The notes below the pieces were generated by a model, which made no database searches, had not been told where the DNA came from, and saw only the letters and a program-made list of their open reading frames with translations. From Chiua virens (Eukaryota; Basidiomycota; Agaricomycetes; Boletales; Boletaceae): a stretch of 64,000 nucleotides of DNA. The stretch spans positions 434,001 to 498,000 of the forward strand of contig JAHNUO010000010.1 of NCBI GenBank assembly GCA_019787685.1. Reading direction: 5' to 3'. How positions within the stretch are numbered: the stretch's first letter is position 1; each line of letters begins with the position of its first letter. This document shows positions 1 to 64,000 of this stretch, in pieces. Made by a program: the position numbers and the translations under genes.

Positions 1-383
1 GGGACACCGTTGTCGGCAAGAAGGGTGAACAACAACACATTTCGCGCTACCATCCGGGGTCAGCGGGGATGGACAGATCGAAACCGACGAAACGAGGCTC
101 ACCAATTATAGCGGGGTCTATATCGCAACACGTAATATCAAGCACCCGCGAATCTGAAACACTTTCAGGCTAGGAAATATATTCGTGAATGAAGACACTT
201 ACGAGCTAAGGAGTTGGTTTCGTTGGCATAGATGGTGTACAAGATATGTCTGGGATCACCACACGCGAGAAGCAGGATGTCTGCCTTGCTTTCAGGGGAG
301 AGATTCTCAGTCAAGCAAACTGCAGAGGTATTTCCGACTGGGTAAAAATATGTAACAGTGGGCCAAAACAGCAAGTGGGACAT
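1..383 (-). CDS. DUF4470-family protein, N-terminal part only (runs off the window)
   Basis: The first exon opens with MSHLLFWPTVTYFYPVGN at 383 and continues through a TSAVCLTENL and LLLACGDPRHILYTIY segment. This is the conserved head of the DUF4470 domain, which in Agaricomycetes usually precedes a C-terminal MYND finger. After an intron, a second exon near 105-160 reads LDITCCDIDPAIIG and ends at a GTGAGC donor. The next exon reads ARNVLLFTLLADNG and leaves the window at base 1. The same three blocks in the same order open the gene at 10,818, so the two are paralogues on the same strand about 10 kb apart. No break is visible in this fragment, unlike its neighbour. The function of DUF4470 proteins is not established. 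The family call is by motif. Confidence 0.75.
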
Positions 384-2100
384 CCTTAAGCGGTAGAACT
401 GTCGAAGTGATTAACGAAGAGCAGGGAACAGAGGTGACGGGCACTGGAAGGCCAGAAAGAGTCAATGAATTTTCTGAGGTATCAGATAAAAAGAACACAG
501 GACGGGCGTTAAGGCAGAGGTCACCGTCGAAATCGTGACGGTTGTTGGGAGTGTAAAGTTGCGAAGGGACGCACTTTTCACTTCAAAGCTTTAAAGCCTG
601 CCCTGAAGCCATTGCTTCTGCAGTTACTCGGCGCAACATAACTGCCACAGATGGATCAAATCAACGACGCACTGTTGCCAAATAGCTTTGGCACGTTGTG
701 TGCCATGCGTCATTCAATGGGCCTCCCCGGCCAAGGAATCTTGAAGGTGGCTTGTTAGTTTAATCAACTTACTCATACCCAGTATTACCCACACCCAACT
801 CGGATCTACATAAATGTTTAGTACAAAGAATAATTACATTCGATTCTGAGTCCCATCGACGCACCGATAGCGTGGGAAAACTCACAGCTTCATCGCAGCC
901 TGACGACAAACACGAGAATAGGGTCCGACTACGATGCCACAGTCGAGACTGCCGCCCACGACCGGACGTGTTCCTGGTCATGAAAGCGGTCATGGTCTTC
1001 GTCACAGTATGTTTCTAGCACGAGCTCGTTGCCTTCCCACCGCTTATTTGGGACGAAGACGCGGGTCATCTCACACCTTGCAGTTATGTGACAGTAGAGG
1101 AAACCGCTGTCGTTGCAGGTCTAAATTCGAAACTCTCGTGTACGCTTTCGTTTATTCCTTCAGCGCGATACGCTGTGTTCTGACTTTGGTCGAAACAAGT
1201 AGGAGTGGCATTCACGAGGTTGTGTCTGACTTCGAATATCATCGCATGCCTCCCCAAGAAAGGTTCGTTTGAATCAAGTCGCAGTGCGTATGACAGTGAT
1301 CTGCCCTTTCGGGACGGCGAAAGAGGCTTACGAGGGGGCATCTCCTTCAATAGAATATCCTAAAGGCCAAGATCATCGGACGAACTCCATATGGGATATA
1401 TAATGTGAGCTACTCGTCCTAGTTGTAGTCTTCGAACATTATACTTTAGATAAGGCTCGAGTCTGTGAAATGCCACTCGACCATCAATACGCTACTCGTC
1501 GAGTGGCTCCTAGAATTGCCACCCGTTCCTTGTCTTTCCTATCGATCCCGACTCAGTGTTTGACGTCAGAGCACGGCAAAAAGGAAGGGTCATCACCTCT
1601 GCGACAGAACATGAGAATAACGTCATTCAATATCACTTACACCGTCAACCGACCACTGCTTGGCGGCAATCAGCCATTGTGATGTAGGCCTCGAACATCA
1701 AGGATCACACTGAAAATTGAACGAGAAGTGCACAGGCAGAGAGCTACCTCGTCTGGAAGCTTGGACATGACGAGTATGTCAAGGTGTTTGGAGAAATTTG
1801 AAAACCATCGACATCGGTTTTCCGAGTCTTGACGCTTCGAAAAAGGTAACTGAATGCGAGGTATGACGACAAGCATCAGTCGGGATAACGATGTACGATG
1901 GTGAGAACTAGTGTCGCTGTGAACCCGTGAAACTTAAAAGCAGCATGTTATTACACACGAACTCATATCATCCTGGGTGCTCGCACCCGCCCTCATCGTC
2001 CGTAGTCAAATACATATCCAAATCCCTCGCTCGAGCCAGATGTCCAGGCTAGACCCTCTCAGAAGATCGTGACCTTATCTCTCTGACGCCAAGCAGAACT
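384..2100. other. Intergenic stretch, no gene recognised
   Basis: Short open frames of about 60-110 codons occur on both strands (for example 934-1272 plus and 1084-1350 minus), but none has recognisable motifs or plausible splice-linked continuation. It should hold the promoter of the minus-strand DUF4470 gene at 383 and the 3' flank of the protease ending at 2101. I see nothing else I can support. Confidence 0.5.
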
Positions 2101-3543
2101 CTAGTTGGTATCAGACGTTGTATAAACAGTCTCGGCAATCCCGACACGTCGATTGGTCGTGTCGAAGACGGTATAGAACCGTTGACTATCACAAGGGTCA
2201 CAACGTCAGTCCAGCCCGCGACACATTAGAACCGAACGACGGCACGTACAGAAACGCGTATCCATTGCAAAAATCAAAGCCAGAGCCAGACGTCGACCCA
2301 ATATCGTTGACGACGAGGTAGATCGCGCTCGAGTCCCCTCCGATGGCACTGTTGAGCGAACGCGGCCAGATCTGCGCGTTTGGCGTGAGACCGTACGAGG
2401 TGTTGCCGATGTTGAAGAACAGCGTCTGCAGGTTGTCGTATTGAGCTGAGGTGATAGTGAGGAGGCCGGTGGTAGAGTCCAGAGTGGCGTTCGTCAAGGA
2501 CTGGTATTGCTGGAAGGCGTCTGTGGACAACGTACGTGTCAGCACTGGAGTAAATTTATGGTACACGCCCCACTCACCCGTAGCAATGAGTATCAGCGTT
2601 GTCCCTGTGTCGATGATACCAGCCGTCGAGGACAGAATGGTAGTATTACCGTAAGAGATCGACTGATCGATCCCCCAGTACTGCGCCGCAGGCGTGGTCG
2701 TCGTAAGTGGGACATAGTTGAGAGCACTTGTCGTCATTGTGTCGTCATAGCCACCAAACGTGAGTGCACCACCGTTGTCCGATTCGGAAGCGGGGACAAA
2801 GGAGACGCCCAACATGTTTTGTGATATCTTTCCTTGAGCGTAAAGATTGTCCGTGACGGTCGGGACTTGAGACGTGTTGCCGACCGTATATTGCGTCAGA
2901 CCGGCAGGTCCGAGACCGAGGATACCATCAAATCCAGAGATACCCACGGTCCAGGACGCCACGCCGATGGATTGCTCGCTGATCACCAGGTCGGACGTGA
3001 GCGTCACGTTGTCGAGCCACTCCTCTCCGAAGAAGGACCCAGAACCGTAAACCACGTTCTATCGGCGCAATTAGAATCAAGTACAATAATGTGAAACAGA
3101 GCCACATACAACCGAATCGCCAGTATCGATGCTTGAATTGGTAGGCGTGTACGATTGATTAGCCCCAACCCAGGTGTTTGAACTTCCTGTGTCTACCAGA
3201 AGAGTGTCTAGATCGATTTCTCGTTTCAGCTCTTGTAGACACGAAGATGATGCACTCACGGTATGCAGGAGGAGTACCCACACCTACCTGAGCCGTGTAG
3301 TAAACAATGCCATTCGAAACATTGAGCAGCTCTGGGCCCGTGCCGGCGGGATCATGACGGGGCGCGAATTTCAAGGATTGAATACGAGCTCGATCCCTCT
3401 CGACAATGTTACCGACCCCAACCGTGTTGATTTTGGTGGAGATCGAGAGCGTTGTCTTTCCAGTATCACGACTGAGAGGGATCGCATGCACAATACCGAC
3501 GGAAAACAACAAACGACAGAAAGGTCAAGCTAGGGAAAAGCAT
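2101..3543 (-). CDS. Secreted A1 aspartic protease (polyporopepsin-like)
   Basis: A pepsin-family endopeptidase, expected to be secreted. Both catalytic motifs are visible: LLVDTGSSNTW in the N-lobe (about 3165-3205) and IIDTGTTLI in the C-lobe (about 2590). A VYGSGSF block lies between them, as does the order normal for fungal A1 enzymes. The protein is spliced. Introns with GT-AG ends join VGVGTPPAY to LLVDTG, DTGDSV to NVVYGSGSF (about 3061-3105), and IATG to DAFQQY (about 2520-2578). A last intron at 2186-2249 joins NGYAFL to a final exon 2101-2185 reading RFYTVFDTTNRRVGIA, the classic C-terminus. Its TAG stop is at 2101. The start is uncertain: the body frame has no ATG, and an ATG at 3543 opens a good signal peptide one base out of frame. 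A short GTTTGT...CAG intron (about 43 bases) would also join ATG to body in frame. Confidence 0.82.
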
Positions 3544-4128
3544 CAGGCTCGCTCAAGGTTGGGAATGCCGGTGGGTATCGACCACCCACTCACCGGCCAC
3601 ATTTTAAAGCCTTGCGGGCATTGCGAGGCAGGCTAATCGGCCACGAGATGATGTCCATTTACCATGATGCCCGTTGTCCGGCCATATTATTAGAGTATGG
3701 TAACACGTCATCTCGGGCCTGTGACCCTCGAGCAACTTCCTGCCCGACTCCAATAACGCACTAAATGTAAAGGGATACAATGCACGCACCTCTAGATAGG
3801 GTGTTTTTCCGGAAATAAACACGAGGTTCTGATGCACTTGGCATTGCACGGCAACCTCGTGGGTCATTATACTCCAGTCATGAATGTAGTACGACTCATG
3901 AAAGGGGGACATTATGTAAAATTCGTCCACTCAAAGTGCACCACTCCGTCAATAATGTCGGAGATCAAGCGGTGGAATCGTTATCGTGCTGCATACCATA
4001 TGGAAAGATTTCGAAGTAAAATTTTTTAATTCTCGAAGAACCTAGATATCTAATCTGAGAACAAATCGAGTTGGTAAGAGACTTGAACATATGACAGTTC
4101 CAGCGCTCACCACGACCGAAAATGAGCG
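3544..4128. other. Intergenic stretch between protease and hydrolase
   Basis: It includes the promoter side of the minus-strand protease and the 3' flank of the hydrolase ending at 4129. Frames here (about 3604-3930 minus) show no recognisable protein. I see no repeat or RNA gene. Confidence 0.5.
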
Positions 4129-5019
4129 CTAATCATCGGGAAGCACGCGCTTCAAGAACTGCCCGAGGTCCTCAAGCATTTCTTGGGATACTTCGTGCCC
4201 AACTCCGTCGTACGATTTGGAGATCAATCCCGGCGACCCTAGTCTATTCTCGCCCATCACAAGCGCTTCATCCCCGAGAACGGGGAGTCCCAGATCCGTA
4301 AGCAACGTTCGCGCATGGTGGACCATGTCATTTGTCACGAGGTCGTCGACAGTGCCATGGCACATGAGCACGGGTGTCTCGGCCAAATGAGGGGAAATCA
4401 TCTGAATAGACACGAAAAGTTAACTATGGCACTGAAGCTTTACAAGGAGTAAGAGCGTGTCACCTTTGCAAATTCAGCTCCCAATGGAATCCAATTGCAC
4501 ATGGGGAACACTCCACCAAGCTTCCATCCTTCTCCTCCTTCTCTGTCCGTCAATCCCACTAACAGTGACAGTGTCCCGCCTTGACTGAACCCACCAACGA
4601 CGATCCGTTCAGGTGGTATGCCGGCGTTGATCTCACCTTGGATATATTCGTCAATCATGTGCGCAGACTCAAGCAATCCGTCACGATCTTGAACGAATTC
4701 CTTGTCCTGAAAATTGAACGACACGAGATCGAACCAGCCGGGTCTTTTCTGACCATCGTTGACGGTCATGCTGCGGATCGGCGCATTAGGAAGCAACCAT
4801 TTGATGTGGGGTAACTCGTCCTTGATCGTGTCGACAGCCGGACGCCAATCCAAACCACTTTGACCAAGACCCTGTGATCACAAGGAACTGGATGAATACA
4901 CCGGGGAAACAAAAGCGCCAGATCGATCACGAATGAGAGCTTACATGCAAGAAGATGACTGTTGCGGTGTGTTGCGTGGTGGACGTGACGACGCAGGTAG
5001 GAGGTATTTCAGTCGGCAT
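4129..5019 (-). CDS. Acyl-protein thioesterase / phospholipase-carboxylesterase family hydrolase
   Basis: An alpha/beta hydrolase of the LYPLA/APT family, whose members remove palmitoyl groups from proteins or hydrolyse lysophospholipids, mostly in the cytosol. There are three exons: 4945-5019, 4464-4871 and 4129-4401, joined at GTAAGC...CAG and GTGACA...CAG introns. The ATG at 5019 starts MPTEIPPTC. The N-terminus has the family's VIFLHGLGQSG-like block, split by intron 1. The nucleophile is in VVGGFSQGG (G-x-S-x-G), the acid in CHGTVDDLV, and the histidine in YDGVGHEVSQEML, so the triad is complete. WLLPNAPIR and GWFDLVSFNFQD are also typical APT blocks. No break is seen. The exact substrate cannot be told from sequence. 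It is somewhat longer than the usual human-type APT. Confidence 0.88.
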
Positions 5020-5478
5020 ATTGGACAGTTGAATCACAGGAAACTGAGAAAGATGCGTGGATAATGCTGGCCAGAAAGCTGTGGCTGCGTGACAAGGGTG
5101 GCTGAGTTTACTATCTCCGTTTAGCAAAAGCGTTGACTTACTGGCAGAGCATCTTCCAAGTCATTTGTGCAAACGCTGGAAAACCTGGCCGCAAGGAGCG
5201 GTGAAAGACTTCGGTGTTTTTGCGGATGAGTGATCAAGTGATCGGAAATGCGTGGAAGACGCGCCTCAGCCAAATGGAACATTGTCGATATCTCAAGGAG
5301 GGAATCGCGTTACGGGAACAGACGAACGCGCCTGGCTTGGTCTCTTGACTTCAGTGTGACCCAGTCGAATGAATGAAACAGTGCGAGACGATCTGTGACG
5401 CGTGACAACCAGTCAGTGAGACGAACATCCACCTACGAGCGCACTTGAGCGGAACCAAGATGAAGCTCGGGCCACTGT
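5020..5478. other. Intergenic, divergent promoter side of the hydrolase
   Basis: Upstream flank of the minus-strand thioesterase. No convincing open frame continues into it and no repeat was noticed. Confidence 0.45.
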
Positions 5479-7135
5479 TTGGAAATAACGAAGAATCTTT
5501 GGCTTTTTTTTTCATTCCCACGAAGCACGTCGGACGTGTATTCTCCATCCCAACGGTTCTTTCGACCCTTTAGCACACTTGGTCATCCTTCGTATATGTT
5601 GGGCTTTCTCTTCCTTGGGAAGTACTTGATTTTAGTGAAAGTCCTGAGGATTCAGGCCCATTCAGGGTATCCGACCCAATCATGGTGGTACGGTGCAATG
5701 GGCTTGCTCCCTCGGTTTCAGATCAATGAGTTACTAGAACTACTGATGCCACAGAAAATTTCCAGGTTGTCATATTTGCGAGACTGGGAATGGCCGTTGA
5801 TCTATGCAAAATTCATCAGAAGTATCGCGCCGCTCGGCATACCTATCCGCTCACAGATCTCTCCCACATTGTATCTCCTACATCCAAGTATGATGGAGAC
5901 ACTCTTCGACTCATCCCGCGCCCTCCCATTACTCCCGAACCTTCAGTTCCTCGACCACTCCCTGGATTTTCGCCGAAACTCAAGTCGCTTTGGAACTGGC
6001 GTCCTTGCACAAGTGGGTGAGCCCAGCATTACTTAGATCCCTGTATTTCCAGCTCCTGAGTGGTACAAGTGTTTCAGCACCATGTGAACATCAGATCGCT
6101 AAGTTCTGGCCAATGCTAGAATGTCTCTCCTTCGAAAACAATCTCTTTGGCCTTACAATTGTTGACCGTGTGCCTCCTACCTTGCACAGACTCGTTTCAT
6201 TGACCAGACGTTGTCCGCGCTTTGGTTACTTACACCTCCTCCGACAAAAACTATCTCGTAGATGTTGCAGAGTTTCTCTTGCATCTCTTCCCGGTATCAC
6301 ACTGTGCGTGGGCCGTCCTTGCTTGAAATCGATCCGCCTCTGTGGTTGCAATCGTGGGAAAGAACAATTACGACGGCTGCTGTACGACAGGATGGTATTT
6401 TGTTTCGATGCATCGATTCCCTTTCTCCCGAGAAGTTGTTGTTACTTTTGTTTCTCTTTGATGCTCGTATCTGAATCGTCCATGTCAAAATGTATGCTTA
6501 CCAAGATCCTTCGCGGGCAAAGGAGATTCGATGCAAACACAAGCGTGGGCTAGTCGAATTTCCATTTTGGGTTGAGGTACCTGTGTACGTGCAAGTCGAG
6601 TAACAAATCGTTTCATCGGCAGAGGGAAGCCCGGTCAGGATGTGAGTCACATAATCATACCATCAGCCCAAGCCTGAGCTAGGTTGACTGCAGTTCAACG
6701 TGCTGGGATACTACTCGGGACATCGTACACATGTCCTGTGCCAGTCCGGGGTGCTACACCTAACGGTATCAACTTCTCGCCATCAAAAGACATGCAGCGA
6801 GGATACCCCACTCAGTCCCATTGAATTTTCATTACTTGGCTGACTCGATATGGTTGGAGCTGGTGCATCTTTACAAGAACTCACTTTTTCGAGAATTGGT
6901 ATTCTTCAACAGGTTTCTCGGTCCTCAGGCCTCATGGCCAGCGCACTGGTCCTTTTCCCATCTTGTTCAACTAAAACGTCCTCTGACATGCAACACAAGA
7001 TCATCACATTCTCTGACGTCGAATGCGACTACATCAACCCCATGGACCTCTGTAACACACTCGACCGGGTATTTGAATCTCGATTCAATTTTGCCTCGTT
7101 CAGTTACCAAGTTGATAAGCACAGGATGACGTAGG
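5479..7135 (+). pseudogene. F-box/LRR-like protein relic
   Basis: Stretches in different plus-strand frames resemble the leucine-rich C-terminal region of the large Agaricomycete F-box families. One near 5,780-5,970 reads like 'YAKFIRSI ... LPLLPNLQFLD'. One near 6,090-6,250 reads KFWPMLECLSF followed by LVSLTRRCPRFGYLHL. A third follows near 6,820-7,130. The order fits one gene read left to right, but the frame changes several times without convincing splice sites and I could not find the N-terminal F-box itself. These proteins are normally SCF ubiquitin-ligase adaptors. I treat this as a decayed copy. It could instead be a living gene with introns I have misread. The family assignment is by pattern only. 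Confidence 0.45.
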
Positions 7136-7154
7136 TAAGGAGATCTCCGAGTCG

Positions 7155-10100
7155 TTACCGAACACAGTCCTTCTTGTGCACCTTCCAGTCCCCGACCTGA
7201 CACGCCTTGGAACAATACCTCACCGCTTTGCACTTGCCGCAGACGGACAGCGATCCGCCCTGTTTCCCACACGCTCTACATCGCCCTCGATCGTTCTCGT
7301 TCGCCTTCGACGGCAGCATCCCCACCCGCTCCAGATACGACACTGCAAACAACGGGCTGACAGCTATGCGCGTGACGTCCTGGGAAAGCACCTTGAACCG
7401 TTCAGGCAACATCGCTGTCCCAACGCCGGCGCCGCACATGCAGAACGGCACCTTATCAGGATCACCCCCCGCATCGGGGAACAGCGGCACTGAGCCGTGC
7501 GCCACGTACGCACACGAGGGTTGGTGCTTCCAGCTTCGGCACCGTTCGACGAACAGTGGTAACAGATACCGCCACAGCCTCGGCTTCCGCCGCGTCGAGT
7601 TTGATCGCAAGGACATCGAGCACTTTGAGACGGCTCAGCTTGTCCTGCACGGCCGTCGTCGCTGGCGCAACCCATGCATCGGCAACGACCGTGTGTGAAC
7701 CGAGGTCGAGGCGAAGATCGGAAACAAAGATGAATGCAAATAATTGGCCCGTGGATGCATTCTGCAACGCGAAGACGGTGTGGGCCTGGCCCTCGACGCC
7801 GGCCACGGACAGTAATAAAGTGTGAAGAGAATCCTTGAGGTTCACCAGTGTGTCCTTGCCGGATGCCATCCCCCGTACGGCACGTTCCCTGTCTGAGAAC
7901 ATGAGGGAGACGTGTGGGACTAGCCACTTCGACACGCCCTGGTTCTTGGATGCGTTCAACTGAGGGAGATGATCTAGATTGACTCGGTGGACATTCAATG
8001 ACGTCGGGACACCGCCATCTAACATGGTAAAGAACCTTTTGGTGATGTCCTCATTCTGGTTACGCATCGACATCGCTAGTGGTGCATTGAGCTGTTAACA
8101 GTAATGGCGTGAGCGATTTTGACACGACGTTACTAACAACCGACACACCTCAATGTACTTGGACTGGTGGGCAACGCGGAGCTTCGTGTTGGCAACGTCA
8201 ACTGGCAATGGGAACCGAATTGTCTTTGCATACTCGTCGATGCACACGCGAACACCATGGTTCAGCGTCTGCTCGACCTTCACGACGGCACCAGCAGCGA
8301 GTGAAGCTTGACCAGCCGGGTCCGTGATGTCGACCAGGGCCAAGAACGAACCAATCTCGGTACACGTTACATTCATTTGTGCAGTGAACGTCGGTGTGCC
8401 CTCCTGGACCTCATATACACGTGCGTCATTGACAGTGGTGCGAGTGCCCGGTGGGAAAGGTGGTTCAGCAAGTATGTGGACGTTCCGCGACTCTTCCAAT
8501 GGTGCGGTGAATATAGCTTCGATTGAGCTGTGCGAACGTGGTGAAGGACGCGTTCTGAACCCGACGTTTGCGCCCTGTGACAATAACAGCGAGCTTGACG
8601 GCACGGCAAACCAGACAATCAGTGGAGAGGACGTCGACGCGCCTTGCCTTGTCTTCCACGATCGTCGCGCGTTTCTGATGACCTGTGCCCGTGGTGTCAA
8701 GTCTCCCGTATACGGCGCAAATGTCCGCGCACATGTTCCATAGGTTCATGTTTCTGATCTCGCACAGCAACACGGGTGTTCCTGCCTGACGAAGTTGAGA
8801 TTCAACGGCTGTCATCTTGCTCCTGGGTACCGAAAGCACGATTGTGACGACGGGTGGAATCGACTCCCATTCCTTGAAGAGTGCAGACTTTGTTTGGACA
8901 CGCAGTTGTTGGATATAGGACGGCTCCATGGAGCTGAACGTGACGATGTTGAGGAGGTGGAGATGCCCACACATCTCTTGGTAAAAGTTGGAACCCAGTA
9001 TGAGGCTTCTGTCTTGCGCGACAAGGTCGTCGAATTCGTTCATGACAACCGTCCACTCCGTTTGAACACGAGACTTGATATGATACAAGAACTGTACAAA
9101 GCTCCGACGTGTGTAGTGCACGAGAGACTGTTCAAGAAAGGCTCGGGGGCTTGAGACGGACATGTTCCGGAGTTGACGTGCCATATTCTCATCCGAGAAC
9201 ATTTTCAGGTAAACGTCGAATAAAAGTTGACCAAGTTGATCGGGAACGAAGGAAATGAGGTGTTCGCTGTTGATGGCTTTCCAAGCGACTTGCTCATGGT
9301 ACTGGAGCGCCTTTGAGTCGGTGGCTTGAAGCATAATCTCATGTACATTCGAGCGGGTCGTGAATCGCGATAGGAAAGTAGATGGGACGACCCCCAAGAG
9401 AAGCTGACATCGTTTGCAGGTCACCGCAGAGTCGTTCCAGCATGACTGTCGAAGCCGAATCCCCATTTGACAGCAACGACTCCGTGTACAAGGTCGCGGA
9501 AGGGGACTTGAAGAGGATTGGGGCCGTCACCATCAACAGGTTCAAAAGTCCAACATGATCAGACAGATTGGACGTGTCGATCACGTTGAACGTCGTTGGG
9601 GCAGGATCGGAAGCGCCTTCTCCGTACAGAGACTCCTCGAACTCTATTCTCGACGCCTTCCACGGTGAGGTCGAGATGGGTGTAGCAGTGACGCCATGAG
9701 AGTTGAGATGCGAGAACGCCTGGCATAGCATCAGCTGCGTCGCCAGCAAATAACCGAACGACGAGTTTTGATGGCATCGCCGTCGCGCTCAAGAGCTTGT
9801 TGACTGACGTGCACCACTGGGAGAACTCGCTGCGAGCTACTCGCACCACTTTCTGCTCCAGCACGGCTGGCGTCTCATCTCCGGAGGTCGCAAAGACGTC
9901 TGCGAGATGGAATCCAGCTACTGGATCCGTCCCATAGTGGACACTGAATTTTTCTGGGGAAGCGGAGAAAGAAAACGTGGGGTTGACGAGCTGTAGCACG
10001 CTCCGTGCTATGTAGACCATCGTCTGTAACCCCAGTGGACCAAAATCGGCGAAACTGTCGGGCAATGACTTCGACCGCGAGGGGTAAAAGAGGTCCGGCG

Positions 10101-10818
10101 GAGCGAGACGATCCAAAGACGTAGGCATCGGAAAAACGGTCGCTGACTTGTTTCATGCCATCGAAAAAGCTTTTCTGGTACCATTTGCGCTGATCTGCAG
10201 GGTAGTCTGCCGTGGCGGCGTACAGGCTCCAGCATCGATGGAGTTCCGCGAGTGTCCTCTTGTCACATACGGTCAGAAAACGCGCGTACGGGCCCGTGTT
10301 CCACGACTCCAGATCCTTTGCCAACGTCACCAGTCTGCGAGACTGCTCGACGAGCAAGGAGAACGAATCTGGGTCTAACACAAAGTGATAGAAAATATTC
10401 CATATCTGATCGAGTCTCTGTTGAGCGTCTTCGTCAGCCAAGAGCGTGAACAGCAATGCGTTGCGTGCTAGTCGACATGTTTCAGGACTCTGAGAAATAC
10501 TAGCCACGAGAGCGTCACCTACCGAGCACAGCGGATTCAACATCACAACACGTTACATCCAACTTTGGCGGCTCTGGACACGTGGAGCCTCAGTAAGTGG
10601 TATCCGGGGCGAATAAAGGCATAGTGCCACCCACCAATATCAGAATTTGTCGCGTCGTTCGTATGCACGGTGTATAGAATATGCCGAGGATCGCCACATG
10701 CCAGGAGTAGAACATTTGCTTGTTGCTCAGGAGGAAGGTGTTCAGTCAATCGTACAGCGGACGTGTTGCCAGTCGGATAAAAGTACGTTATGCCGCGAAA
10801 AAATAGTGGATGCGACAT
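7155..10818 (-). pseudogene. DUF4470 - MYND-finger protein with five frame shifts
   Basis: Full-length architecture. MSHPLFFRGITYFYP begins the DUF4470 head at 10,818. A short intron follows, then KLDVTCCDVESAVLG, a second intron (GTAGGT...TAG), and ARNALLFTLLAD. Further blocks are SRSAGPLLPLAVEV, VHYGTDPVAGFHLADVF, RLFAGDA, FNVIDTSNLSDHVGLLNLL, LCGDLQTM, a long central region, PHVSLMFSDRERAVRGM and HGSVPLFPDAGGDPDKVPFCMCGAG. It ends with a C-terminal MYND zinc finger (about 7,158-7,275) with CRACGK, CGKCKAVRYCSKAC and HKKDC, stop at 7155. An ordinary intron lies near 8,080-8,150. The family-like protein can be followed only by changing frame near 10,020, 9,730, 9,405, 8,635 and 7,535. Each change skips one base. 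MYND fingers bind proline-rich peptides; the function of this family is unknown. It may be a decayed paralogue of the gene at 1-383 or carry sequence errors. Confidence 0.75.
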
Positions 10819-11826
10819 CTGAATCTGAGCGACTTGGTTGGAGCTAGGAGACTAAGGAAATGTAAGTTGTCGGCAGAGATTTTGGTAAATAATCAATGAT
10901 ACGGCAGATAACGGGAGGACTTGAAAGAGAAAGTTGTGACCATTTATCGATCATCAACACGAGGTCGTTTCAAATTCAAGGGGGCGAAAAGCTGCGGTCT
11001 GAATGACGTTATCGCTAAGCTTTCAAACGCAAAGCGACTCTCCGACGAATCGGCGCTCCGAGTCAGTTTGAGGCGATGCATCACAAAATTTGGTAAAAAA
11101 TGATCTATCAAAAGAATGCAATATTGTCGTGTGTCATTAGTGTCATCTCATCCATCCATGTATATCAAGTCGTCGTCGATGTAATGCAATGCTAGATATC
11201 TCAAAAGATGATAAGCTAAAAAAATATTATCGAGTAATGTGGCCTCTAAGAGCAGTTCATGACATATAATAACATTCAATTGTCATCCATTTCGAACCTG
11301 ATCATCTCTTCTATTAAATATGTGTTATTTGCGACCATGATATTACATGAGTTGGTAATCTCTAGGAATAGAAGGTATGCACGAATACTGGACCCGGATG
11401 TAATATACTGGAATCAGAGTCCTATCTTGAAAAACGGTGAAGAGCAGCTGGCTTGGAGTGTTCTATAGTGTCGTGACGAAGGAAGGCTGAATGAGAATAA
11501 GACTGAGCAAAAAACTGAGCAAAAAAGCGAGCAAGACTGAGTGTGGAGTCCACGATGAGGCAAGTGCAAACGAGAATCCGAATTGGGAAGCTTTGAGGTC
11601 CAAGAACAAGAGCGCCCGAGCAAGAAACTAAGAAAAAAGCACGTCCGTCGTAGCCTGTAACTGAGCACTGTGATGAGAACCAGAAGTTGAACTACGAGTT
11701 TTGAGGACCGGGAAAGTGGTGGTGAAACTGCAGAAAACGACACTAAAACACTGAGTCCAGGTAAGTAGGACTGTCCACGAAAGTTAAACAGTTTATACCG
11801 TACTAGTACCTGTGAAGACTGAGCTA
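10819..11826. other. AT-rich intergenic stretch
   Basis: It holds the upstream side of the DUF4470-MYND gene and the 3' side of the DUF6698-like gene. The left end of the outer Plavaka-type element should lie here if the DUF6698 gene belongs to it, but no inverted end could be matched to the right side. Small frames at 10,921-11,103 and 11,414-11,743 are not recognisable. Confidence 0.45.
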
Positions 11827-13998
11827 CTAGTACCTGCTCTTCTTCCTATCTCGGCGGACGGTCTGAGACTCGATGGCCTTGGTCTTCCCCTTTGCCTTGG
11901 TGGTCTTTTTAACAGGCACATTCTCTTTATCCATAGCGAGATGATCATCAGCGTCCTGTTCCTCAGCATGTGAATCTGGAGGACTCATCAGGTGTGAGGA
12001 TTGGTGAGATGGAACCCGGCGAAAATTGGCCCGGCGACGGTTTTCAGAGACAGAAGTTGAGGCATCGTTCCTTGATATGGGTTGAGTACCTTCCTGGCTC
12101 GGTCCCCTCAGACGAGGTGGCCGGCGACTTGGAGCTGAATTTGCTGGTGGTGTCATTTGACTCGGAGGCCCAGGCACCTGCGATGCCATGGCCTGCTCAC
12201 GTGAAGTTGACTCCCGGGTTGCGGCCATGGCAGGTGGGTCATGTCGAGGACGACTGGCACTGGCAGTGCGAGGTGAATTTGCTGGGGGGGTCGTTTGAGA
12301 TGGTCGTGACGCCATAGCCTGCTCCCCATGTGAAGTCGACTCCCGGGTTGCGGCCATGGCAGGTGGGTCATGTCGAGGACGACTGGCACCGTGACTGGCA
12401 GTGCGAGGTGAATTTGCTGGGGGGGTCATTTGAGATGGTCGTGACGCCATAGCCTGCTCCCCACGTGAAGTCAACTCCCGGGCCGTGGCCATGGCAGGTG
12501 GGTCATGTCGAGGACGACTTGGACCCACAGCAGGATTTGCAGCTTCCTGAGACCTGGCTGGTCTGGCTACACGTGCAGTCGCCTGAGCATGCATCTTTGC
12601 ACGTAGCGAGCTTGAGGATCGGTTGGACGGATGGCTTGCGCCGATGCTGCGGCCCTTGACGTCGTTGAAAAGAAGCCTGAGAATAATTGAAGATTGTAGA
12701 GATGACGACTCGGAGATTCCGAACTCACTTGTTGTAATATTCAAAGAGCTCTTCCTGCCACTCATCGTCCACAGCCTCCTCTATATCCTCGATTATAGAA
12801 TAGTAGAAGTCACAGTAGTTGAAGTTCCCATCAGATTCCCCCCAACGTTGTCTTGAGCTGATACCAAAACGAGCCTGTCATGAAATAGCAGCAACGTCAG
12901 TCAGGCTTGATCAGCAGTGAAAGAGAAATTTCACAAACTTACCTGGACACAAGCATATGCAATATTACCAGCTACGACTCGTTGAATATCAAGAAGCTCC
13001 GCATTGCTTGCACGGAAGCCCCGAGCCTCATCTCCTGACCATGTTGAAGGTCCAGTGAAGATATGTCGCATCACCTGTCCGTACTAGTTAGTCAATTACG
13101 CAGCTTATTGACCATGCAGTGAGTTACTCGTTCCAAAAAGAATCCACCAAACAACCCATCGTGAATATTCGCCACATCAAAATGATCTCCATTATCAGCC
13201 CATAAAAACGATGGGTATTCGTCGCCACACATCTCGATATCACCACTCTCGAGCCACTGGCGAGTACTGAAATTCACTTGTGTCTTAGTAATGTCGCATC
13301 CATGGGAACGAAAGCAATACATACCGTTCTGGCTCTGCAAGGAAATCCTTGAGTGAGAGAATTGGACACAACATTCGTGCAAGTAATGGATGGTTGAGTC
13401 CCATCTGAGAGCGTGACTTTGAAGAAGCGTAAATTGGTGGGATAACTGCGTCCTTTGCGGGGTCTCGTGGAAGGTAACCAGCTATCTTGTCCCTCAATCG
13501 AGCAGTATCGTTTGCACGAAGGGTCTTCATTGTCTTGTTGATCTAATAGTATCCATTTGAGTAATCATTCTGACCAACTATATGCGCATATATGCATGTA
13601 TACTTACCAGCTTGAGTACCTTCTGGAGGTCTTGGTATCGAGAACTGTTACTCAGAAGCATACGCATTTGGGGAGCAACGTGTAAGGCCATTTGATATGC
13701 CCGCTTGTATCGAGTGATGGTCTTCTCACCACTACAATGAATCTGTGAGTTAGTCTCAAGTTTTGGACCGACCTGGACTTACAGCTGTGCAAGGTATTCT
13801 TGACGCTCTCGCCTATCATCGTCGACTTCTTCTCCCTCTGAGTCAGCATGACGAATCGCGTCCTCCTCTTCCTTCACATAAAGAACAACTTTGACTACCT
13901 TCCGCATGTCTGCAAACATGTCGAGACAGCGTAGCATGGTGCGTCCAACATTAACAAATGACGCACGATCAAGATCCGATGCGAGACTCAGATCGTCA
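11827..13998 (-). pseudogene. DUF6698-like protein, C-terminal segment (gene split by the KDZ element)
   Basis: Downstream two thirds of a minus-strand gene whose first exons lie at 32,274-32,697. From 13,998 the reading is DLDRASFVNVGRTML, then an acidic segment ending YLAQL at a GTAAGT donor (13,783). Then come exons with TRYKRAYQMALH, KIAGYLPRDPAKDAVIPP, SRSQMGLNHPLLARML, DGLFGGFFLERV, MRHIFTGPSTW, GNIAYACVQ and ARFGISSRQRW. The GLFxGxxLxRVxRHIFTGPS block and the following Ala/Tyr block are what I recognise as DUF6698, a fungal family of unknown function. The last exon (11,827-about 12,620) is a long low-complexity tail with imperfect repeats containing PRHDPPAMA and a basic end (KKTTKAKGKTKA). 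No stop or frameshift was seen other than the insertion. It stands head to head with a Plavaka transposase, so it may be a transposon accessory gene. Confidence 0.65.
12150..12540 (-). repeat. Tandem repeat inside the DUF6698-like tail
   Basis: About three and a half imperfect copies of a roughly 105-130 base unit. Each encodes a SRPRHDPPAMA-x-TRE-x-TS ... EQAMAS ... TPPANS segment. The copies keep reading frame while differing by short in-frame indels, which suggests expansion under coding constraint. The peptide is Pro/Ser/Ala-rich and probably disordered. Confidence 0.8.
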
Positions 13999-15312
13999 CA
14001 CTTCAGTCACCTACTTAAGGGTACCTCTTAGGTCCTTCTTTCTCTATCTTGGGTCTGACCTAAGAGGCACTTATAGGGGGGGAATTCCCAACAGTAAGGG
14101 CAAAGTGAATGCCCAAGGGCATTTGTATGTCACTCAAGTGATCTTCCCAAAGCAATTCCCAAAGGATATTCCCAATGCCCATTGGGAATTCCCAATATGG
14201 GGTGTCAGGGGTCCTCAGAGGCCTGCTTTACCATAATTGTAATATAGAGTGCTGTGTAACCATAATTAATATCTATGTGCACATATAGAGTACCCCCCCA
14301 TTCCTCTAATTCTAGCACCATGAAGTTGTTTGCCTGATTCATAACCCACCTGTTTGTGCAGATTGAGTATCTGACCCCTGTTTCTTCAATTCTAGCACTA
14401 TGAAGTTGTTCACCTGATTCATAACCCACCTGTTTGTGCAGATTGAGTACCCCTGAGGCTCTTCCTCCAATTCTGGCATTATGAAGTTGTTTGCCCGATT
14501 CATAACCCACCTGTTTGTGCAGATTGAGTACCCCCCTCTTCCTCCAATTCTGGCATTATGAAGTTGTTCACCCAATTCATAACCCACCTGTTTGTGCAGA
14601 TTGAGTACCCCCCTCTTCCTCCAATCCTAGCACTATGAAGTTATTTACCCGATTCATAACCCACCTGTTTGTGCAGATTGAGTACCCCCCTCTTCCTCCA
14701 ATTCATAACCCACCTGTTTGTGCAGATTGAGGTACCCCCCTCTTCCTCCAATCCTAGCACTATGAAGTTGTTTACCCGATTCATAACCCACCTGTTTGTG
14801 CAGATTGAGTACCCCCCTCTTCCTCCAATTCATAACCCACCTGTTTGTGCAGATTGAGGTACCCCCCTCTTCCTCCAATCCTAGCACTATGAAGTTATTT
14901 ACCCGATTCATAACCCACCTGTTTGTGCAGATTGAGTACCCCCCTCTTCCTCCAATCCTAGCACTATGAAGTTGTTTACCCAATTCATAACCCACCTGTT
15001 TGTACAGATTGAGTATCCCCCCTCATGACTATGGGAATTCCCAATGAGTATGGATGGTGACCAGGGAAATTCCCCAAGCACTCTGGGAACTCCCCATGTC
15101 CTCTAGGAATTCCCATTGAGTATGGATGGTGGCTAGGGGAATTCCCCAAGCACTCTGGGAACTCCCCATGTCCTCTGGGAATTCCCATTGAGTATGGATG
15201 GTGGATAGGGGAATTCCCACTGAGTATGGATGATGGCTAGGGGAATTCCCTAAAGTACTCTGGGACTTCCCAGTGAGTATAGGTTGGTGGCTAGGGGAAT
15301 TCCCAAAGACAT
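13999..15312. repeat. Left terminal inverted repeat of the KDZ element
   Basis: Layered structure. There is a unique outer block (13,999-about 14,285) matching the right end in reverse complement. It contains palindromes such as GGGAATTCCC. Then comes an array of about ten units of roughly 77 bp (14,290-15,020), each with CACCTGTTTGTGCAGATTGAG. Some units are shortened to about 48 bp. Finally there are about five units of roughly 70 bp (15,030-15,312) with GGGAATTCCC-type palindromes and a GAGTATGGATGGTG core. Repeated peptides appear in several frames here, but I regard them as incidental. Confidence 0.88.
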
Positions 15313-15380
15313 CTCATAATATATCTCTTTGGAGTAATTTACATTGGATAACTCATCATCATTGTCATTCAATTCTCTCA

Positions 15381-18300
15381 TCAGTGCATCTCCCAGTCAT
15401 CACCTTGTCCATGGAGGTGATACTCATAGGCTAATGCAACCTCCTCAGTTTCTGCCATTAGTTCAGTATCATCAATGCCAGCATCCCATAGTTTTGCTCC
15501 TGCCTCTTCCTCTTCCTCCTCCTCACTCAACTCATCCTCCCCTATTCTATCTTCAGCACTATCCTAAATAGTAAGTTAGTATCAATACAAGCATTACAGA
15601 AAAAACCCTACCTTTTGAGTATGAGTAACTATAAAATCTGCTGAACATGTAAGCTTACAACAATCAGAGGTAAATACTCACCACAGGTAGTGTGTGATTG
15701 ATGCATGGCAACTGCAGTGTGGTCAAGGGTAATGCTTGAGGGCCCCCAGCTATCTGGCATAGCCCAAGCACAAGGTATGTGACAAACTTGCATGTTCCAT
15801 CTCACACACAGCCTACATAATTCAATACCATGCAAATCTAATTGATAGAGATCATCCACACCTAGTATGCCAAAAATGAGCAATACAAGATTTGAAGAGA
15901 TACACTTCTCACCAGCTTCATCTCTTGCTTTTTGAAGACTGTTCCATTTCCCAATCATCCATTCTTGCAGAACACAGCGCTCACGGCAAAGTCTAGTTTC
16001 CTCCTCCACACAACGGTCATATTCCAATAGGTAGCGAATACCCATGTGGACATTTTCATCAGCAAGCCACAGTGGGGGATTAGGGACAGCATCATCAAGA
16101 CCTATATCTTGCCATATCTCATCATCAACATCCAACTGGAATATACCTTCACGAGATATAAAGGGTGGGGAAACTGCCCCCAGAGGAGCTGTGCCAGTAT
16201 CAATCAGTGTCTGCAGCTGTTTGCAAAGGGTGTTGTAGTTGCTGACAAGCTTGAGGATGGTTGGCTCGCGTCACTTAATAGCTGCTAGAACATTGTCCTG
16301 CAGTCTGTTCTCTATAGCATTCAATCAGCTTCAGTACTAGTCCAGAGATGAACCAAAGAGACATACCATTGACCACAGCACGGTATGCACACTCCAACCG
16401 TTCAAGCTCAAACTTGCGTTGACAAAGCCTCTCCTGTATGCGAATTTTCACTGCACGGGCATTCATACGTATCTAGCATGAAGCACAATCAGTTCCTGGT
16501 TGACTCACAATTTTATTACACTTACCTGTAAATAGATGTCGCGCTTGAGTGCTGCAAGATTAGCTTGATCAGACACACCCAATGCTGCTCGGCGTTTTTT
16601 GATAAGATCAGTGGTGTTCAACAATTTGTGTCTTGCTTCGACAAGTTGAATGTTCATGTTGACAACATTACAGACATTGTCTGTGGCAAGTCTATGCTCC
16701 ACATCATCAACAATAATTTGTTGATGCTCTAGAATCTTTTCGAGTGCTAGAATCCTGGCTATTTCTTCCTCACCCTTGTTCTTTGCTTGTCCTACAGACG
16801 ACATTCAATTTCACGAACAAATGATAAGAAACAACATACGAGCTAGAGGTGCTGTTTGATGAGCAACTTGAGCTGCCCATTGAGCTCGAAGGGTGGATTC
16901 ATCAATACACAGTAATGTGAGTGACTCAGATGTTGCTGCCTTCTTTTTTTGACAATGTGTCCACCGGCGTTGGAGCCATTCGCCAAGACATTTGAGCGAC
17001 CTGGCATGCAGGTGGCAAACTTGACTGTCGAGTACAAACAACCGTTGATGAAACTGCAATGAGAAGAATGTTAATAGCCAAAGACTTCAAGATGACAATA
17101 AGACTCACCCCAGACACTCGAAGCACAGGGATGAGTGGTTTGAGGAAACTCCACAGACGCTCACACCCTTCTCCATCTGAGAGTCCGAAACCAACACGCT
17201 TTCGAGGGTGATAGACAATTTGGCATGGCCATTGATGGCCATATGCATGAAATACGGAAATAGCAAAGCTAAGGTGGGAGAGAATTGTCCCTGACAGCAG
17301 TCCCCACTTCCTACAACTCCATTCCAACTGACAGCCAATATCATAAAGTAGCTCTACTGACATGTCTGCAGGGAGATGGTCGAAGAGGCGCTGGAGGAGG
17401 ACAAGAGCGTAATGTTGTTTTTCACCAGCAGATGTCATGTTGACAAGCCACAGCACACGATCATGGCGGCAAAGCATCGCCATAAGTCCAGTATCTGCAA
17501 AATACCGAGTGCTGGCCTTTTCACGTTTCTCATCGGCAGCAATGAATGAATCGCCACAAGCATCGAGGACAGATGTTGGAACCTTCATCCCATTCTCATA
17601 CCTATCTTCTTCAGCAGCCGGCATGCGTGTTCTCTTCTGACGACCATTGGCATGTCGACATTCCTCCACGTATGCTTCCATTGCTTTGGTATCAGACTCA
17701 GATATAAAAATAGTTTGTGTAGGATTAGGAGGATCCTCGATCGAATCATTACGAGCGTTGCATGAGCGTTTCTGAGTGAAGCATGCATCAATGCATACAA
17801 TGAGGTCAATGCTACAAACTCGTGAACATGATGTATTTTCCTGGAGAAATAGAAACATACTGTTTGCATCACAATCACGTCTCCAATCCTTCCCTCCGAA
17901 ACACAATGGACAGCGTGACCGGAGGAATGTGCTGGGTTCTGTACGTTCACTGTCCAACATATGCACATCACTATCATCCACAACAGGTGTTCGAGCAGAG
18001 ACAAGGTCAGCCACATGTTCAGCAACCAAAGTGGTCAGGACAAAGTACCAATGATATGCTAGGCTGAATCGTCGCCTGAGATTACCCTGGCCAAAAAAGT
18101 CAAATTGTGGCATCCAGTGAGGAAATAACTGACCTCTGTCGCCAGCTTATATCCTCTGTCATTCAGAAAGGCTTCCAATGCCTCAGTCCAACCAGACATA
18201 TTGGGTGACGTGCGGACAAATAAAGCCTTTACCAGCTCCAAAACACGGAAGTCAACAGCAAGGGAAGGCAACACTGGTGCACAACCAAAAAGGCCAATGG

Positions 18301-18984
18301 CGACCAGTTGTAGGGGTGCTGGATGACAAGGGCAAATGGACAACGTAACAGTTTCAAGGCCTATATGAATGTTAGCTAGCATAATAACATACTGCCAAGT
18401 GACTCACGATCAAAATAAAGGCAAGTGACCACTAATCGCCTTGGAATACAAGAACTCCCACACAAAGGAAGATCGACGGCATCCACATTTGCTAATGTGG
18501 AGAGCGACTTAGTGACGCGGAGATACTGCATGTAGGGCTTCAGAAGGGCTGGGATAACAACTTGGGACCACCGACGATGTTGATTCTGTCGTTTCTGAGA
18601 TGCGGAAGTATAGACAACTGGAGGGTCGCCGAAAATTTGGATGGTATCAACAAACGCATCCCTGTCCTCCGGCGGTATGTGAACAGCAGGATCACGAGTA
18701 GGAGAGCTTGGGTGATTGTCGACTAAATAACCTTGTGAAAGGTGTTGATGACCAGGTAGTACAAGATACGGTGAAGGGCGACAAAGATAACCAAGGTTGG
18801 AACCACGCACGCGAGATGTTGGCAGAAGTCGCGACTGACAAACGGTGGATGGAATGGACGATGCTCCGGCTGTAATAGGACCGCTCTCTGGTGCTTCAGT
18901 GTCAATAGTTGGGTTACTAACACGAGCTGATTTTGTTGGAGACGATGAGCGAGAAACACACAGGCGAGGGCGACGCACGGCCAT
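15381..18984 (-). CDS. KDZ transposase with CxC1-type cysteine cluster
   Basis: Cut-and-paste transposase of the KDZ superfamily and the likely mobiliser of the surrounding element. The ATG at 18,984 starts MAVRRPRLC. After a variable N-terminus comes the cysteine cluster CPCHPAPLQLVAIGLFGCAP with LAVDFRVLELVKALF, which fits CxC1. The catalytic core has DACFTQKR (about 17,780), LLYDIGCQLE (about 17,345) and FGLSDGEGCERLWSFLKP (about 17,150-17,200), consistent with a D-D-E triad. A C-terminal segment follows with REPTILKLV, VDDEIWQDIGLDDA, NPPLWLADENVHMGIR, an acidic run and a TGA stop at 15,381. Many short introns were checked, for example a 49-base GTATGT...TAG before CIDACF, and each kept the frame. 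I found no stop or shift, so it may be functional. It is by far the best preserved transposase in the window. Confidence 0.9.
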
Positions 18985-19422
18985 AGAAGAATGGACAGGA
19001 AATGAAACAGAAGCTAGCCTGACATGAAGTCAGAGAAAGCACAAAGACCCGAAGTCGATGGAGAAAGGCGTGTTTGACACGAAGTCAACACAAGGAGACA
19101 CGTAGTCCCAAATGAGTAAGGAAAGGAGAGGAAGTATCACGACGAGCGAAGTCTTTTCGGGTGCTGGGAAACTGGATCAACAAAAGTCAGCAGCAGCATG
19201 TCAGCAGGGAGAGGAAGGATCACAACAGACGAAGTGTGCTTGGGTGCTGGGAAACTGGGTCAATGAAAGTCAGCAGCAGCGTGTCAGCATCATGCAGTAA
19301 TACGTGGAAACGAAATAGATTACATATATTCATATAAAACATGTAATGATAAAGAAGAAGGGAAGCACGAACGTAGCAACATTGATATAAATGAGATATT
19401 TCCATCCTAGCCGCAGTAGGCA
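18985..19422. promoter_or_regulatory. Transposase upstream region with iterated GACACGAAGTC motif
   Basis: The motif occurs as GACATGAAGTC (19,021) and GACACGAAGTC (19,076), with looser forms at about 19,048 (cGAAGTCg) and about 19,097 (GACACGTAGTC). All lie within about 120 bases of the transposase ATG. The same motif, in the same orientation relative to transcription, precedes the gene starting at 22,192. A binding site or conserved 5' leader is an inference. The 3' flank of the next gene also lies here. Confidence 0.45.
19126..19290. repeat. Imperfect direct duplication, about 80 bp
   Basis: Two adjacent similar copies, each with GGATCAC or GTATCAC, then GGTGCTGGGAAACTGG, then AAAGTCAGCAGCAGC. 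They differ at scattered bases. It is non-coding as far as I can see, between the transposase start and the end of the neighbouring gene. Confidence 0.75.
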
Positions 19423-21279
19423 TCATGCAGGGACACGGTGAGAGACAATTGGAGGGCGCCCAAAGTAGTCGAAGAAGGTTTGCGTGTAAAACATGCACGC
19501 ACTTGACAGAACATTGAATTGTAGAACAGAGGAAAACGACTCCTTGGCGATAGGCGAGTGCAAACGAGAAGGTGACTCAGGCCAGGAAGACAGAAGTATC
19601 CGCCAGCTCTCCAGGAATGGATATGCGATGTCTGCTGAACCCCACATTCCTTGCTTGGTTGTCGGCATATCATCCTCCCACATCACAAGTCCTGATTCTC
19701 CTGGAAAGATGCTGTGTAGCAATTCGGTCCTTTCTTCGGGTGCCTCTTCCCAGATCTTCGGAACCATTGCACGATCCAGTGCCAATAGCTCATACCGGAA
19801 GCTCAGCTCGTATATCTCCCACAAGATTGACCAAATTAGGTGAGCAGGTGGGTCCTCAAGTGTCGAAATGGCGATACGCTGGTTTCGCCATAGCACAGAG
19901 TCCTTCCCAGCCCACGTCTCCCCCTGAGCGTGAACGAGAACATCCCCAAACAGAGTCTTCGCAGCCATTTTCTCCTGAGCTGATCGGGTCGTCGCATTGT
20001 TGGTGGCAAGATCTGTTGGGATCAAGTTTAAAAAGTCCCGCCAGGTTTGAGGGACAGGAAGCGGACTTGGGGGGTTGTGGTCAATGCGACTAATCCAAAT
20101 GGGTCGCGCAGCAAGCCAATTGGCGCAGAATAATTTCCGCCTCTGAGGTGATGCCGGTGTGATGAGCAGCGCGGGTTCAGGGAATTGATACCCGGTATCC
20201 ACGACACCTTTTTTGACTCTAGCAGGATCCCTATCAACCTGCCTGAACGCTGCAACCCATTGAGGGAAGGCAAGTGGCATATTAGTGGCATCAATCTCCG
20301 CCCACTTATCTTGACCACTCTTCGGGTTATGTGCCTTTTTGTGTGCTGCTATCGAAGGTTGAAATATATATTAGAATAAACTTTGGTTACAGTGAGGTCA
20401 GAACATACCGGACGCCGAATACACTTGCCGCTGGGCATGGTTGCGTGCATTATTTTGCCTGTTTGCTTGTACACGCCCACCTGACGCCCCTCGCAAGGAA
20501 GAGGCAGCTTGGTTTGCTTGAGGAGCAACATCGGGAGCAACGGAAGAGGGAGAATTGATGACTGAGGTGCGGTAGGTGCTTCGAGTGTTCAAATGGCGTT
20601 CGGTGCCTCCAGGTCCCCGATGAAGAGTGGGTAAAACGGTGACAACACCGTTGTGTACGAAATTCTTCTGGATGATATGGTTGGGGCGGGTGACGGCGAC
20701 AATGTTGACAATGTTGATATCCGGGGGAACAAACTCCGGAGACCGAACAAGCCAAACCGGCATGCCAGCACGGTAAAGCCTCTCACAAGTGGTGAGGTCT
20801 TTTGTAAAGCAGCCCATCAAGATGGGGTCGGTAGGTTTGGGAAAGTCGGGATAGGTGAGGACGAATTTGTAGTCGTTGACATATACCATATGGGCAGTGA
20901 TGTCGAGAAGAAAGCGCTGTAATTGCGCGACATAGAGGACGACGTCGAGGAAGGTGAGAGGGTGATGCTTGAGAATGTTGAGAAGATGTCGGGCATGAAG
21001 AATCATTCCTGTGACGATATCTTTCTTTCCCTCCCGATTGGCCTTCCATTCTTCGACAACCGGTCGTGCGAGGAGGTAGAGACGATGTAAGTGATAGTAA
21101 GCGTTGCGGCTGAGCTTGCCTATGCGAAAGGGTGATTCTGGATTGATTAACTCGAAATCTGCTTCGGTGGGTGTCCAGCACTTGTAATGTATCTTGGATG
21201 GGTCAACGGGGTTGAAGACCGTTTCGAGGGTGAACCTCTCTTGAATCCTGCGCAACTCTCGTCGACGTTTGGTACGCAT
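19423..21279 (-). CDS. Conserved basidiomycete hypothetical, KDZ cargo gene
   Basis: At least two exons. Exon 1 begins at the ATG at 21,279 (MRTKRRRELRRIQERF) and ends near 20,410 after RQVYSASG. An intron leads to AAHKKAHNPKSGQDKWAE at about 20,345, and the frame runs on to a stop at 19,423. Recognisable blocks are LYRAGMPVWLVRSPEF, ANWLAARPIWISR, KTLFGD, LIWSILWEIYELSFRYELLALDRAMVP and LHSIFPGESGLVMWEDD. I recall this arrangement as a widespread Agaricomycete family that accompanies transposons, but I know of no assigned function and see no catalytic motif. It lies on the same strand as the transposase and head to head with the gene at 22,192. No stops or shifts were seen. Confidence 0.7.
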
Positions 21280-22191
21280 TTTTCATTCCATCTTTCTTAT
21301 TCCTCCCACTAATTCTTCACGTCTTCCAGCAGGTACAATCGTTCGTTCTCGCAACCCTCTAACCACAAATCAACTACCTACGCTTCAGTGAGTTCATTCA
21401 TTGTTTTCTTCAACCCACAGACGATGATTAAGTGCAACAGATGCCGTTCTTGTGCATCTAGTATGGTTTTCATGAGTGGTGGGCATCCTTTATCAAAGAA
21501 CGGACCTCTACCGCTCATCGTGAGTTCATCGACCACCAATTTCCATTAAACCTAACTCATACCATTCTTGATCACTTAGCGTCTGTGCGTTCTATGAGTA
21601 GTGGAGGGATTTTATCAATGAGTGGCCCTGCACCGTCTCGTCTCGTGAGTTCATCGTTCATCAGCTTTCACAACATTCTAGCCCATGCTGTCTGTTTCAG
21701 AATAAAGGCCCATCGATCCCGTGACTGAAATTAATGGCTGTAGAGTGATTCTTTGTAACTAGGTAAGCCTTCTTATGGCTGGCGAGCACTGAATGATCCA
21801 AATGAGGTAGCCTATCGTTCGTATTACTATGCCCAGAATGGCTCCTCCGAAGCCATTGAAAACTCAACCATGGTTATTCATAGTCCCATCATTTAGGTAA
21901 GTCGCTATGGCGTTGTTTTTACGTTGAAGCTTATCTAGGAGGATTCGATTTCATTTATTCTGCCCTCGTTATCCCCATTGATTACCAACAGGGTCTCATT
22001 GTGAAGAGCTTATATTCCGATGACTTGGAGCCATTCCATGTCCCAGCTTTCCCTTTGATTTCAGCGCAACTTCGTGTCAGCTTTTTCAACCGTCCAGACT
22101 TCATGTCTGGTTCGTTTTCCCTTAGACTTCGTGTCAAGGTTTTCTTCACTGCGACTTCGTTGTCAACAACGGCTTCGTTTTCTTATCCAAG
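21280..22191. promoter_or_regulatory. Divergent promoter region with duplicated exon-like modules
   Basis: Between two head-to-head cargo genes. Two modules, about 21,463-21,517 and about 21,600-21,650, share TATGAGTRGTGG...ATTTATCAA...GTGGCCCT-like sequence. Each is followed by a donor-like GTGAGTTCATCG. A third GTGAGTTCATTC donor lies at about 21,391. They look like spliced 5' leader or small coding exons of the plus-strand gene, but the reading frame does not carry across. The last 130 bases before the ATG hold four GACTTCGTGTC-type motifs (22,068; 22,097; 22,125; 22,153). Confidence 0.4.
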
Positions 22192-23800
22192 ATGCCGTCC
22201 ACATCACCCCCTCCGACTGGACGACCAACCCGTCATGCAAAACTGGCTCACAAGTTCATTAAACCGACAGTGCGTTTCGTATGCCTAACGAAGGTTTGGT
22301 ATTAAATTTGTGCTATCTACAGCGGAACGATGCTCGGACCAAATTGTTGATTAGGCGTCCAAAAAAGTCACCGACTCCACAGGTAAAAGGTCGGATGTTT
22401 TGTGCCATGATGAGGTGACGAAAGGTTTCAGGATGACCATACGAAGGAAGATTTACCGCAAGCTCTCTTTCTCGAGGGAGAACAGGAGCCTGATGAAGAT
22501 AGTGGGCAAGGAGATGACCCCCACTGCGATGCAACCAATCACGAGGTAGTGGATGAGCGGCCTGCGAGGACGCGCAGAAAAGGTAACCCTTTCGTATCAA
22601 GATGCCAGGATATATTGATCAAATATAAATGACAGGTACTGCTCTGAAAGATTAGTCCTAGAATGACTGCATCGTCGAAAATGTGGACAACACAGATGAT
22701 AACGACCTCCACCATGGTAAGTTCCACCATATTCAAATCCGGCCCTGTGATTTACTATGTTGGCAGATGGATCAGGCGACGACAACGACGACGACTGGAA
22801 ACTGGATGAGCTGCAGGAAGTGCAGCAACAAAATGGCACGTTCTACCTTGTTCAATCCTGTTTAATTATTTAAAGTCTTCACAGATGAGTCGAGCAATGA
22901 TGATGCTGATTGGCTGCCAGAAGATCAGGACGAGTTACAACAAGCACCGGAGCGAAGTGAAACTGCGTTGCGAGTCTCGCAGTTCAAGAAGAAATTGGCT
23001 ACTATCCATCGCCGCAGGCTCCAACCGAGTTCCCCACACTACGATATACCACAACCCCCAGACAATGATCCACTGATTTTTCCGGCATCAGATGATGAGG
23101 ACCCAAATCATGCTGAGCCGGTCGATCAGCCCGATGATTTGAATGACGAGGACGAATGTTCCAATATGTTAGGGGCAAAGGGCAAAGTGATTCACCGTCC
23201 CGGCCCCTTACCTGATGAGGCATGTCGAAAAGCCCATGAACTTGGTGATAGTGTCATGAAGGATATCAAAGCCTTAGCAGTGCAGTACGGCAAGCCTGTT
23301 CAGCGGATCCTCGAGGAAGCGGGTCTCAAGAAGCTTGCTACCCGAGCTGAGCAGCGATGGAATCTTCACCAAAAGTGGTATGCATTCTGCCACCCCATTG
23401 CCAAGGATGGTAAGTGCAATGCTCTCATTAGCTTTCTAGTATTGACTCCCAGACAGAGAGTGTCAAAGATTATCGCTCTCGACAAAAAGAGCACTACGAA
23501 ACACATGGTGATGAAGAAGAACATCCTGAGTTGTGGAAGGACATAAGAGAACATGGAACTGCCATTGTTAGAGAAGGGGAACTCTCTGCAAAATCTCTAG
23601 CTGCACTGATTGCAGAAGCCCGTGAGCAATTTGCAAAAGGAGTGAGTGTTAAGCCTCGATGTTGTACTTTATTCACTTATCAGCCATTCATGCAGGCATC
23701 TGGCTGGAGTCGCCTAGAAGGTGTAGAAGTCATTGGTATGGTGGTTTACAAAGGCCATGACCCATCTGCACGCCATGCCGCTGGTTGGTTTGGGGGATCT

Positions 23801-24355
23801 TGTCATATACCGCTCCGTTCTCCGTTCCTCCGGATACAACTCCGTATCTCTTAGACCATAACTCCGGGTCGATCACCCTCAGGACGCAACTCCGTGATCC
23901 CGGACCTCCGTTACGTATATATGTTTCCTCCTTTTATATTAGTACATAACCTGTGTCTCGCTTACGAGCACAGCTCCGGCTTTCTCAGTACCCGACTTAC
24001 CTCCAGCTATGTAGTTTCCCGATCTTCCGTCTTACTCAGTTCTTACCAACTCCGTTACTAATCTCCATTCCACTCCGAGTATATAAACTGTAGTACCATG
24101 ACTGTGTACCCTTAGTCTGAATATTAGTTTATTGTACGACTCACTCCGAACACTCCGTAAGACCTTGACGGTCTCTACTCCGCTCGACTCCACTTTATGT
24201 GTTGAGTCATATATCTACCTCCGTTTTCCGCACGTCCGAAATATAGGGACAGACTGTGACAAGGGCGCACCACATACGGTGAAGCCAAGTCCCGTCCGAC
24301 GCTACAACTCCGGAGATCCGGAGTTGGCTAACTCCGAGTCACACGGTCTCTAACA
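23801..24355. mobile_element. Solo LTR, 555 bp
   Basis: Begins TGTCATATACCGCTCC and ends GGTCTCTAACA, so it has TG...CA ends. It is flanked by a perfect 5-bp target duplication GATCT (23,796-23,800 and 24,356-24,360). The inside is rich in ACTCCG repeats, with a TATA-like ATATAAACTG near 24,080. No internal domain remains, so it is the product of LTR-LTR recombination. It lies in an exon of the KDZ cargo gene. Confidence 0.9.
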
Positions 24356-25757
24356 GATCTACCTTCGCCCGGGAGTTAATCAACACCCATGAAATACAGC
24401 TGGCTAAGTGGTTGGATTATGTCACAACTGTGATCAAGTGCGTCGTCCACCATCTTTTTCCACCCTTTTCATTTACTGTGGATTATTCAGATATAAAGAG
24501 ATTGATCCTGCTATGACTATTCCTGTCCCTAACATTGATATCAATGTGGACGTGCGTGACATATCAAACATCGATGACGAATTTGAACGTGGAACAACTG
24601 AGGGTTTCCGTGATTGGCTTCGGTATATTGTGCCAGTGATGATGGGCAAAAATATCAGTAAGTTTCTTGTATTCTTTTAATGATGATGCTCACACACCAC
24701 AGAGGGGTTTGGTTGTACAGATGGCAAGAATGTTCGGTGGCAATCATTCGATATATCGACATAAGTTAACCATTACCAACTGGCCTGTTGGTGTTCCCAG
24801 TCCTCCTTCGTGGGTACCTCACAATGCCACGATTGATGAACTCATTGCTGTTGTTGGACCTTATCTCAAGAAACACATTCCGGGGCTCCATACACGCCAC
24901 ATTGTACCAAATGCAGGTAAAAGAAGGTTTATGAAAGTGAAGAACAAGCAGCGCCATCTGGAAACTCCGGATGTTGAGGTGTTGGTTGGGAGATGGTTAC
25001 CGGGTGAGTCTTAGTTGTGTCCTTTGGTTTCTTGCTTACCTTCTGTATTATAGAATGGTGCTCTTGGTTGGAGAACAGTGATCCTAGAATGTTCAACATA
25101 CCACTTGTTACTGATACAGCATCACAAGCAACATGCGTCCTCAGGCAATGCCACAAGTTCCTTCAGGATGTTCCTCGTGATGTCAGCATTCCCCCTGAAG
25201 CACCATCAAGCCACTCCTCCAGTCCATCACTCTCTTCACATGAACACACTCCTTTTGTAGCTTGTAAAAAGGCCCAGGATAAGCAACCTCGTCATGATCA
25301 TGTAGAGTCCCTACCTGGACCTCATTCAAAGTCCAGCTTAAACTCATGCAAGCATCCTCGTGATGAAGAGGGGCGGTTCCTTGGGGAACATACTGGACCA
25401 AAGCATGCAAGGCTAGACCCCCAAGTGAGTATGCCTTGTAATATTTATTTTATCTGTTCAATATTAAGTGTCATAGGAATTGCATCCCCAGCGGGCACAT
25501 CGGCAATTGTAAGCTATCTAGTCATTCAGTGATTTGACATGACTCATAGTGTTTAGACAATCTAATGCTCATGTGGTCAAGATCCCTCGCCATCATGTGC
25601 CACCTCAAAATTTGGTAGCCACTCGTCCAGGGTATGTTTGTTTTGTAGTATAGGATTGTATTTGTCACTGTTGTAACCATGTTTGACATCCAGAAATTTC
25701 CACCAAGATGCATATCAAGAATCACGTCCTGTTGGTCAGGGTTCAGCTCGGTACCGT

Positions 25758-26369
25758 TGTAGGGAATAGGTATTCCCTGTGCTCGCATAGCACGTTTCCG
25801 CACCCTGTTGTCACCCGATCCCAATCCTGATCTGTTTGCTTGTGCGAACTCATCCGGATTGCTGTATCCACGCCTGATTTGCCTCGGACTCTTTTATTTT
25901 ATTTTTGATGCTCCTTATTCGTACTTAGCATTGGCTAGACCATGTCACGCAGCCCTTGCAGGGACGTTCGGGTGCCTCTCGAACTTTATACCGTACGAAA
26001 ACCTTCTTTTTTATTATCCTTACTTAGGACGAGTCTGAGGGTATTCCCGAGGACTATAAATTCACTGTATTGACAAAAATACAGTAGCTTTTGCCTGTGC
26101 GCATCTGTCTCACATCGTTTTCGGTCGACGTTCGTTTTCTCTCGCTCTCCTCGTATTTTCTCGATCCGGATTGGACTGCCGCGTCCGCTTTTCTATCCGT
26201 TTTAATCCGGATTCGCCCCGGATTCATCTCGGACTACTCAAAAACCATTATTCGTCGTTCACCAACTCAGTGTTGTCCCTGGGTCGAACGGAATCGCATT
26301 CCTTCACCCTCTTTCTAATTCTTTCAATCCCCCTGAGTATTGCACTACAGCCGGGATATATTACCTTCA
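25758..26369 (+). repeat. 5' LTR of the gag-only element
   Basis: 612 bp. It opens with an inverted repeat GGGAATAGGTATTCCC at 25,762. A TATA-like GACTATAAATTC lies near 26,052. It is identical to the 3' LTR wherever I compared them. Confidence 0.92.
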
Positions 26370-26371
26370 AC

Positions 26372-26391
26372 TGGAGCCCACCGCGAGGGAC
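26372..26391 (+). other. Putative primer-binding site
   Basis: TGGAGCCCACCGCGAG begins right after the LTR and a short AC spacer. A TGG start is what pairing to a tRNA 3' CCA end requires. I cannot name the tRNA without a search. Confidence 0.6.
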
Positions 26392-26637
26392 TTCCAGAAG
26401 TTGGTACAGACAACGACAACCCATCCACTCATTATTCACCTCACTCACGACACACCTTCGCTTCACTCTCAGAAAATTTTCGCCTCGGTTAACACCTCCT
26501 TGCATAGCATCATCGCCCCTATCGAACCCTGCACCACTACCCTTACGCCGCCGCAGAACTCTAAGTGACGTCAGACAAGTCAGACGACACACCTGTCACG
26601 GCACACGGTGACCTGTGCCACCATCCGAGTCGTTACT

Positions 26638-28380
26638 ATGCCATCACCCGGATATCTCCTACAGCTGCCCTTCCGGACTGCCTCTAGTGCCCCACGTTTC
26701 GATGCGACCATTCCATCACAGTTACCTGCCTTTTTGAAATATGTTGATCAGTTAGCTACGAGCATTGGACTCACGGACGCACAGAAGATTAATACAGCCA
26801 TCTGGTATGCCTACCCAGAAGACGCCGAGCTATGGCGGACATCGCAGCAAGTACTCGCAGCGCAGCCGGATTGGTCAATGTTCGTAGCGGATGTCCAGCA
26901 CTGGTACTCATCATACAACAATGACTACCCACTTTACGTTCCAGAACCATCCATCGACATCACCACCGACCCCACCCTTGCCTCAGCATCCACGTCATCG
27001 AATCTAGCAGATCACATGCCGCAAAGTGATTCCATCCGGGTCTATTCAAGGATAGTAGAATGCGATCCTGAGCAACCCGGTAATGTCTCAGTTGAACCCG
27101 TCTGTGCTGATCCGCCTCTCACAGCTGTCAAATTTGCGGTATCGCATGCCGAAACACAGGAGCAAGATGAACCGGATTGCCCCAACACATCTCACCCACT
27201 ACGCTCACCCTCCTCAGGCACAATCTCTCTGCCACCGGATGTACTCATGCATACATCAATCTGGACGTTCTCGGATCCATCACCACGACCGATCCAACCA
27301 CCTTCACCCTCTTTGGATATGCCACAACCCGACTCGTCTACCCCATCGCTCTCACCATCAACCATGCCAGCCTTGCCACCTCTGTCACCTCGGATGACTA
27401 TGAAGTTGCCACCGATGAACCTTGCACCACCACTTACCCATCCGTCACATAGTACCGGATTGCAGCTCAGCAGATCGACGTTTTCGGCTATGACAAAACG
27501 GCCAACCGGGTGCATACTCTCACGACCACCTCACTTGCCTCCAGAAGACACAACTGTTTTATCACCACCGGATCCACCATCATCGCCATCCGTTTGCGAT
27601 AGCAGCATGCCGGCTGCGTCACCGAAAACATCTATCCGGATAGCTCGGATCATGTCGGATCCATCACCACCCGCATTGCTCAGTCAGTCTCTCATCCCTA
27701 AAGCTGTCCCATTGCCTATCACATCCGAACCGCTGTTGCTGCATTTACAGCCGTATCCGAGGATTTGTAGTATCTTGCCAGGTCAATCGGTTTCTGGCCG
27801 GGTATCGAAGCTAAACGCACTCTTCTGCGCAGTTCCTATACCCCATGAAGTGCGCAAATTGCAGCCACTCTCATTGCCCTCGCCCTTCCTCAACAAACCG
27901 CCATCTCTGCATTTACGACCGTATCCGAGGATGAGCACCTCACTGGTTCGATCGGTTTCCGGCCATGGATTGAAGCTAAATGCACTCTTCTGCGCAGTTC
28001 CTATGCACCATGAAGTGCGCACATTGCAGCCACGCCCATCACCCTCATTCTTTTTCAACAAACCGCCCTCGCTGCTATCGACCTCGCCCCTCGCTTCCGC
28101 AACCATGCCACCACCCATCTCATCCGAGCCGCCACCTCTACGTTTACGGCCGTATCTGAGGACCCATACCTCACCGGTTCAATCGGTTCTGAGCCGGTTA
28201 TCGAAACTACGCATGCCCTTCGCTGCTCTTCCAATCCGTTTCCCTCTCTCTCGATTTTACACTAATGCATGCGTCTTTTCATTTCAGTTTATGCTTCAGC
28301 CGTCTCTGCCCACATTGGGTTTATTTGGCGACCCGGCCGACATGGTTCGGTCACATTTTCCCTTTGACCCGGGAATCTGA
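26638..28380 (+). CDS. Gag-like protein of the LTR element
   Basis: About 580 residues from the ATG at 26,638 (MPSPGYLLQLPFRT). The first about 110 residues contain APRFDATIPSQLPAFLKYVDQL, then AIWYAYPEDAELWRT and a Trp/Tyr-rich HWYSSYNNDYP. This resembles the capsid-like region at the head of fungal Gypsy gag proteins. The rest is a Pro/Ser-rich linker. From about residue 360 there are about three imperfect repeats of a 60-70 residue unit containing RPYPR and KLNALFCAVP. No zinc knuckle was found. It is the only long frame of the element. Its intactness and the identical LTRs suggest recent activity in trans. Confidence 0.7.
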   Translation: MPSPGYLLQLPFRTASSAPRFDATIPSQLPAFLKYVDQLATSIGLTDAQKINTAIWYAYPEDAELWRTSQQVLAAQPDWSMFVADVQHWYSSYNNDYPLYVPEPSIDITTDPTLASASTSSNLADHMPQSDSIRVYSRIVECDPEQPGNVSVEPVCADPPLTAVKFAVSHAETQEQDEPDCPNTSHPLRSPSSGTISLPPDVLMHTSIWTFSDPSPRPIQPPSPSLDMPQPDSSTPSLSPSTMPALPPLSPRMTMKLPPMNLAPPLTHPSHSTGLQLSRSTFSAMTKRPTGCILSRPPHLPPEDTTVLSPPDPPSSPSVCDSSMPAASPKTSIRIARIMSDPSPPALLSQSLIPKAVPLPITSEPLLLHLQPYPRICSILPGQSVSGRVSKLNALFCAVPIPHEVRKLQPLSLPSPFLNKPPSLHLRPYPRMSTSLVRSVSGHGLKLNALFCAVPMHHEVRTLQPRPSPSFFFNKPPSLLSTSPLASATMPPPISSEPPPLRLRPYLRTHTSPVQSVLSRLSKLRMPFAALPIRFPLSRFYTNACVFSFQFMLQPSLPTLGLFGDPADMVRSHFPFDPGI

Positions 28381-29612
28381 CTGTTTCTTTTACTATCATT
28401 GAGACACCCTTACCCTTTCTCCACAGCATTATCCGGATGACCGGGAGGTCATCAGATATGGCCTACCCAGGGGGGAGGGGTCTACAAGACCACCTCGGTT
28501 TCCACACGCAACTTTTCGCGTTTTCACAATTTCAGTCATTGAAATCATTCTTTTGATATCCGTTTCATCTCTGTTTCGTCCCCGGTATTCGTCCAGCAGA
28601 TCTCTATCTCACCCCGGGTTTAGTCCGGTGATCGATCATTACTCATCGAACAAGAAACCATCGCAGAAAAGAAAGAATACCATATAGAAAAACCAACACA
28701 CGATCGTATAGTCCATTCATTTCTTCTACCACTCAATTCACTACTTCGTTATTGCAATCATCTAGAGTTCGTGCCCTCATCCGCTACATACCACTTCTGC
28801 TCTTCAAACGCGCATAGGCACAACGCACTTTATCCGGTCGTATCCGGATCGTTTCCGGACGTTTTTAGGTATCACAAAAGGGCATCCGTTGCAGGTATAG
28901 ACGCGAAAGACGCACGACGAAGACAAGCCAAGTCGGACACTTGCCAATTGGTTTCATTTCGTTTTTTTCTCTTTCTTATCATTTCTTTCACGTTCAACCA
29001 TACAGTTCTTTTTCTTTGAATTTGGATCACACAGCGAGCAGCGAGCAGCGGATAGGAAACTCGGCCGACCGGATCACATTGGATCACACCGGACACATGC
29101 GGACAAGCAGAATTCACGCAGGACGATCGACGCATACCAGAGATGCTATCACTGCGATGAACACGAAACCATCACACACACTTCACATCGCAGATTACGG
29201 CCATCCTTCATCCATCGTGCCTTCATGCGCGAGACTATAGACAACAGACACACAGAAAAGCCACACATCACACCGTCGCGATCACTATCTGATCCTGTCA
29301 TTTGCGGATCATCGTCACTGTGCCGCTATCACCAGTCGTCATTGTCGTTCCTGTCGTTTTCGGGTCATCATCACTGTGCAGCCACCATCACTCTCGTTGT
29401 CATCATCATCATCTCTGTCGTCATCTCTGTCGTCGTCTCTGTCATTACTATCATCACTCTCATCGCTGTCATTGTCTCTGTCGACGTATCCGTCACCCTT
29501 GCGTATCCGGACCCATCCGCTGCCATCTGCAACTGTCACGTTGAACCACCGATCGCATCCCCATACACATCGGGCTGACTGGGGACAGTCAGCATCTAAA
29601 GTCCCCGTCGGG
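28381..29612 (+). other. Non-coding internal part of the LTR element
   Basis: It holds a purine-rich GGGGGGAGGGG tract near 28,470 and a CATC/GTC-rich microsatellite-like run at 29,395-29,480. An inverted GACTGGGGACAGTC lies near 29,577, just before the 3' LTR. Frames in the low-complexity part are not convincing genes. Confidence 0.6.
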
Positions 29613-30224
29613 TGTAGGGAATAGGTATTCCCTGTGCTCGCATAGCACGTTTCCGCACCCTGTTGTCACCCGATCCCAATCCTGATCTGTTTGCTTGTGC
29701 GAACTCATCCGGATTGCTGTATCCACGCCTGATTTGCCTCGGACTCTTTTATTTTATTTTTGATGCTCCTTATTCGTACTTAGCATTGGCTAGACCATGT
29801 CACGCAGCCCTTGCAGGGACGTTCGGGTGCCTCTCGAACTTTATACCGTACGAAAACCTTCTTTTTTATTATCCTTACTTAGGACGAGTCTGAGGGTATT
29901 CCCGAGGACTATAAATTCACTGTATTGACAAAAATACAGTAGCTTTTGCCTGTGCGCATCTGTCTCACATCGTTTTCGGTCGACGTTCGTTTTCTCTCGC
30001 TCTCCTCGTATTTTCTCGATCCGGATTGGACTGCCGCGTCCGCTTTTCTATCCGTTTTAATCCGGATTCGCCCCGGATTCATCTCGGACTACTCAAAAAC
30101 CATTATTCGTCGTTCACCAACTCAGTGTTGTCCCTGGGTCGAACGGAATCGCATTCCTTCACCCTCTTTCTAATTCTTTCAATCCCCCTGAGTATTGCAC
30201 TACAGCCGGGATATATTACCTTCA
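29613..30224 (+). repeat. 3' LTR of the gag-only element
   Basis: 612 bp, same start (TGTAGGGAAT), end (TTACCTTCA) and length as the 5' copy. It is followed directly by CCGTT, the target-site repeat, and the resumed cargo-gene exon. Confidence 0.92.
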
Positions 30225-30639
30225 CCGTTCTGAGGTATCCCGAGTTTATCCTCGTCACGAACCTCCTCGCCGTCATGTTGTTGGCAGATCATTGCAGGGA
30301 ATGCGTCATTCACGTTCACCATCATACCAGAGGAGAACTCATGTTCTTCGTGATGTTTCTCCTGTTGCAGGCCCATCTCGTGCACAATATGTGGAAGTGG
30401 GCAGTGCTGCTGAATATGAGGATTTGTCAGATACTGCTAGACATTACTATGATACCTACTATGACTGAGCTATGGTACATACCATTCAGACTTTACTTGT
30501 AGTATCAATGATTACATGAATAGTGTTGCCTTGTGAATGATCTAATGGTAGCCACTGAGGAAAGCAAGTATCAACTTTATATGCAAGATAATGACTTTGT
30601 ATATGTGGTGAGGAGAGTTAAGTGATCAGTGATTGCTAC

Positions 30640-32273
30640 CATCCAGTGTCTTGGAATTCCCAAGTGTTAGGAGAATCCCCCCAACCACCATTCATAGTGC
30701 TTGGGGATTTCTTCTGAGAGTGCTTGTGGAATTCCCCTGACTACCATCCATACCCAGTGGGAATTCCCAGAGTATTGGGGGAATTCCCCTAGCTACCATC
30801 TATACTCAGTGGGAATTCCCAGAGTACTTTAGGGAATTCCCCTAGCCACCATCTATACACACTGGGAATTCCCAGAGTACTTTAGGGAATTCCCCTAGCT
30901 ACCATCTATACTCAGTGGGAATTCCCAGAGTACTTTAGGGAATTTCCCTAGCCACCATCTATACACACTGGGAATTCCCAGAGTGCTAGGGAATTCCCCT
31001 AGTCACCATCTATACTCACTGGGAATTCCCAGAGTACTTTAGGGAATTCCCCTAGTCACTATCTATACTCACTGGGAATTCCCAGAGTGCTAGGGAATTC
31101 CCCTAGTCACCATCTATACTCAGTGGGAATTCCCAGAGTACTTTAGGGAATTCCCCTAGTCACCATCTATACTCAGTGGGAATTCCCAGAGTACTTTAGG
31201 GAATTCCCCTAGCCACTATCTATACACACTGGGAATTCCCAGAGTATTGGGGAAGTCCCCTAGCCACCATCTATACTCACTGGGAATTCCCAGAGTACCT
31301 GTGGGAATTCCCCTAGCCACCATCCATATTCACAGGAAATTCCCCTAGCCACCATCCATATTCACAGGGAATTCCCAAAGCACTTGAGGGAATTCCCCTG
31401 ACTACCATCCATATCCAGTGGGATTTCCCAGAGTACCTAGGGAATTCCCCTAGCTACCATCCATACTCAATGGGAACTCCCAGAGGACTTGGGGAGTTCC
31501 CAGAGTGCTTGGGGAATTCCCCTGGCCACCATCCATACTCATTGGGAATTCCCATAGTCATGAGGGAGGATACTTAATCTGCACAAACAGGTGGGTTATG
31601 AATTGGGTGAACAACTTCATAGTGCTAGGATTGGAGGAAGAGGGGGGTACTCAATCTGCACAAACAGGTGAGTTATGAATTGGGTAAACAACTTCAAAGT
31701 GCTAGGATTGGAGGAAGAGGGGGGTACTCAATCTGCACAAACAGGTGGGTTATGAATCAGGTAAACAACTTCATAGTGCTAGGATTGGAGGAAGAAGGGA
31801 ATACTCAATCTGCACAAACAGGTGGGTTATGAATCAGGTGAACAACTTCATAATGCCAGAATTGGAGGAAGAGCCTCAGGGGTACTCAATCTGCACAAAC
31901 AGGTGGGTTATGAATCAGGCAAACAACTTCATGATGCTAGAATTAGAGGAATGGGGGAGTACTCTATATGTGCACATAGATATTAATTATGGTTACACAG
32001 CACTCTATATTACAATTATGGTAAAGCAGGCCTCTGAGGACCCCTGACACCCCATATTGGGAATTCCCAATGGGCATTGGGAATTCCCAATGGGCATTGG
32101 GAATATCCTTTGGGAATTGCTTTGGGAAGATCACTTGAGTGACATACAAATGCCCTTGGGCATTCACTTTGCCCTTACTGTTGGGAATTCCCCCCCTATA
32201 AGTGCCTCTTAGGTCAGACCCAAGATAGAGAAAGAAGGACCTAAGAGGTACCCTTAAGTAGGTGACTGAAGTG
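30640..32273. repeat. Right terminal inverted repeat of the KDZ element
   Basis: Mirror image of the left end but with different copy numbers. An inner array of roughly 53-bp units (about 30,650-31,550, about 16 copies) has two GGGAATTCCC-type palindromes per unit joined by AGAGTACTTTA and CTAGCCACCATCTATAC. It is followed by about five copies of the 77-bp unit (31,565-31,975, CTGCACAAACAGGTGGGTTATG). The outer unique block ends CTTAAGTAGGTGACTGAAGTG at 32,273. The palindromic array is about three times longer than on the left, while the 77-bp array is about half as long. Confidence 0.88.
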
Positions 32274-32697
32274 ATCGTCGTTATCATTGCCACTGTCAGA
32301 TGGATTGCCATCGGACTCATTTGATGTCCTAGTATCAAAAAGGTCCAATCCGAGTCAGCATACACGCATGATATCCAGAGACGACACACCTGGGGCGTTT
32401 TGCAGCTTTTGATTGGCCTTTCTTCCTCCGGGTCGGTTTCTTCTTTGGTGGAGCTTGTGCGGGCTCCTCGGACCCAGAGTCGTCCTCTTCATTTGATGTC
32501 CTGTCCGAGAGGTCCGATCAGTACACACGATATCTAAGCGACTCCAAGTCAGAGATAACACACCTGGGACGTTTTGCGACTTTTGATTGGCCTTTCTTCC
32601 TCCGGGTCGGTTTCTCCTTTGGTGGAGCTTGTGTGGGCTCCTCGTCCTCAGAATCTTCCTCAGAGGTGAGCATGTAAAAGTTTGGCCGAGTACGCAT
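32274..32697 (-). pseudogene. DUF6698-like protein, N-terminal exons (severed by the KDZ element)
   Basis: Exon 1 (32,564-32,697, ATG at 32,697) reads MRTRPNFYMLTSEEDSEDEE followed by a basic TRRKKGQSK. Exon 2 (32,390-32,500) repeats most of exon 1, with TSNEEDDSGSEE then the same APPK-KPTRRKKGQSK. Exon 3 (from 32,328) reads TSNESDGNPSDSGNDNDD and runs straight into the transposon at 32,273. The introns (32,501-32,563 and 32,329-32,389) start GTGTGTT or GTGTGTC and end CAG/TAG. The acidic-then-basic repeats suggest a disordered, nuclear-targeted head. The continuation DDLSLASDL is at 13,998 going left, in the same frame. Confidence 0.75.
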
Positions 32698-32900
32698 GAT
32701 GGGATGAAGGGTGAAGGGGGAGATAGGATCGTGGGAAAGTCACGGCTTGGTCTATGTAGCAGCCAATCGGGTTGTTTACTAATGTCATTGTGTACATGAG
32801 GTATGTTCTACGCATGCAGTACACTTGGGCTATATGCTAACCCTTTACCCACAGAATATATAACCTGTTTGTGTCAGAATCATGTCTGTTGTCATACCCC
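32698..32900. promoter_or_regulatory. Shared upstream region of the DUF6698-like and Plavaka genes
   Basis: Only 203 bases separate the two opposed ATG codons. A TATA-like GAATATATAACC lies at about 32,854, about 40 bases before the Plavaka ATG. Divergent spacing this tight suggests co-regulation, which is an inference. Confidence 0.45.
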
Positions 32901-35900
32901 ATGTCCACCAATCTAGTCTGCCTTGGGTGTCGACAGCCATTTGAATCGACCAAATCTCTGAGTGCGCATGAAGGCCGGTGTTCCAAGAGTCATGCACTGT
33001 CCTCTAACCTATTTTCGAAGCACTATCAAACTCAGACCAAGGTCAAGGCCAAGGGGAGGAAGCAGGAGCATCCAAAGCACACTGCAACACTGAGCCCAGG
33101 CTCGAGCTCTCGGTCTTCATCATCTCCATCCAACTCAGAGTCTCAAGTGTTACGCAGCGCTGCCTTTGCTGACTCAGTAGCCCTACAACAGGGTGCAAAT
33201 GATACTGTGGAAGAGCTTGAAGAAGACGAGGGTAATACCCAACTCGAAGATTGGGACATGGAGAATGAGGATGATGTTGAGGTGTGCGATTTACTCTGAC
33301 ATTCTTGTTGTGCCGCTACTTACAACATGTTCAAAGTTCAATGAAGAACTTGACGTGAATATGTCGCCATCACCACCACCACCACCAGCCATACACTCTG
33401 TACGTTCAGGACGGCATATCTGACTTCCTGCCCGCTACATAGACTTTCTTCCTGGCCAATTCACTGGGCTTCGTCAAGCACCATATGTTGCGCCCCCGGA
33501 CCCCGAGCCTGAGTCACCTTCAACTTCTCAGGAATCCCATTCCGACTTATCCCATTCTGACTCATCCACATCACCGACCCAATTTACAACTCGATCTGAC
33601 TCCATGGGGCTGTATTGAATCTATCCTGTTCCTCCCACCTTCATTCCCAATACGGACTCACTTTTGGACGTGGTTGATGCCCCCACATTAGAACAAAACC
33701 ACTGGCAGTCCCACCACACTGCCGACTCGACCACTCCAACCACGCTCAATGAACTCTATTCAGTGTTCAGTAGTCCTACTGCAGCACTTCTGATGCTTTG
33801 GCATTATTCAGGTTCGACAACAAAGTCCATCTCAGAGCTTAATCGGCTTGCCATATCATATTGTGGTGACCCTCTTTTTAACCCAGCTGATGCGGCTTCT
33901 TTCTCACATGAACGAGAGCGGAAACGCATAAGCAGGTATCTACAGGAGGAGTTCAATCCTTTTCGTGCTACACACGGGTGGATGAAAACCACACTGGACT
34001 TGCCACTCCCTATGGAACAAGCACGATATCGATCCAAAGATGCGATACCAACAATTGAAGTTGAAGTCATTCACTGGTCAATCACAGAAATTATCACATC
34101 TGTATTCAAGGATACCATCGCATCTACATTTCATATGACACCATTTGAACAATACTGGAACACCTCTGAAGATCGTGCTGTTAAGGTATACTCCGAAGTC
34201 TATTCATCTCCTAGGATACTTGAGATGCACAAGGAGGTCAACGCGCTACCTCGGGACATTGATGACACATATGAGTGTGTCGTTCTACCACTTATGGTAT
34301 GGTCAGATGCAACACAGCTCGCAAACTTCGGTGATGCTTCCCTTTGGCCTATTTATCTCTCCTTTGGCAATCAGTCAAAATATGTATGTGGAAGGCCAAC
34401 ATCAGCAGCATGCCATCATCTTGCGTACATCCCAAAGGTAATTAGTTGTATTTGACATGTATCTTATTGCTAACCAATGATACAGCTACCCGATAACTTT
34501 CAAGACGAGTACATAAAAAAACATGGTGGGAAGGCCTCGACCCCCGAAATGTATACCCTCTGCAAGCGAGAACTTGTACATTTGGTTTGGAAGATGCTTC
34601 TTGATGATGACTTCAGGCATGCTTACAAGTATGGCTTGCTGATTGAATGTGCCGATACCATCATACGGCGCTTTTTCCCTCGCTTCTATATTTATGCCTG
34701 TGATTACCCTGAAAAGTGAGTTTGGAAGATCATGGCCCGAAAGTAGCTGATCAGAACCATCAATAGGATCATCCTTGCTTGTATAAAGTTCCTTGGAAAA
34801 TGTCTCTGCCCCCGATGTCTCGCTGAGAAGTCTGAAGTCCATCTGATGGGAACGGAAGAAGACATGGTGGCTCATGTAACAAGGCTGCGGTATAGTGATG
34901 AGCGTTACCATCGAAAGGTTGCAATGGCACGCCAAAAGATCTTTCAGGATGGGCACAGGATCAATGGGAAAACTGTCAAGAAATATATGGAACAGGAATC
35001 TCTTGTTCCGATCTGTGTAAGTTTTTGAGTTGAAATTCATTCAAACTAATGAAACATTCATAGAATGCCTTTTCTGAGCAACTTTCTGAGTTCGCTTTCA
35101 ATTTCTTCCTACTTTTTGTGATCGATCTCCTACACAAATTCGAACTCGGCGTCTGGAAGGCTACTTTCACACATCTACTACATATCCTGCAAGCTGTTGG
35201 CGGCATAGCTGTAAATGAATTGAACTGGAGGCAAGTCATAAAATTGGTCCTTAGGCTTGAACTCTCTTACTGTATCAGAATACAGATATCGCAAGGTCCT
35301 GACATTCGGACATGGAACCATTCGAAAGTTTCACAACAATGTGTCCTCGATGAAGCGGTTGGCAGGACGAGACTTTGAGGACCTTCTGCAGGTAGGTTTC
35401 CTTAAGCCACGATGCAAATTTACGACCAGTTTAATGCCTTTTTAGTGCGCACTTCCAGCTTTTGAAGGACTGTTGCCCTCTCCTCACAATGAGGTTATTC
35501 TGGACCTTCTGTTCGACCTAGCCTCTTGGCATGCATATGCTAAACTACATATGCATACAGATGATACACTAACTCTTTTTGACATAGTGACAGTCTCCCT
35601 TGGACGCTCAGTCCAGCGATTCCAGCATGTCACATGCTCGTATTACTATACCACCGAGCTACCCCAAGAGCATGCGGCACGAGGACGGTGCAAGGCGGCA
35701 GTCTTATCAAAGGTTAAAGGCACCAAGGGAATGACATCCACAGGGGGTCCTAAGTACAAGAAGTTCAACCTTGCGACATACAAATATCACGCCCTTGGTG
35801 ATTACCCCGACACCATTCAAAATTTTGGGACAACAGATAATTATTCAACCCAATTGGTGAGCAACTCACATGCGTAAGTCGAACATCCTAATTGATCAAA

Positions 35901-37371
35901 TTTGAAGGGTGAACTTGAGCATAGGCGCTCAAAGCGTCGTTTTCCATGGTCAGGGAAGAAGAAAGGTTCTATGGTAGCAAGTATAGCCAATCAAGAGGCC
36001 ATTGAACGTTTCGTTAGGAAGGTGATTGTGGCACGAGAAACTTTGGTTGCAGACACAGCAAACTTGAATACACCTTGGCATGCTCGCTCTTTGCCTGAAG
36101 ATCACTATCGTATTGCATCTAGCACTCGCATTGCACATGACCTCACATCTTGGTTGAGCGAGAAACGGAATGATCCTGCTGCTAGAGTAAGTTCATCATT
36201 ATTGTTATCGGTTTCTATTGCTGAGGATGAAGTATGATACCAGAGCTTTATTCCACGTCTAAAAGACCATCTCCTGGCACGCCTGCGAGGCCTCACCTAC
36301 AACGGTGATGAGTATGACTTTACCGACCAAGACCGACAATGCATTGTTTTGCATAACAATAAGTTCTTCAAACATTCTCTCTTGCGTGTCAATTACACAA
36401 CCTACGACCTACGACGCGAGCAAGACACCATCAATCCACTGACACGTGCCAACGTAATGTTGCTCTCACAAGAAGACGAGCGGATCCACCCCTATTGGTA
36501 TGCTCGCATCGTCCTCATCTTCCACGTGTTGGTCGAACATCGAATGGATCCATTCTCACAATTTTCGGCCCCAAAGCAGATGGATGTTCTATTTGTGCAA
36601 TGGTTCCAGCGAGACGCAAACTTTGATGCAGGATGGGATTCGAAGCGCTTGTATCGACTCCAGTTCTTTGACACTGATGTCATTGGGGTTGAAGAAGCCT
36701 TTGGTTTCATCAACCCAGATTCCGTGATGCGTGGGGTTCACCTCATTCCAGCATTTGCATATGGACATACTGAGGACTCAGAATACCTTGGGCCATCCTT
36801 TGCAAGACGAGATTCGGCAACAAGAGACTCAGAGTGGAATATCGATTGGAGGTACTTCTACGTGAACATGTATGTATCTGTTTCGCTTACAGTTGTCGTA
36901 TTGACCCAGATCCACCCTCAGGTTTGTCGATAGGGATATGTTTATGCGGTTTCGGGGTGGTGGTGTTGGGCACAAAGTAACCTGGGATTGGAATGAACAA
37001 TTGCAACAGGAAGGTCGGGTTGCTCGGGAGTATGATTTGGACGCGGAAATGAGAGCAGCAAGGGAAGAGTCAGAAGGGCCCGCCAAGATTGAAAAAGAAG
37101 CTGACGAAACCAGCAAAGACAAAGGTGAGTGAACAGAGGGGTGTGCGACTCACCGAATACTGACTCCCAGAACCCAGATGGCAGTGACTCAGGCCGTGTT
37201 GACTCCGAGGACGATGTCAGTGTGTTCGGAAACTTGAATGATGAGGATGTTGAGGGTGGTGAGCAAGAACTTGAGTCAGATGGCGAACACGAGCTCGACC
37301 GAATTGTTGCTGACATTGGGGAGGAACTAGATGACCATGTCTGGGCCAAAGAGGGATTTGGTCAACTCTAA
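32901..37371 (+). pseudogene. Plavaka-type (CACTA-like) transposase with two nonsense codons
   Basis: ATG at 32,901 (MSTNLVCLGCRQPFESTKSL) starts a zinc-finger-like head CLGC...SAHEGRC, then an acidic stretch. Later blocks are DAPTLEQNHWQ, FDATAL-region residues MVWSDATQLANFGDASLWPIY and FGNQSKYVCGRP, YPEKxxLAC-like CIKFLGKCLCPRC, FVIDLLHKFELGVWKA, HNNVSSMKRLAGRDFEDLLQ, GELEHRRSKRRF, and the Plavaka hallmark FVDRDMFMRFRGGGVGHKV (about 36,925-36,980). The stop is at 37,371. Introns have good GT-AG ends. Two in-frame TGA codons, 33,421-33,423 and 33,616-33,618, stand where relatives have Arg (between HI and LPARYIDFLP, and between GLY and IYPVPP). They fit CGA-to-TGA changes. The rest is open, so decay looks recent. 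Confidence 0.82.
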
Positions 37372-37429
37372 TGACTTACTACTGATGACAATGCTTAACC
37401 CTCTATTATCATTTATAATGTCCTACGAC

Positions 37430-37636
37430 ATGATGTTATCTGTTCAAGGACTTTCTAAGATACAATATGAGATTGAATTATCATTTACACTGTTCTTGTC
37501 GCATTCTATTATCTGCTCGAGGACTTTCTAAGATACAATATAAGATTGAATTATCATTTACACTGTTCTTATCGCATTCTATTATCTGCTCGAGGACTTT
37601 CTAAGATACAACATGAGATTAAATTATCATTTATGA
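37430..37636. repeat. Direct tandem repeat, about 73 bp x 2.7
   Basis: The unit contains GGACTTTCTAAGATACAA and GATTGAATTATCATTTACACTG, with three GGACTTTCTAAGATACAA occurrences. It lies just 3' of the Plavaka stop, where CACTA-like elements carry subterminal repeats. The end of the element itself was not found. Confidence 0.8.
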
Positions 37637-38018
37637 CCACCAGTGATACACTATGATCAATTTAGGGGTATTCGACGGGATAACCTGACTTAACATTATC
37701 AGAACTTGATCAATTACGACCGTTCATACCAATTATATGGTACAGTATTATCTATTCTCAGTATTCAATGATAATACATAATGTTGCTAGTTTTTATGTA
37801 GTCTGAATGGCTGTATTTCGGCCGATGTTATCAGAGCTTATCATAATTCTGCGATTTTTGTGATGTGCGACAGAAACTTCAACCTCCAAGTTTTAATCCA
37901 CATATTTCAGTTGAATCCGGATGACATGGCATTCGATTATAGGTACTTTAGTCGCAAATTCGATCTTGCGAATGCGTCCATGGTGCAACACTGCCCCACC
38001 GACTCACTGGCAACCACC
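37637..38018. other. AT-rich spacer between Plavaka element and MFS gene
   Basis: No gene recognised. It probably contains the right boundary of the outer transposon, but no inverted end or target duplication could be matched to the left side. Confidence 0.45.
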
Positions 38019-40637
38019 TCAATAAAGGTAGCGGAACCCCTTGCGACGACGGACGGCTTCCTCGAACGAGATGCCTTCCAGCTTGGCAGCCTCCTCAATC
38101 CGTTCCCGTTCAGGACCTTGCAGAAGATCCTGTTCTTCTCGTTCCATCCGTTTATTCTCACGGATCAACATTTGTCTCATAACTAGGCAATTGTATCAGT
38201 CATAATACGTGGTTGATCAAGACAACGACGGAATCAAACGAAAAATGGCGAGTCCGAGTGTCCCTTTGTAACTTACCGAATCCCAAGACGCTCGTGAGAA
38301 CCAGACTACAGATGGCGATGATCATCGATTGGTGGTACTCCGGACCCCAGCTTGCTTGCCAGATGTATGACCCAATACTGTGCGATTTGGTTAGTTGAAT
38401 CATCCGGAACCAAAATACAACGAATGTACAGATTTCCGAGGTTCCCTACTCCATTGACCAGACCTAGTGCTGCCGATCTCTTTGCAGGTGGTCGTGTTAT
38501 GGTATTCGAGACCCAATTCAGGGTCAACGCATAGCCTGTTTATTGCGTTAAATGACCGAACGGGCAGATTAAACGTGTCATACGCACCACAATAACCAGT
38601 GGTCATGAGGAAAAGGGAAAAGTACCTCCCACCAGTGGACATGGTCGTTAATGCGATGATGTATCCAACGAGGATGGTCCACCACCAAACTGCAAGGTGG
38701 AAATAACGCTCTCCGGTTCGATCTATACAACCTTGGATGAACATCGGCTGGCACCCTACTGCAAGAATTACTTGCCACAGTTCCATGCATTGACCACACA
38801 GCATATCGAGGCAAAAATCCACGGAGGACTGTCACGAGTGATGGATAAAAATGGACTCAAATGAAGGCAGGCTTACTTACGCAGCCATCAAAAGAGTGTT
38901 TGTCGTGCTGTATCCAAGAGTGGCAGTCAAACTAGAAGCAAATTCGTCAGCATCATACAGGGCATCGTATGTTCATCAGGGACTCACGTCGGGAAGAAGT
39001 TGATGAAACTCAACCCCAAGAGCTGTGCGCAGCTCATAATCATGAAAATCCAAACCTTGATATCACGGATAGCGAGCTTGAAACCATCGAGGATTCTATG
39101 GGTAACAACCGAATGTCATTCATTGTTTCTGCACAGCAAGATTGTGAGGAGTGAGAAATTAGACACATACGTCGCATCGGCAGAGTCTTGGTCGGCTTCT
39201 CCGGCATCTTCTGCAAGTCTCACTTGCGCCAAGCGTCGTTCCGCAACGGACAGCCATTGCGTATTGTAGGGCTGACGATGAGAACATTTCGATCAATAAA
39301 TAAACGCCAGCCCCACGAGTCAACACCCACGAAGTCCGGGAGGAGCCAACTGGGATAATCACGAGGAAGACATAAAGTTCTGAAACATGACTCAGAAAGG
39401 AAACACGCACATGGACAGCAGTCCAAAAAACATTGTGACGGCACCCTAGGATAAACAGGGTACATCCGGTCAGCAGTACACTACAGCGTTCTGGAAACAA
39501 GCTACCTCGATATAGAACAACCTAGCGGTTCATGTATGAGCCATGGTTTCGTATAATCAAGTTTACCAACTCACCATCGCCATGCAGCGATGCCGAGTTT
39601 TCCCTGCATGTTTCCCAGAATCCCGGCTGCTATGAACTGATAACAGATATAGCCTGATTTTCAGCGCAGAAATCAAACCTACACTTCCAAATGCATTAGA
39701 TATTAATAGGCCAACGTAGAACACGGCTGAACGTAGTGCCAGTTCCTGTGAATAGTAGCACGTCAGAGGTGCAGAAATAAAAATGTGCGATATAGAGCGT
39801 ACCTTTTTGGTGTACCATCTCGACAACAGGTAAATGCACCCCGGGTAGAAGGCCGCCTGGGAAAGACCATCGATATTGCGCGCTATCTAATATTTGAGAA
39901 AATAAGTCCGCACCTCCGGAATTCCGATGAAAACACGACAAGCCATTATTCCAGCAAAATTAGTCGTAACCTGCAACCAAATGAGAGGGACCTGTAACAA
40001 TCAAAAGAGAGTTCACGAACCCCAGTCATGGCGCTTGTTAAACCCCAGGCCACAACACAGACTCCAATATACCAAGATGGTCTTTAGCACGCGAGCATTG
40101 TCAGTTCTAGCGATAGACCAAATCACATAAGGACTAACCTTGATATGTAGCCCAAGATCTACGTCGAATTTCGAGTTAGAGAGGAAATCGTAAAGTAAAA
40201 CGTTCAAGCGTACCATGTTAGAGGGAATTTGCGCGGGGCAGTAAGACGCATAAAGAACAGCAAGGAGACTTTCATATTCTACATCTATAGCAGCGTCAAG
40301 GACCAATGCGATGTTGATAGGAAATAAAATTACCTGACAGGCCGAGATCCGTTTCTAAACCTTGAAGCCTAGCAGCAGTGATAGCAACGCGCTGTAGACA
40401 CCCAGGAGATATTGGACAGCGTCAACAACAATGTTGACGAGCAAAACTCACATCAATGTAATTCAGCAAGTAGATGACGACGATGGTAGGCATGACCCTG
40501 GTGTCAAGCTTACGCAGCAGATCACGTTCAGCTGCCTTTCTGTTCCCCTCTCTCAGTACGACAAAGTCATCCGATTCCTGCGCTACCGAAACAACGTTTT
40601 CCGTGAACGAGTCGGATCTCTTCTCTCCAAGAGACAT
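38019..40637 (-). CDS. MFS transporter, anion:cation symporter (Dal5/Tna1-like) family, copy 1
   Basis: Plasma-membrane proton symporter family whose characterised members take up allantoate, nicotinate and related organic anions. The ATG at 40,637 starts MSLGEKRSDSFTEN. Exon 1 ends in the first membrane span at MPTIVVIYLLNYIDV. Then come RVAITAARLQGLETDLGLS, LLAVLYASYCPAQIPSNM, YIGVCVVAWGLTSAMTG, AAFYPGCIYLLSRWYTKK, ELALRSAVFYVGLLISNAFG, AAWRWLFYIEG-type residues, and a long C-terminal half with TTNTLLMAA-like spans. The cytosolic end reads PERERIEEAAKLEGISFEEAVRR...GFRYLY, stop at 38,019. It has many short introns. YPGxxYxLSxWYxxxELAxR is the family signature. No break was noted. It is paralogous to, and in tandem with, the gene at 42,021-44,529. 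The substrate is not deducible. Confidence 0.82.
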
Positions 40638-42020
40638 CGTTAGTGTGCAGAATGGGGTGATGACAAGGGGACAGTGGATTCAAGGAAACTACCCGACAAT
40701 TTTGCATGGTATCCTTATATACACGGTTGGGGCAGAAGATCCACACAGAAACTCATGACCTGCTGAAGTAGGCATGTAAGTGAGGTTCAAAGCCGTACAA
40801 AGCGCTGGAAATAGCAAGTGATCGCAAGATCCAGATCAAAATGACCGAACGAACCCCGAAATATCAAAGGACACCCCCAACAGTGTCGGCATCAATGAGA
40901 TTGGCCAACATAATCGAGGCATTTGGACAGCTTCGGGTGATCCATACAAGTCCCTGTGAAAAAATGAAAGCGCAAACATACATTCGTGACTCGTCAGAAA
41001 ACTGAAGCCGGGAAAGACAACACCCACCTGTCCACCAAGCTACCAGGTTGCTGTACAGTATCTGGGTGGTACATAAATCCACATTCGTTGGTTGACCATG
41101 CCAGTGCCTTACAACTTGTCTACAGCGCAGCTATCATAGGATCATGTCACGACGCTGACACGAAACAACTTGTGAACTGAAAAGGCGTTTTTCGATTGGC
41201 CGCATCAATTGGTGTCACGTGTCATCGGTCCGCAGCGGCAGGTCACCTGTCACATGTCACTGCGATATCCTGCCCATGGCTCCATATGAATTATAATTAC
41301 TTGCATAGGGCCGCGACGGCGCGGCAGAGCCCGCTACTTGGTTCGAATGATTTACAAGGAATTGTAGGCATTCAGTTGGGTCGTGTATGATACATTTGTT
41401 ATGGGCAGCCGTAAACAAGTACAAGTAAAGTGTGAATTGGTAGCATGAATCGACTGCACGCGGCAGAGCCCAACAGAGATGTAGATATCAGGCACAGACG
41501 CTCTTTGCAGTCCTAATAAAAGATAAAATAAAATAAAATAAAATATATGAGATAGTAGTCCATCGCATAGGGGCGTCAGATCTTCAGAGACAGGCTTTAG
41601 ATTTTTATTCACTCATTTTCGTGATATGTGCGATGCACGGCGATTGCGTCCATTGCGTATCGGACACCGCATACGCGGTCGCGGACATTGTCCACTTTCA
41701 TCCCATCGTAGCGCTACGCGCCTTCCATTGAAAATTCCTGAGATAAAGTAAAGTAAGCCTTTGGGAGCAACGGAAACACGTACGAACTACTCACCTTCGT
41801 CTGTCATGACGGTCGTTCGAGATAGGTTTCAATCGTCACATCAATAATCGATCTCTGACTCATCCAAAACGACGCACGTGATATTTTACCATACAAGGAA
41901 ATTCACGTGATTTTTCTTTTTTCCCGCATAGTTGATTCGAAGTCCGACGACGGGTCCCCCGCCGTAATAAACCAAAAAGCCCACTACTAAAGTAGCGGGA
42001 ATTTGTAGTGTCCAGGAGTA
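40638..42020. other. Spacer between the tandem MFS genes
   Basis: Upstream region of MFS copy 1. It contains a cluster of E-box-like CACGTG, CACCTG and CACATG sites at about 41,213-41,262, and an AAAAT microsatellite at about 41,520-41,547. A short hairpin-like CCCACTAC...GTAGCGGG lies near 41,980. No gene recognised. Confidence 0.5.
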
Positions 42021-44529
42021 CTAATACAGATAGCGGAACCCCATCCTACGCCTCACAGCCTCCTCAAACGTAATCTCCTCCAACTTGGCCGCCTCTTCGA
42101 TCCGCTCCCGTTCAGGTCCATGCATCAAATCCAGTTCTGCACGTTCCGTGCGTTTGTTCTCCCTCACGAGCAGCACCCGGATGACTAAATACATGGGTAT
42201 GTCTGACTCGATCGGCTTACAAGGAGATATAATTAGAGTACGCACCGAAACTGAGGAGACTCGCAAATGCAAGCGCGCAGAGTGCGATAATCATGGATTG
42301 GTGGTACTCGGGGCCCCAATTCGATGACCAAATGTAGGACCCCATCCTGTTTGAACGTCGATGAGCGCATATCGAATGGTAGGGTGAGGATAAGACTACA
42401 TACAAATTCCCCAGATTACCGAACCCATTCACGAGGCCGATCGCTGCGGATCGTTTGGCTGGTGGTCGAGGGATAGCATTAGCCACCCAGACCAGTGTCA
42501 ACGTGAACCCTAACGCAATGGGCAGTGGAACAATCAATCAAGAACGAAAGTGAATAACAAGGGAATACGTACCGCAGTATCCAGATGCCATAAGGAACAA
42601 CGAGAAATATCTCCCACCCGTTGCCATCGTCGAAAGAGAGATAATGTAACCAACCATGACAACCCACCACCAAGCGGTCTGGTGGAAGAATCGTTCACCG
42701 GTAACATCTGCGTGCATGGGTTGTTAGCCGAATCAAATCTGATCCGTTAGGTAGATCAGGCTTGAGATGCTCACCAGCATGCCGTGCGTTGATAATCGTC
42801 GCAATGGCCGCAAAGATCCACGGTGGGCTGACGATACGTACTGAATAAATGCTATAACACATATGATGCAATGGTACATACGCTGCCATCAGCAGAGTGT
42901 TTGTCGTCGAGTAGCCGAGAGTGGCAGTCAACCTGAACGTGAAGATATAAGCTCGATCATACATGATTCGCTCATAAAGCACTCACGTCGGGAAGAAGTT
43001 GGTGAAACTGAGTCCTAGCAGTTGAGAACAACACATGAGCATGAAGATCGGGACCTTGGGATCTTTTAATGCCAACTTCAGTCCCTCGAAGACCCTGCAA
43101 GAACAATTAATATCTGGAAAGTTTGAGACATGGATAACGCACGAGGCTTGTTCAGAATCCTTGTCTGCTTCCCCGGCATCCTCTGCAAGTCTGACTTGAG
43201 CTAGATGTCTCTCCGCAGGAGTCAACCACCTAGTGTTGTGGGGCTAAGATAGAGACAGCAGTTCAGACATTTCAAAGTGTATGAACGATGGCCTCGGAAC
43301 ATACATAATCCGGAAGCAACCACCTACGGGTTTTGTTGAGTGAAAGAAGTGAGAAAACAGCACGGACATCGGACGCACATGGCCAGGAAGCCAATGAAGA
43401 TCGTTACTGCCCCCTCGATATAGAAAAGCCTATATCCCAGAAACAATGCAGTCAGGGAACATGCTCGGGCAAAAATAAGACAATCCTACCATCTCCATGC
43501 GGCGATACCCATCGTCCCATTCATGGTTCCCAAAATGCCTGCAGCCCAAAACTAGACACAATCAAGGAGTCAGGAACTCAAGCGTGCGAACAGAGTATGG
43601 AAAGGCTTACGCTACCAAAAGCAAGCGAGATAAGCAGTCCGGCGTAGAGGATAGCAGATCGGAAAGCCAGCTCCTGCATGGGTAAACATATAACGGAATC
43701 CCGTCATACAGCAGAGGGACACGAACCTTCCGTGTGTACCATCTTGATAAAATGTAGATACCTCCAGGGTAGAAGGCGGCCTGAAACGATATCTCGCACC
43801 AGTCGATTTTATTTCAGCGAATTATATCGCCTTACCTCGGGTAACCCGACGAAGACACGACAGGCCATGATACCAGCGAAGTTGTGTGTAACGCCTGTCA
43901 GAGCACTGGTCAAGCCCCACAGGACGACACAAATACTGATATAAAGGCTGGGTCTGGAACCGATCTTCAGCGACCTTTCCATTTGATATCAAGACAGTGC
44001 AACTAACCTCGAAATGTAGTTGAGAACCTTGAGATAATAAACTATTTGGGCAGCAGGGGAATTACCGTACCACGTACCATGTTGGACGGAATTTGTATGG
44101 GACAGTAGGAGGCATAAAGAATCGCGACGACCGTATCATACTGAACATCTGTCATTTGCATGAACTGGTAGTCAGCATCACAAAGGAGGATGAACACACC
44201 AGAGAGGCTCAAATCCGTCTGTAACCCTTTAAGGCGAGCAGATGTGATCGCGACGCGCTGTAGCATCGCATAGTCAGAACAACGCGCCTTGCTACACCAA
44301 TCACGCGACGTACATCAATGTAATTCATCAAAAATATAATGACGATGGTAGGTAGTAATCGAAAATCAAGCTTGCGAACGAGTCGCCGTTCTGCAGCTTG
44401 TCGTGCTTCCACTTCTTGGACAATGTTGTCGCTGACCACGGCAGAATGCTCCACGTACGAGTCGTGCTTCTTTTCGTATTCGATTGGCATGATTGGAGAG
44501 AGAGAGAAGCGGGGACTTTCGGTTTGCAT
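42021..44529 (-). CDS. MFS transporter, anion:cation symporter (Dal5/Tna1-like) family, copy 2
   Basis: Same family and layout as the gene at 38,019. ATG at 44,529 (MQTESPRFSLSPIMPIEYEKK); the Met at about 44,490 is an alternative start. Exon 1 ends LLPTIVIIFLMNYIDV at a GTACGT donor. Later exons carry ARLKGLQTDLSLSG, VAILYASYCPIQIPSNM, AAFYPGGIYILSRWYT, ELAFRSAILYAGLLISLAFGS, AAWRWLFYIEGAVT, a GLKLALKDPKVPIFMLMCCSQLLGLSFTNFFPT block, LGYSTTNTLLMAA, AWWWVVMVGYIIS-like spans, AKRSAAIGLVNGFGNLGNL, and the tail ERERIEEAAKLEEITFEEAVRRRMGFRYLY (stop 42,021). The shared tail and exon pattern with copy 1 show a tandem duplication that has since diverged. No break was seen. A proton-coupled uptake role is from family knowledge. 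Confidence 0.84.
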
Positions 44530-44843
44530 GACCTAGCGTCGGAATATAAATAATACAAGGCGCGTTACCGTTAGGACGGTGGTGCCAGTAAGGACCGCAT
44601 GATGTGACTCGTGACGCTGGGGTGATCGATAATTTGGAGGTTTCTCGTGTTCATCAGGACATCATTGCAGAGGCTTTCTCTGATCAGAGTGCCCAGAATG
44701 TACAACTTGAACCGAATCAAATTTGTGGTACATATAAAGGCACACCAATCGTCTACTGTGTGATCGGGTCAAACTGTAACGTGACTGCTGGAAGTAATTC
44801 GGGGGTGCGAATGTATTGGTGCGTGTGAATCGTCCTTTACTCG

Positions 44844-45364
44844 TCATTCTAGGCTACATATGAGGCGCACATCATTAAATTTAAAAACCACTCGGAGGTT
44901 GCGATGGGACTCGGTTTGTGCCGTTCCACATAGCTCTGCGCGGTGAACGATGGTTTCAAACGCATCAGTGACCCACTTGAAACGGAAAGCGTATGTACCT
45001 ACCCCAAAATCGGTGATCACTCGGTCTCGTGCTCCGCCTGGGAAGCCAGTGATGGTGATGGGCCGTGTCAAGATATTACATATGACGCTTCGATGGTCCC
45101 ATCCGATAGTTTCTAGCAGCTTCAACCAATCACACGCTGAGATATTAAGTAGGAGTCTATAGGCCCAACCTGAGTGCAAGCTCGGCTCTCAATCTCAACC
45201 GCCGATGTGAGAACAAATATGGAGCACTGACCGGCCTCCATTTCTAAGAATACCACAGGCCTCGGATCAAAGAAAGATGTCCGTAGAGTGACTATAAACG
45301 ACAGGAAAATGGAATGCGCACGTCCATTCGGAAGCAATACATTCTTGCTAGGTGTAGGACGCAT
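44844..45364 (-). pseudogene. Conserved-looking hypothetical with one frame shift
   Basis: Not recognised. ATG at 45,364 opens MRPTPSKNVLLPNGRA, then a hydrophobic segment FLSFIVTLRTSFF and DPRPVVFLEMEAG. The frame ends in TGA shortly after SYLISQR near 45,122. A second frame takes up the evident continuation, CDWLKLLETIGWDHRSVIC, ITGFPGGARDRVITDFGVG and YAFRFKWVTDAFETIVHRAE, to a stop at 44,844. Both halves have protein-like composition and join with a -1-type slip and no usable intron. It could be a broken gene or a sequence error. It lies about 300 bases upstream of MFS copy 2, on the same strand. Confidence 0.45.
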
Positions 45365-45370
45365 TTTCAA

Positions 45371-45823
45371 TTATTGGCCATGACGCTGGAATCAATTATC
45401 AACGTCTACGTGCCGAAGACGCAGGGCCGATATGTTAACGTTGTTCTGAAGGCTACTGGATGGAATGCGACGTCGCAGTCGATCGTCCTGTAATCTCAAT
45501 TGATGCCTGATGTTTGAGAACTTGAATTTCATAAACAGTTTTTTTCGACATAGCGCATGATCTAGTGATAGCCTGCTCCCAAACATTCGACACAGCTGAC
45601 GTGAATAGTACGAATACGCGTGGCAACGACGGACAACAAATTCGAACGTATGCAACACATCCAGAGATATCATCATAGAATTTCTAAGGTGATATCAGAC
45701 AAAGTTGACCATGAATACATTCGAACACTAGCATGAAATCTTACATGCTAAAAATAATCTGAGACAGATAAAGTCATTCCTGTGGTTCCGGGTCAGGGAA
45801 TTCGGGTGGAGGAAGTGGCAGTC
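45371..45823. other. Intergenic stretch
   Basis: One unremarkable minus-strand frame (45,392-45,676) without recognisable motifs. Nothing else seen. Confidence 0.4.
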
Positions 45824-46057
45824 CTAATGGATAATGTTCAGAAGGAGGATTTTCTGAAAATAGATGGCGCCGATCTCACCCATCGCGTGATGAACAGAAG
45901 AATCAGTAACTGAGAGCGACTTGTCGACAGTGGAGGTGTTGTTGGAGTTGCTGGTTGCACTGTGGTTACTATTGTCGGTAAATGACTGATTTCCCGTGAC
46001 ATCGTTGAAGGTGCCATGAGAGGCATTGACACTGGACGCTCCTTGAAAGAAAGGCAT
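45824..46057 (-). CDS. Small protein with Agaricomycete 'FFxGAS...GTFNDVxGNQ' head
   Basis: About 77 residues from the ATG at 46,057: MPFFQGASSVNASHGTFNDV, then GNQSFTDNSN and a Ser/Asn/Thr-rich tail. The pattern FFxxASxxxxxGTFNxVxGNQ heads many Agaricomycete proteins of unknown role, including NLR-like ones, but here nothing follows the head. It may be a stand-alone small gene or the remnant of a larger one. It is divergent from the PARG-like gene, with 156 bases between the start codons. The function is unknown. Confidence 0.55.
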   Translation of the reverse strand: MPFFQGASSVNASHGTFNDVTGNQSFTDNSNHSATSNSNNTSTVDKSLSVTDSSVHHAMGEIGAIYFQKILLLNIIH

Positions 46058-46213
46058 AGTAGTGCTAGTGCTTGCTCGAGACAAGAACCAATAAAGAGTT
46101 GCTGCGGGAATATCTTTGGAAACAAATAGGTGCAAATATCTTGGTCATATGGAGTCATTGCCCTCCCACCTTGACAACAGACCACCAGCATTGGACTATA
46201 CCACCACGACACA

Positions 46214-47509
46214 ATGGCAAGAAAGTCAACTCGAAGAGTGCCTCAAGGTAGGGCACGCTCCAGCACCCCAGTACATTCTTTGACTGCGATGAAGCAGCCA
46301 TCGATCCCCCTTGCCCGCTCAAGGAGGCAGCGGAAGCAAAAATACTTGAAGCACCAGCGAAGACGATTGGCATTCGCAACCCAGCGCGAGAAACGTTCTC
46401 AATGGGTTGAGATTGCTCGTGATACTCAACGCATCGTTCTTGGCGATGGAAAGTATACCACACAGAACATCTCAACCCAATCGCCTCCATTATTGGCTCC
46501 GTCACCCTTCCAGTATGCCGCGCCATTGGCTATGGTCAATTCCCACGGCAATTCGTTTCCCAGCGTGGTGCATTCTTTCTACAACATCGCCCCTCAGATC
46601 GTCATCAGCCAACAGGGCATCGCATTTTATCCACATTATTCCTCTGACCTTGCGAACTGGCGCGGGTATAGGGTATGCTCGTCTGCTTCTGATTCAAGTT
46701 CTATTCGGTTTGTCTCCGGGTCTACGCTAACCGCCGCGAGACACATGATTACCGAAAATCCACGCTTTACAAAATGGCATCCCAATGCTCTTCCGACTTC
46801 CTCTGTGGGTGTCCTGTCTTTTGCATCTGCTAAGCGGCCAGGTGGTGGGTTTCTTCACGGAGGTGATGAACAGGAGGAAACTCTTGCACGCTCTACTTCA
46901 CTTGTAGCTACCTTGCAATCGGCCCAAGCAAAGGAATTTTATCGCACCCACAGGAATTTTTCGAGCGTTGATGGTGCCGGTCTGCACGACCACTCCATGG
47001 TGTATAGTCCAGGGGTTGTAGCCTTTCGTAGGGATGACGACGATGTCGATGTCGATTCGGGGCTTTCCGGCTCGACGATCGCACCCTATCTCATCAATGT
47101 TCTCTCAAGCGTACCTGTGAATGCCGCTGCAATTCGGCAAAATTATCTCATCACCTCTTCAGATGCACACGTATTCGAGGACGGTATTCGAAACACGATG
47201 CGAGATCGCATGGCCCGCGCGCTGCGTATCTTTGAAATCCGTGGTAACCGTGCACTCGTTCTCGGTGCATTTGGATGTGGTTCCAGCCAGAACAGCGTCG
47301 AGATGGTGGCCGAACTTTGGGCAGAGTTGTTGATCTGCGGTACACAGGAGGGAGTAGGAGCACGTAAAGAGGAAACGAGGCCCGCCAAGTTCAGGGGGGT
47401 GTTTGAGGAGATTGTTTTTGCAGTTCCCGGTAAACTCTTTACGCCTTTCAAGCGTGCATTTGAAATGAAGGTTTTGGAGATGGAGCTGATTTCGGCGACA
47501 AGTGAGTAG
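46214..47509 (+). CDS. Bacterial-type poly(ADP-ribose) glycohydrolase-like protein (DUF2263/TIGR02452 family)
   Basis: Single open frame of 431 residues from the ATG at 46,214 to the stop at 47,509. A basic N-terminus (KQKYLKHQRRR) leads to QWVEIARDTQRIVLGDGKY, the usual family start. The macrodomain-like core has VGVLSFASAKRPGGGFLHGGDEQEETLAR. GGG-x6-QEE is the PARG catalytic signature, with the acting Glu in EE. It is followed by HDHSMVYSPGVVAFR, NAAAIRQNY and RALVLGAFGCGSSQNSVEMVAELWAELL. Family members remove ADP-ribose polymers. About 90 extra residues between the N-terminal helix and the catalytic part could be an insertion or unspliced intron sequence that happens to stay open. The key residues are present, so it is probably active. 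Confidence 0.85.
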   Translation: MARKSTRRVPQGRARSSTPVHSLTAMKQPSIPLARSRRQRKQKYLKHQRRRLAFATQREKRSQWVEIARDTQRIVLGDGKYTTQNISTQSPPLLAPSPFQYAAPLAMVNSHGNSFPSVVHSFYNIAPQIVISQQGIAFYPHYSSDLANWRGYRVCSSASDSSSIRFVSGSTLTAARHMITENPRFTKWHPNALPTSSVGVLSFASAKRPGGGFLHGGDEQEETLARSTSLVATLQSAQAKEFYRTHRNFSSVDGAGLHDHSMVYSPGVVAFRRDDDDVDVDSGLSGSTIAPYLINVLSSVPVNAAAIRQNYLITSSDAHVFEDGIRNTMRDRMARALRIFEIRGNRALVLGAFGCGSSQNSVEMVAELWAELLICGTQEGVGARKEETRPAKFRGVFEEIVFAVPGKLFTPFKRAFEMKVLEMELISATSE

Positions 47510-47793
47510 TTGAACGGATGCGTTTCGCAGGTCTCTGATCGTATCTAGATTGACGTATCTCTTTATTACCAACGTACCTCAGTTTTCCAGCTGGCACTAT
47601 TAATTGTTTGGATATATATTGGGTGTCGATTACAACGTTGAATTATCTCTATCTCAGCGCCCAAGCTGTGAAATTTCTATTGTTATCCTCGTGCAAGCCA
47701 AACTTGGAACCGATATCACTTGGTTGAGACATCATACCACTCAGAGATCAATCATTCTCGTCTTCTCCATCGACACTTGAACAAACTGACAGA

Positions 47794-49015
47794 ATGGCGA
47801 CGTTGCCGAAGATCATGATATGTGGTATGGCTTCATTACAAGTACTGAATTTCCTGTCATCTTGCTTATCTACAGTCATTAGGCGGCCCAAGGTGGGCTC
47901 ATGACGAAGTAGACAAGCTGTTTGATGGTATCGCGAAAGTCATCGTGAGTTGATCCTGCTGTCAGATATCGCTCACGTCCATGGACATGAGTGCAGGTGG
48001 ATGATGCGCCCAATCGCCCCGAATTCTTTGCCCGCTTCCAGCTTGGTGGTCCGTATGAAGGCACGGTGGGCATTTACAGGCGCAACGTCTCCGCAGCACG
48101 GATCGGGATATATGATCGAGAGCTCATCTCTGGGCTTCCGCCCAGCGTGAAATGGATCGCGCATAACGGGGCGGGATATGATCTTGTAGACGTCCAAGCA
48201 TGCAAAGAGAAAGGTAAGTGATCACCAAGGCACAGACCACCTACCTCGTCTTATTCCTCACTCTAGGCATCCATGTCTCGAACACTCCTGGCGCTGTCGA
48301 CGAGGCCACCGCGACCACCGCGCTCTACCTCATTCTCTCCACTCTCCGCCACTTTTCCAAAGCGGAACGTTCCTTGCACGCTGGTACTTGGAAAGCGCCG
48401 ATTTCTTCCGGGGATACGCACGATCTCAGCCACCGCACACTCGGTATCCTCGGGCTCGGTGGAATCGGGCTCTGTCTTGCACAGCTGGTGCACGTCTTCC
48501 CTATGCGCGTGCTGTATTATTCGCGGCGTCAACGGACGGACGTCCCTGCATGGTGCGAGTACGTCGAAAGCGTGGAAGAGCTGTGTGCACGCTCGGACGT
48601 GTTGAGTATCCATGTCCCTTTGCGCGAAGAAACAAGGAATTTCGTTGGAGAACGTCAGATCAGGGCGATGAAACGAGGGAGCATCATCGTCAATACGGCG
48701 CGCGGGAAGGTGTTGGACGAGGAGGCTTTGATCCGAGCATTGGAAGATGGACACGTACGTGTTGTGCTTTGTTGGCGAGTTATGATGACGATGCCCGTTC
48801 CCGACGTTCAGTTGGCATCTGTCGGCCTAGACGTATTCCCCGACGAGCCGCGGGTGAACCCTCGGTTGCTCGAGTTCCCGCAGAATGTGCTGTTGCCTCA
48901 TATCGGGACGCGTTCGCAAGATACGGAAAGGAAGATGGAAGTTCGTGCTATGACGAACCTGCGGGACTTTTTGCTTACTGGATCGGGCAAAGACCTTGTA
49001 CCAGAGTTAAGATGA
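47794..49015 (+). CDS. D-isomer-specific 2-hydroxyacid dehydrogenase, copy 1
   Basis: NAD(P)-dependent oxidoreductase interconverting 2-oxo acids and D-2-hydroxy acids. The best fungal matches in my memory are glyoxylate/hydroxypyruvate reductase-like. Exons are 47,794-47,824, 47,883-47,944, 47,997-48,213, 48,267-48,754 and 48,812-49,015, all with GT-AG introns that keep frame. Motifs: VKWIAHNGAGYDLVDV, SNTPGAVDEATATTALYLIL, the dinucleotide fold LGILGLGGIG (about residue 160), IIVNTARGKVLDEEAL with the catalytic Arg, VGLDVFPDEP with the Glu, and LLPHIGT with the His. All catalytic positions are present. It is tandem with a close paralogue starting at 50,049 in the same orientation and with the same five-exon pattern. 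Substrate is not deducible. Confidence 0.92.
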
Positions 49016-50048
49016 TTTACTATGATATTTGTTGTCTACTGCGTGAACGCAGAACTTCGACAACGACGAGTGGTTCGGATTGCCGGATTTCCGAATCCTA
49101 TTCCGAGCACCCGGCGAAGTGATGAGAGAACTGTGCCAGATCTGGGGACGGTCATGATATCTGCCAGTCAGGGTAACGATATGTACTCGGAAATTAGAAG
49201 ACGGACCGGGGTATCTATGTATACCTGCATTTAGTTTTGGTTCCTTGTTTAAAGTTTTTCGGTTGCACAATAAGACGATGTGGATCAGTCCGTCGTGCCA
49301 GCGCGAACTTCAGGTGAACACGTTGATGAAGAAGATTTTGTTGAAGTCACGTGACGTGTAGTGGTGGGAATTTGGAAATTGCAGTCTCAGAAAGACTCGA
49401 ATCAACTTGTACTTGCCAATGCTATGAACTTCAAGTTTATTGCAATTTGAAGTCTCTGACTTGTCATACACTCCAGAAATGAGATCTAATTTTGATTCGC
49501 AAAGGGAGAGACGGAGCACCGTGTGTTTCGTCACCTCTTCTCCTTCCCACCGCTGTCCCAGAGCCAGGGAAGAAGATGTTCGTGGTTTTAATTTCCGCCG
49601 CCATTCACTCCCACTCGTACAGGAATCAGCAGACCCCCAATGTATGGTGCACGGTGTAAACACCATGTGCTTTATTTTCTTGGTGCTTTCGAATTCCAGT
49701 TTTGAAGAAGTCTGTCAAGCTGAACAATTCCTGCCAGTGCGCTACACATAGAAGAAAATGTTCCGCCGGAGAAGGCTATTAGTAGGTCGCAACAATCTGA
49801 ACCGTGCCAAATTTCACTTATTTGTCGTGGATCATATCATAACTCCAAAGAACCAGCCAGCGGAATCCCGGGCCGGGGTGAGCCGAAACAACATTTCGAA
49901 ACTGCTAATCAATCTAGCGGTACCCGTGGTCGAGTCGGAGTACGGACCTCAAGTTCGTTTTATACCCTTCTGACCACCGATTCCAACTCAGTATCTTCCC
50001 TTCTTTACCCATTTTCTCGTCCGCCAGTCGTCCCTTCGCAAGTCCAAA
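49016..50048. other. Spacer between the two dehydrogenase genes
   Basis: 3' flank of copy 1 and promoter of copy 2. Frames at 49,310-49,750 on either strand carry no recognised motif. No repeat noticed. Confidence 0.5.
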
Positions 50049-51273
50049 ATGGCACGGCAACTACCTCGTGTTATGCTCTGTGGTCAGCAGACAAGTCTAT
50101 GATACAATTGAGGTGATGAACGATCGTCTGTAGGAAACATCGTCTGGGCCCACCACGAAGTCAAACAACTCTTTGATGGCATCGCGAGCGTTATCGTATG
50201 TCCCTTCCCTCCTTCATCTCTCATGTGATCTGACACCATCAGGTAGCTCATGGACTCGCCTACCCGGGCTGACTTTCTTGTAAACCTAAAGCCAGGTGGA
50301 AAATACGATGGTACAGTAGGAATTTATCGTCACAACACCTCCGCAGACCGGATCGGCGTGTTCGACAAGGAGATCATCAGAGCACTGGCGCAGACAGGTA
50401 CCGTCAAGTGGATCGCGCACAACGGAGCTGGGTATGATCAGATTGATGTATTGGAGTGCGGTGCACATGGTATCTATTCTCTGATCTCGATCCCGTCCTC
50501 CCACTCATCGATCCAGGCATATGTGTGTCCAACACCCCCGGTGCCGTGGACGAAGCCACCGCCACTACCGCGCTCTACCTCATCCTCTCTACTCTCCGTC
50601 ACTTCTCCAAAGCGGAACGTTCCTTGCGCGCAGGTACCTGGAAGGGACCGATCTCCTCTGGGGACACGCACGACCTCAGCCACTGCACGCTCGGCATCCT
50701 CGGGCTTGGTGGGATCGGCCTTTATCTCGCGCACATGGTGCATGCCTTCCCCATGCGCGTAGTTTACCACAATCGCCATCGGGTCGCAGATGCACCCGAA
50801 TGGTGTGAATACGTCGACAGCGTGGAGGCATTATGTCGCGAGGCGGACGTGTTGAGCGTGCATGTGCCTCTGAAAACCGATACGGTGCACCTAGTGGGCG
50901 AGAAAGAAATTCGGGCGTTGAAGCGGGGCAGTATCATCGTCAATACCGCGAGAGGAAAGGTGATCGATGAGGATGCGATGATCCGCGCTCTCGAGGATGG
51001 TCATGTGGGACACATTCTGTTCTTGCATTGTGATTTCTCCTCATTAATTTTTTCTTTTAGTTGTCTTCCGTCGGGCTGGACGTATACCCCAACGAACCCT
51101 CGGTGAACCCGCGTCTACTCGAGTTCCCTCAGAACGCCCTCCTCCCGCACATGGGGACTGAGAATCAAGATTCGCAGCGCAGAATGGAAGTCCGTGCACT
51201 GACGAACCTGAGGGACTTTTTGCGGGATGGTAAGGGCAAGGACTTGATTCCCGAGTTGCGCAGCAAATTGTAG
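50049..51273 (+). CDS. D-isomer-specific 2-hydroxyacid dehydrogenase, copy 2
   Basis: Exons 50,049-50,082, 50,134-50,195, 50,247-50,469, 50,517-51,004 and 51,061-51,273, with the same intron positions as copy 1. Start MARQLPRVMLCG; then GNIVWAHHEVKQLFDGI, VKWIAHNGAGYDQIDV, SNTPGAVDEATATTALYLIL, LGILGLGGIG, IIVNTARGKVIDEDAM (Arg), VGLDVYPNEP (Glu) and LLPHMGT (His). The catalytic set is complete. The exon-4 region is close to copy 1 in DNA sequence, so the duplication is recent or homogenised. Copy 1 has DVFPDEP where copy 2 has DVYPNEP, and the segment after the coenzyme fold (YYSRRQRT against YHNRHRVA) differs. That segment may influence the coenzyme or substrate, which is an inference. Confidence 0.92.
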
Positions 51274-51867
51274 ATCATTGATCCCGAGGCATATATGTAT
51301 AGGTGAATTCCCCAATACACCACTTGAGCTTTCATTGAGATAATAGACGACGATATCACCAACTGTGTGTGCACCAATACTGTACTTCCAAATGATTCCT
51401 CTATACGTGATCAACATGTAAAAGGGCGATTGTTGTTGCCGCGAGTGACGAATTTCGATGCATTGGAGGTAAGCACAGCGCCGAGGTTTATCAAAAAGAT
51501 ACCTCACGATATATCTTGGGACTGCCAGTTGCCAACTATCAAAGGCAAAGTGCATGACGGCTTCTGTGTACCCGCATTCAACACAACTTGTCCGTCAATT
51601 CTCCACAGACGATATTCCTACGAGGAAATAGTTGATCATCTACATCCGAAGCCAAACTAGCATGTATACATATGGCATCTATTACTTATCCGTGAAGAGT
51701 GGCAAAGAACAAAATGCAACTCAATAGTACATGTGTTAGATTCAGAATATTAGCACATCACCAGCCGAAGGCGGATCGTAAGAAAGAGGTAATATGTGTA
51801 TAAATGAAACTAGCTCAAGTTCCGATGCCAGCGTGCGTGAAGACGATCTGCTTCTCCAACAATACTT
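51274..51867. other. Intergenic stretch 3' of the dehydrogenases
   Basis: No gene or repeat recognised. A plus-strand frame at 51,367-51,660 has no known motif. Confidence 0.45.
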
Positions 51868-51894
51868 GTGGCCAGTTACTCACTGCAAAGTTCA

Positions 51895-52583
51895 ACGCCG
51901 TCGCCGCGTACTCGAAGTCGAACACGAGCTGTTCAATATCTTTTGATAAAACCGAGTGACCACCTGGTGCGCAACCATATCGCCCACCTTCCACAGCGTC
52001 CCGATCGCCCCGTTGAGCCTCGCGAATTGCATCCCGACTGCAAGATGGAGCACCTCGTCGGGCGTCGATCTGTCTCCCAGCGTCGTATGGCGCGCCGAGA
52101 GGAACGCAAATTTGGAGTGGGTGTGAGCGTTCCTAGATGATCCGCATGAGCGCGAGCTTCCAATTGCCCACCGTGGGAGGCGACGTGGACCCAACGGTGG
52201 CCTTTGAATGCCTGGATGACGCCGTGGATCGATGCGGCAGCGCCCATGTCGATCTCGTTGCGAATGCGCTGGATTTCGCGCTCCACGGCCTCCACTGATG
52301 GCAGGGTGGATAGTTCGAGAACGGCGTGTAGCGTCGCTTGTCCGACAGCCGCGAGTGGGATTTTGTCCCCCTGGTGTGTACGAATGAAAACTGATAGCGA
52401 AAGAGCATAGGAGGATACGTAGAGATCCACGAGATTCGCTGATTCCCCTCTGTTCGATGTAGTCCTGCTGCGTGGAACGGAAGAATAGTGAATTTTGACG
52501 CCGGGAACCACTATATTCCCGGGGTGCTGAGGAAGTTGAATGTTCCGGAGGACCTCAACGATCCGTCGAAGACATTGTCCCAC
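51895..52583 (-). pseudogene. CHAT-domain protein relic, copy 1
   Basis: The C-terminal caspase-like CHAT domain of the kind that follows TPR or NACHT modules in Agaricomycetes. Frame a carries LYVSSYALSLS, AVGQATLHAV, LPSVEAVEREIQRI and HRWVHVASHGGQ, the last being the catalytic-His motif. Frame b continues with HSKFAFLSARHTTLGD, VLHLAVGMQFARLNGAIGTLWKVGD and VVTRFYQKI. Functional CHAT domains have Cys in FLSACxT; here it is Arg. The change of frame near 52,150 and the Arg show loss of protease function. The upstream part of the gene is missing. Confidence 0.65.
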
Positions 52584-53121
52584 AGCTCGCGCAACATGCT
52601 CTGGGTCTTGTCTGAGATAGGAACCGTGAGAATCTGTTTTAAAGCTTTAAGCTTTACCCCCGCTTCCACTCAAAAGGTGCTTTCCGTCGGGCAAGAACGC
52701 GACTATAATTGCCCGTGTCAAGGAGCATTCTGTTGATTGTGCAATTTGAGTGCTGGCAGGTCGTCTTGAAGAGTTGTCAGCACAGTCCAACCGTCTACTT
52801 TCATTCTGGTCCTCATTTCGCTTCCTGTCTCGTTGAACCCGGCTCCAAGTTGTTCTTACTTTGGTTCTCGTTCTCTTTCGTCCTCTTTCCCTGTCCACTT
52901 TCAACTTGTCTGTGCTCTCCGCATTTCCTACTATTTTTTTGGCATCGCCAGTCGCTTCTCATGCCTTTGAGTGCTTCCGCATTCGTGTCCGTTCCGTGTC
53001 ACTGTCGGTCTCGCCTAAGTTCCATAGACATGGGCGCTAGTTATCCATCTACTAGAACGTTATTGTACTGTATGACGTGTCACTTTCAAGGTGACTCGAC
53101 AACGCAAGAATGAGTTTGCCA
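52001..53121. repeat. Segmental duplication, copy A
   Basis: Direct repeat of 57,625-58,776. Shared start CGAATTGCATCCCGACTGCAAGATGG and shared end GACTCGACAACGCAAGAATGAGTTTGCCA. It carries most of the CHAT relic plus about 500 bases of its upstream flank, including a pyrimidine-rich TTCTTACTTTGGTTCTCGTTCTCTTTC tract. Confidence 0.85.
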
Positions 53122-54553
53122 ATGCCAATGGTGCAATCGTCAACCGATTTGTTTTCTCAGGCTAGTCGTTTGTTGCACTCGTCGTCGAGGCCGCCGTGAT
53201 CCCGTCTGTCGTCTTCGTCATACCCAAGGGATCATATCGCGTTAATTGACGGCACTCCCACGCCTACGCTGGTCCGTGGCCGGGAAATCGAAGCAGTCAA
53301 CTATTCCCGCGAAAGCGTGGCTGTTGACGGGAAATTGCTTGGCCGATGCAGAGATCATACCCGCGCAGGGATAGACTTGCACAGGGAGAGATTCTGAAAC
53401 CCACTACCGCGATAGACAAGATGAAGATTGACAACGACATGAGCTACGACGATCCCTCGAACGCATCCTCGCGAATGTCAGGTCCTAGCGATCGCTCAGC
53501 GACGGGGACCACAGCTATAAGGTGACATTCTGTATGACTAACATAGCATCTGTATGCAGGTACCGAAGGATCACCAGTATCAGTATGACTTCAGTCATCG
53601 CACCAAGCTCACCATGCGTCCAATTATTTAAGGTATGCCTGCAGCCTCCACTTCATCGAGTGGTTCATATAGTGCGTACCTCGTTCTGTAGCCTCCGTCA
53701 GGAAACCTAGAGAAACCTCTTATTATCCCGCACAGTGACCTGTCAGCCTGGCGCTGATACTGCCAATGGAGGTCGCTTTCAAGTTATATATGGAAGAAAA
53801 TGGCAACGATGCATCCACTCGCAGACGCCCAGTCCGGGGGGCAGTCCCTTAAGATGTCAACACAGATCCTGGAAGGGTCGTCATAGTGCTAGATACTGCT
53901 ACTGAACATCTCTGCAGCTCGAGGACTTGCGGGCTCGTTCCTCCCAGATGGCCGTATTTCTCTGACGGTTAGTGGCTCAAAGATTGCGAGGAAATGAAAG
54001 GAGGGTCCCCTGTCAGTACTTACATGCTGGAATGGAAACACTATCTAACAAAGGTTTCCGTCCAGATGACCACAATACACGCCCGGTGGGGCTACTCAGG
54101 CACATAAGAAGCAGGCATCGGGACTCCGATGCTTCAAGTTAGACTTCGCCGTATCATGACGAGAACTCTGTTTCAATCTGAATCGGGTAACGAGTCACTA
54201 TCGAAATTGATCAGTCGCTTGCTTCGCCTGAGTCGGCGGCCTGACATAACCTGATTACCTTGTAACAGGATTCGCGTCGGCAGGTCACTCCGTTTCAATC
54301 GCTCAAGCAGAAGTTCCCTCCGTGGATTCGTGGCATTACAGCATTTACCACATATCCCTCTATGGTGCTGTGTTTGTGCGATCTCGCATGAGCTGAATTG
54401 CATCGTTTCCAAATGTTTTGGACTTGTCACGGTAACCGCAGACTGAATTATAGCTTTTACACTCAGACAAGGTACCTATGTAAATACGGGTACATGCGTC
54501 TCCAGGGCCTTCGCATTGTCAACCCTTCCCCCCCTTTTGCAGTCTTTTCTACC
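53122..54553. other. No gene recognised
   Basis: A mixed stretch with short frames only. I found no known motif, tandem repeat or terminal repeat. It may hold older transposon debris. Confidence 0.4.
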
Positions 54554-55010
54554 ATGATATCTAAGCATTTTATCACTTTTCTCACAATGATCGCCACTGT
54601 CCCACTGGTACTAGGACAATCCCCTTCGGCGGTTAAGGCTACTTCTTCTGGCGTTGCATGGAAGTCACCCATGTCAACTCAACCTGAATGGTGGTCAGCG
54701 GGGAGACCATATTCCATTGAATGGTATGTCGACGCATGTTTGTTTATCGGATGATCCTCCTCATAGCACCTTTTCTTTGTAGGGATGTCGAATCCAGCCT
54801 CGACTCACGCTTGATGGATTCCAAAGCCAATTTGTACCTCTATGCGGGATTGGACACTGATGGCCCGTTCGGTACGTCTTTTATTAGGTTTATTCACCAT
54901 CGCCTTTCAGTCAGCTCGTACAGTGTTGTCGTTGAATGGGTCTATCAATCTTAACCAAAAGAGTGTCCAGATCACACTCCCAGAACTCGCCATCTCCGGT
55001 TCATGTCAGT
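54554..55010 (+). CDS. Putative secreted Kre9/KNH-like protein (fragmentary)
   Basis: ATG at 54,554 opens MISKHFITFLTMIATVPLVLG, a good signal peptide. Then comes WWSAGRPYSIEW, resembling the W-x-AGxxYxIxW core of the Kre9/KNH Ig-like domain of fungal secreted and GPI-anchored proteins. Intron 1 (about 54,723-54,781) joins IEW to DVESSLDSRLMDSKANLYLYAG. Intron 2 (about 54,873-54,913) leads to a beta-rich SARTVLSLNG and KSVQITLPELAISGS. The end is unclear. A diverged relative lies at 56,068. Low-confidence family call. Confidence 0.4.
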
Positions 55011-56067
55011 TTCTTTGTGAGTGGACTGATCCCATTGCCGCAATCCTCCCTAATTTTCTTCCCAAGTTTATTTTTCAAGTCTGAAACAATTCATCTTCTC
55101 TCCACCATTCGAAATTCTTGCGTGAGTATCATCTCGATCTTCACTTGAACTTTGGCTGATAGGAATGTCAAGTTTCACCCGCAGCGAATAGTGATCCAGT
55201 TGCCGCAAGGTGAAGTCAAAGGTTCACAGTAGAAATGCACAGCATTAGGTTCCTGTCCTACTAGTGAGAGAGATCTTATGATTGTGGGCTCGATCGAGAG
55301 CCTATATAGTGTAGTTATTGATTATATACGCACAAGGCACTCAAATGAAGATCCTCGAGCTCAACGTGGCACTTTCTGCCAAAGCTACTGTGCATTTCTT
55401 TTTTGGACGCTGGTCTCCGAGTCAGGGATTAGAGTGCGCACCAACACATGTATTCGAGAGATATCAGAAAAGTGCTACCTAGTACATAGTGTGACTCCCT
55501 TTGGCTTCAAGAACAGCCTGTACCCGGTGTGGCATACTCTCAAATAGTCCCACTGGCAGGCATGCTCGATAATGTTCATGTTGGGACTATTCAGTGCCAG
55601 TCGAGTGTATCAACCTTGTTCTTGCGGAACCACTCTGTACTATGCGTTGACAGGCGTGACCTGATGCCCTCGTCACCGCACTAAACGTTCCAGACGTTAC
55701 AGGAAGTATTTGTTTCGGGCTCTGCCCGTCGCTTCCTAATTCAATTTGTAACGGATGGTTCGAGAATAGTATCGCTTATACCACGTATCGCTTATGTGGG
55801 ACTCCGAGTCGGAGTCGACTATATGCCAGTGTATAAGCCCTCATATGAGTCCACTCCTCGGCGACTCGGAACTGCGTCTTGTTTTCAACTGATGCGTTTC
55901 CGCCGTTTCACCTTCAAGTTGTTCGCGTGCCCTCTGTTTCAGTGGGTCCGGGTCCGCGGGTTTCACCAAGCTCTGAAATCATCCATCATTTGCACTCATG
56001 CTATAAATACCATGTACTTTCCCTTCCATGAGTTCAGAAATCCCTAGTCGATCTTTTCGTTGTTATC
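55011..56067. other. No gene recognised
   Basis: It lies between two similar secreted-protein relics. A frame at 55,278-55,547 has no recognised motif. Confidence 0.4.
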
Positions 56068-56632
56068 ATGGTTCAAGTATTTCATTTTCTTGCTGGTACT
56101 CGTGCTCATATAGTATTACTGTTCCAGAATACCCGCTTTCCACTAATAATTCACGGAACCGGCCAATACACAAATTGGTTAGTGGGAGCGCAGATTACTA
56201 TCTCTATGTACGTCGGCCCATTCTTGCATGACCCACCTCCTCAGATCACCTGGCGCGATACCTGCTCTATAGGCAATGGGCTGAACAGGTCATACCGGTG
56301 CCAGCTGTCAGAGGGGTGGCCATATATGTTGATATCTATCTTATACATATTAACCAACACGGAAACAGCGATTGGTGTATGTCTCACCCGGTAGCTCAGT
56401 ATTGTCATTGACCAAGCTCGTAGCTGATATCGCTACTCCACCCGAAGGGGGCCGGATCATTCTGGGCGATGGTGGCAGGCGAAACGTTCGGGTCACAGTC
56501 CCGGATTTGCCGAATAGATTTGCCGATGATAGCGTTTACTACTGGTGTGGTGAGTTTACTCGCCATACACGAGTACCATCATCTTACCTGTTTTTCTTCA
56601 CAAGTATTTGTGACTCCTCCGCCGGGCAGTGA
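56068..56632 (+). pseudogene. Second Kre9/KNH-like secreted-protein relic
   Basis: ATG at 56,068 opens a hydrophobic VQVFHFLAGTRAHIVLLFQ. It is followed by TGQYTNWLVGAQITISM, similar in pattern to the W-xx-G-x-x-x-x-I core of the copy at 54,554. Then come SSVLSLTKLV and NVRVTVPDLPNRFADDSVYYW, parallel to TVLSLNG...VQITLPEL in the first copy. Frames change between blocks and splice sites are uncertain. Confidence 0.35.
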
Positions 56633-57624
56633 TGAGACCGAGATTCTCGGCATATCCGCAAGCTTTACTATACCTGTTGTCGCCTATAGAAACCAGAACC
56701 CAGTAGTACATCATGGGAGTGGACTTTGAGGATCAAAGTATCTTCAACTCCCGGAAAGAAAATAGTCCATGTGATCACAAACTAATAGTAAATCCTGTAC
56801 ATACCTGCCAGTACTCAAATTGTAGTATCGTGCTGGGCAAACAACTCTTCAAAATGGCACGGATAGTAAGGAAAGTGAATACTGTACCCATTGAACCGGT
56901 TCGATACCCCCTGTGACGCGTGTACAACACGGACAGCCTTCTACATGCACAATATGTCACTGATGCCAGACATGCAAGAGCGTACCGGGGCTCAATAGAC
57001 TGGGACAACCTGAAACATATGACAAAAGCTGACTTTCTAGTGCTACTGGACCACTTATCAGGCCGCATAATAAGTGCGTTAAGTGCTTGATAAACAGGCT
57101 AGGCGGTGGCCTAATTTCTGATAGGCTGGCTCTTTGTGTCCAAGCAGCTGTGTTATGGTGTTGGTACGCCGGTCGGTACTGTTGACGAACGTCGAGCAAA
57201 CACCGCTGATGGGGCAATGCCATACAGTATGATCCGAGGGGTCAGGGAGATTATGCAGTGTGTTGGGTTGGCTGAGAGCACACGAGATGAGTCGATTACG
57301 TCAAACTTTCCTCAGGCTTGACACAAACGCGTCTCACCGTCTTGGCTGACTCGGGTCGGGTCAGTCAATGAATCTCATGCCACTGACGCTGTGAACATCG
57401 ATTTAAGCGTCACGGTACCACAGACCCTCGGAGTAAGGTGGGACGAAAAATAGCATGATAGTATTCAGAATTGCGAGTGAAAGATGTACAGCTTGGCAGT
57501 ATTGTGTAACGACTCGGGAACTTGAACATAGTGGGCTACGACTCGACAGCAGCTTGAGATCGATACAACACAATGGGTGATCGACTTGCCAGTGGAACAA
57601 AAAGGTAGCACGTACTGCAGGAAA
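56633..57624. other. No gene recognised
   Basis: Short frames only. I saw no motif, repeat or terminal sequence I could support. Confidence 0.4.
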
Positions 57625-58250
57625 CGATCACCCCGTTGAACCCCGCGAATTGCATCCCGACTGCAAGATGGAGCACCTCGCGGGCGTCGATCTGTCTCCC
57701 AGCGTCGTGTGGCGCACCGAGAGGAACGCAATTTCGGAGTGGGTGTAAGCGTTCCTAGATGATCCCCATGAGCGTGAGCTTCCCATCGTCCATCGTGTTC
57801 TCGGTGTTGCCCACTGTGGGAGGCGAGGTGGACCCAACGGTGGTATTTGAATGCCTGGATAGCGCCGTGGATCGATGCGGCAGCGCCCATGTCGATCTCG
57901 TTGTGAATGCGCTGGATTTCGCGCTCCACGGCCTCCACTGATGGCAGGGTGAATAGTTCGAGATCGGCGTGTAGCGTCGCTTGTCCGCTGGTGAGAACTG
58001 ATAGCGAAAGAGCATAGGAGGATGCGTAGAGATCCACGAGATTCGCTGATTCCCCTCTGTTCGATGTGGTCCTGCTGCATGGAGCGGAAGAATAGTCAAT
58101 TTTGACGCCGGGGACCACTATATTCGCGGGATGCTGAGGAAGTTCTGGAGGACCTCAACGATCGGTCGAAGACATTGTCCCACAGCTCGCGCAACATGCT
58201 CTTTCCCAGGGTCTTGTCTGAGATCTGAGATCTGAGATAGGAACCGTGAG
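57625..58250 (-). pseudogene. CHAT-domain protein relic, copy 2
   Basis: Diverged copy of the relic at 51,895-52,583. Shared blocks are LPSVEAVEREIQRIHNEIDM, HRWVHLASHSGQ and, in a second frame, HSEIAFLSVRHTTLGD. Relative to copy 1 it has small deletions (the AVGQAT stretch and part of the VLHLAVG block), and its His motif reads ASHSG rather than ASHGG. The Cys-to-Arg change is common to both, so it predates the duplication. Confidence 0.65.
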
Positions 58251-58776
58251 AATCTGTCTTGACAGCTCCCGTTTAAGTAGTGTTTTAAAGCTTTAAGCTT
58301 TGCCCCCGCTTCCACTCAAAAGGTGCTTTCCGTTGGACAAGAACACGACTATAATTGCCCGTGAATCAAGGAGCATTCTACTGACTATACAATTTGAGTG
58401 CTGGCAGGTCCTCGTCTTAAGAGCTGTCAGCACAGTCCAACCGTCTACATGTATTTTCACTCTGGTCCTCATTTCGCTTCCTGCCTCGTTGAACCGGCTT
58501 CAAGTTGTTCTTACTTTGGTTCTCGTTCTCTTTCATCCTCTTTCCCTGTCCACTTTCAACTTGTCTGTGCTCTCCGCTTTTCCTACTATTTTTTTGGCAT
58601 CGCCAGTTGCTTCTCATGCCTTTGAGTGCTTCCGCATTCGTGTCCATTCTGTGTCACTGTCGGTCTCATCTAAGCTCCATAGACATGGGCGCTAGTTGTC
58701 CATCTACTAGAACATTATTGTACTGTATGACGTGTCACTTTCAAGGTGACTCGACAACGCAAGAATGAGTTTGCCA
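57625..58776. repeat. Segmental duplication, copy B
   Basis: Direct repeat of 52,001-53,121, about 1.1 kb and 5.6 kb away, with the same orientation. Differences are scattered substitutions and short indels, including an extra GATCTGAGATCTGAGAT run near 58,220. Confidence 0.85.
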
Positions 58777-59274
58777 AGTTCATCAGTAAAATCACCACGG
58801 CCTTATCCGAACTTGGCGCCCTTGGTCGCTGACAAAAAGTGTCTCAAGTCACTAAATTAGCAAAAGGACTGCTAAGGTACGATTAAGGTGTTTTTGCTCA
58901 AGCGGACTCAGGACTTCCTCAAGCCACAATTGAAAAAGTACGAAAAGTGAATAAAGTACTACTAGTAATGGTCAAGTACAATATTTTTTGTACCTAGTAA
59001 TCTGCACCCAATAAAAACGGTCTCCGGTGGTGCGTGGGTGCCATGAAAATCCATTCAAATGTGCCTACAAAAAAAGTTTGTATGCACTATTGACACACAC
59101 AGTATGAGAGATGAAGCAAAGCAAGAAAGAGTCTGCACGTATGAGGTTTGGAATGCGCTTGGAGTCACTGCCAGTGGTACTGGCCCAGTGAGGGAAGGAG
59201 GCAGAACAAAGTAATTGTTTATGGTCATGGGTCACAGGGCCTGTTAAGGATTTGAAGGTCAAAGGTAAAGAAGA
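58777..59274. other. Spacer with a possible CACTA-type transposon end
   Basis: CACTAAATTAGCAAAAGGACTGCT begins at 58,850, preceded by AGT. This is the form expected for the left end of a CACTA-like element whose transposase would be the Plavaka relic at 60-63.5 kb. The matching right end would be outside the window, so this is a weak call. Confidence 0.25.
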
Positions 59275-60029
59275 TGTTACGGTAGTCCCGGGTAGGGCCT
59301 AGTGTAGATGCAAAAGCGCTAAGTACCAAGCGGCTGCGATAACTCAAACAACCACCACTTGATACGTGGCGCGCTGTAGAGTTCAAGGAGGATTACTGGT
59401 CAGCGGATTGCTACCAGTGAGATGAGTTAGAACTTAGGACATTGCCTAAGAGCGTCCTGTTGGGAATCTATACCCGAAGGACCAAGACTGCCCCTTGCGA
59501 TCAGGGTGGACCGAGATGCTGGATGTTGGTCGCAGTGACGAGGGATGGCTTAGGTTAAGCCCGAAGAGGAGCAGTGATACTAGCTAGATTGTGTAGATCA
59601 AGACTGAAGTACAGGAGTATCACTGCGTGGTATTTATACTATGAAAGTAGTGCATGGACCAACAGTCTAAAAGGGTGGCCAGGAAGATCGGAACAGACAA
59701 AGGGCCAAAAGGAGTTGTGTGGGGCAGAAGCACCGGACAGATGAAAGTGTAAAAGGTAAAACACGGAAGCTGTCCAAATGACGGTGGAAATGAAAGTGAT
59801 CCCTACCAGATCAGGAAGTGGAAGAAAGGAAGTGAAGACGGAACAATGGGTTGGGCTGAAGTCGCGTAATCGGATCTAGGAAAGAAAGGAAAAGTGGGGC
59901 AAAGGGTTAAGCCCTTGCTGAGTAATCCATAGCAGGGGTAAGCCTTGCGGATTGAACGTAGGAGGTACCTGTAGTACCGAGCATAGTGAAAGTAGCAAAT
60001 GAAAATGGAGAAAAAGATGAATCGTAACA
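59275..60029. mobile_element. Solo LTR, 755 bp
   Basis: Begins TGTTACGGTAGTCCC and ends GAATCGTAACA, so the outer 7 bases form a perfect inverted pair TGTTACG/CGTAACA with TG...CA ends. It is flanked by a perfect 5-bp target duplication GAAGA (59,270-59,274 and 60,030-60,034). No internal domain. It is a different family from the LTRs at 23.8 kb and 25.8 kb. It is inserted about 60 bases downstream of the Plavaka relic's stop codon. Confidence 0.9.
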
Positions 60030-60089
60030 GAAGAGGCAAGGGTGGACATGGACATACAAAGCATTGTGGCAAGAATATGTATACAGTAA

Positions 60090-63000
60090 TCAGGATGCAA
60101 AAGAGTGGTGATCTGCAAACTTGTTGATATAGAAGGAGTTGAACACATTATATGAATGATGAGGTTTTATGTCACATGGAATGGGATGAGTGCCATAGAC
60201 GGGGATTAGATGTGTTGTGTGGTAAATTGAGTTGATGTGGATAATTGCATAGTTGGGTTGATTGTTGGCAAGAATGGATGGGCAAACTATCCACATTCCA
60301 GTGAGTTTGTCAGGCTCCTTATCAACCTTATCAAACCACTGTATGATTGCACAAGGATAAGTGATACCTTTGTAGACAAACAAGAAAAAACAAAAAATGT
60401 GGGCAATTTCATACCCGTCCATTCCATCTGTGTCTGGATCTGTTCCAATAAATACACAGTCATAGCATGGCCCTTCACCCCTCCACATTGGACAAGATCA
60501 AATGTATTCCTTGTGCATCCCACCAGTCCCACTCAAATCACTAGGTGCATAAAATCGGGATGGTGCAGAATTAAACATGGATATTTGCCCATCATAGTAG
60601 GGAAGTTCAAGGTGGGGGACAGTCGTGATGTTGCATGGGTCATCAGGGTTCAAGTGCTCAAATAGAAAGCATCGGAGGAAGATTGGTAACTTGGGAATGG
60701 CAAGCTCTGTCGTCAGTGCATGCACAGTTCTAGCACATTTATTTTCTGAGAACTGTGTGAGCACCGACAAAAGAAACCAATGGCTATAGAGAGAACATAC
60801 ATCGATTTTGGGAGAGCTCAACATGCGCTGCAAGCATAGGTGCACTATGGTCTGCTTCTGCATTCTCGCTGTCAGCTGTGGCACTCACAGATGAAGTTAA
60901 ATTGTTTGGCCTAGTGTTGGAATGCTGGTTTGCAGATGTAGTCACGTAGCAGGCCCAGGTGGAGCCATTTGACCTTCAGAGGTTAGAAATTAGTTGTCAA
61001 ATATTCATATTGAATTAATAAATGTGCATACTTATCAAGTTAAGGGCATTCAACAGGCATGTTCCATTGAGCATGCCATGACTGGTGAAGTTGGTATGTC
61101 ACGTATGTGCAGCAGAAAGTTTGTTGAGTCACTGGTTGGTAACAAGGATTTGACCAAGAGCCTTGTACTTGTTTGACTGGTGATATGGTTTCTTCACTGC
61201 AGTGATGTGTTTATTCTCTGTTATGGATGAACAGAGTCCATTTGGCGCACTGAAGAGTTGGATTAGCTCAGGATAATGCTTGATAGCATGCTGACAGGGA
61301 AGTGAGAAAGTTGAAGTGATGCCTGTCCTCCTGAAAACTTCCTGATGGCAGTGGAGGCATTGGATTGCTTCATCAATGCTATCCAATGCTGAATCTGTGA
61401 TGACATTCTGACGGACTAGATAGCAAAATTCTGTAAAAGCATGAAAAGTGCACATGACATCATTGGGGACATAGCCCTCAATCACTGCAATGTAGACCTT
61501 GAATATTCAGTCACACAGAACAAAAAAACATGAGTGGGACAAAATGAACCTTTATCAGTGCCTTGGAGTTGTCGCCAGTCCACTGTTTGAAACCCTGGCC
61601 CTGTGGGAAGTGATGGAGGCCTGTGAAAGGAGCTACAGCAGCAATACTGTTATAAAACCTTCAGTGTCAAGCTTAAAAAACACCAGAGAGTAGAGTAATT
61701 ATATACATACTGTCTGTCAATGTTGTCCATAATGGACTCTGCTTCTTGGGTAGATCTTGATGTTCATAAAATTAATTTCTCTACCCAGTCTACCAAATGA
61801 TCCTTGAATGACCCCTTGATAACCTGGTGGAGTATATGTATCTGGTGAAATGAGCTCATTTATATTGGCATGAGGAAAGTTGTTTGTAAATGGCTAGGAG
61901 GAATAAGAATTATTACCACACGACAACAAAAATTGCAATGAAGAGCACATATGACAAGGTTGCCAACAATACCAAAGTCATTCCACATCTCATTTAAAGT
62001 AGCTTTCTGAAACAGTGTTTCCATCAACTTTTTGCAGCGCTTTAGAGTGTCTGGGTCCATATCAAGTATTTTGCATGTTGCAGTACAGCTGGAATGAGTA
62101 TTATTAGTGCTACTGTGCTATGCTTCTTGAACTGTAAAAACACTTACTGTGCACACCATCCACGAACTATGCACGCAAGCAACACCTGCCCTTCATAGTC
62201 AGCTATATTTGGGCCAAGCCCATATGTATATTGTCTTCTGGAAGTGTCCATCACCATAGTGAACAAGCTCCAGTTTCTTCATCATGTGTTTCAGGCTTTG
62301 CAGGATTGCATTCAGTGTAATAGTGAGTCTAGCGGCATAGAGGACTTACTTTTTGGAATGGCAAGAAATCCAATAACAACAACAGCATCTTGATGCCCCC
62401 AACAGACAGTGTTATGGGTGTTGCCAATAGACATTTACAGTGGGTAATACTTGTTATTGCCGGTCACAACAGACATGGTAGTCTTGTCACTTCCAAGAAC
62501 CACCAGGACAAAGGTTGACCCATGCGTTGTTGGATCTTCCACTATTTTATCCTAGATAACAGTAATAGGGCACTGAGTGGTATGAAGCCCTAGTAGTATA
62601 GCGAGTAGCGTACCGCATGAAGCCACACCCAATCTCCAGACATGAAATCTTGATATTGTTGCTTGTTATTGTCGATGGAGTATTCTCGATAGGGAGCATA
62701 GTCAAAAGACCCTTTGAAATCAGGGTTTCCAAGCATGTCATGAATGCAAGTGAGGGGATCATGAAACCAAACATTGAAAGTTTGGTCCATCCATTGCAGC
62801 CACTGGTTTAGTGAGGGCACAGGCAGATTGCCTGAATACTTGATCAGAAGCTTTGACCACTTCGTGCCAGCTAATGGAGTGTTGTTGATAACATCATATA
62901 GATGTTTTGCACCTGTGAATGGTGGCATCTTGCAGTGTGGATTATCCAGATCTGACTCAAGTAGACTTGCTGCCCATATATCCATAAGGGCATCAATTTA

Positions 63001-63514
63001 TCCTGCGCTCATTTCGGTATGTCGATATAGGAGGTTCAAGGCTGTCTCAAATTGCATACGGTTGATATAAGGAGTCCAGTTGTTGTCAGATGCCGTGTGA
63101 AGTGGAGCAGGTTGCACATCAGGTGGAAGGGAATTCCCTTGTGCATCGCATGGCCGTCCTAGTAAAGACATCCAGATTGTCAGTACTCATCACCTGAATG
63201 AGAAACAGTAAGGATTTACCATTTAAATATGGGTGGGACTCTCAATGCAAAGTTCTACTGATCCTTGATTCTTCATGTGCATCCTCTTGTGGACACGAGT
63301 CAGGATTATCCTGGTCCTCATCTCTGGAGTCAAGAGAGCCAGGAGGCGGGGAGGGTGGTGGATTCCTGGGTGGTCGACTAATAGTTGGATGCGCTGCCAG
63401 GCAATGCTTGGTTCAACCGCCAGGCATTTTAAACCACTGATTGCACCCTGGGTGCTCACATGGCAGTTGCAAGACAATATTGGCAGTCCATGGACCTGAC
63501 CTCTTGTGCAGCAT
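60090..63514 (-). pseudogene. Second Plavaka-type transposase, killed by nonsense codons
   Basis: ATG at 63,514 opens MLHKRSGPWTANIVLQLPCE with a zinc-finger-like CEHPGCNQWF. Then follow an acidic/Pro-rich linker, MDIWAASLLESDLDNP, FNVWFHDPLTCIHDMLGNPDFKGSFDYAPY, FMSGDWVWLHA, VLGSDKTTMSV, VIGFLAIPK, FHAFTEFCYLVRQ, SLPCQHAIKHYPELIQLFSAPN and GLCSSITENKHI. The C-terminal part is FYAPSDLSGTGGMHKEY, DGYEIAHIFCFFLF, GITYPCAIIQWF, GMWIVCP and IPVYG, ending DHHSFAS (stop 60,090). In-frame stops lie at 63,413-63,415, 63,242-63,244, 62,998-63,000 and 62,435-62,437. At least three of these fit C-to-T changes of Arg or Gln codons. The C-terminal blocks resemble the DUF6830 region seen with Plavaka-type proteins. 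It is much more diverged than, and not a close copy of, the gene at 32.9 kb. Confidence 0.7.
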
Positions 63515-64000
63515 TGTGGTAGTACTGAGTGGGTGAGAAATTTTTACAGGCTGGACTATTCTATTCTGAAAATTGAGTGAGATGAGCCAGACTTGGTGAG
63601 TTATTTGTTTGCACTCACGGTAAGTCAACTTACAAAGAGCTGACTCCAATTTTCTTACTTCACCACTTGACTCCATATCCCAACCTTCTTAGCTCTACTC
63701 GATTCGGCAAGCCAGGACATTTCTCTAAATGACTCCTTGACGTACCCATGCAAAGAATGCATCCGTCCACCCTGGGGCAATTGTCCTTGTGTCACAGGGC
63801 AAGTGATGCACCAGGGCTGAAAAACAGGCTGACAACATCCAGGCAGCGGCTGAGAAAGCAGCAGCTGAGCAAGCAGAACAAGAGTGCATCATCACTATTG
63901 CTAAGATGGTTATGGAGCTGCGAGCAAAGGAGCAGAATGGCATTGTCACACCTGTGAGTTTTTCTAACCTTTACTTCGCCGTTGTCGTAGTATTCAAGTA
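63515..64000 (+). other. Possible partial gene at the right edge
   Basis: A plus-strand segment at about 63,750-63,951 reads CKECIRPPWGNCPC, then, after a frame change, an Ala/Gln/Glu-rich coiled-coil-like AEKQADNIQAAAEKAAAEQA and ending at a GTGAGT donor (63,952). Cysteine-rich plus coiled-coil segments of this type occur in proteins near Agaricomycete transposons. It is too short to classify. Confidence 0.3.

Follow-up and report, generated by a model that had tools for sequence, protein, structure and literature searches.

A KDZ transposon interrupts a DUF6698 gene located within a PlavakaB-type element in Chiua virens

Introduction

A transposon that appears to sit within an exon raises the question of where exactly the element entered and to what kind of gene the target sequence belonged. 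This question is posed by a 64,000-nucleotide stretch of the Chiua virens genome (hereafter the window, meaning the whole stretch of DNA analyzed; contig JAHNUO010000010.1, here C10), in which an 18.3-kb KDZ transposon had been predicted to split a DUF6698-like gene that can still be read across the insertion. We analyzed the borders, target duplicates, coding content, and genomic copies of the elements at this locus. Our reading, to which we assign a probability of approximately 95%, is that transposons are nested here in three layers, namely a PlavakaB-type element, a KDZ element inserted into it, and LTR pieces inserted into the KDZ element.

Results

Ends and target duplicates of the KDZ element

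The KDZ transposon occupies positions 13,999-32,273 (C10:447,999-466,273; 18,275 bp), with its transposase on the minus strand. It starts with CACTTCAGTCACC at 13,999, and the reverse complement of this sequence closes the element at 32,273. Over their outermost 198 nt, the two ends are perfectly (100%) complementary, whereas further inward the terminal inverted repeats (TIRs) are repeat-rich and gapped. A local alignment allowing long gaps pairs the left TIR (13,999-15,310, plus strand) with the right TIR (31,244-32,273, minus strand) over 1,365 columns, with 935 matches among 977 aligned bases and a score of 828, compared with 34-61 for five shuffles. The element is flanked by a 7-bp target duplicate, namely ATCGTCA on the left (13,992-13,998), with its last base altered at a CpG, and ATCGTCG on the right (32,274-32,280), which is identical to the empty site described below; by chance, two 7-bp sequences would agree this well (no more than one mismatch) with a probability of approximately 0.0013. 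The inverted ends and the flanking ATCGTCA/ATCGTCG of the original prediction proved right to the base.

The 13-base end of this element is found in 14 exact copies in the genome, 12 of which form six pairs spaced approximately 14-20 kb apart, with the two unpaired ends located on C5 and C20. All six pairs are bounded by 7-bp duplicates, of which four are perfect (CACACCA, ACCCTGG, TCGACAT, and TATTCCT) and two carry one mismatch (GTAGATG/GTAGGTG and the window pair), leaving four perfect and one single-mismatch duplicate among the five pairs other than that in the window. A duplicate of this length indicates a cut staggered by 7 bp, which was probably made by the KDZ transposase.

Domains encoded by the KDZ element

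The core transposase ORF (16,926-18,146, minus strand) matches PF18758 with an E value of 6.8e-57 and a score of 193 bits (cut-off 26.6), confirming that the element belongs to KDZ. Just upstream of the transposase lies a CxC1-like cysteine cluster (18,155-18,355, minus strand; PF18802, E 7.4e-6), whose score is borderline, at 26.5 bits slightly below the curated cut-off of 26.9. The element has CA..TG termini together with its 198-nt perfect TIRs.

A TET/JBP cargo was also considered for this element and rejected, since none of the 23 Tet_JBP matches of the genome falls within C10:447,999-466,273; Tet_JBP was likewise absent from Pfam scans of the minus-strand frames of 15,300-23,102 and the plus-strand frames of 22,500-30,900. 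Some other KDZ matches of the genome (e.g., on C25, C12, and C5) have a Tet_JBP match at a distance of 2-3 kb. TET-linked KDZ copies seem, judging from these positions, to exist in this genome, but the window copy is not among them.

The interrupted DUF6698 gene

The DUF6698 gene was modeled on the minus strand as nine exons encoding 705 residues; its eight introns are all of the GT..AG kind, and the reading frame is free of internal stops. Exon 1 (32,564-32,697) and exon 2 (32,390-32,500), in which much of exon 1 is repeated, are followed by exon 3, which the KDZ insertion splits after residue 100 of 705 into a part upstream of the insertion (32,274-32,328) and a part downstream of it (13,783-13,991). 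Exons 4-9 lie within 11,827-13,731 (13,731-13,608; 13,542-13,325; 13,266-13,128; 13,074-12,943; 12,874-12,729; and 12,676 to the stop at approximately 11,827). When the insert is left out, exon 3 continues in frame as ...SDSGNDNDD-LSLASDL..., and the reading frame predicted across the insertion is retained in the 705-residue model. The product of the gene is probably lost in the window copy.

The joined model contains one DUF6698 match (PF20414; E 7.9e-55; 186 bits against a cut-off of 23.7) at residues 216-426, covering profile positions 3-206 of 206. The insertion point is located upstream of this domain, and the Pfam match does not cross the junction; therefore, the domain alone is no proof that the two halves belong together, and this proof is provided by the empty site.

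The empty site in a paralogous copy

A second copy of the region (copy B) is located on the same contig (C10:1,586,459-1,603,542), on the opposite strand and approximately 1.1 Mb from the window copy (copy A). At the KDZ site, the sequence of copy B is uninterrupted, GACTCAG-ATCGTCG-TTATCATT, with one ATCGTCG, and the flanks of the window copy align with it through the junction over 672 bp with no gap and 98.5% identity. The two halves of the gene, whose uninterrupted counterpart the original prediction proposed to seek in related strains, are contiguous at this site within the same genome, and the prediction withstands the refuting test attached to it. The empty site is a paralogous copy of the element and not an allele of the same locus, and the comparison is made within one genome.

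KDZ elements are regarded as cut-and-paste DNA transposons, and by this mode of transposition copy B could be a site healed after precise excision of a KDZ element rather than a pre-insertion site. We consider this unlikely: copy B bears no excision footprint, its ATCGTCG is single and exact, and no match inside 14,000-32,272 emerged when 10 kb from copy B was compared with the entire window. As a pre-insertion site, copy B, together with the inverted ends and the 7-bp duplicates, bears out the exact insertion point that had been proposed. It also places the mismatch between the two duplicates: the last base is G in copy B and in the right duplicate and A in the left one, corresponding to a change from CpG to CpA. 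Over both parts of the aligned sequence (8,467 bases), copies A and B show 112 differences, of which 91 are CpG transitions and one is a transversion, so the mismatched left duplicate is in line with the decay seen across the region.

Copy B carries insertions of its own. Its exon 1 is interrupted by a 7,843-bp LTR-type insertion (ends TGTTACG..CGTAACA, 5-bp duplicate GTTTC) and its exon 4 by a 722-bp solo-LTR-like insertion with similar ends (5-bp duplicate CATTT). With both copies A and B interrupted, no intact copy of the Plavaka-borne DUF6698 gene was seen.

The PlavakaB-type element enclosing the gene

The outermost layer of the locus is a PlavakaB-type DNA transposon at 11,079-37,865, which spans 26,787 bp when the KDZ insert is counted. 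Without insertions, its net length is 8,505 bp in copy A, compared with 8,509 bp in copy B. Its borders are CATCACAAAA at 11,079 and TTTTGTGATG at 37,865, and the homology between copies A and B is confined between them. Outside these borders the flanks of the two copies are unlike, with a separate 2-bp target duplicate at each copy, TG/TG in copy A (11,077-11,078 on the left and 37,866-37,867 on the right) and CA/CA in copy B. CATCA..TGATG termini are present at both ends in both full copies. When the terminal 20-21 bases were searched with at most two mismatches, the left end gave two exact matches and the right end five matches, of which three were exact and two had two mismatches. The transposase ORF (33,619-34,455, plus strand) matches PF18759 with an E value of 5.6e-17, or 2.2e-21 with the frame read on and stops taken as X.

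A third, partial Plavaka copy, located on C14 (94% identity), has the same right border and other flanks, and stops inside DUF6698 exon 1. In 6 kb of sequence from this place, no DUF6698 match was present on either strand, with one sub-threshold match to an unrelated family on the strand of the gene. Exon 1 of the DUF6698 gene is thus common to all three Plavaka copies, and the whole gene is found in two.

These borders decide between two views of the interrupted gene. According to the first, DUF6698 would be an ordinary host gene and copy B a segmental duplication of a chromosomal region, a view in keeping with the model of nine clean exons free of internal stops and with the wide distribution of DUF6698 in the genome (221 matches). 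We regard it as very unlikely: the homology runs exactly from CATCACAAAA to TTTTGTGATG, the sequences flanking the two copies are unlike, each copy possesses a 2-bp duplicate of its own, and the partial C14 copy shares the right border amid other flanks. Both an ordinary host gene as the KDZ target and a segmental duplication as the origin of copies A and B were rejected on the basis of the Plavaka borders. Since the gene lies between the Plavaka ends in both copies, the nest is one of transposon in transposon. The DUF6698 gene is probably a cargo or helper of the Plavaka element rather than an independent host gene. The target was indeed exonic and of the DUF6698 type, as originally proposed; the tacit assumption of an ordinary host gene was not sustained, as the gene lies inside the PlavakaB element.

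Insertions inside the KDZ element and the order of the layers

Two further insertions are located inside the KDZ element. The larger is an LTR element (25,758-30,224, 4,467 bp; plus strand, as assigned from its longest ORF) with TG..CA ends and a 4-bp duplicate, CCGT, whose LTRs (25,758-26,369 and 29,613-30,224) are identical across 612 bp; its plus-strand frames gave no Pfam matches. The smaller is a solo-LTR-like insertion (23,801-24,355, 555 bp), whose ends are TG..CA and whose 5-bp duplicate is GATCT. In the 14,345-bp KDZ copy on C19, both inner insertion sites are precisely intact, and approximately 1.3 kb of extra sequence is present near window position 21,204. Subtracting both insertions and their duplicates from the full length gives a KDZ core of 13,244 bp. 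The description of a very large, 18.3-kb KDZ element therefore holds for its span but not for its size as a KDZ element, as approximately 5 kb consists of LTR-type insertions.

Empty sites are available for both the KDZ and the LTR insertions, and, with the borders and duplicates of the elements defined, the nesting gives the order Plavaka, KDZ, and LTR pieces. We reconstruct the history of the locus as follows. An 8.5-kb PlavakaB element, with its transposase on one strand and the DUF6698 gene on the other, was the first to insert, producing a 2-bp TG duplicate. The KDZ element then entered DUF6698 exon 3 by a staggered 7-bp cut, whereby ATCGTCG was copied to both sides, and one of these copies subsequently lost its CpG. 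The last step was the insertion of the 4.5-kb LTR element and the 0.55-kb solo-LTR-like piece into the KDZ element.

An arrangement of this kind might also arise as an assembly chimera, given that the region is rich in repeats and was judged from the assembly alone. Such an origin is extremely improbable, as every layer is bounded by separate ends and duplicates and the recurrence of the same KDZ ends in six pairs with 7-bp duplicates is not expected from chimeric joins.

DUF6698 elsewhere in the genome

The proximity of DUF6698 to Plavaka was assessed among the matches listed, collapsed by hand to 80 DUF6698 loci and 110 Plavaka places, the latter not including the window's own Plavaka gene. 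Among these, none of the 80 loci lies within 5 kb of Plavaka (1.8 expected by arithmetic) and three lie within 10 kb (approximately 3.6 expected by arithmetic). Proximity among the matches listed is thus at about chance level, and the idea of DUF6698 as a general Plavaka gene is unsupported.

DUF6698 also lies close to one end of a different repeat present in high copy. A 3.15-kb part of this repeat occurs with 96-100% identity at 14 places besides the query that share their right end to within 4 bp. The neighboring 3 kb occurs at 13 full or nearly full-length places, including the query, with 95-100% identity. Counting the query, 13 copies reach 95-100% over the two parts. Past the right end, the sequence differs in all four copies inspected. 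No Pfam match was found in the 3 kb upstream, and no inverted copy of the right end was found within the 6 kb examined. A limited literature collection contained no paper in which a mention of DUF6698 (PF20414) was found.

Discussion

In a repeat-rich fungal genome, transposon nesting is an ordinary phenomenon, and the present case is a very cleanly resolved one. It documents three transposon layers and their order at single-base precision, with an empty site within the same genome, and allows the insertion rules of a KDZ family (a 7-bp duplicate and long inverted ends) to be stated without new sequencing. It also calls for caution, as a "split gene" at a transposon may belong to another transposon. 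What is new, in a modest sense, is the presence of a DUF6698 gene on a Plavaka element and on at least one other high-copy repeat, which offers a concrete lead regarding the travel of DUF6698 on mobile elements. Overall, the observation made in the original prediction was confirmed, and its interpretation was supported in part, the exceptions being the host gene, the size of the element, and the rarity of such cases.

The latter point is best considered against Cryptococcus neoformans, in which, according to the available part of PMC12810828, KDZ1, KDZ2, and KDZ3 inserted into a reporter gene, with KDZ2 and KDZ3 entering introns and exons. With these published cases and 7-bp duplicates at six of six pairs here, resolved KDZ insertions are not rare, contrary to the suggestion that the insertion point of such an element is seldom resolvable. 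The same part of that source describes KDZ1, KDZ2, and KDZ3 as elements of approximately 9-11 kb with TIRs of 139-241 bp and a CxC1 domain, with target duplicates of 8 bp for KDZ1 and 4-8 bp for KDZ2 and KDZ3. The window element resembles them in its KDZ transposase, TIRs, and target duplicates, with the CxC1 match being borderline here, and differs from them in its 13.2-kb core, its uniform 7-bp duplicates (six of six pairs), and its gapped inverted ends exceeding 1 kb (PMC12810828, available part).

Among the Laccaria elements covered in the available part of PMC12730594, Kyakuja-1_LB and Kyakuja-2_LB have 7-bp duplicates and CA..TG termini, lack TIRs, and carry TET/JBP. The window KDZ element shares their duplicate length and termini, but has 198-nt perfect TIRs and no Tet_JBP. 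Since the duplicate and termini match while the TIRs are absent from Kyakuja, we keep the family at the KDZ level. Zisupton and Dileera, with the 8-bp target duplicates given in the same part of PMC12730594, differ from the window KDZ family, in which the duplicate is 7 bp in six of six pairs.

PlavakaB, as described there (PMC12730594, available part), has CATCA..TGATG termini and 2-3 bp target duplicates. The outermost element of the window has the same termini, 2-bp duplicates, and a PF18759 transposase, and is assigned to PlavakaB on the basis of these features. Its cargo is a DUF6698 gene, in contrast to the TET/JBP cargo discussed in that part of the source. By analogy with TET/JBP genes, which several transposon lineages have captured, we tentatively suggest that DUF6698 might be a module carried by mobile elements, here by PlavakaB and by a separate high-copy repeat, where it may help or protect transposition.

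Target sites and variation of KDZ elements

Insertion of the KDZ family into exons, as observed in the window for the copy that interrupts the DUF6698 gene, may not be a unique event, since a further family member (contig C1 of the same genome, positions 3,561,730-3,577,632), flanked by a perfect 7-bp duplicate, splits an open frame with a PF09994 match. The copy on contig C27 is located approximately 1-2 kb upstream of open frames that also match PF09994, one above and one below the cut-off.

The 14,345-bp relative on contig C19 contains approximately 1.3 kb, opposite window position 21,204, that is missing from the window copy, and this difference alters the N-terminal part of the open reading frame at 20,398-21,282. 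It could represent either an insertion in the C19 copy or a deletion in the window copy.

KDZ and Tet_JBP matches were also found on contigs C25, C12, C5, and C10 (the window's own contig, 948,163-950,902). Because the paired matches lie 2-3 kb apart and have similar scores, this genome seems to hold a KDZ family that carries TET.

DUF6698 genes and their repeats

A DUF6698 gene is also borne by a repeat of more than 6 kb, found at C1:1,229,001-1,235,152 and at 12 near-identical places, with copies 95-100% identical. Its right end reads ...TCTCGTGATA, beyond which the sequence differed in all four copies inspected. In the gene model of the window, exons 1 and 2 (32,390-32,697) have in common a lysine/arginine-rich stretch, near-identical between them, which is a small internal duplication.

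LTR-type elements

A solo-LTR-like copy of 755 bp (window 59,275-60,029; ends TGTTACGG..CGTAACA), with GAAGA on both flanks, shows 85% similarity to the end of the large insertion carried by copy B, the second Plavaka copy on C10. The LTR element nested inside the window KDZ copy (25,758-30,224) has identical LTRs of 612 bp and an open frame of 603 residues, and its scanned plus-strand frames gave no Pfam match. It is possibly a non-autonomous element whose sole protein would be gag-like.
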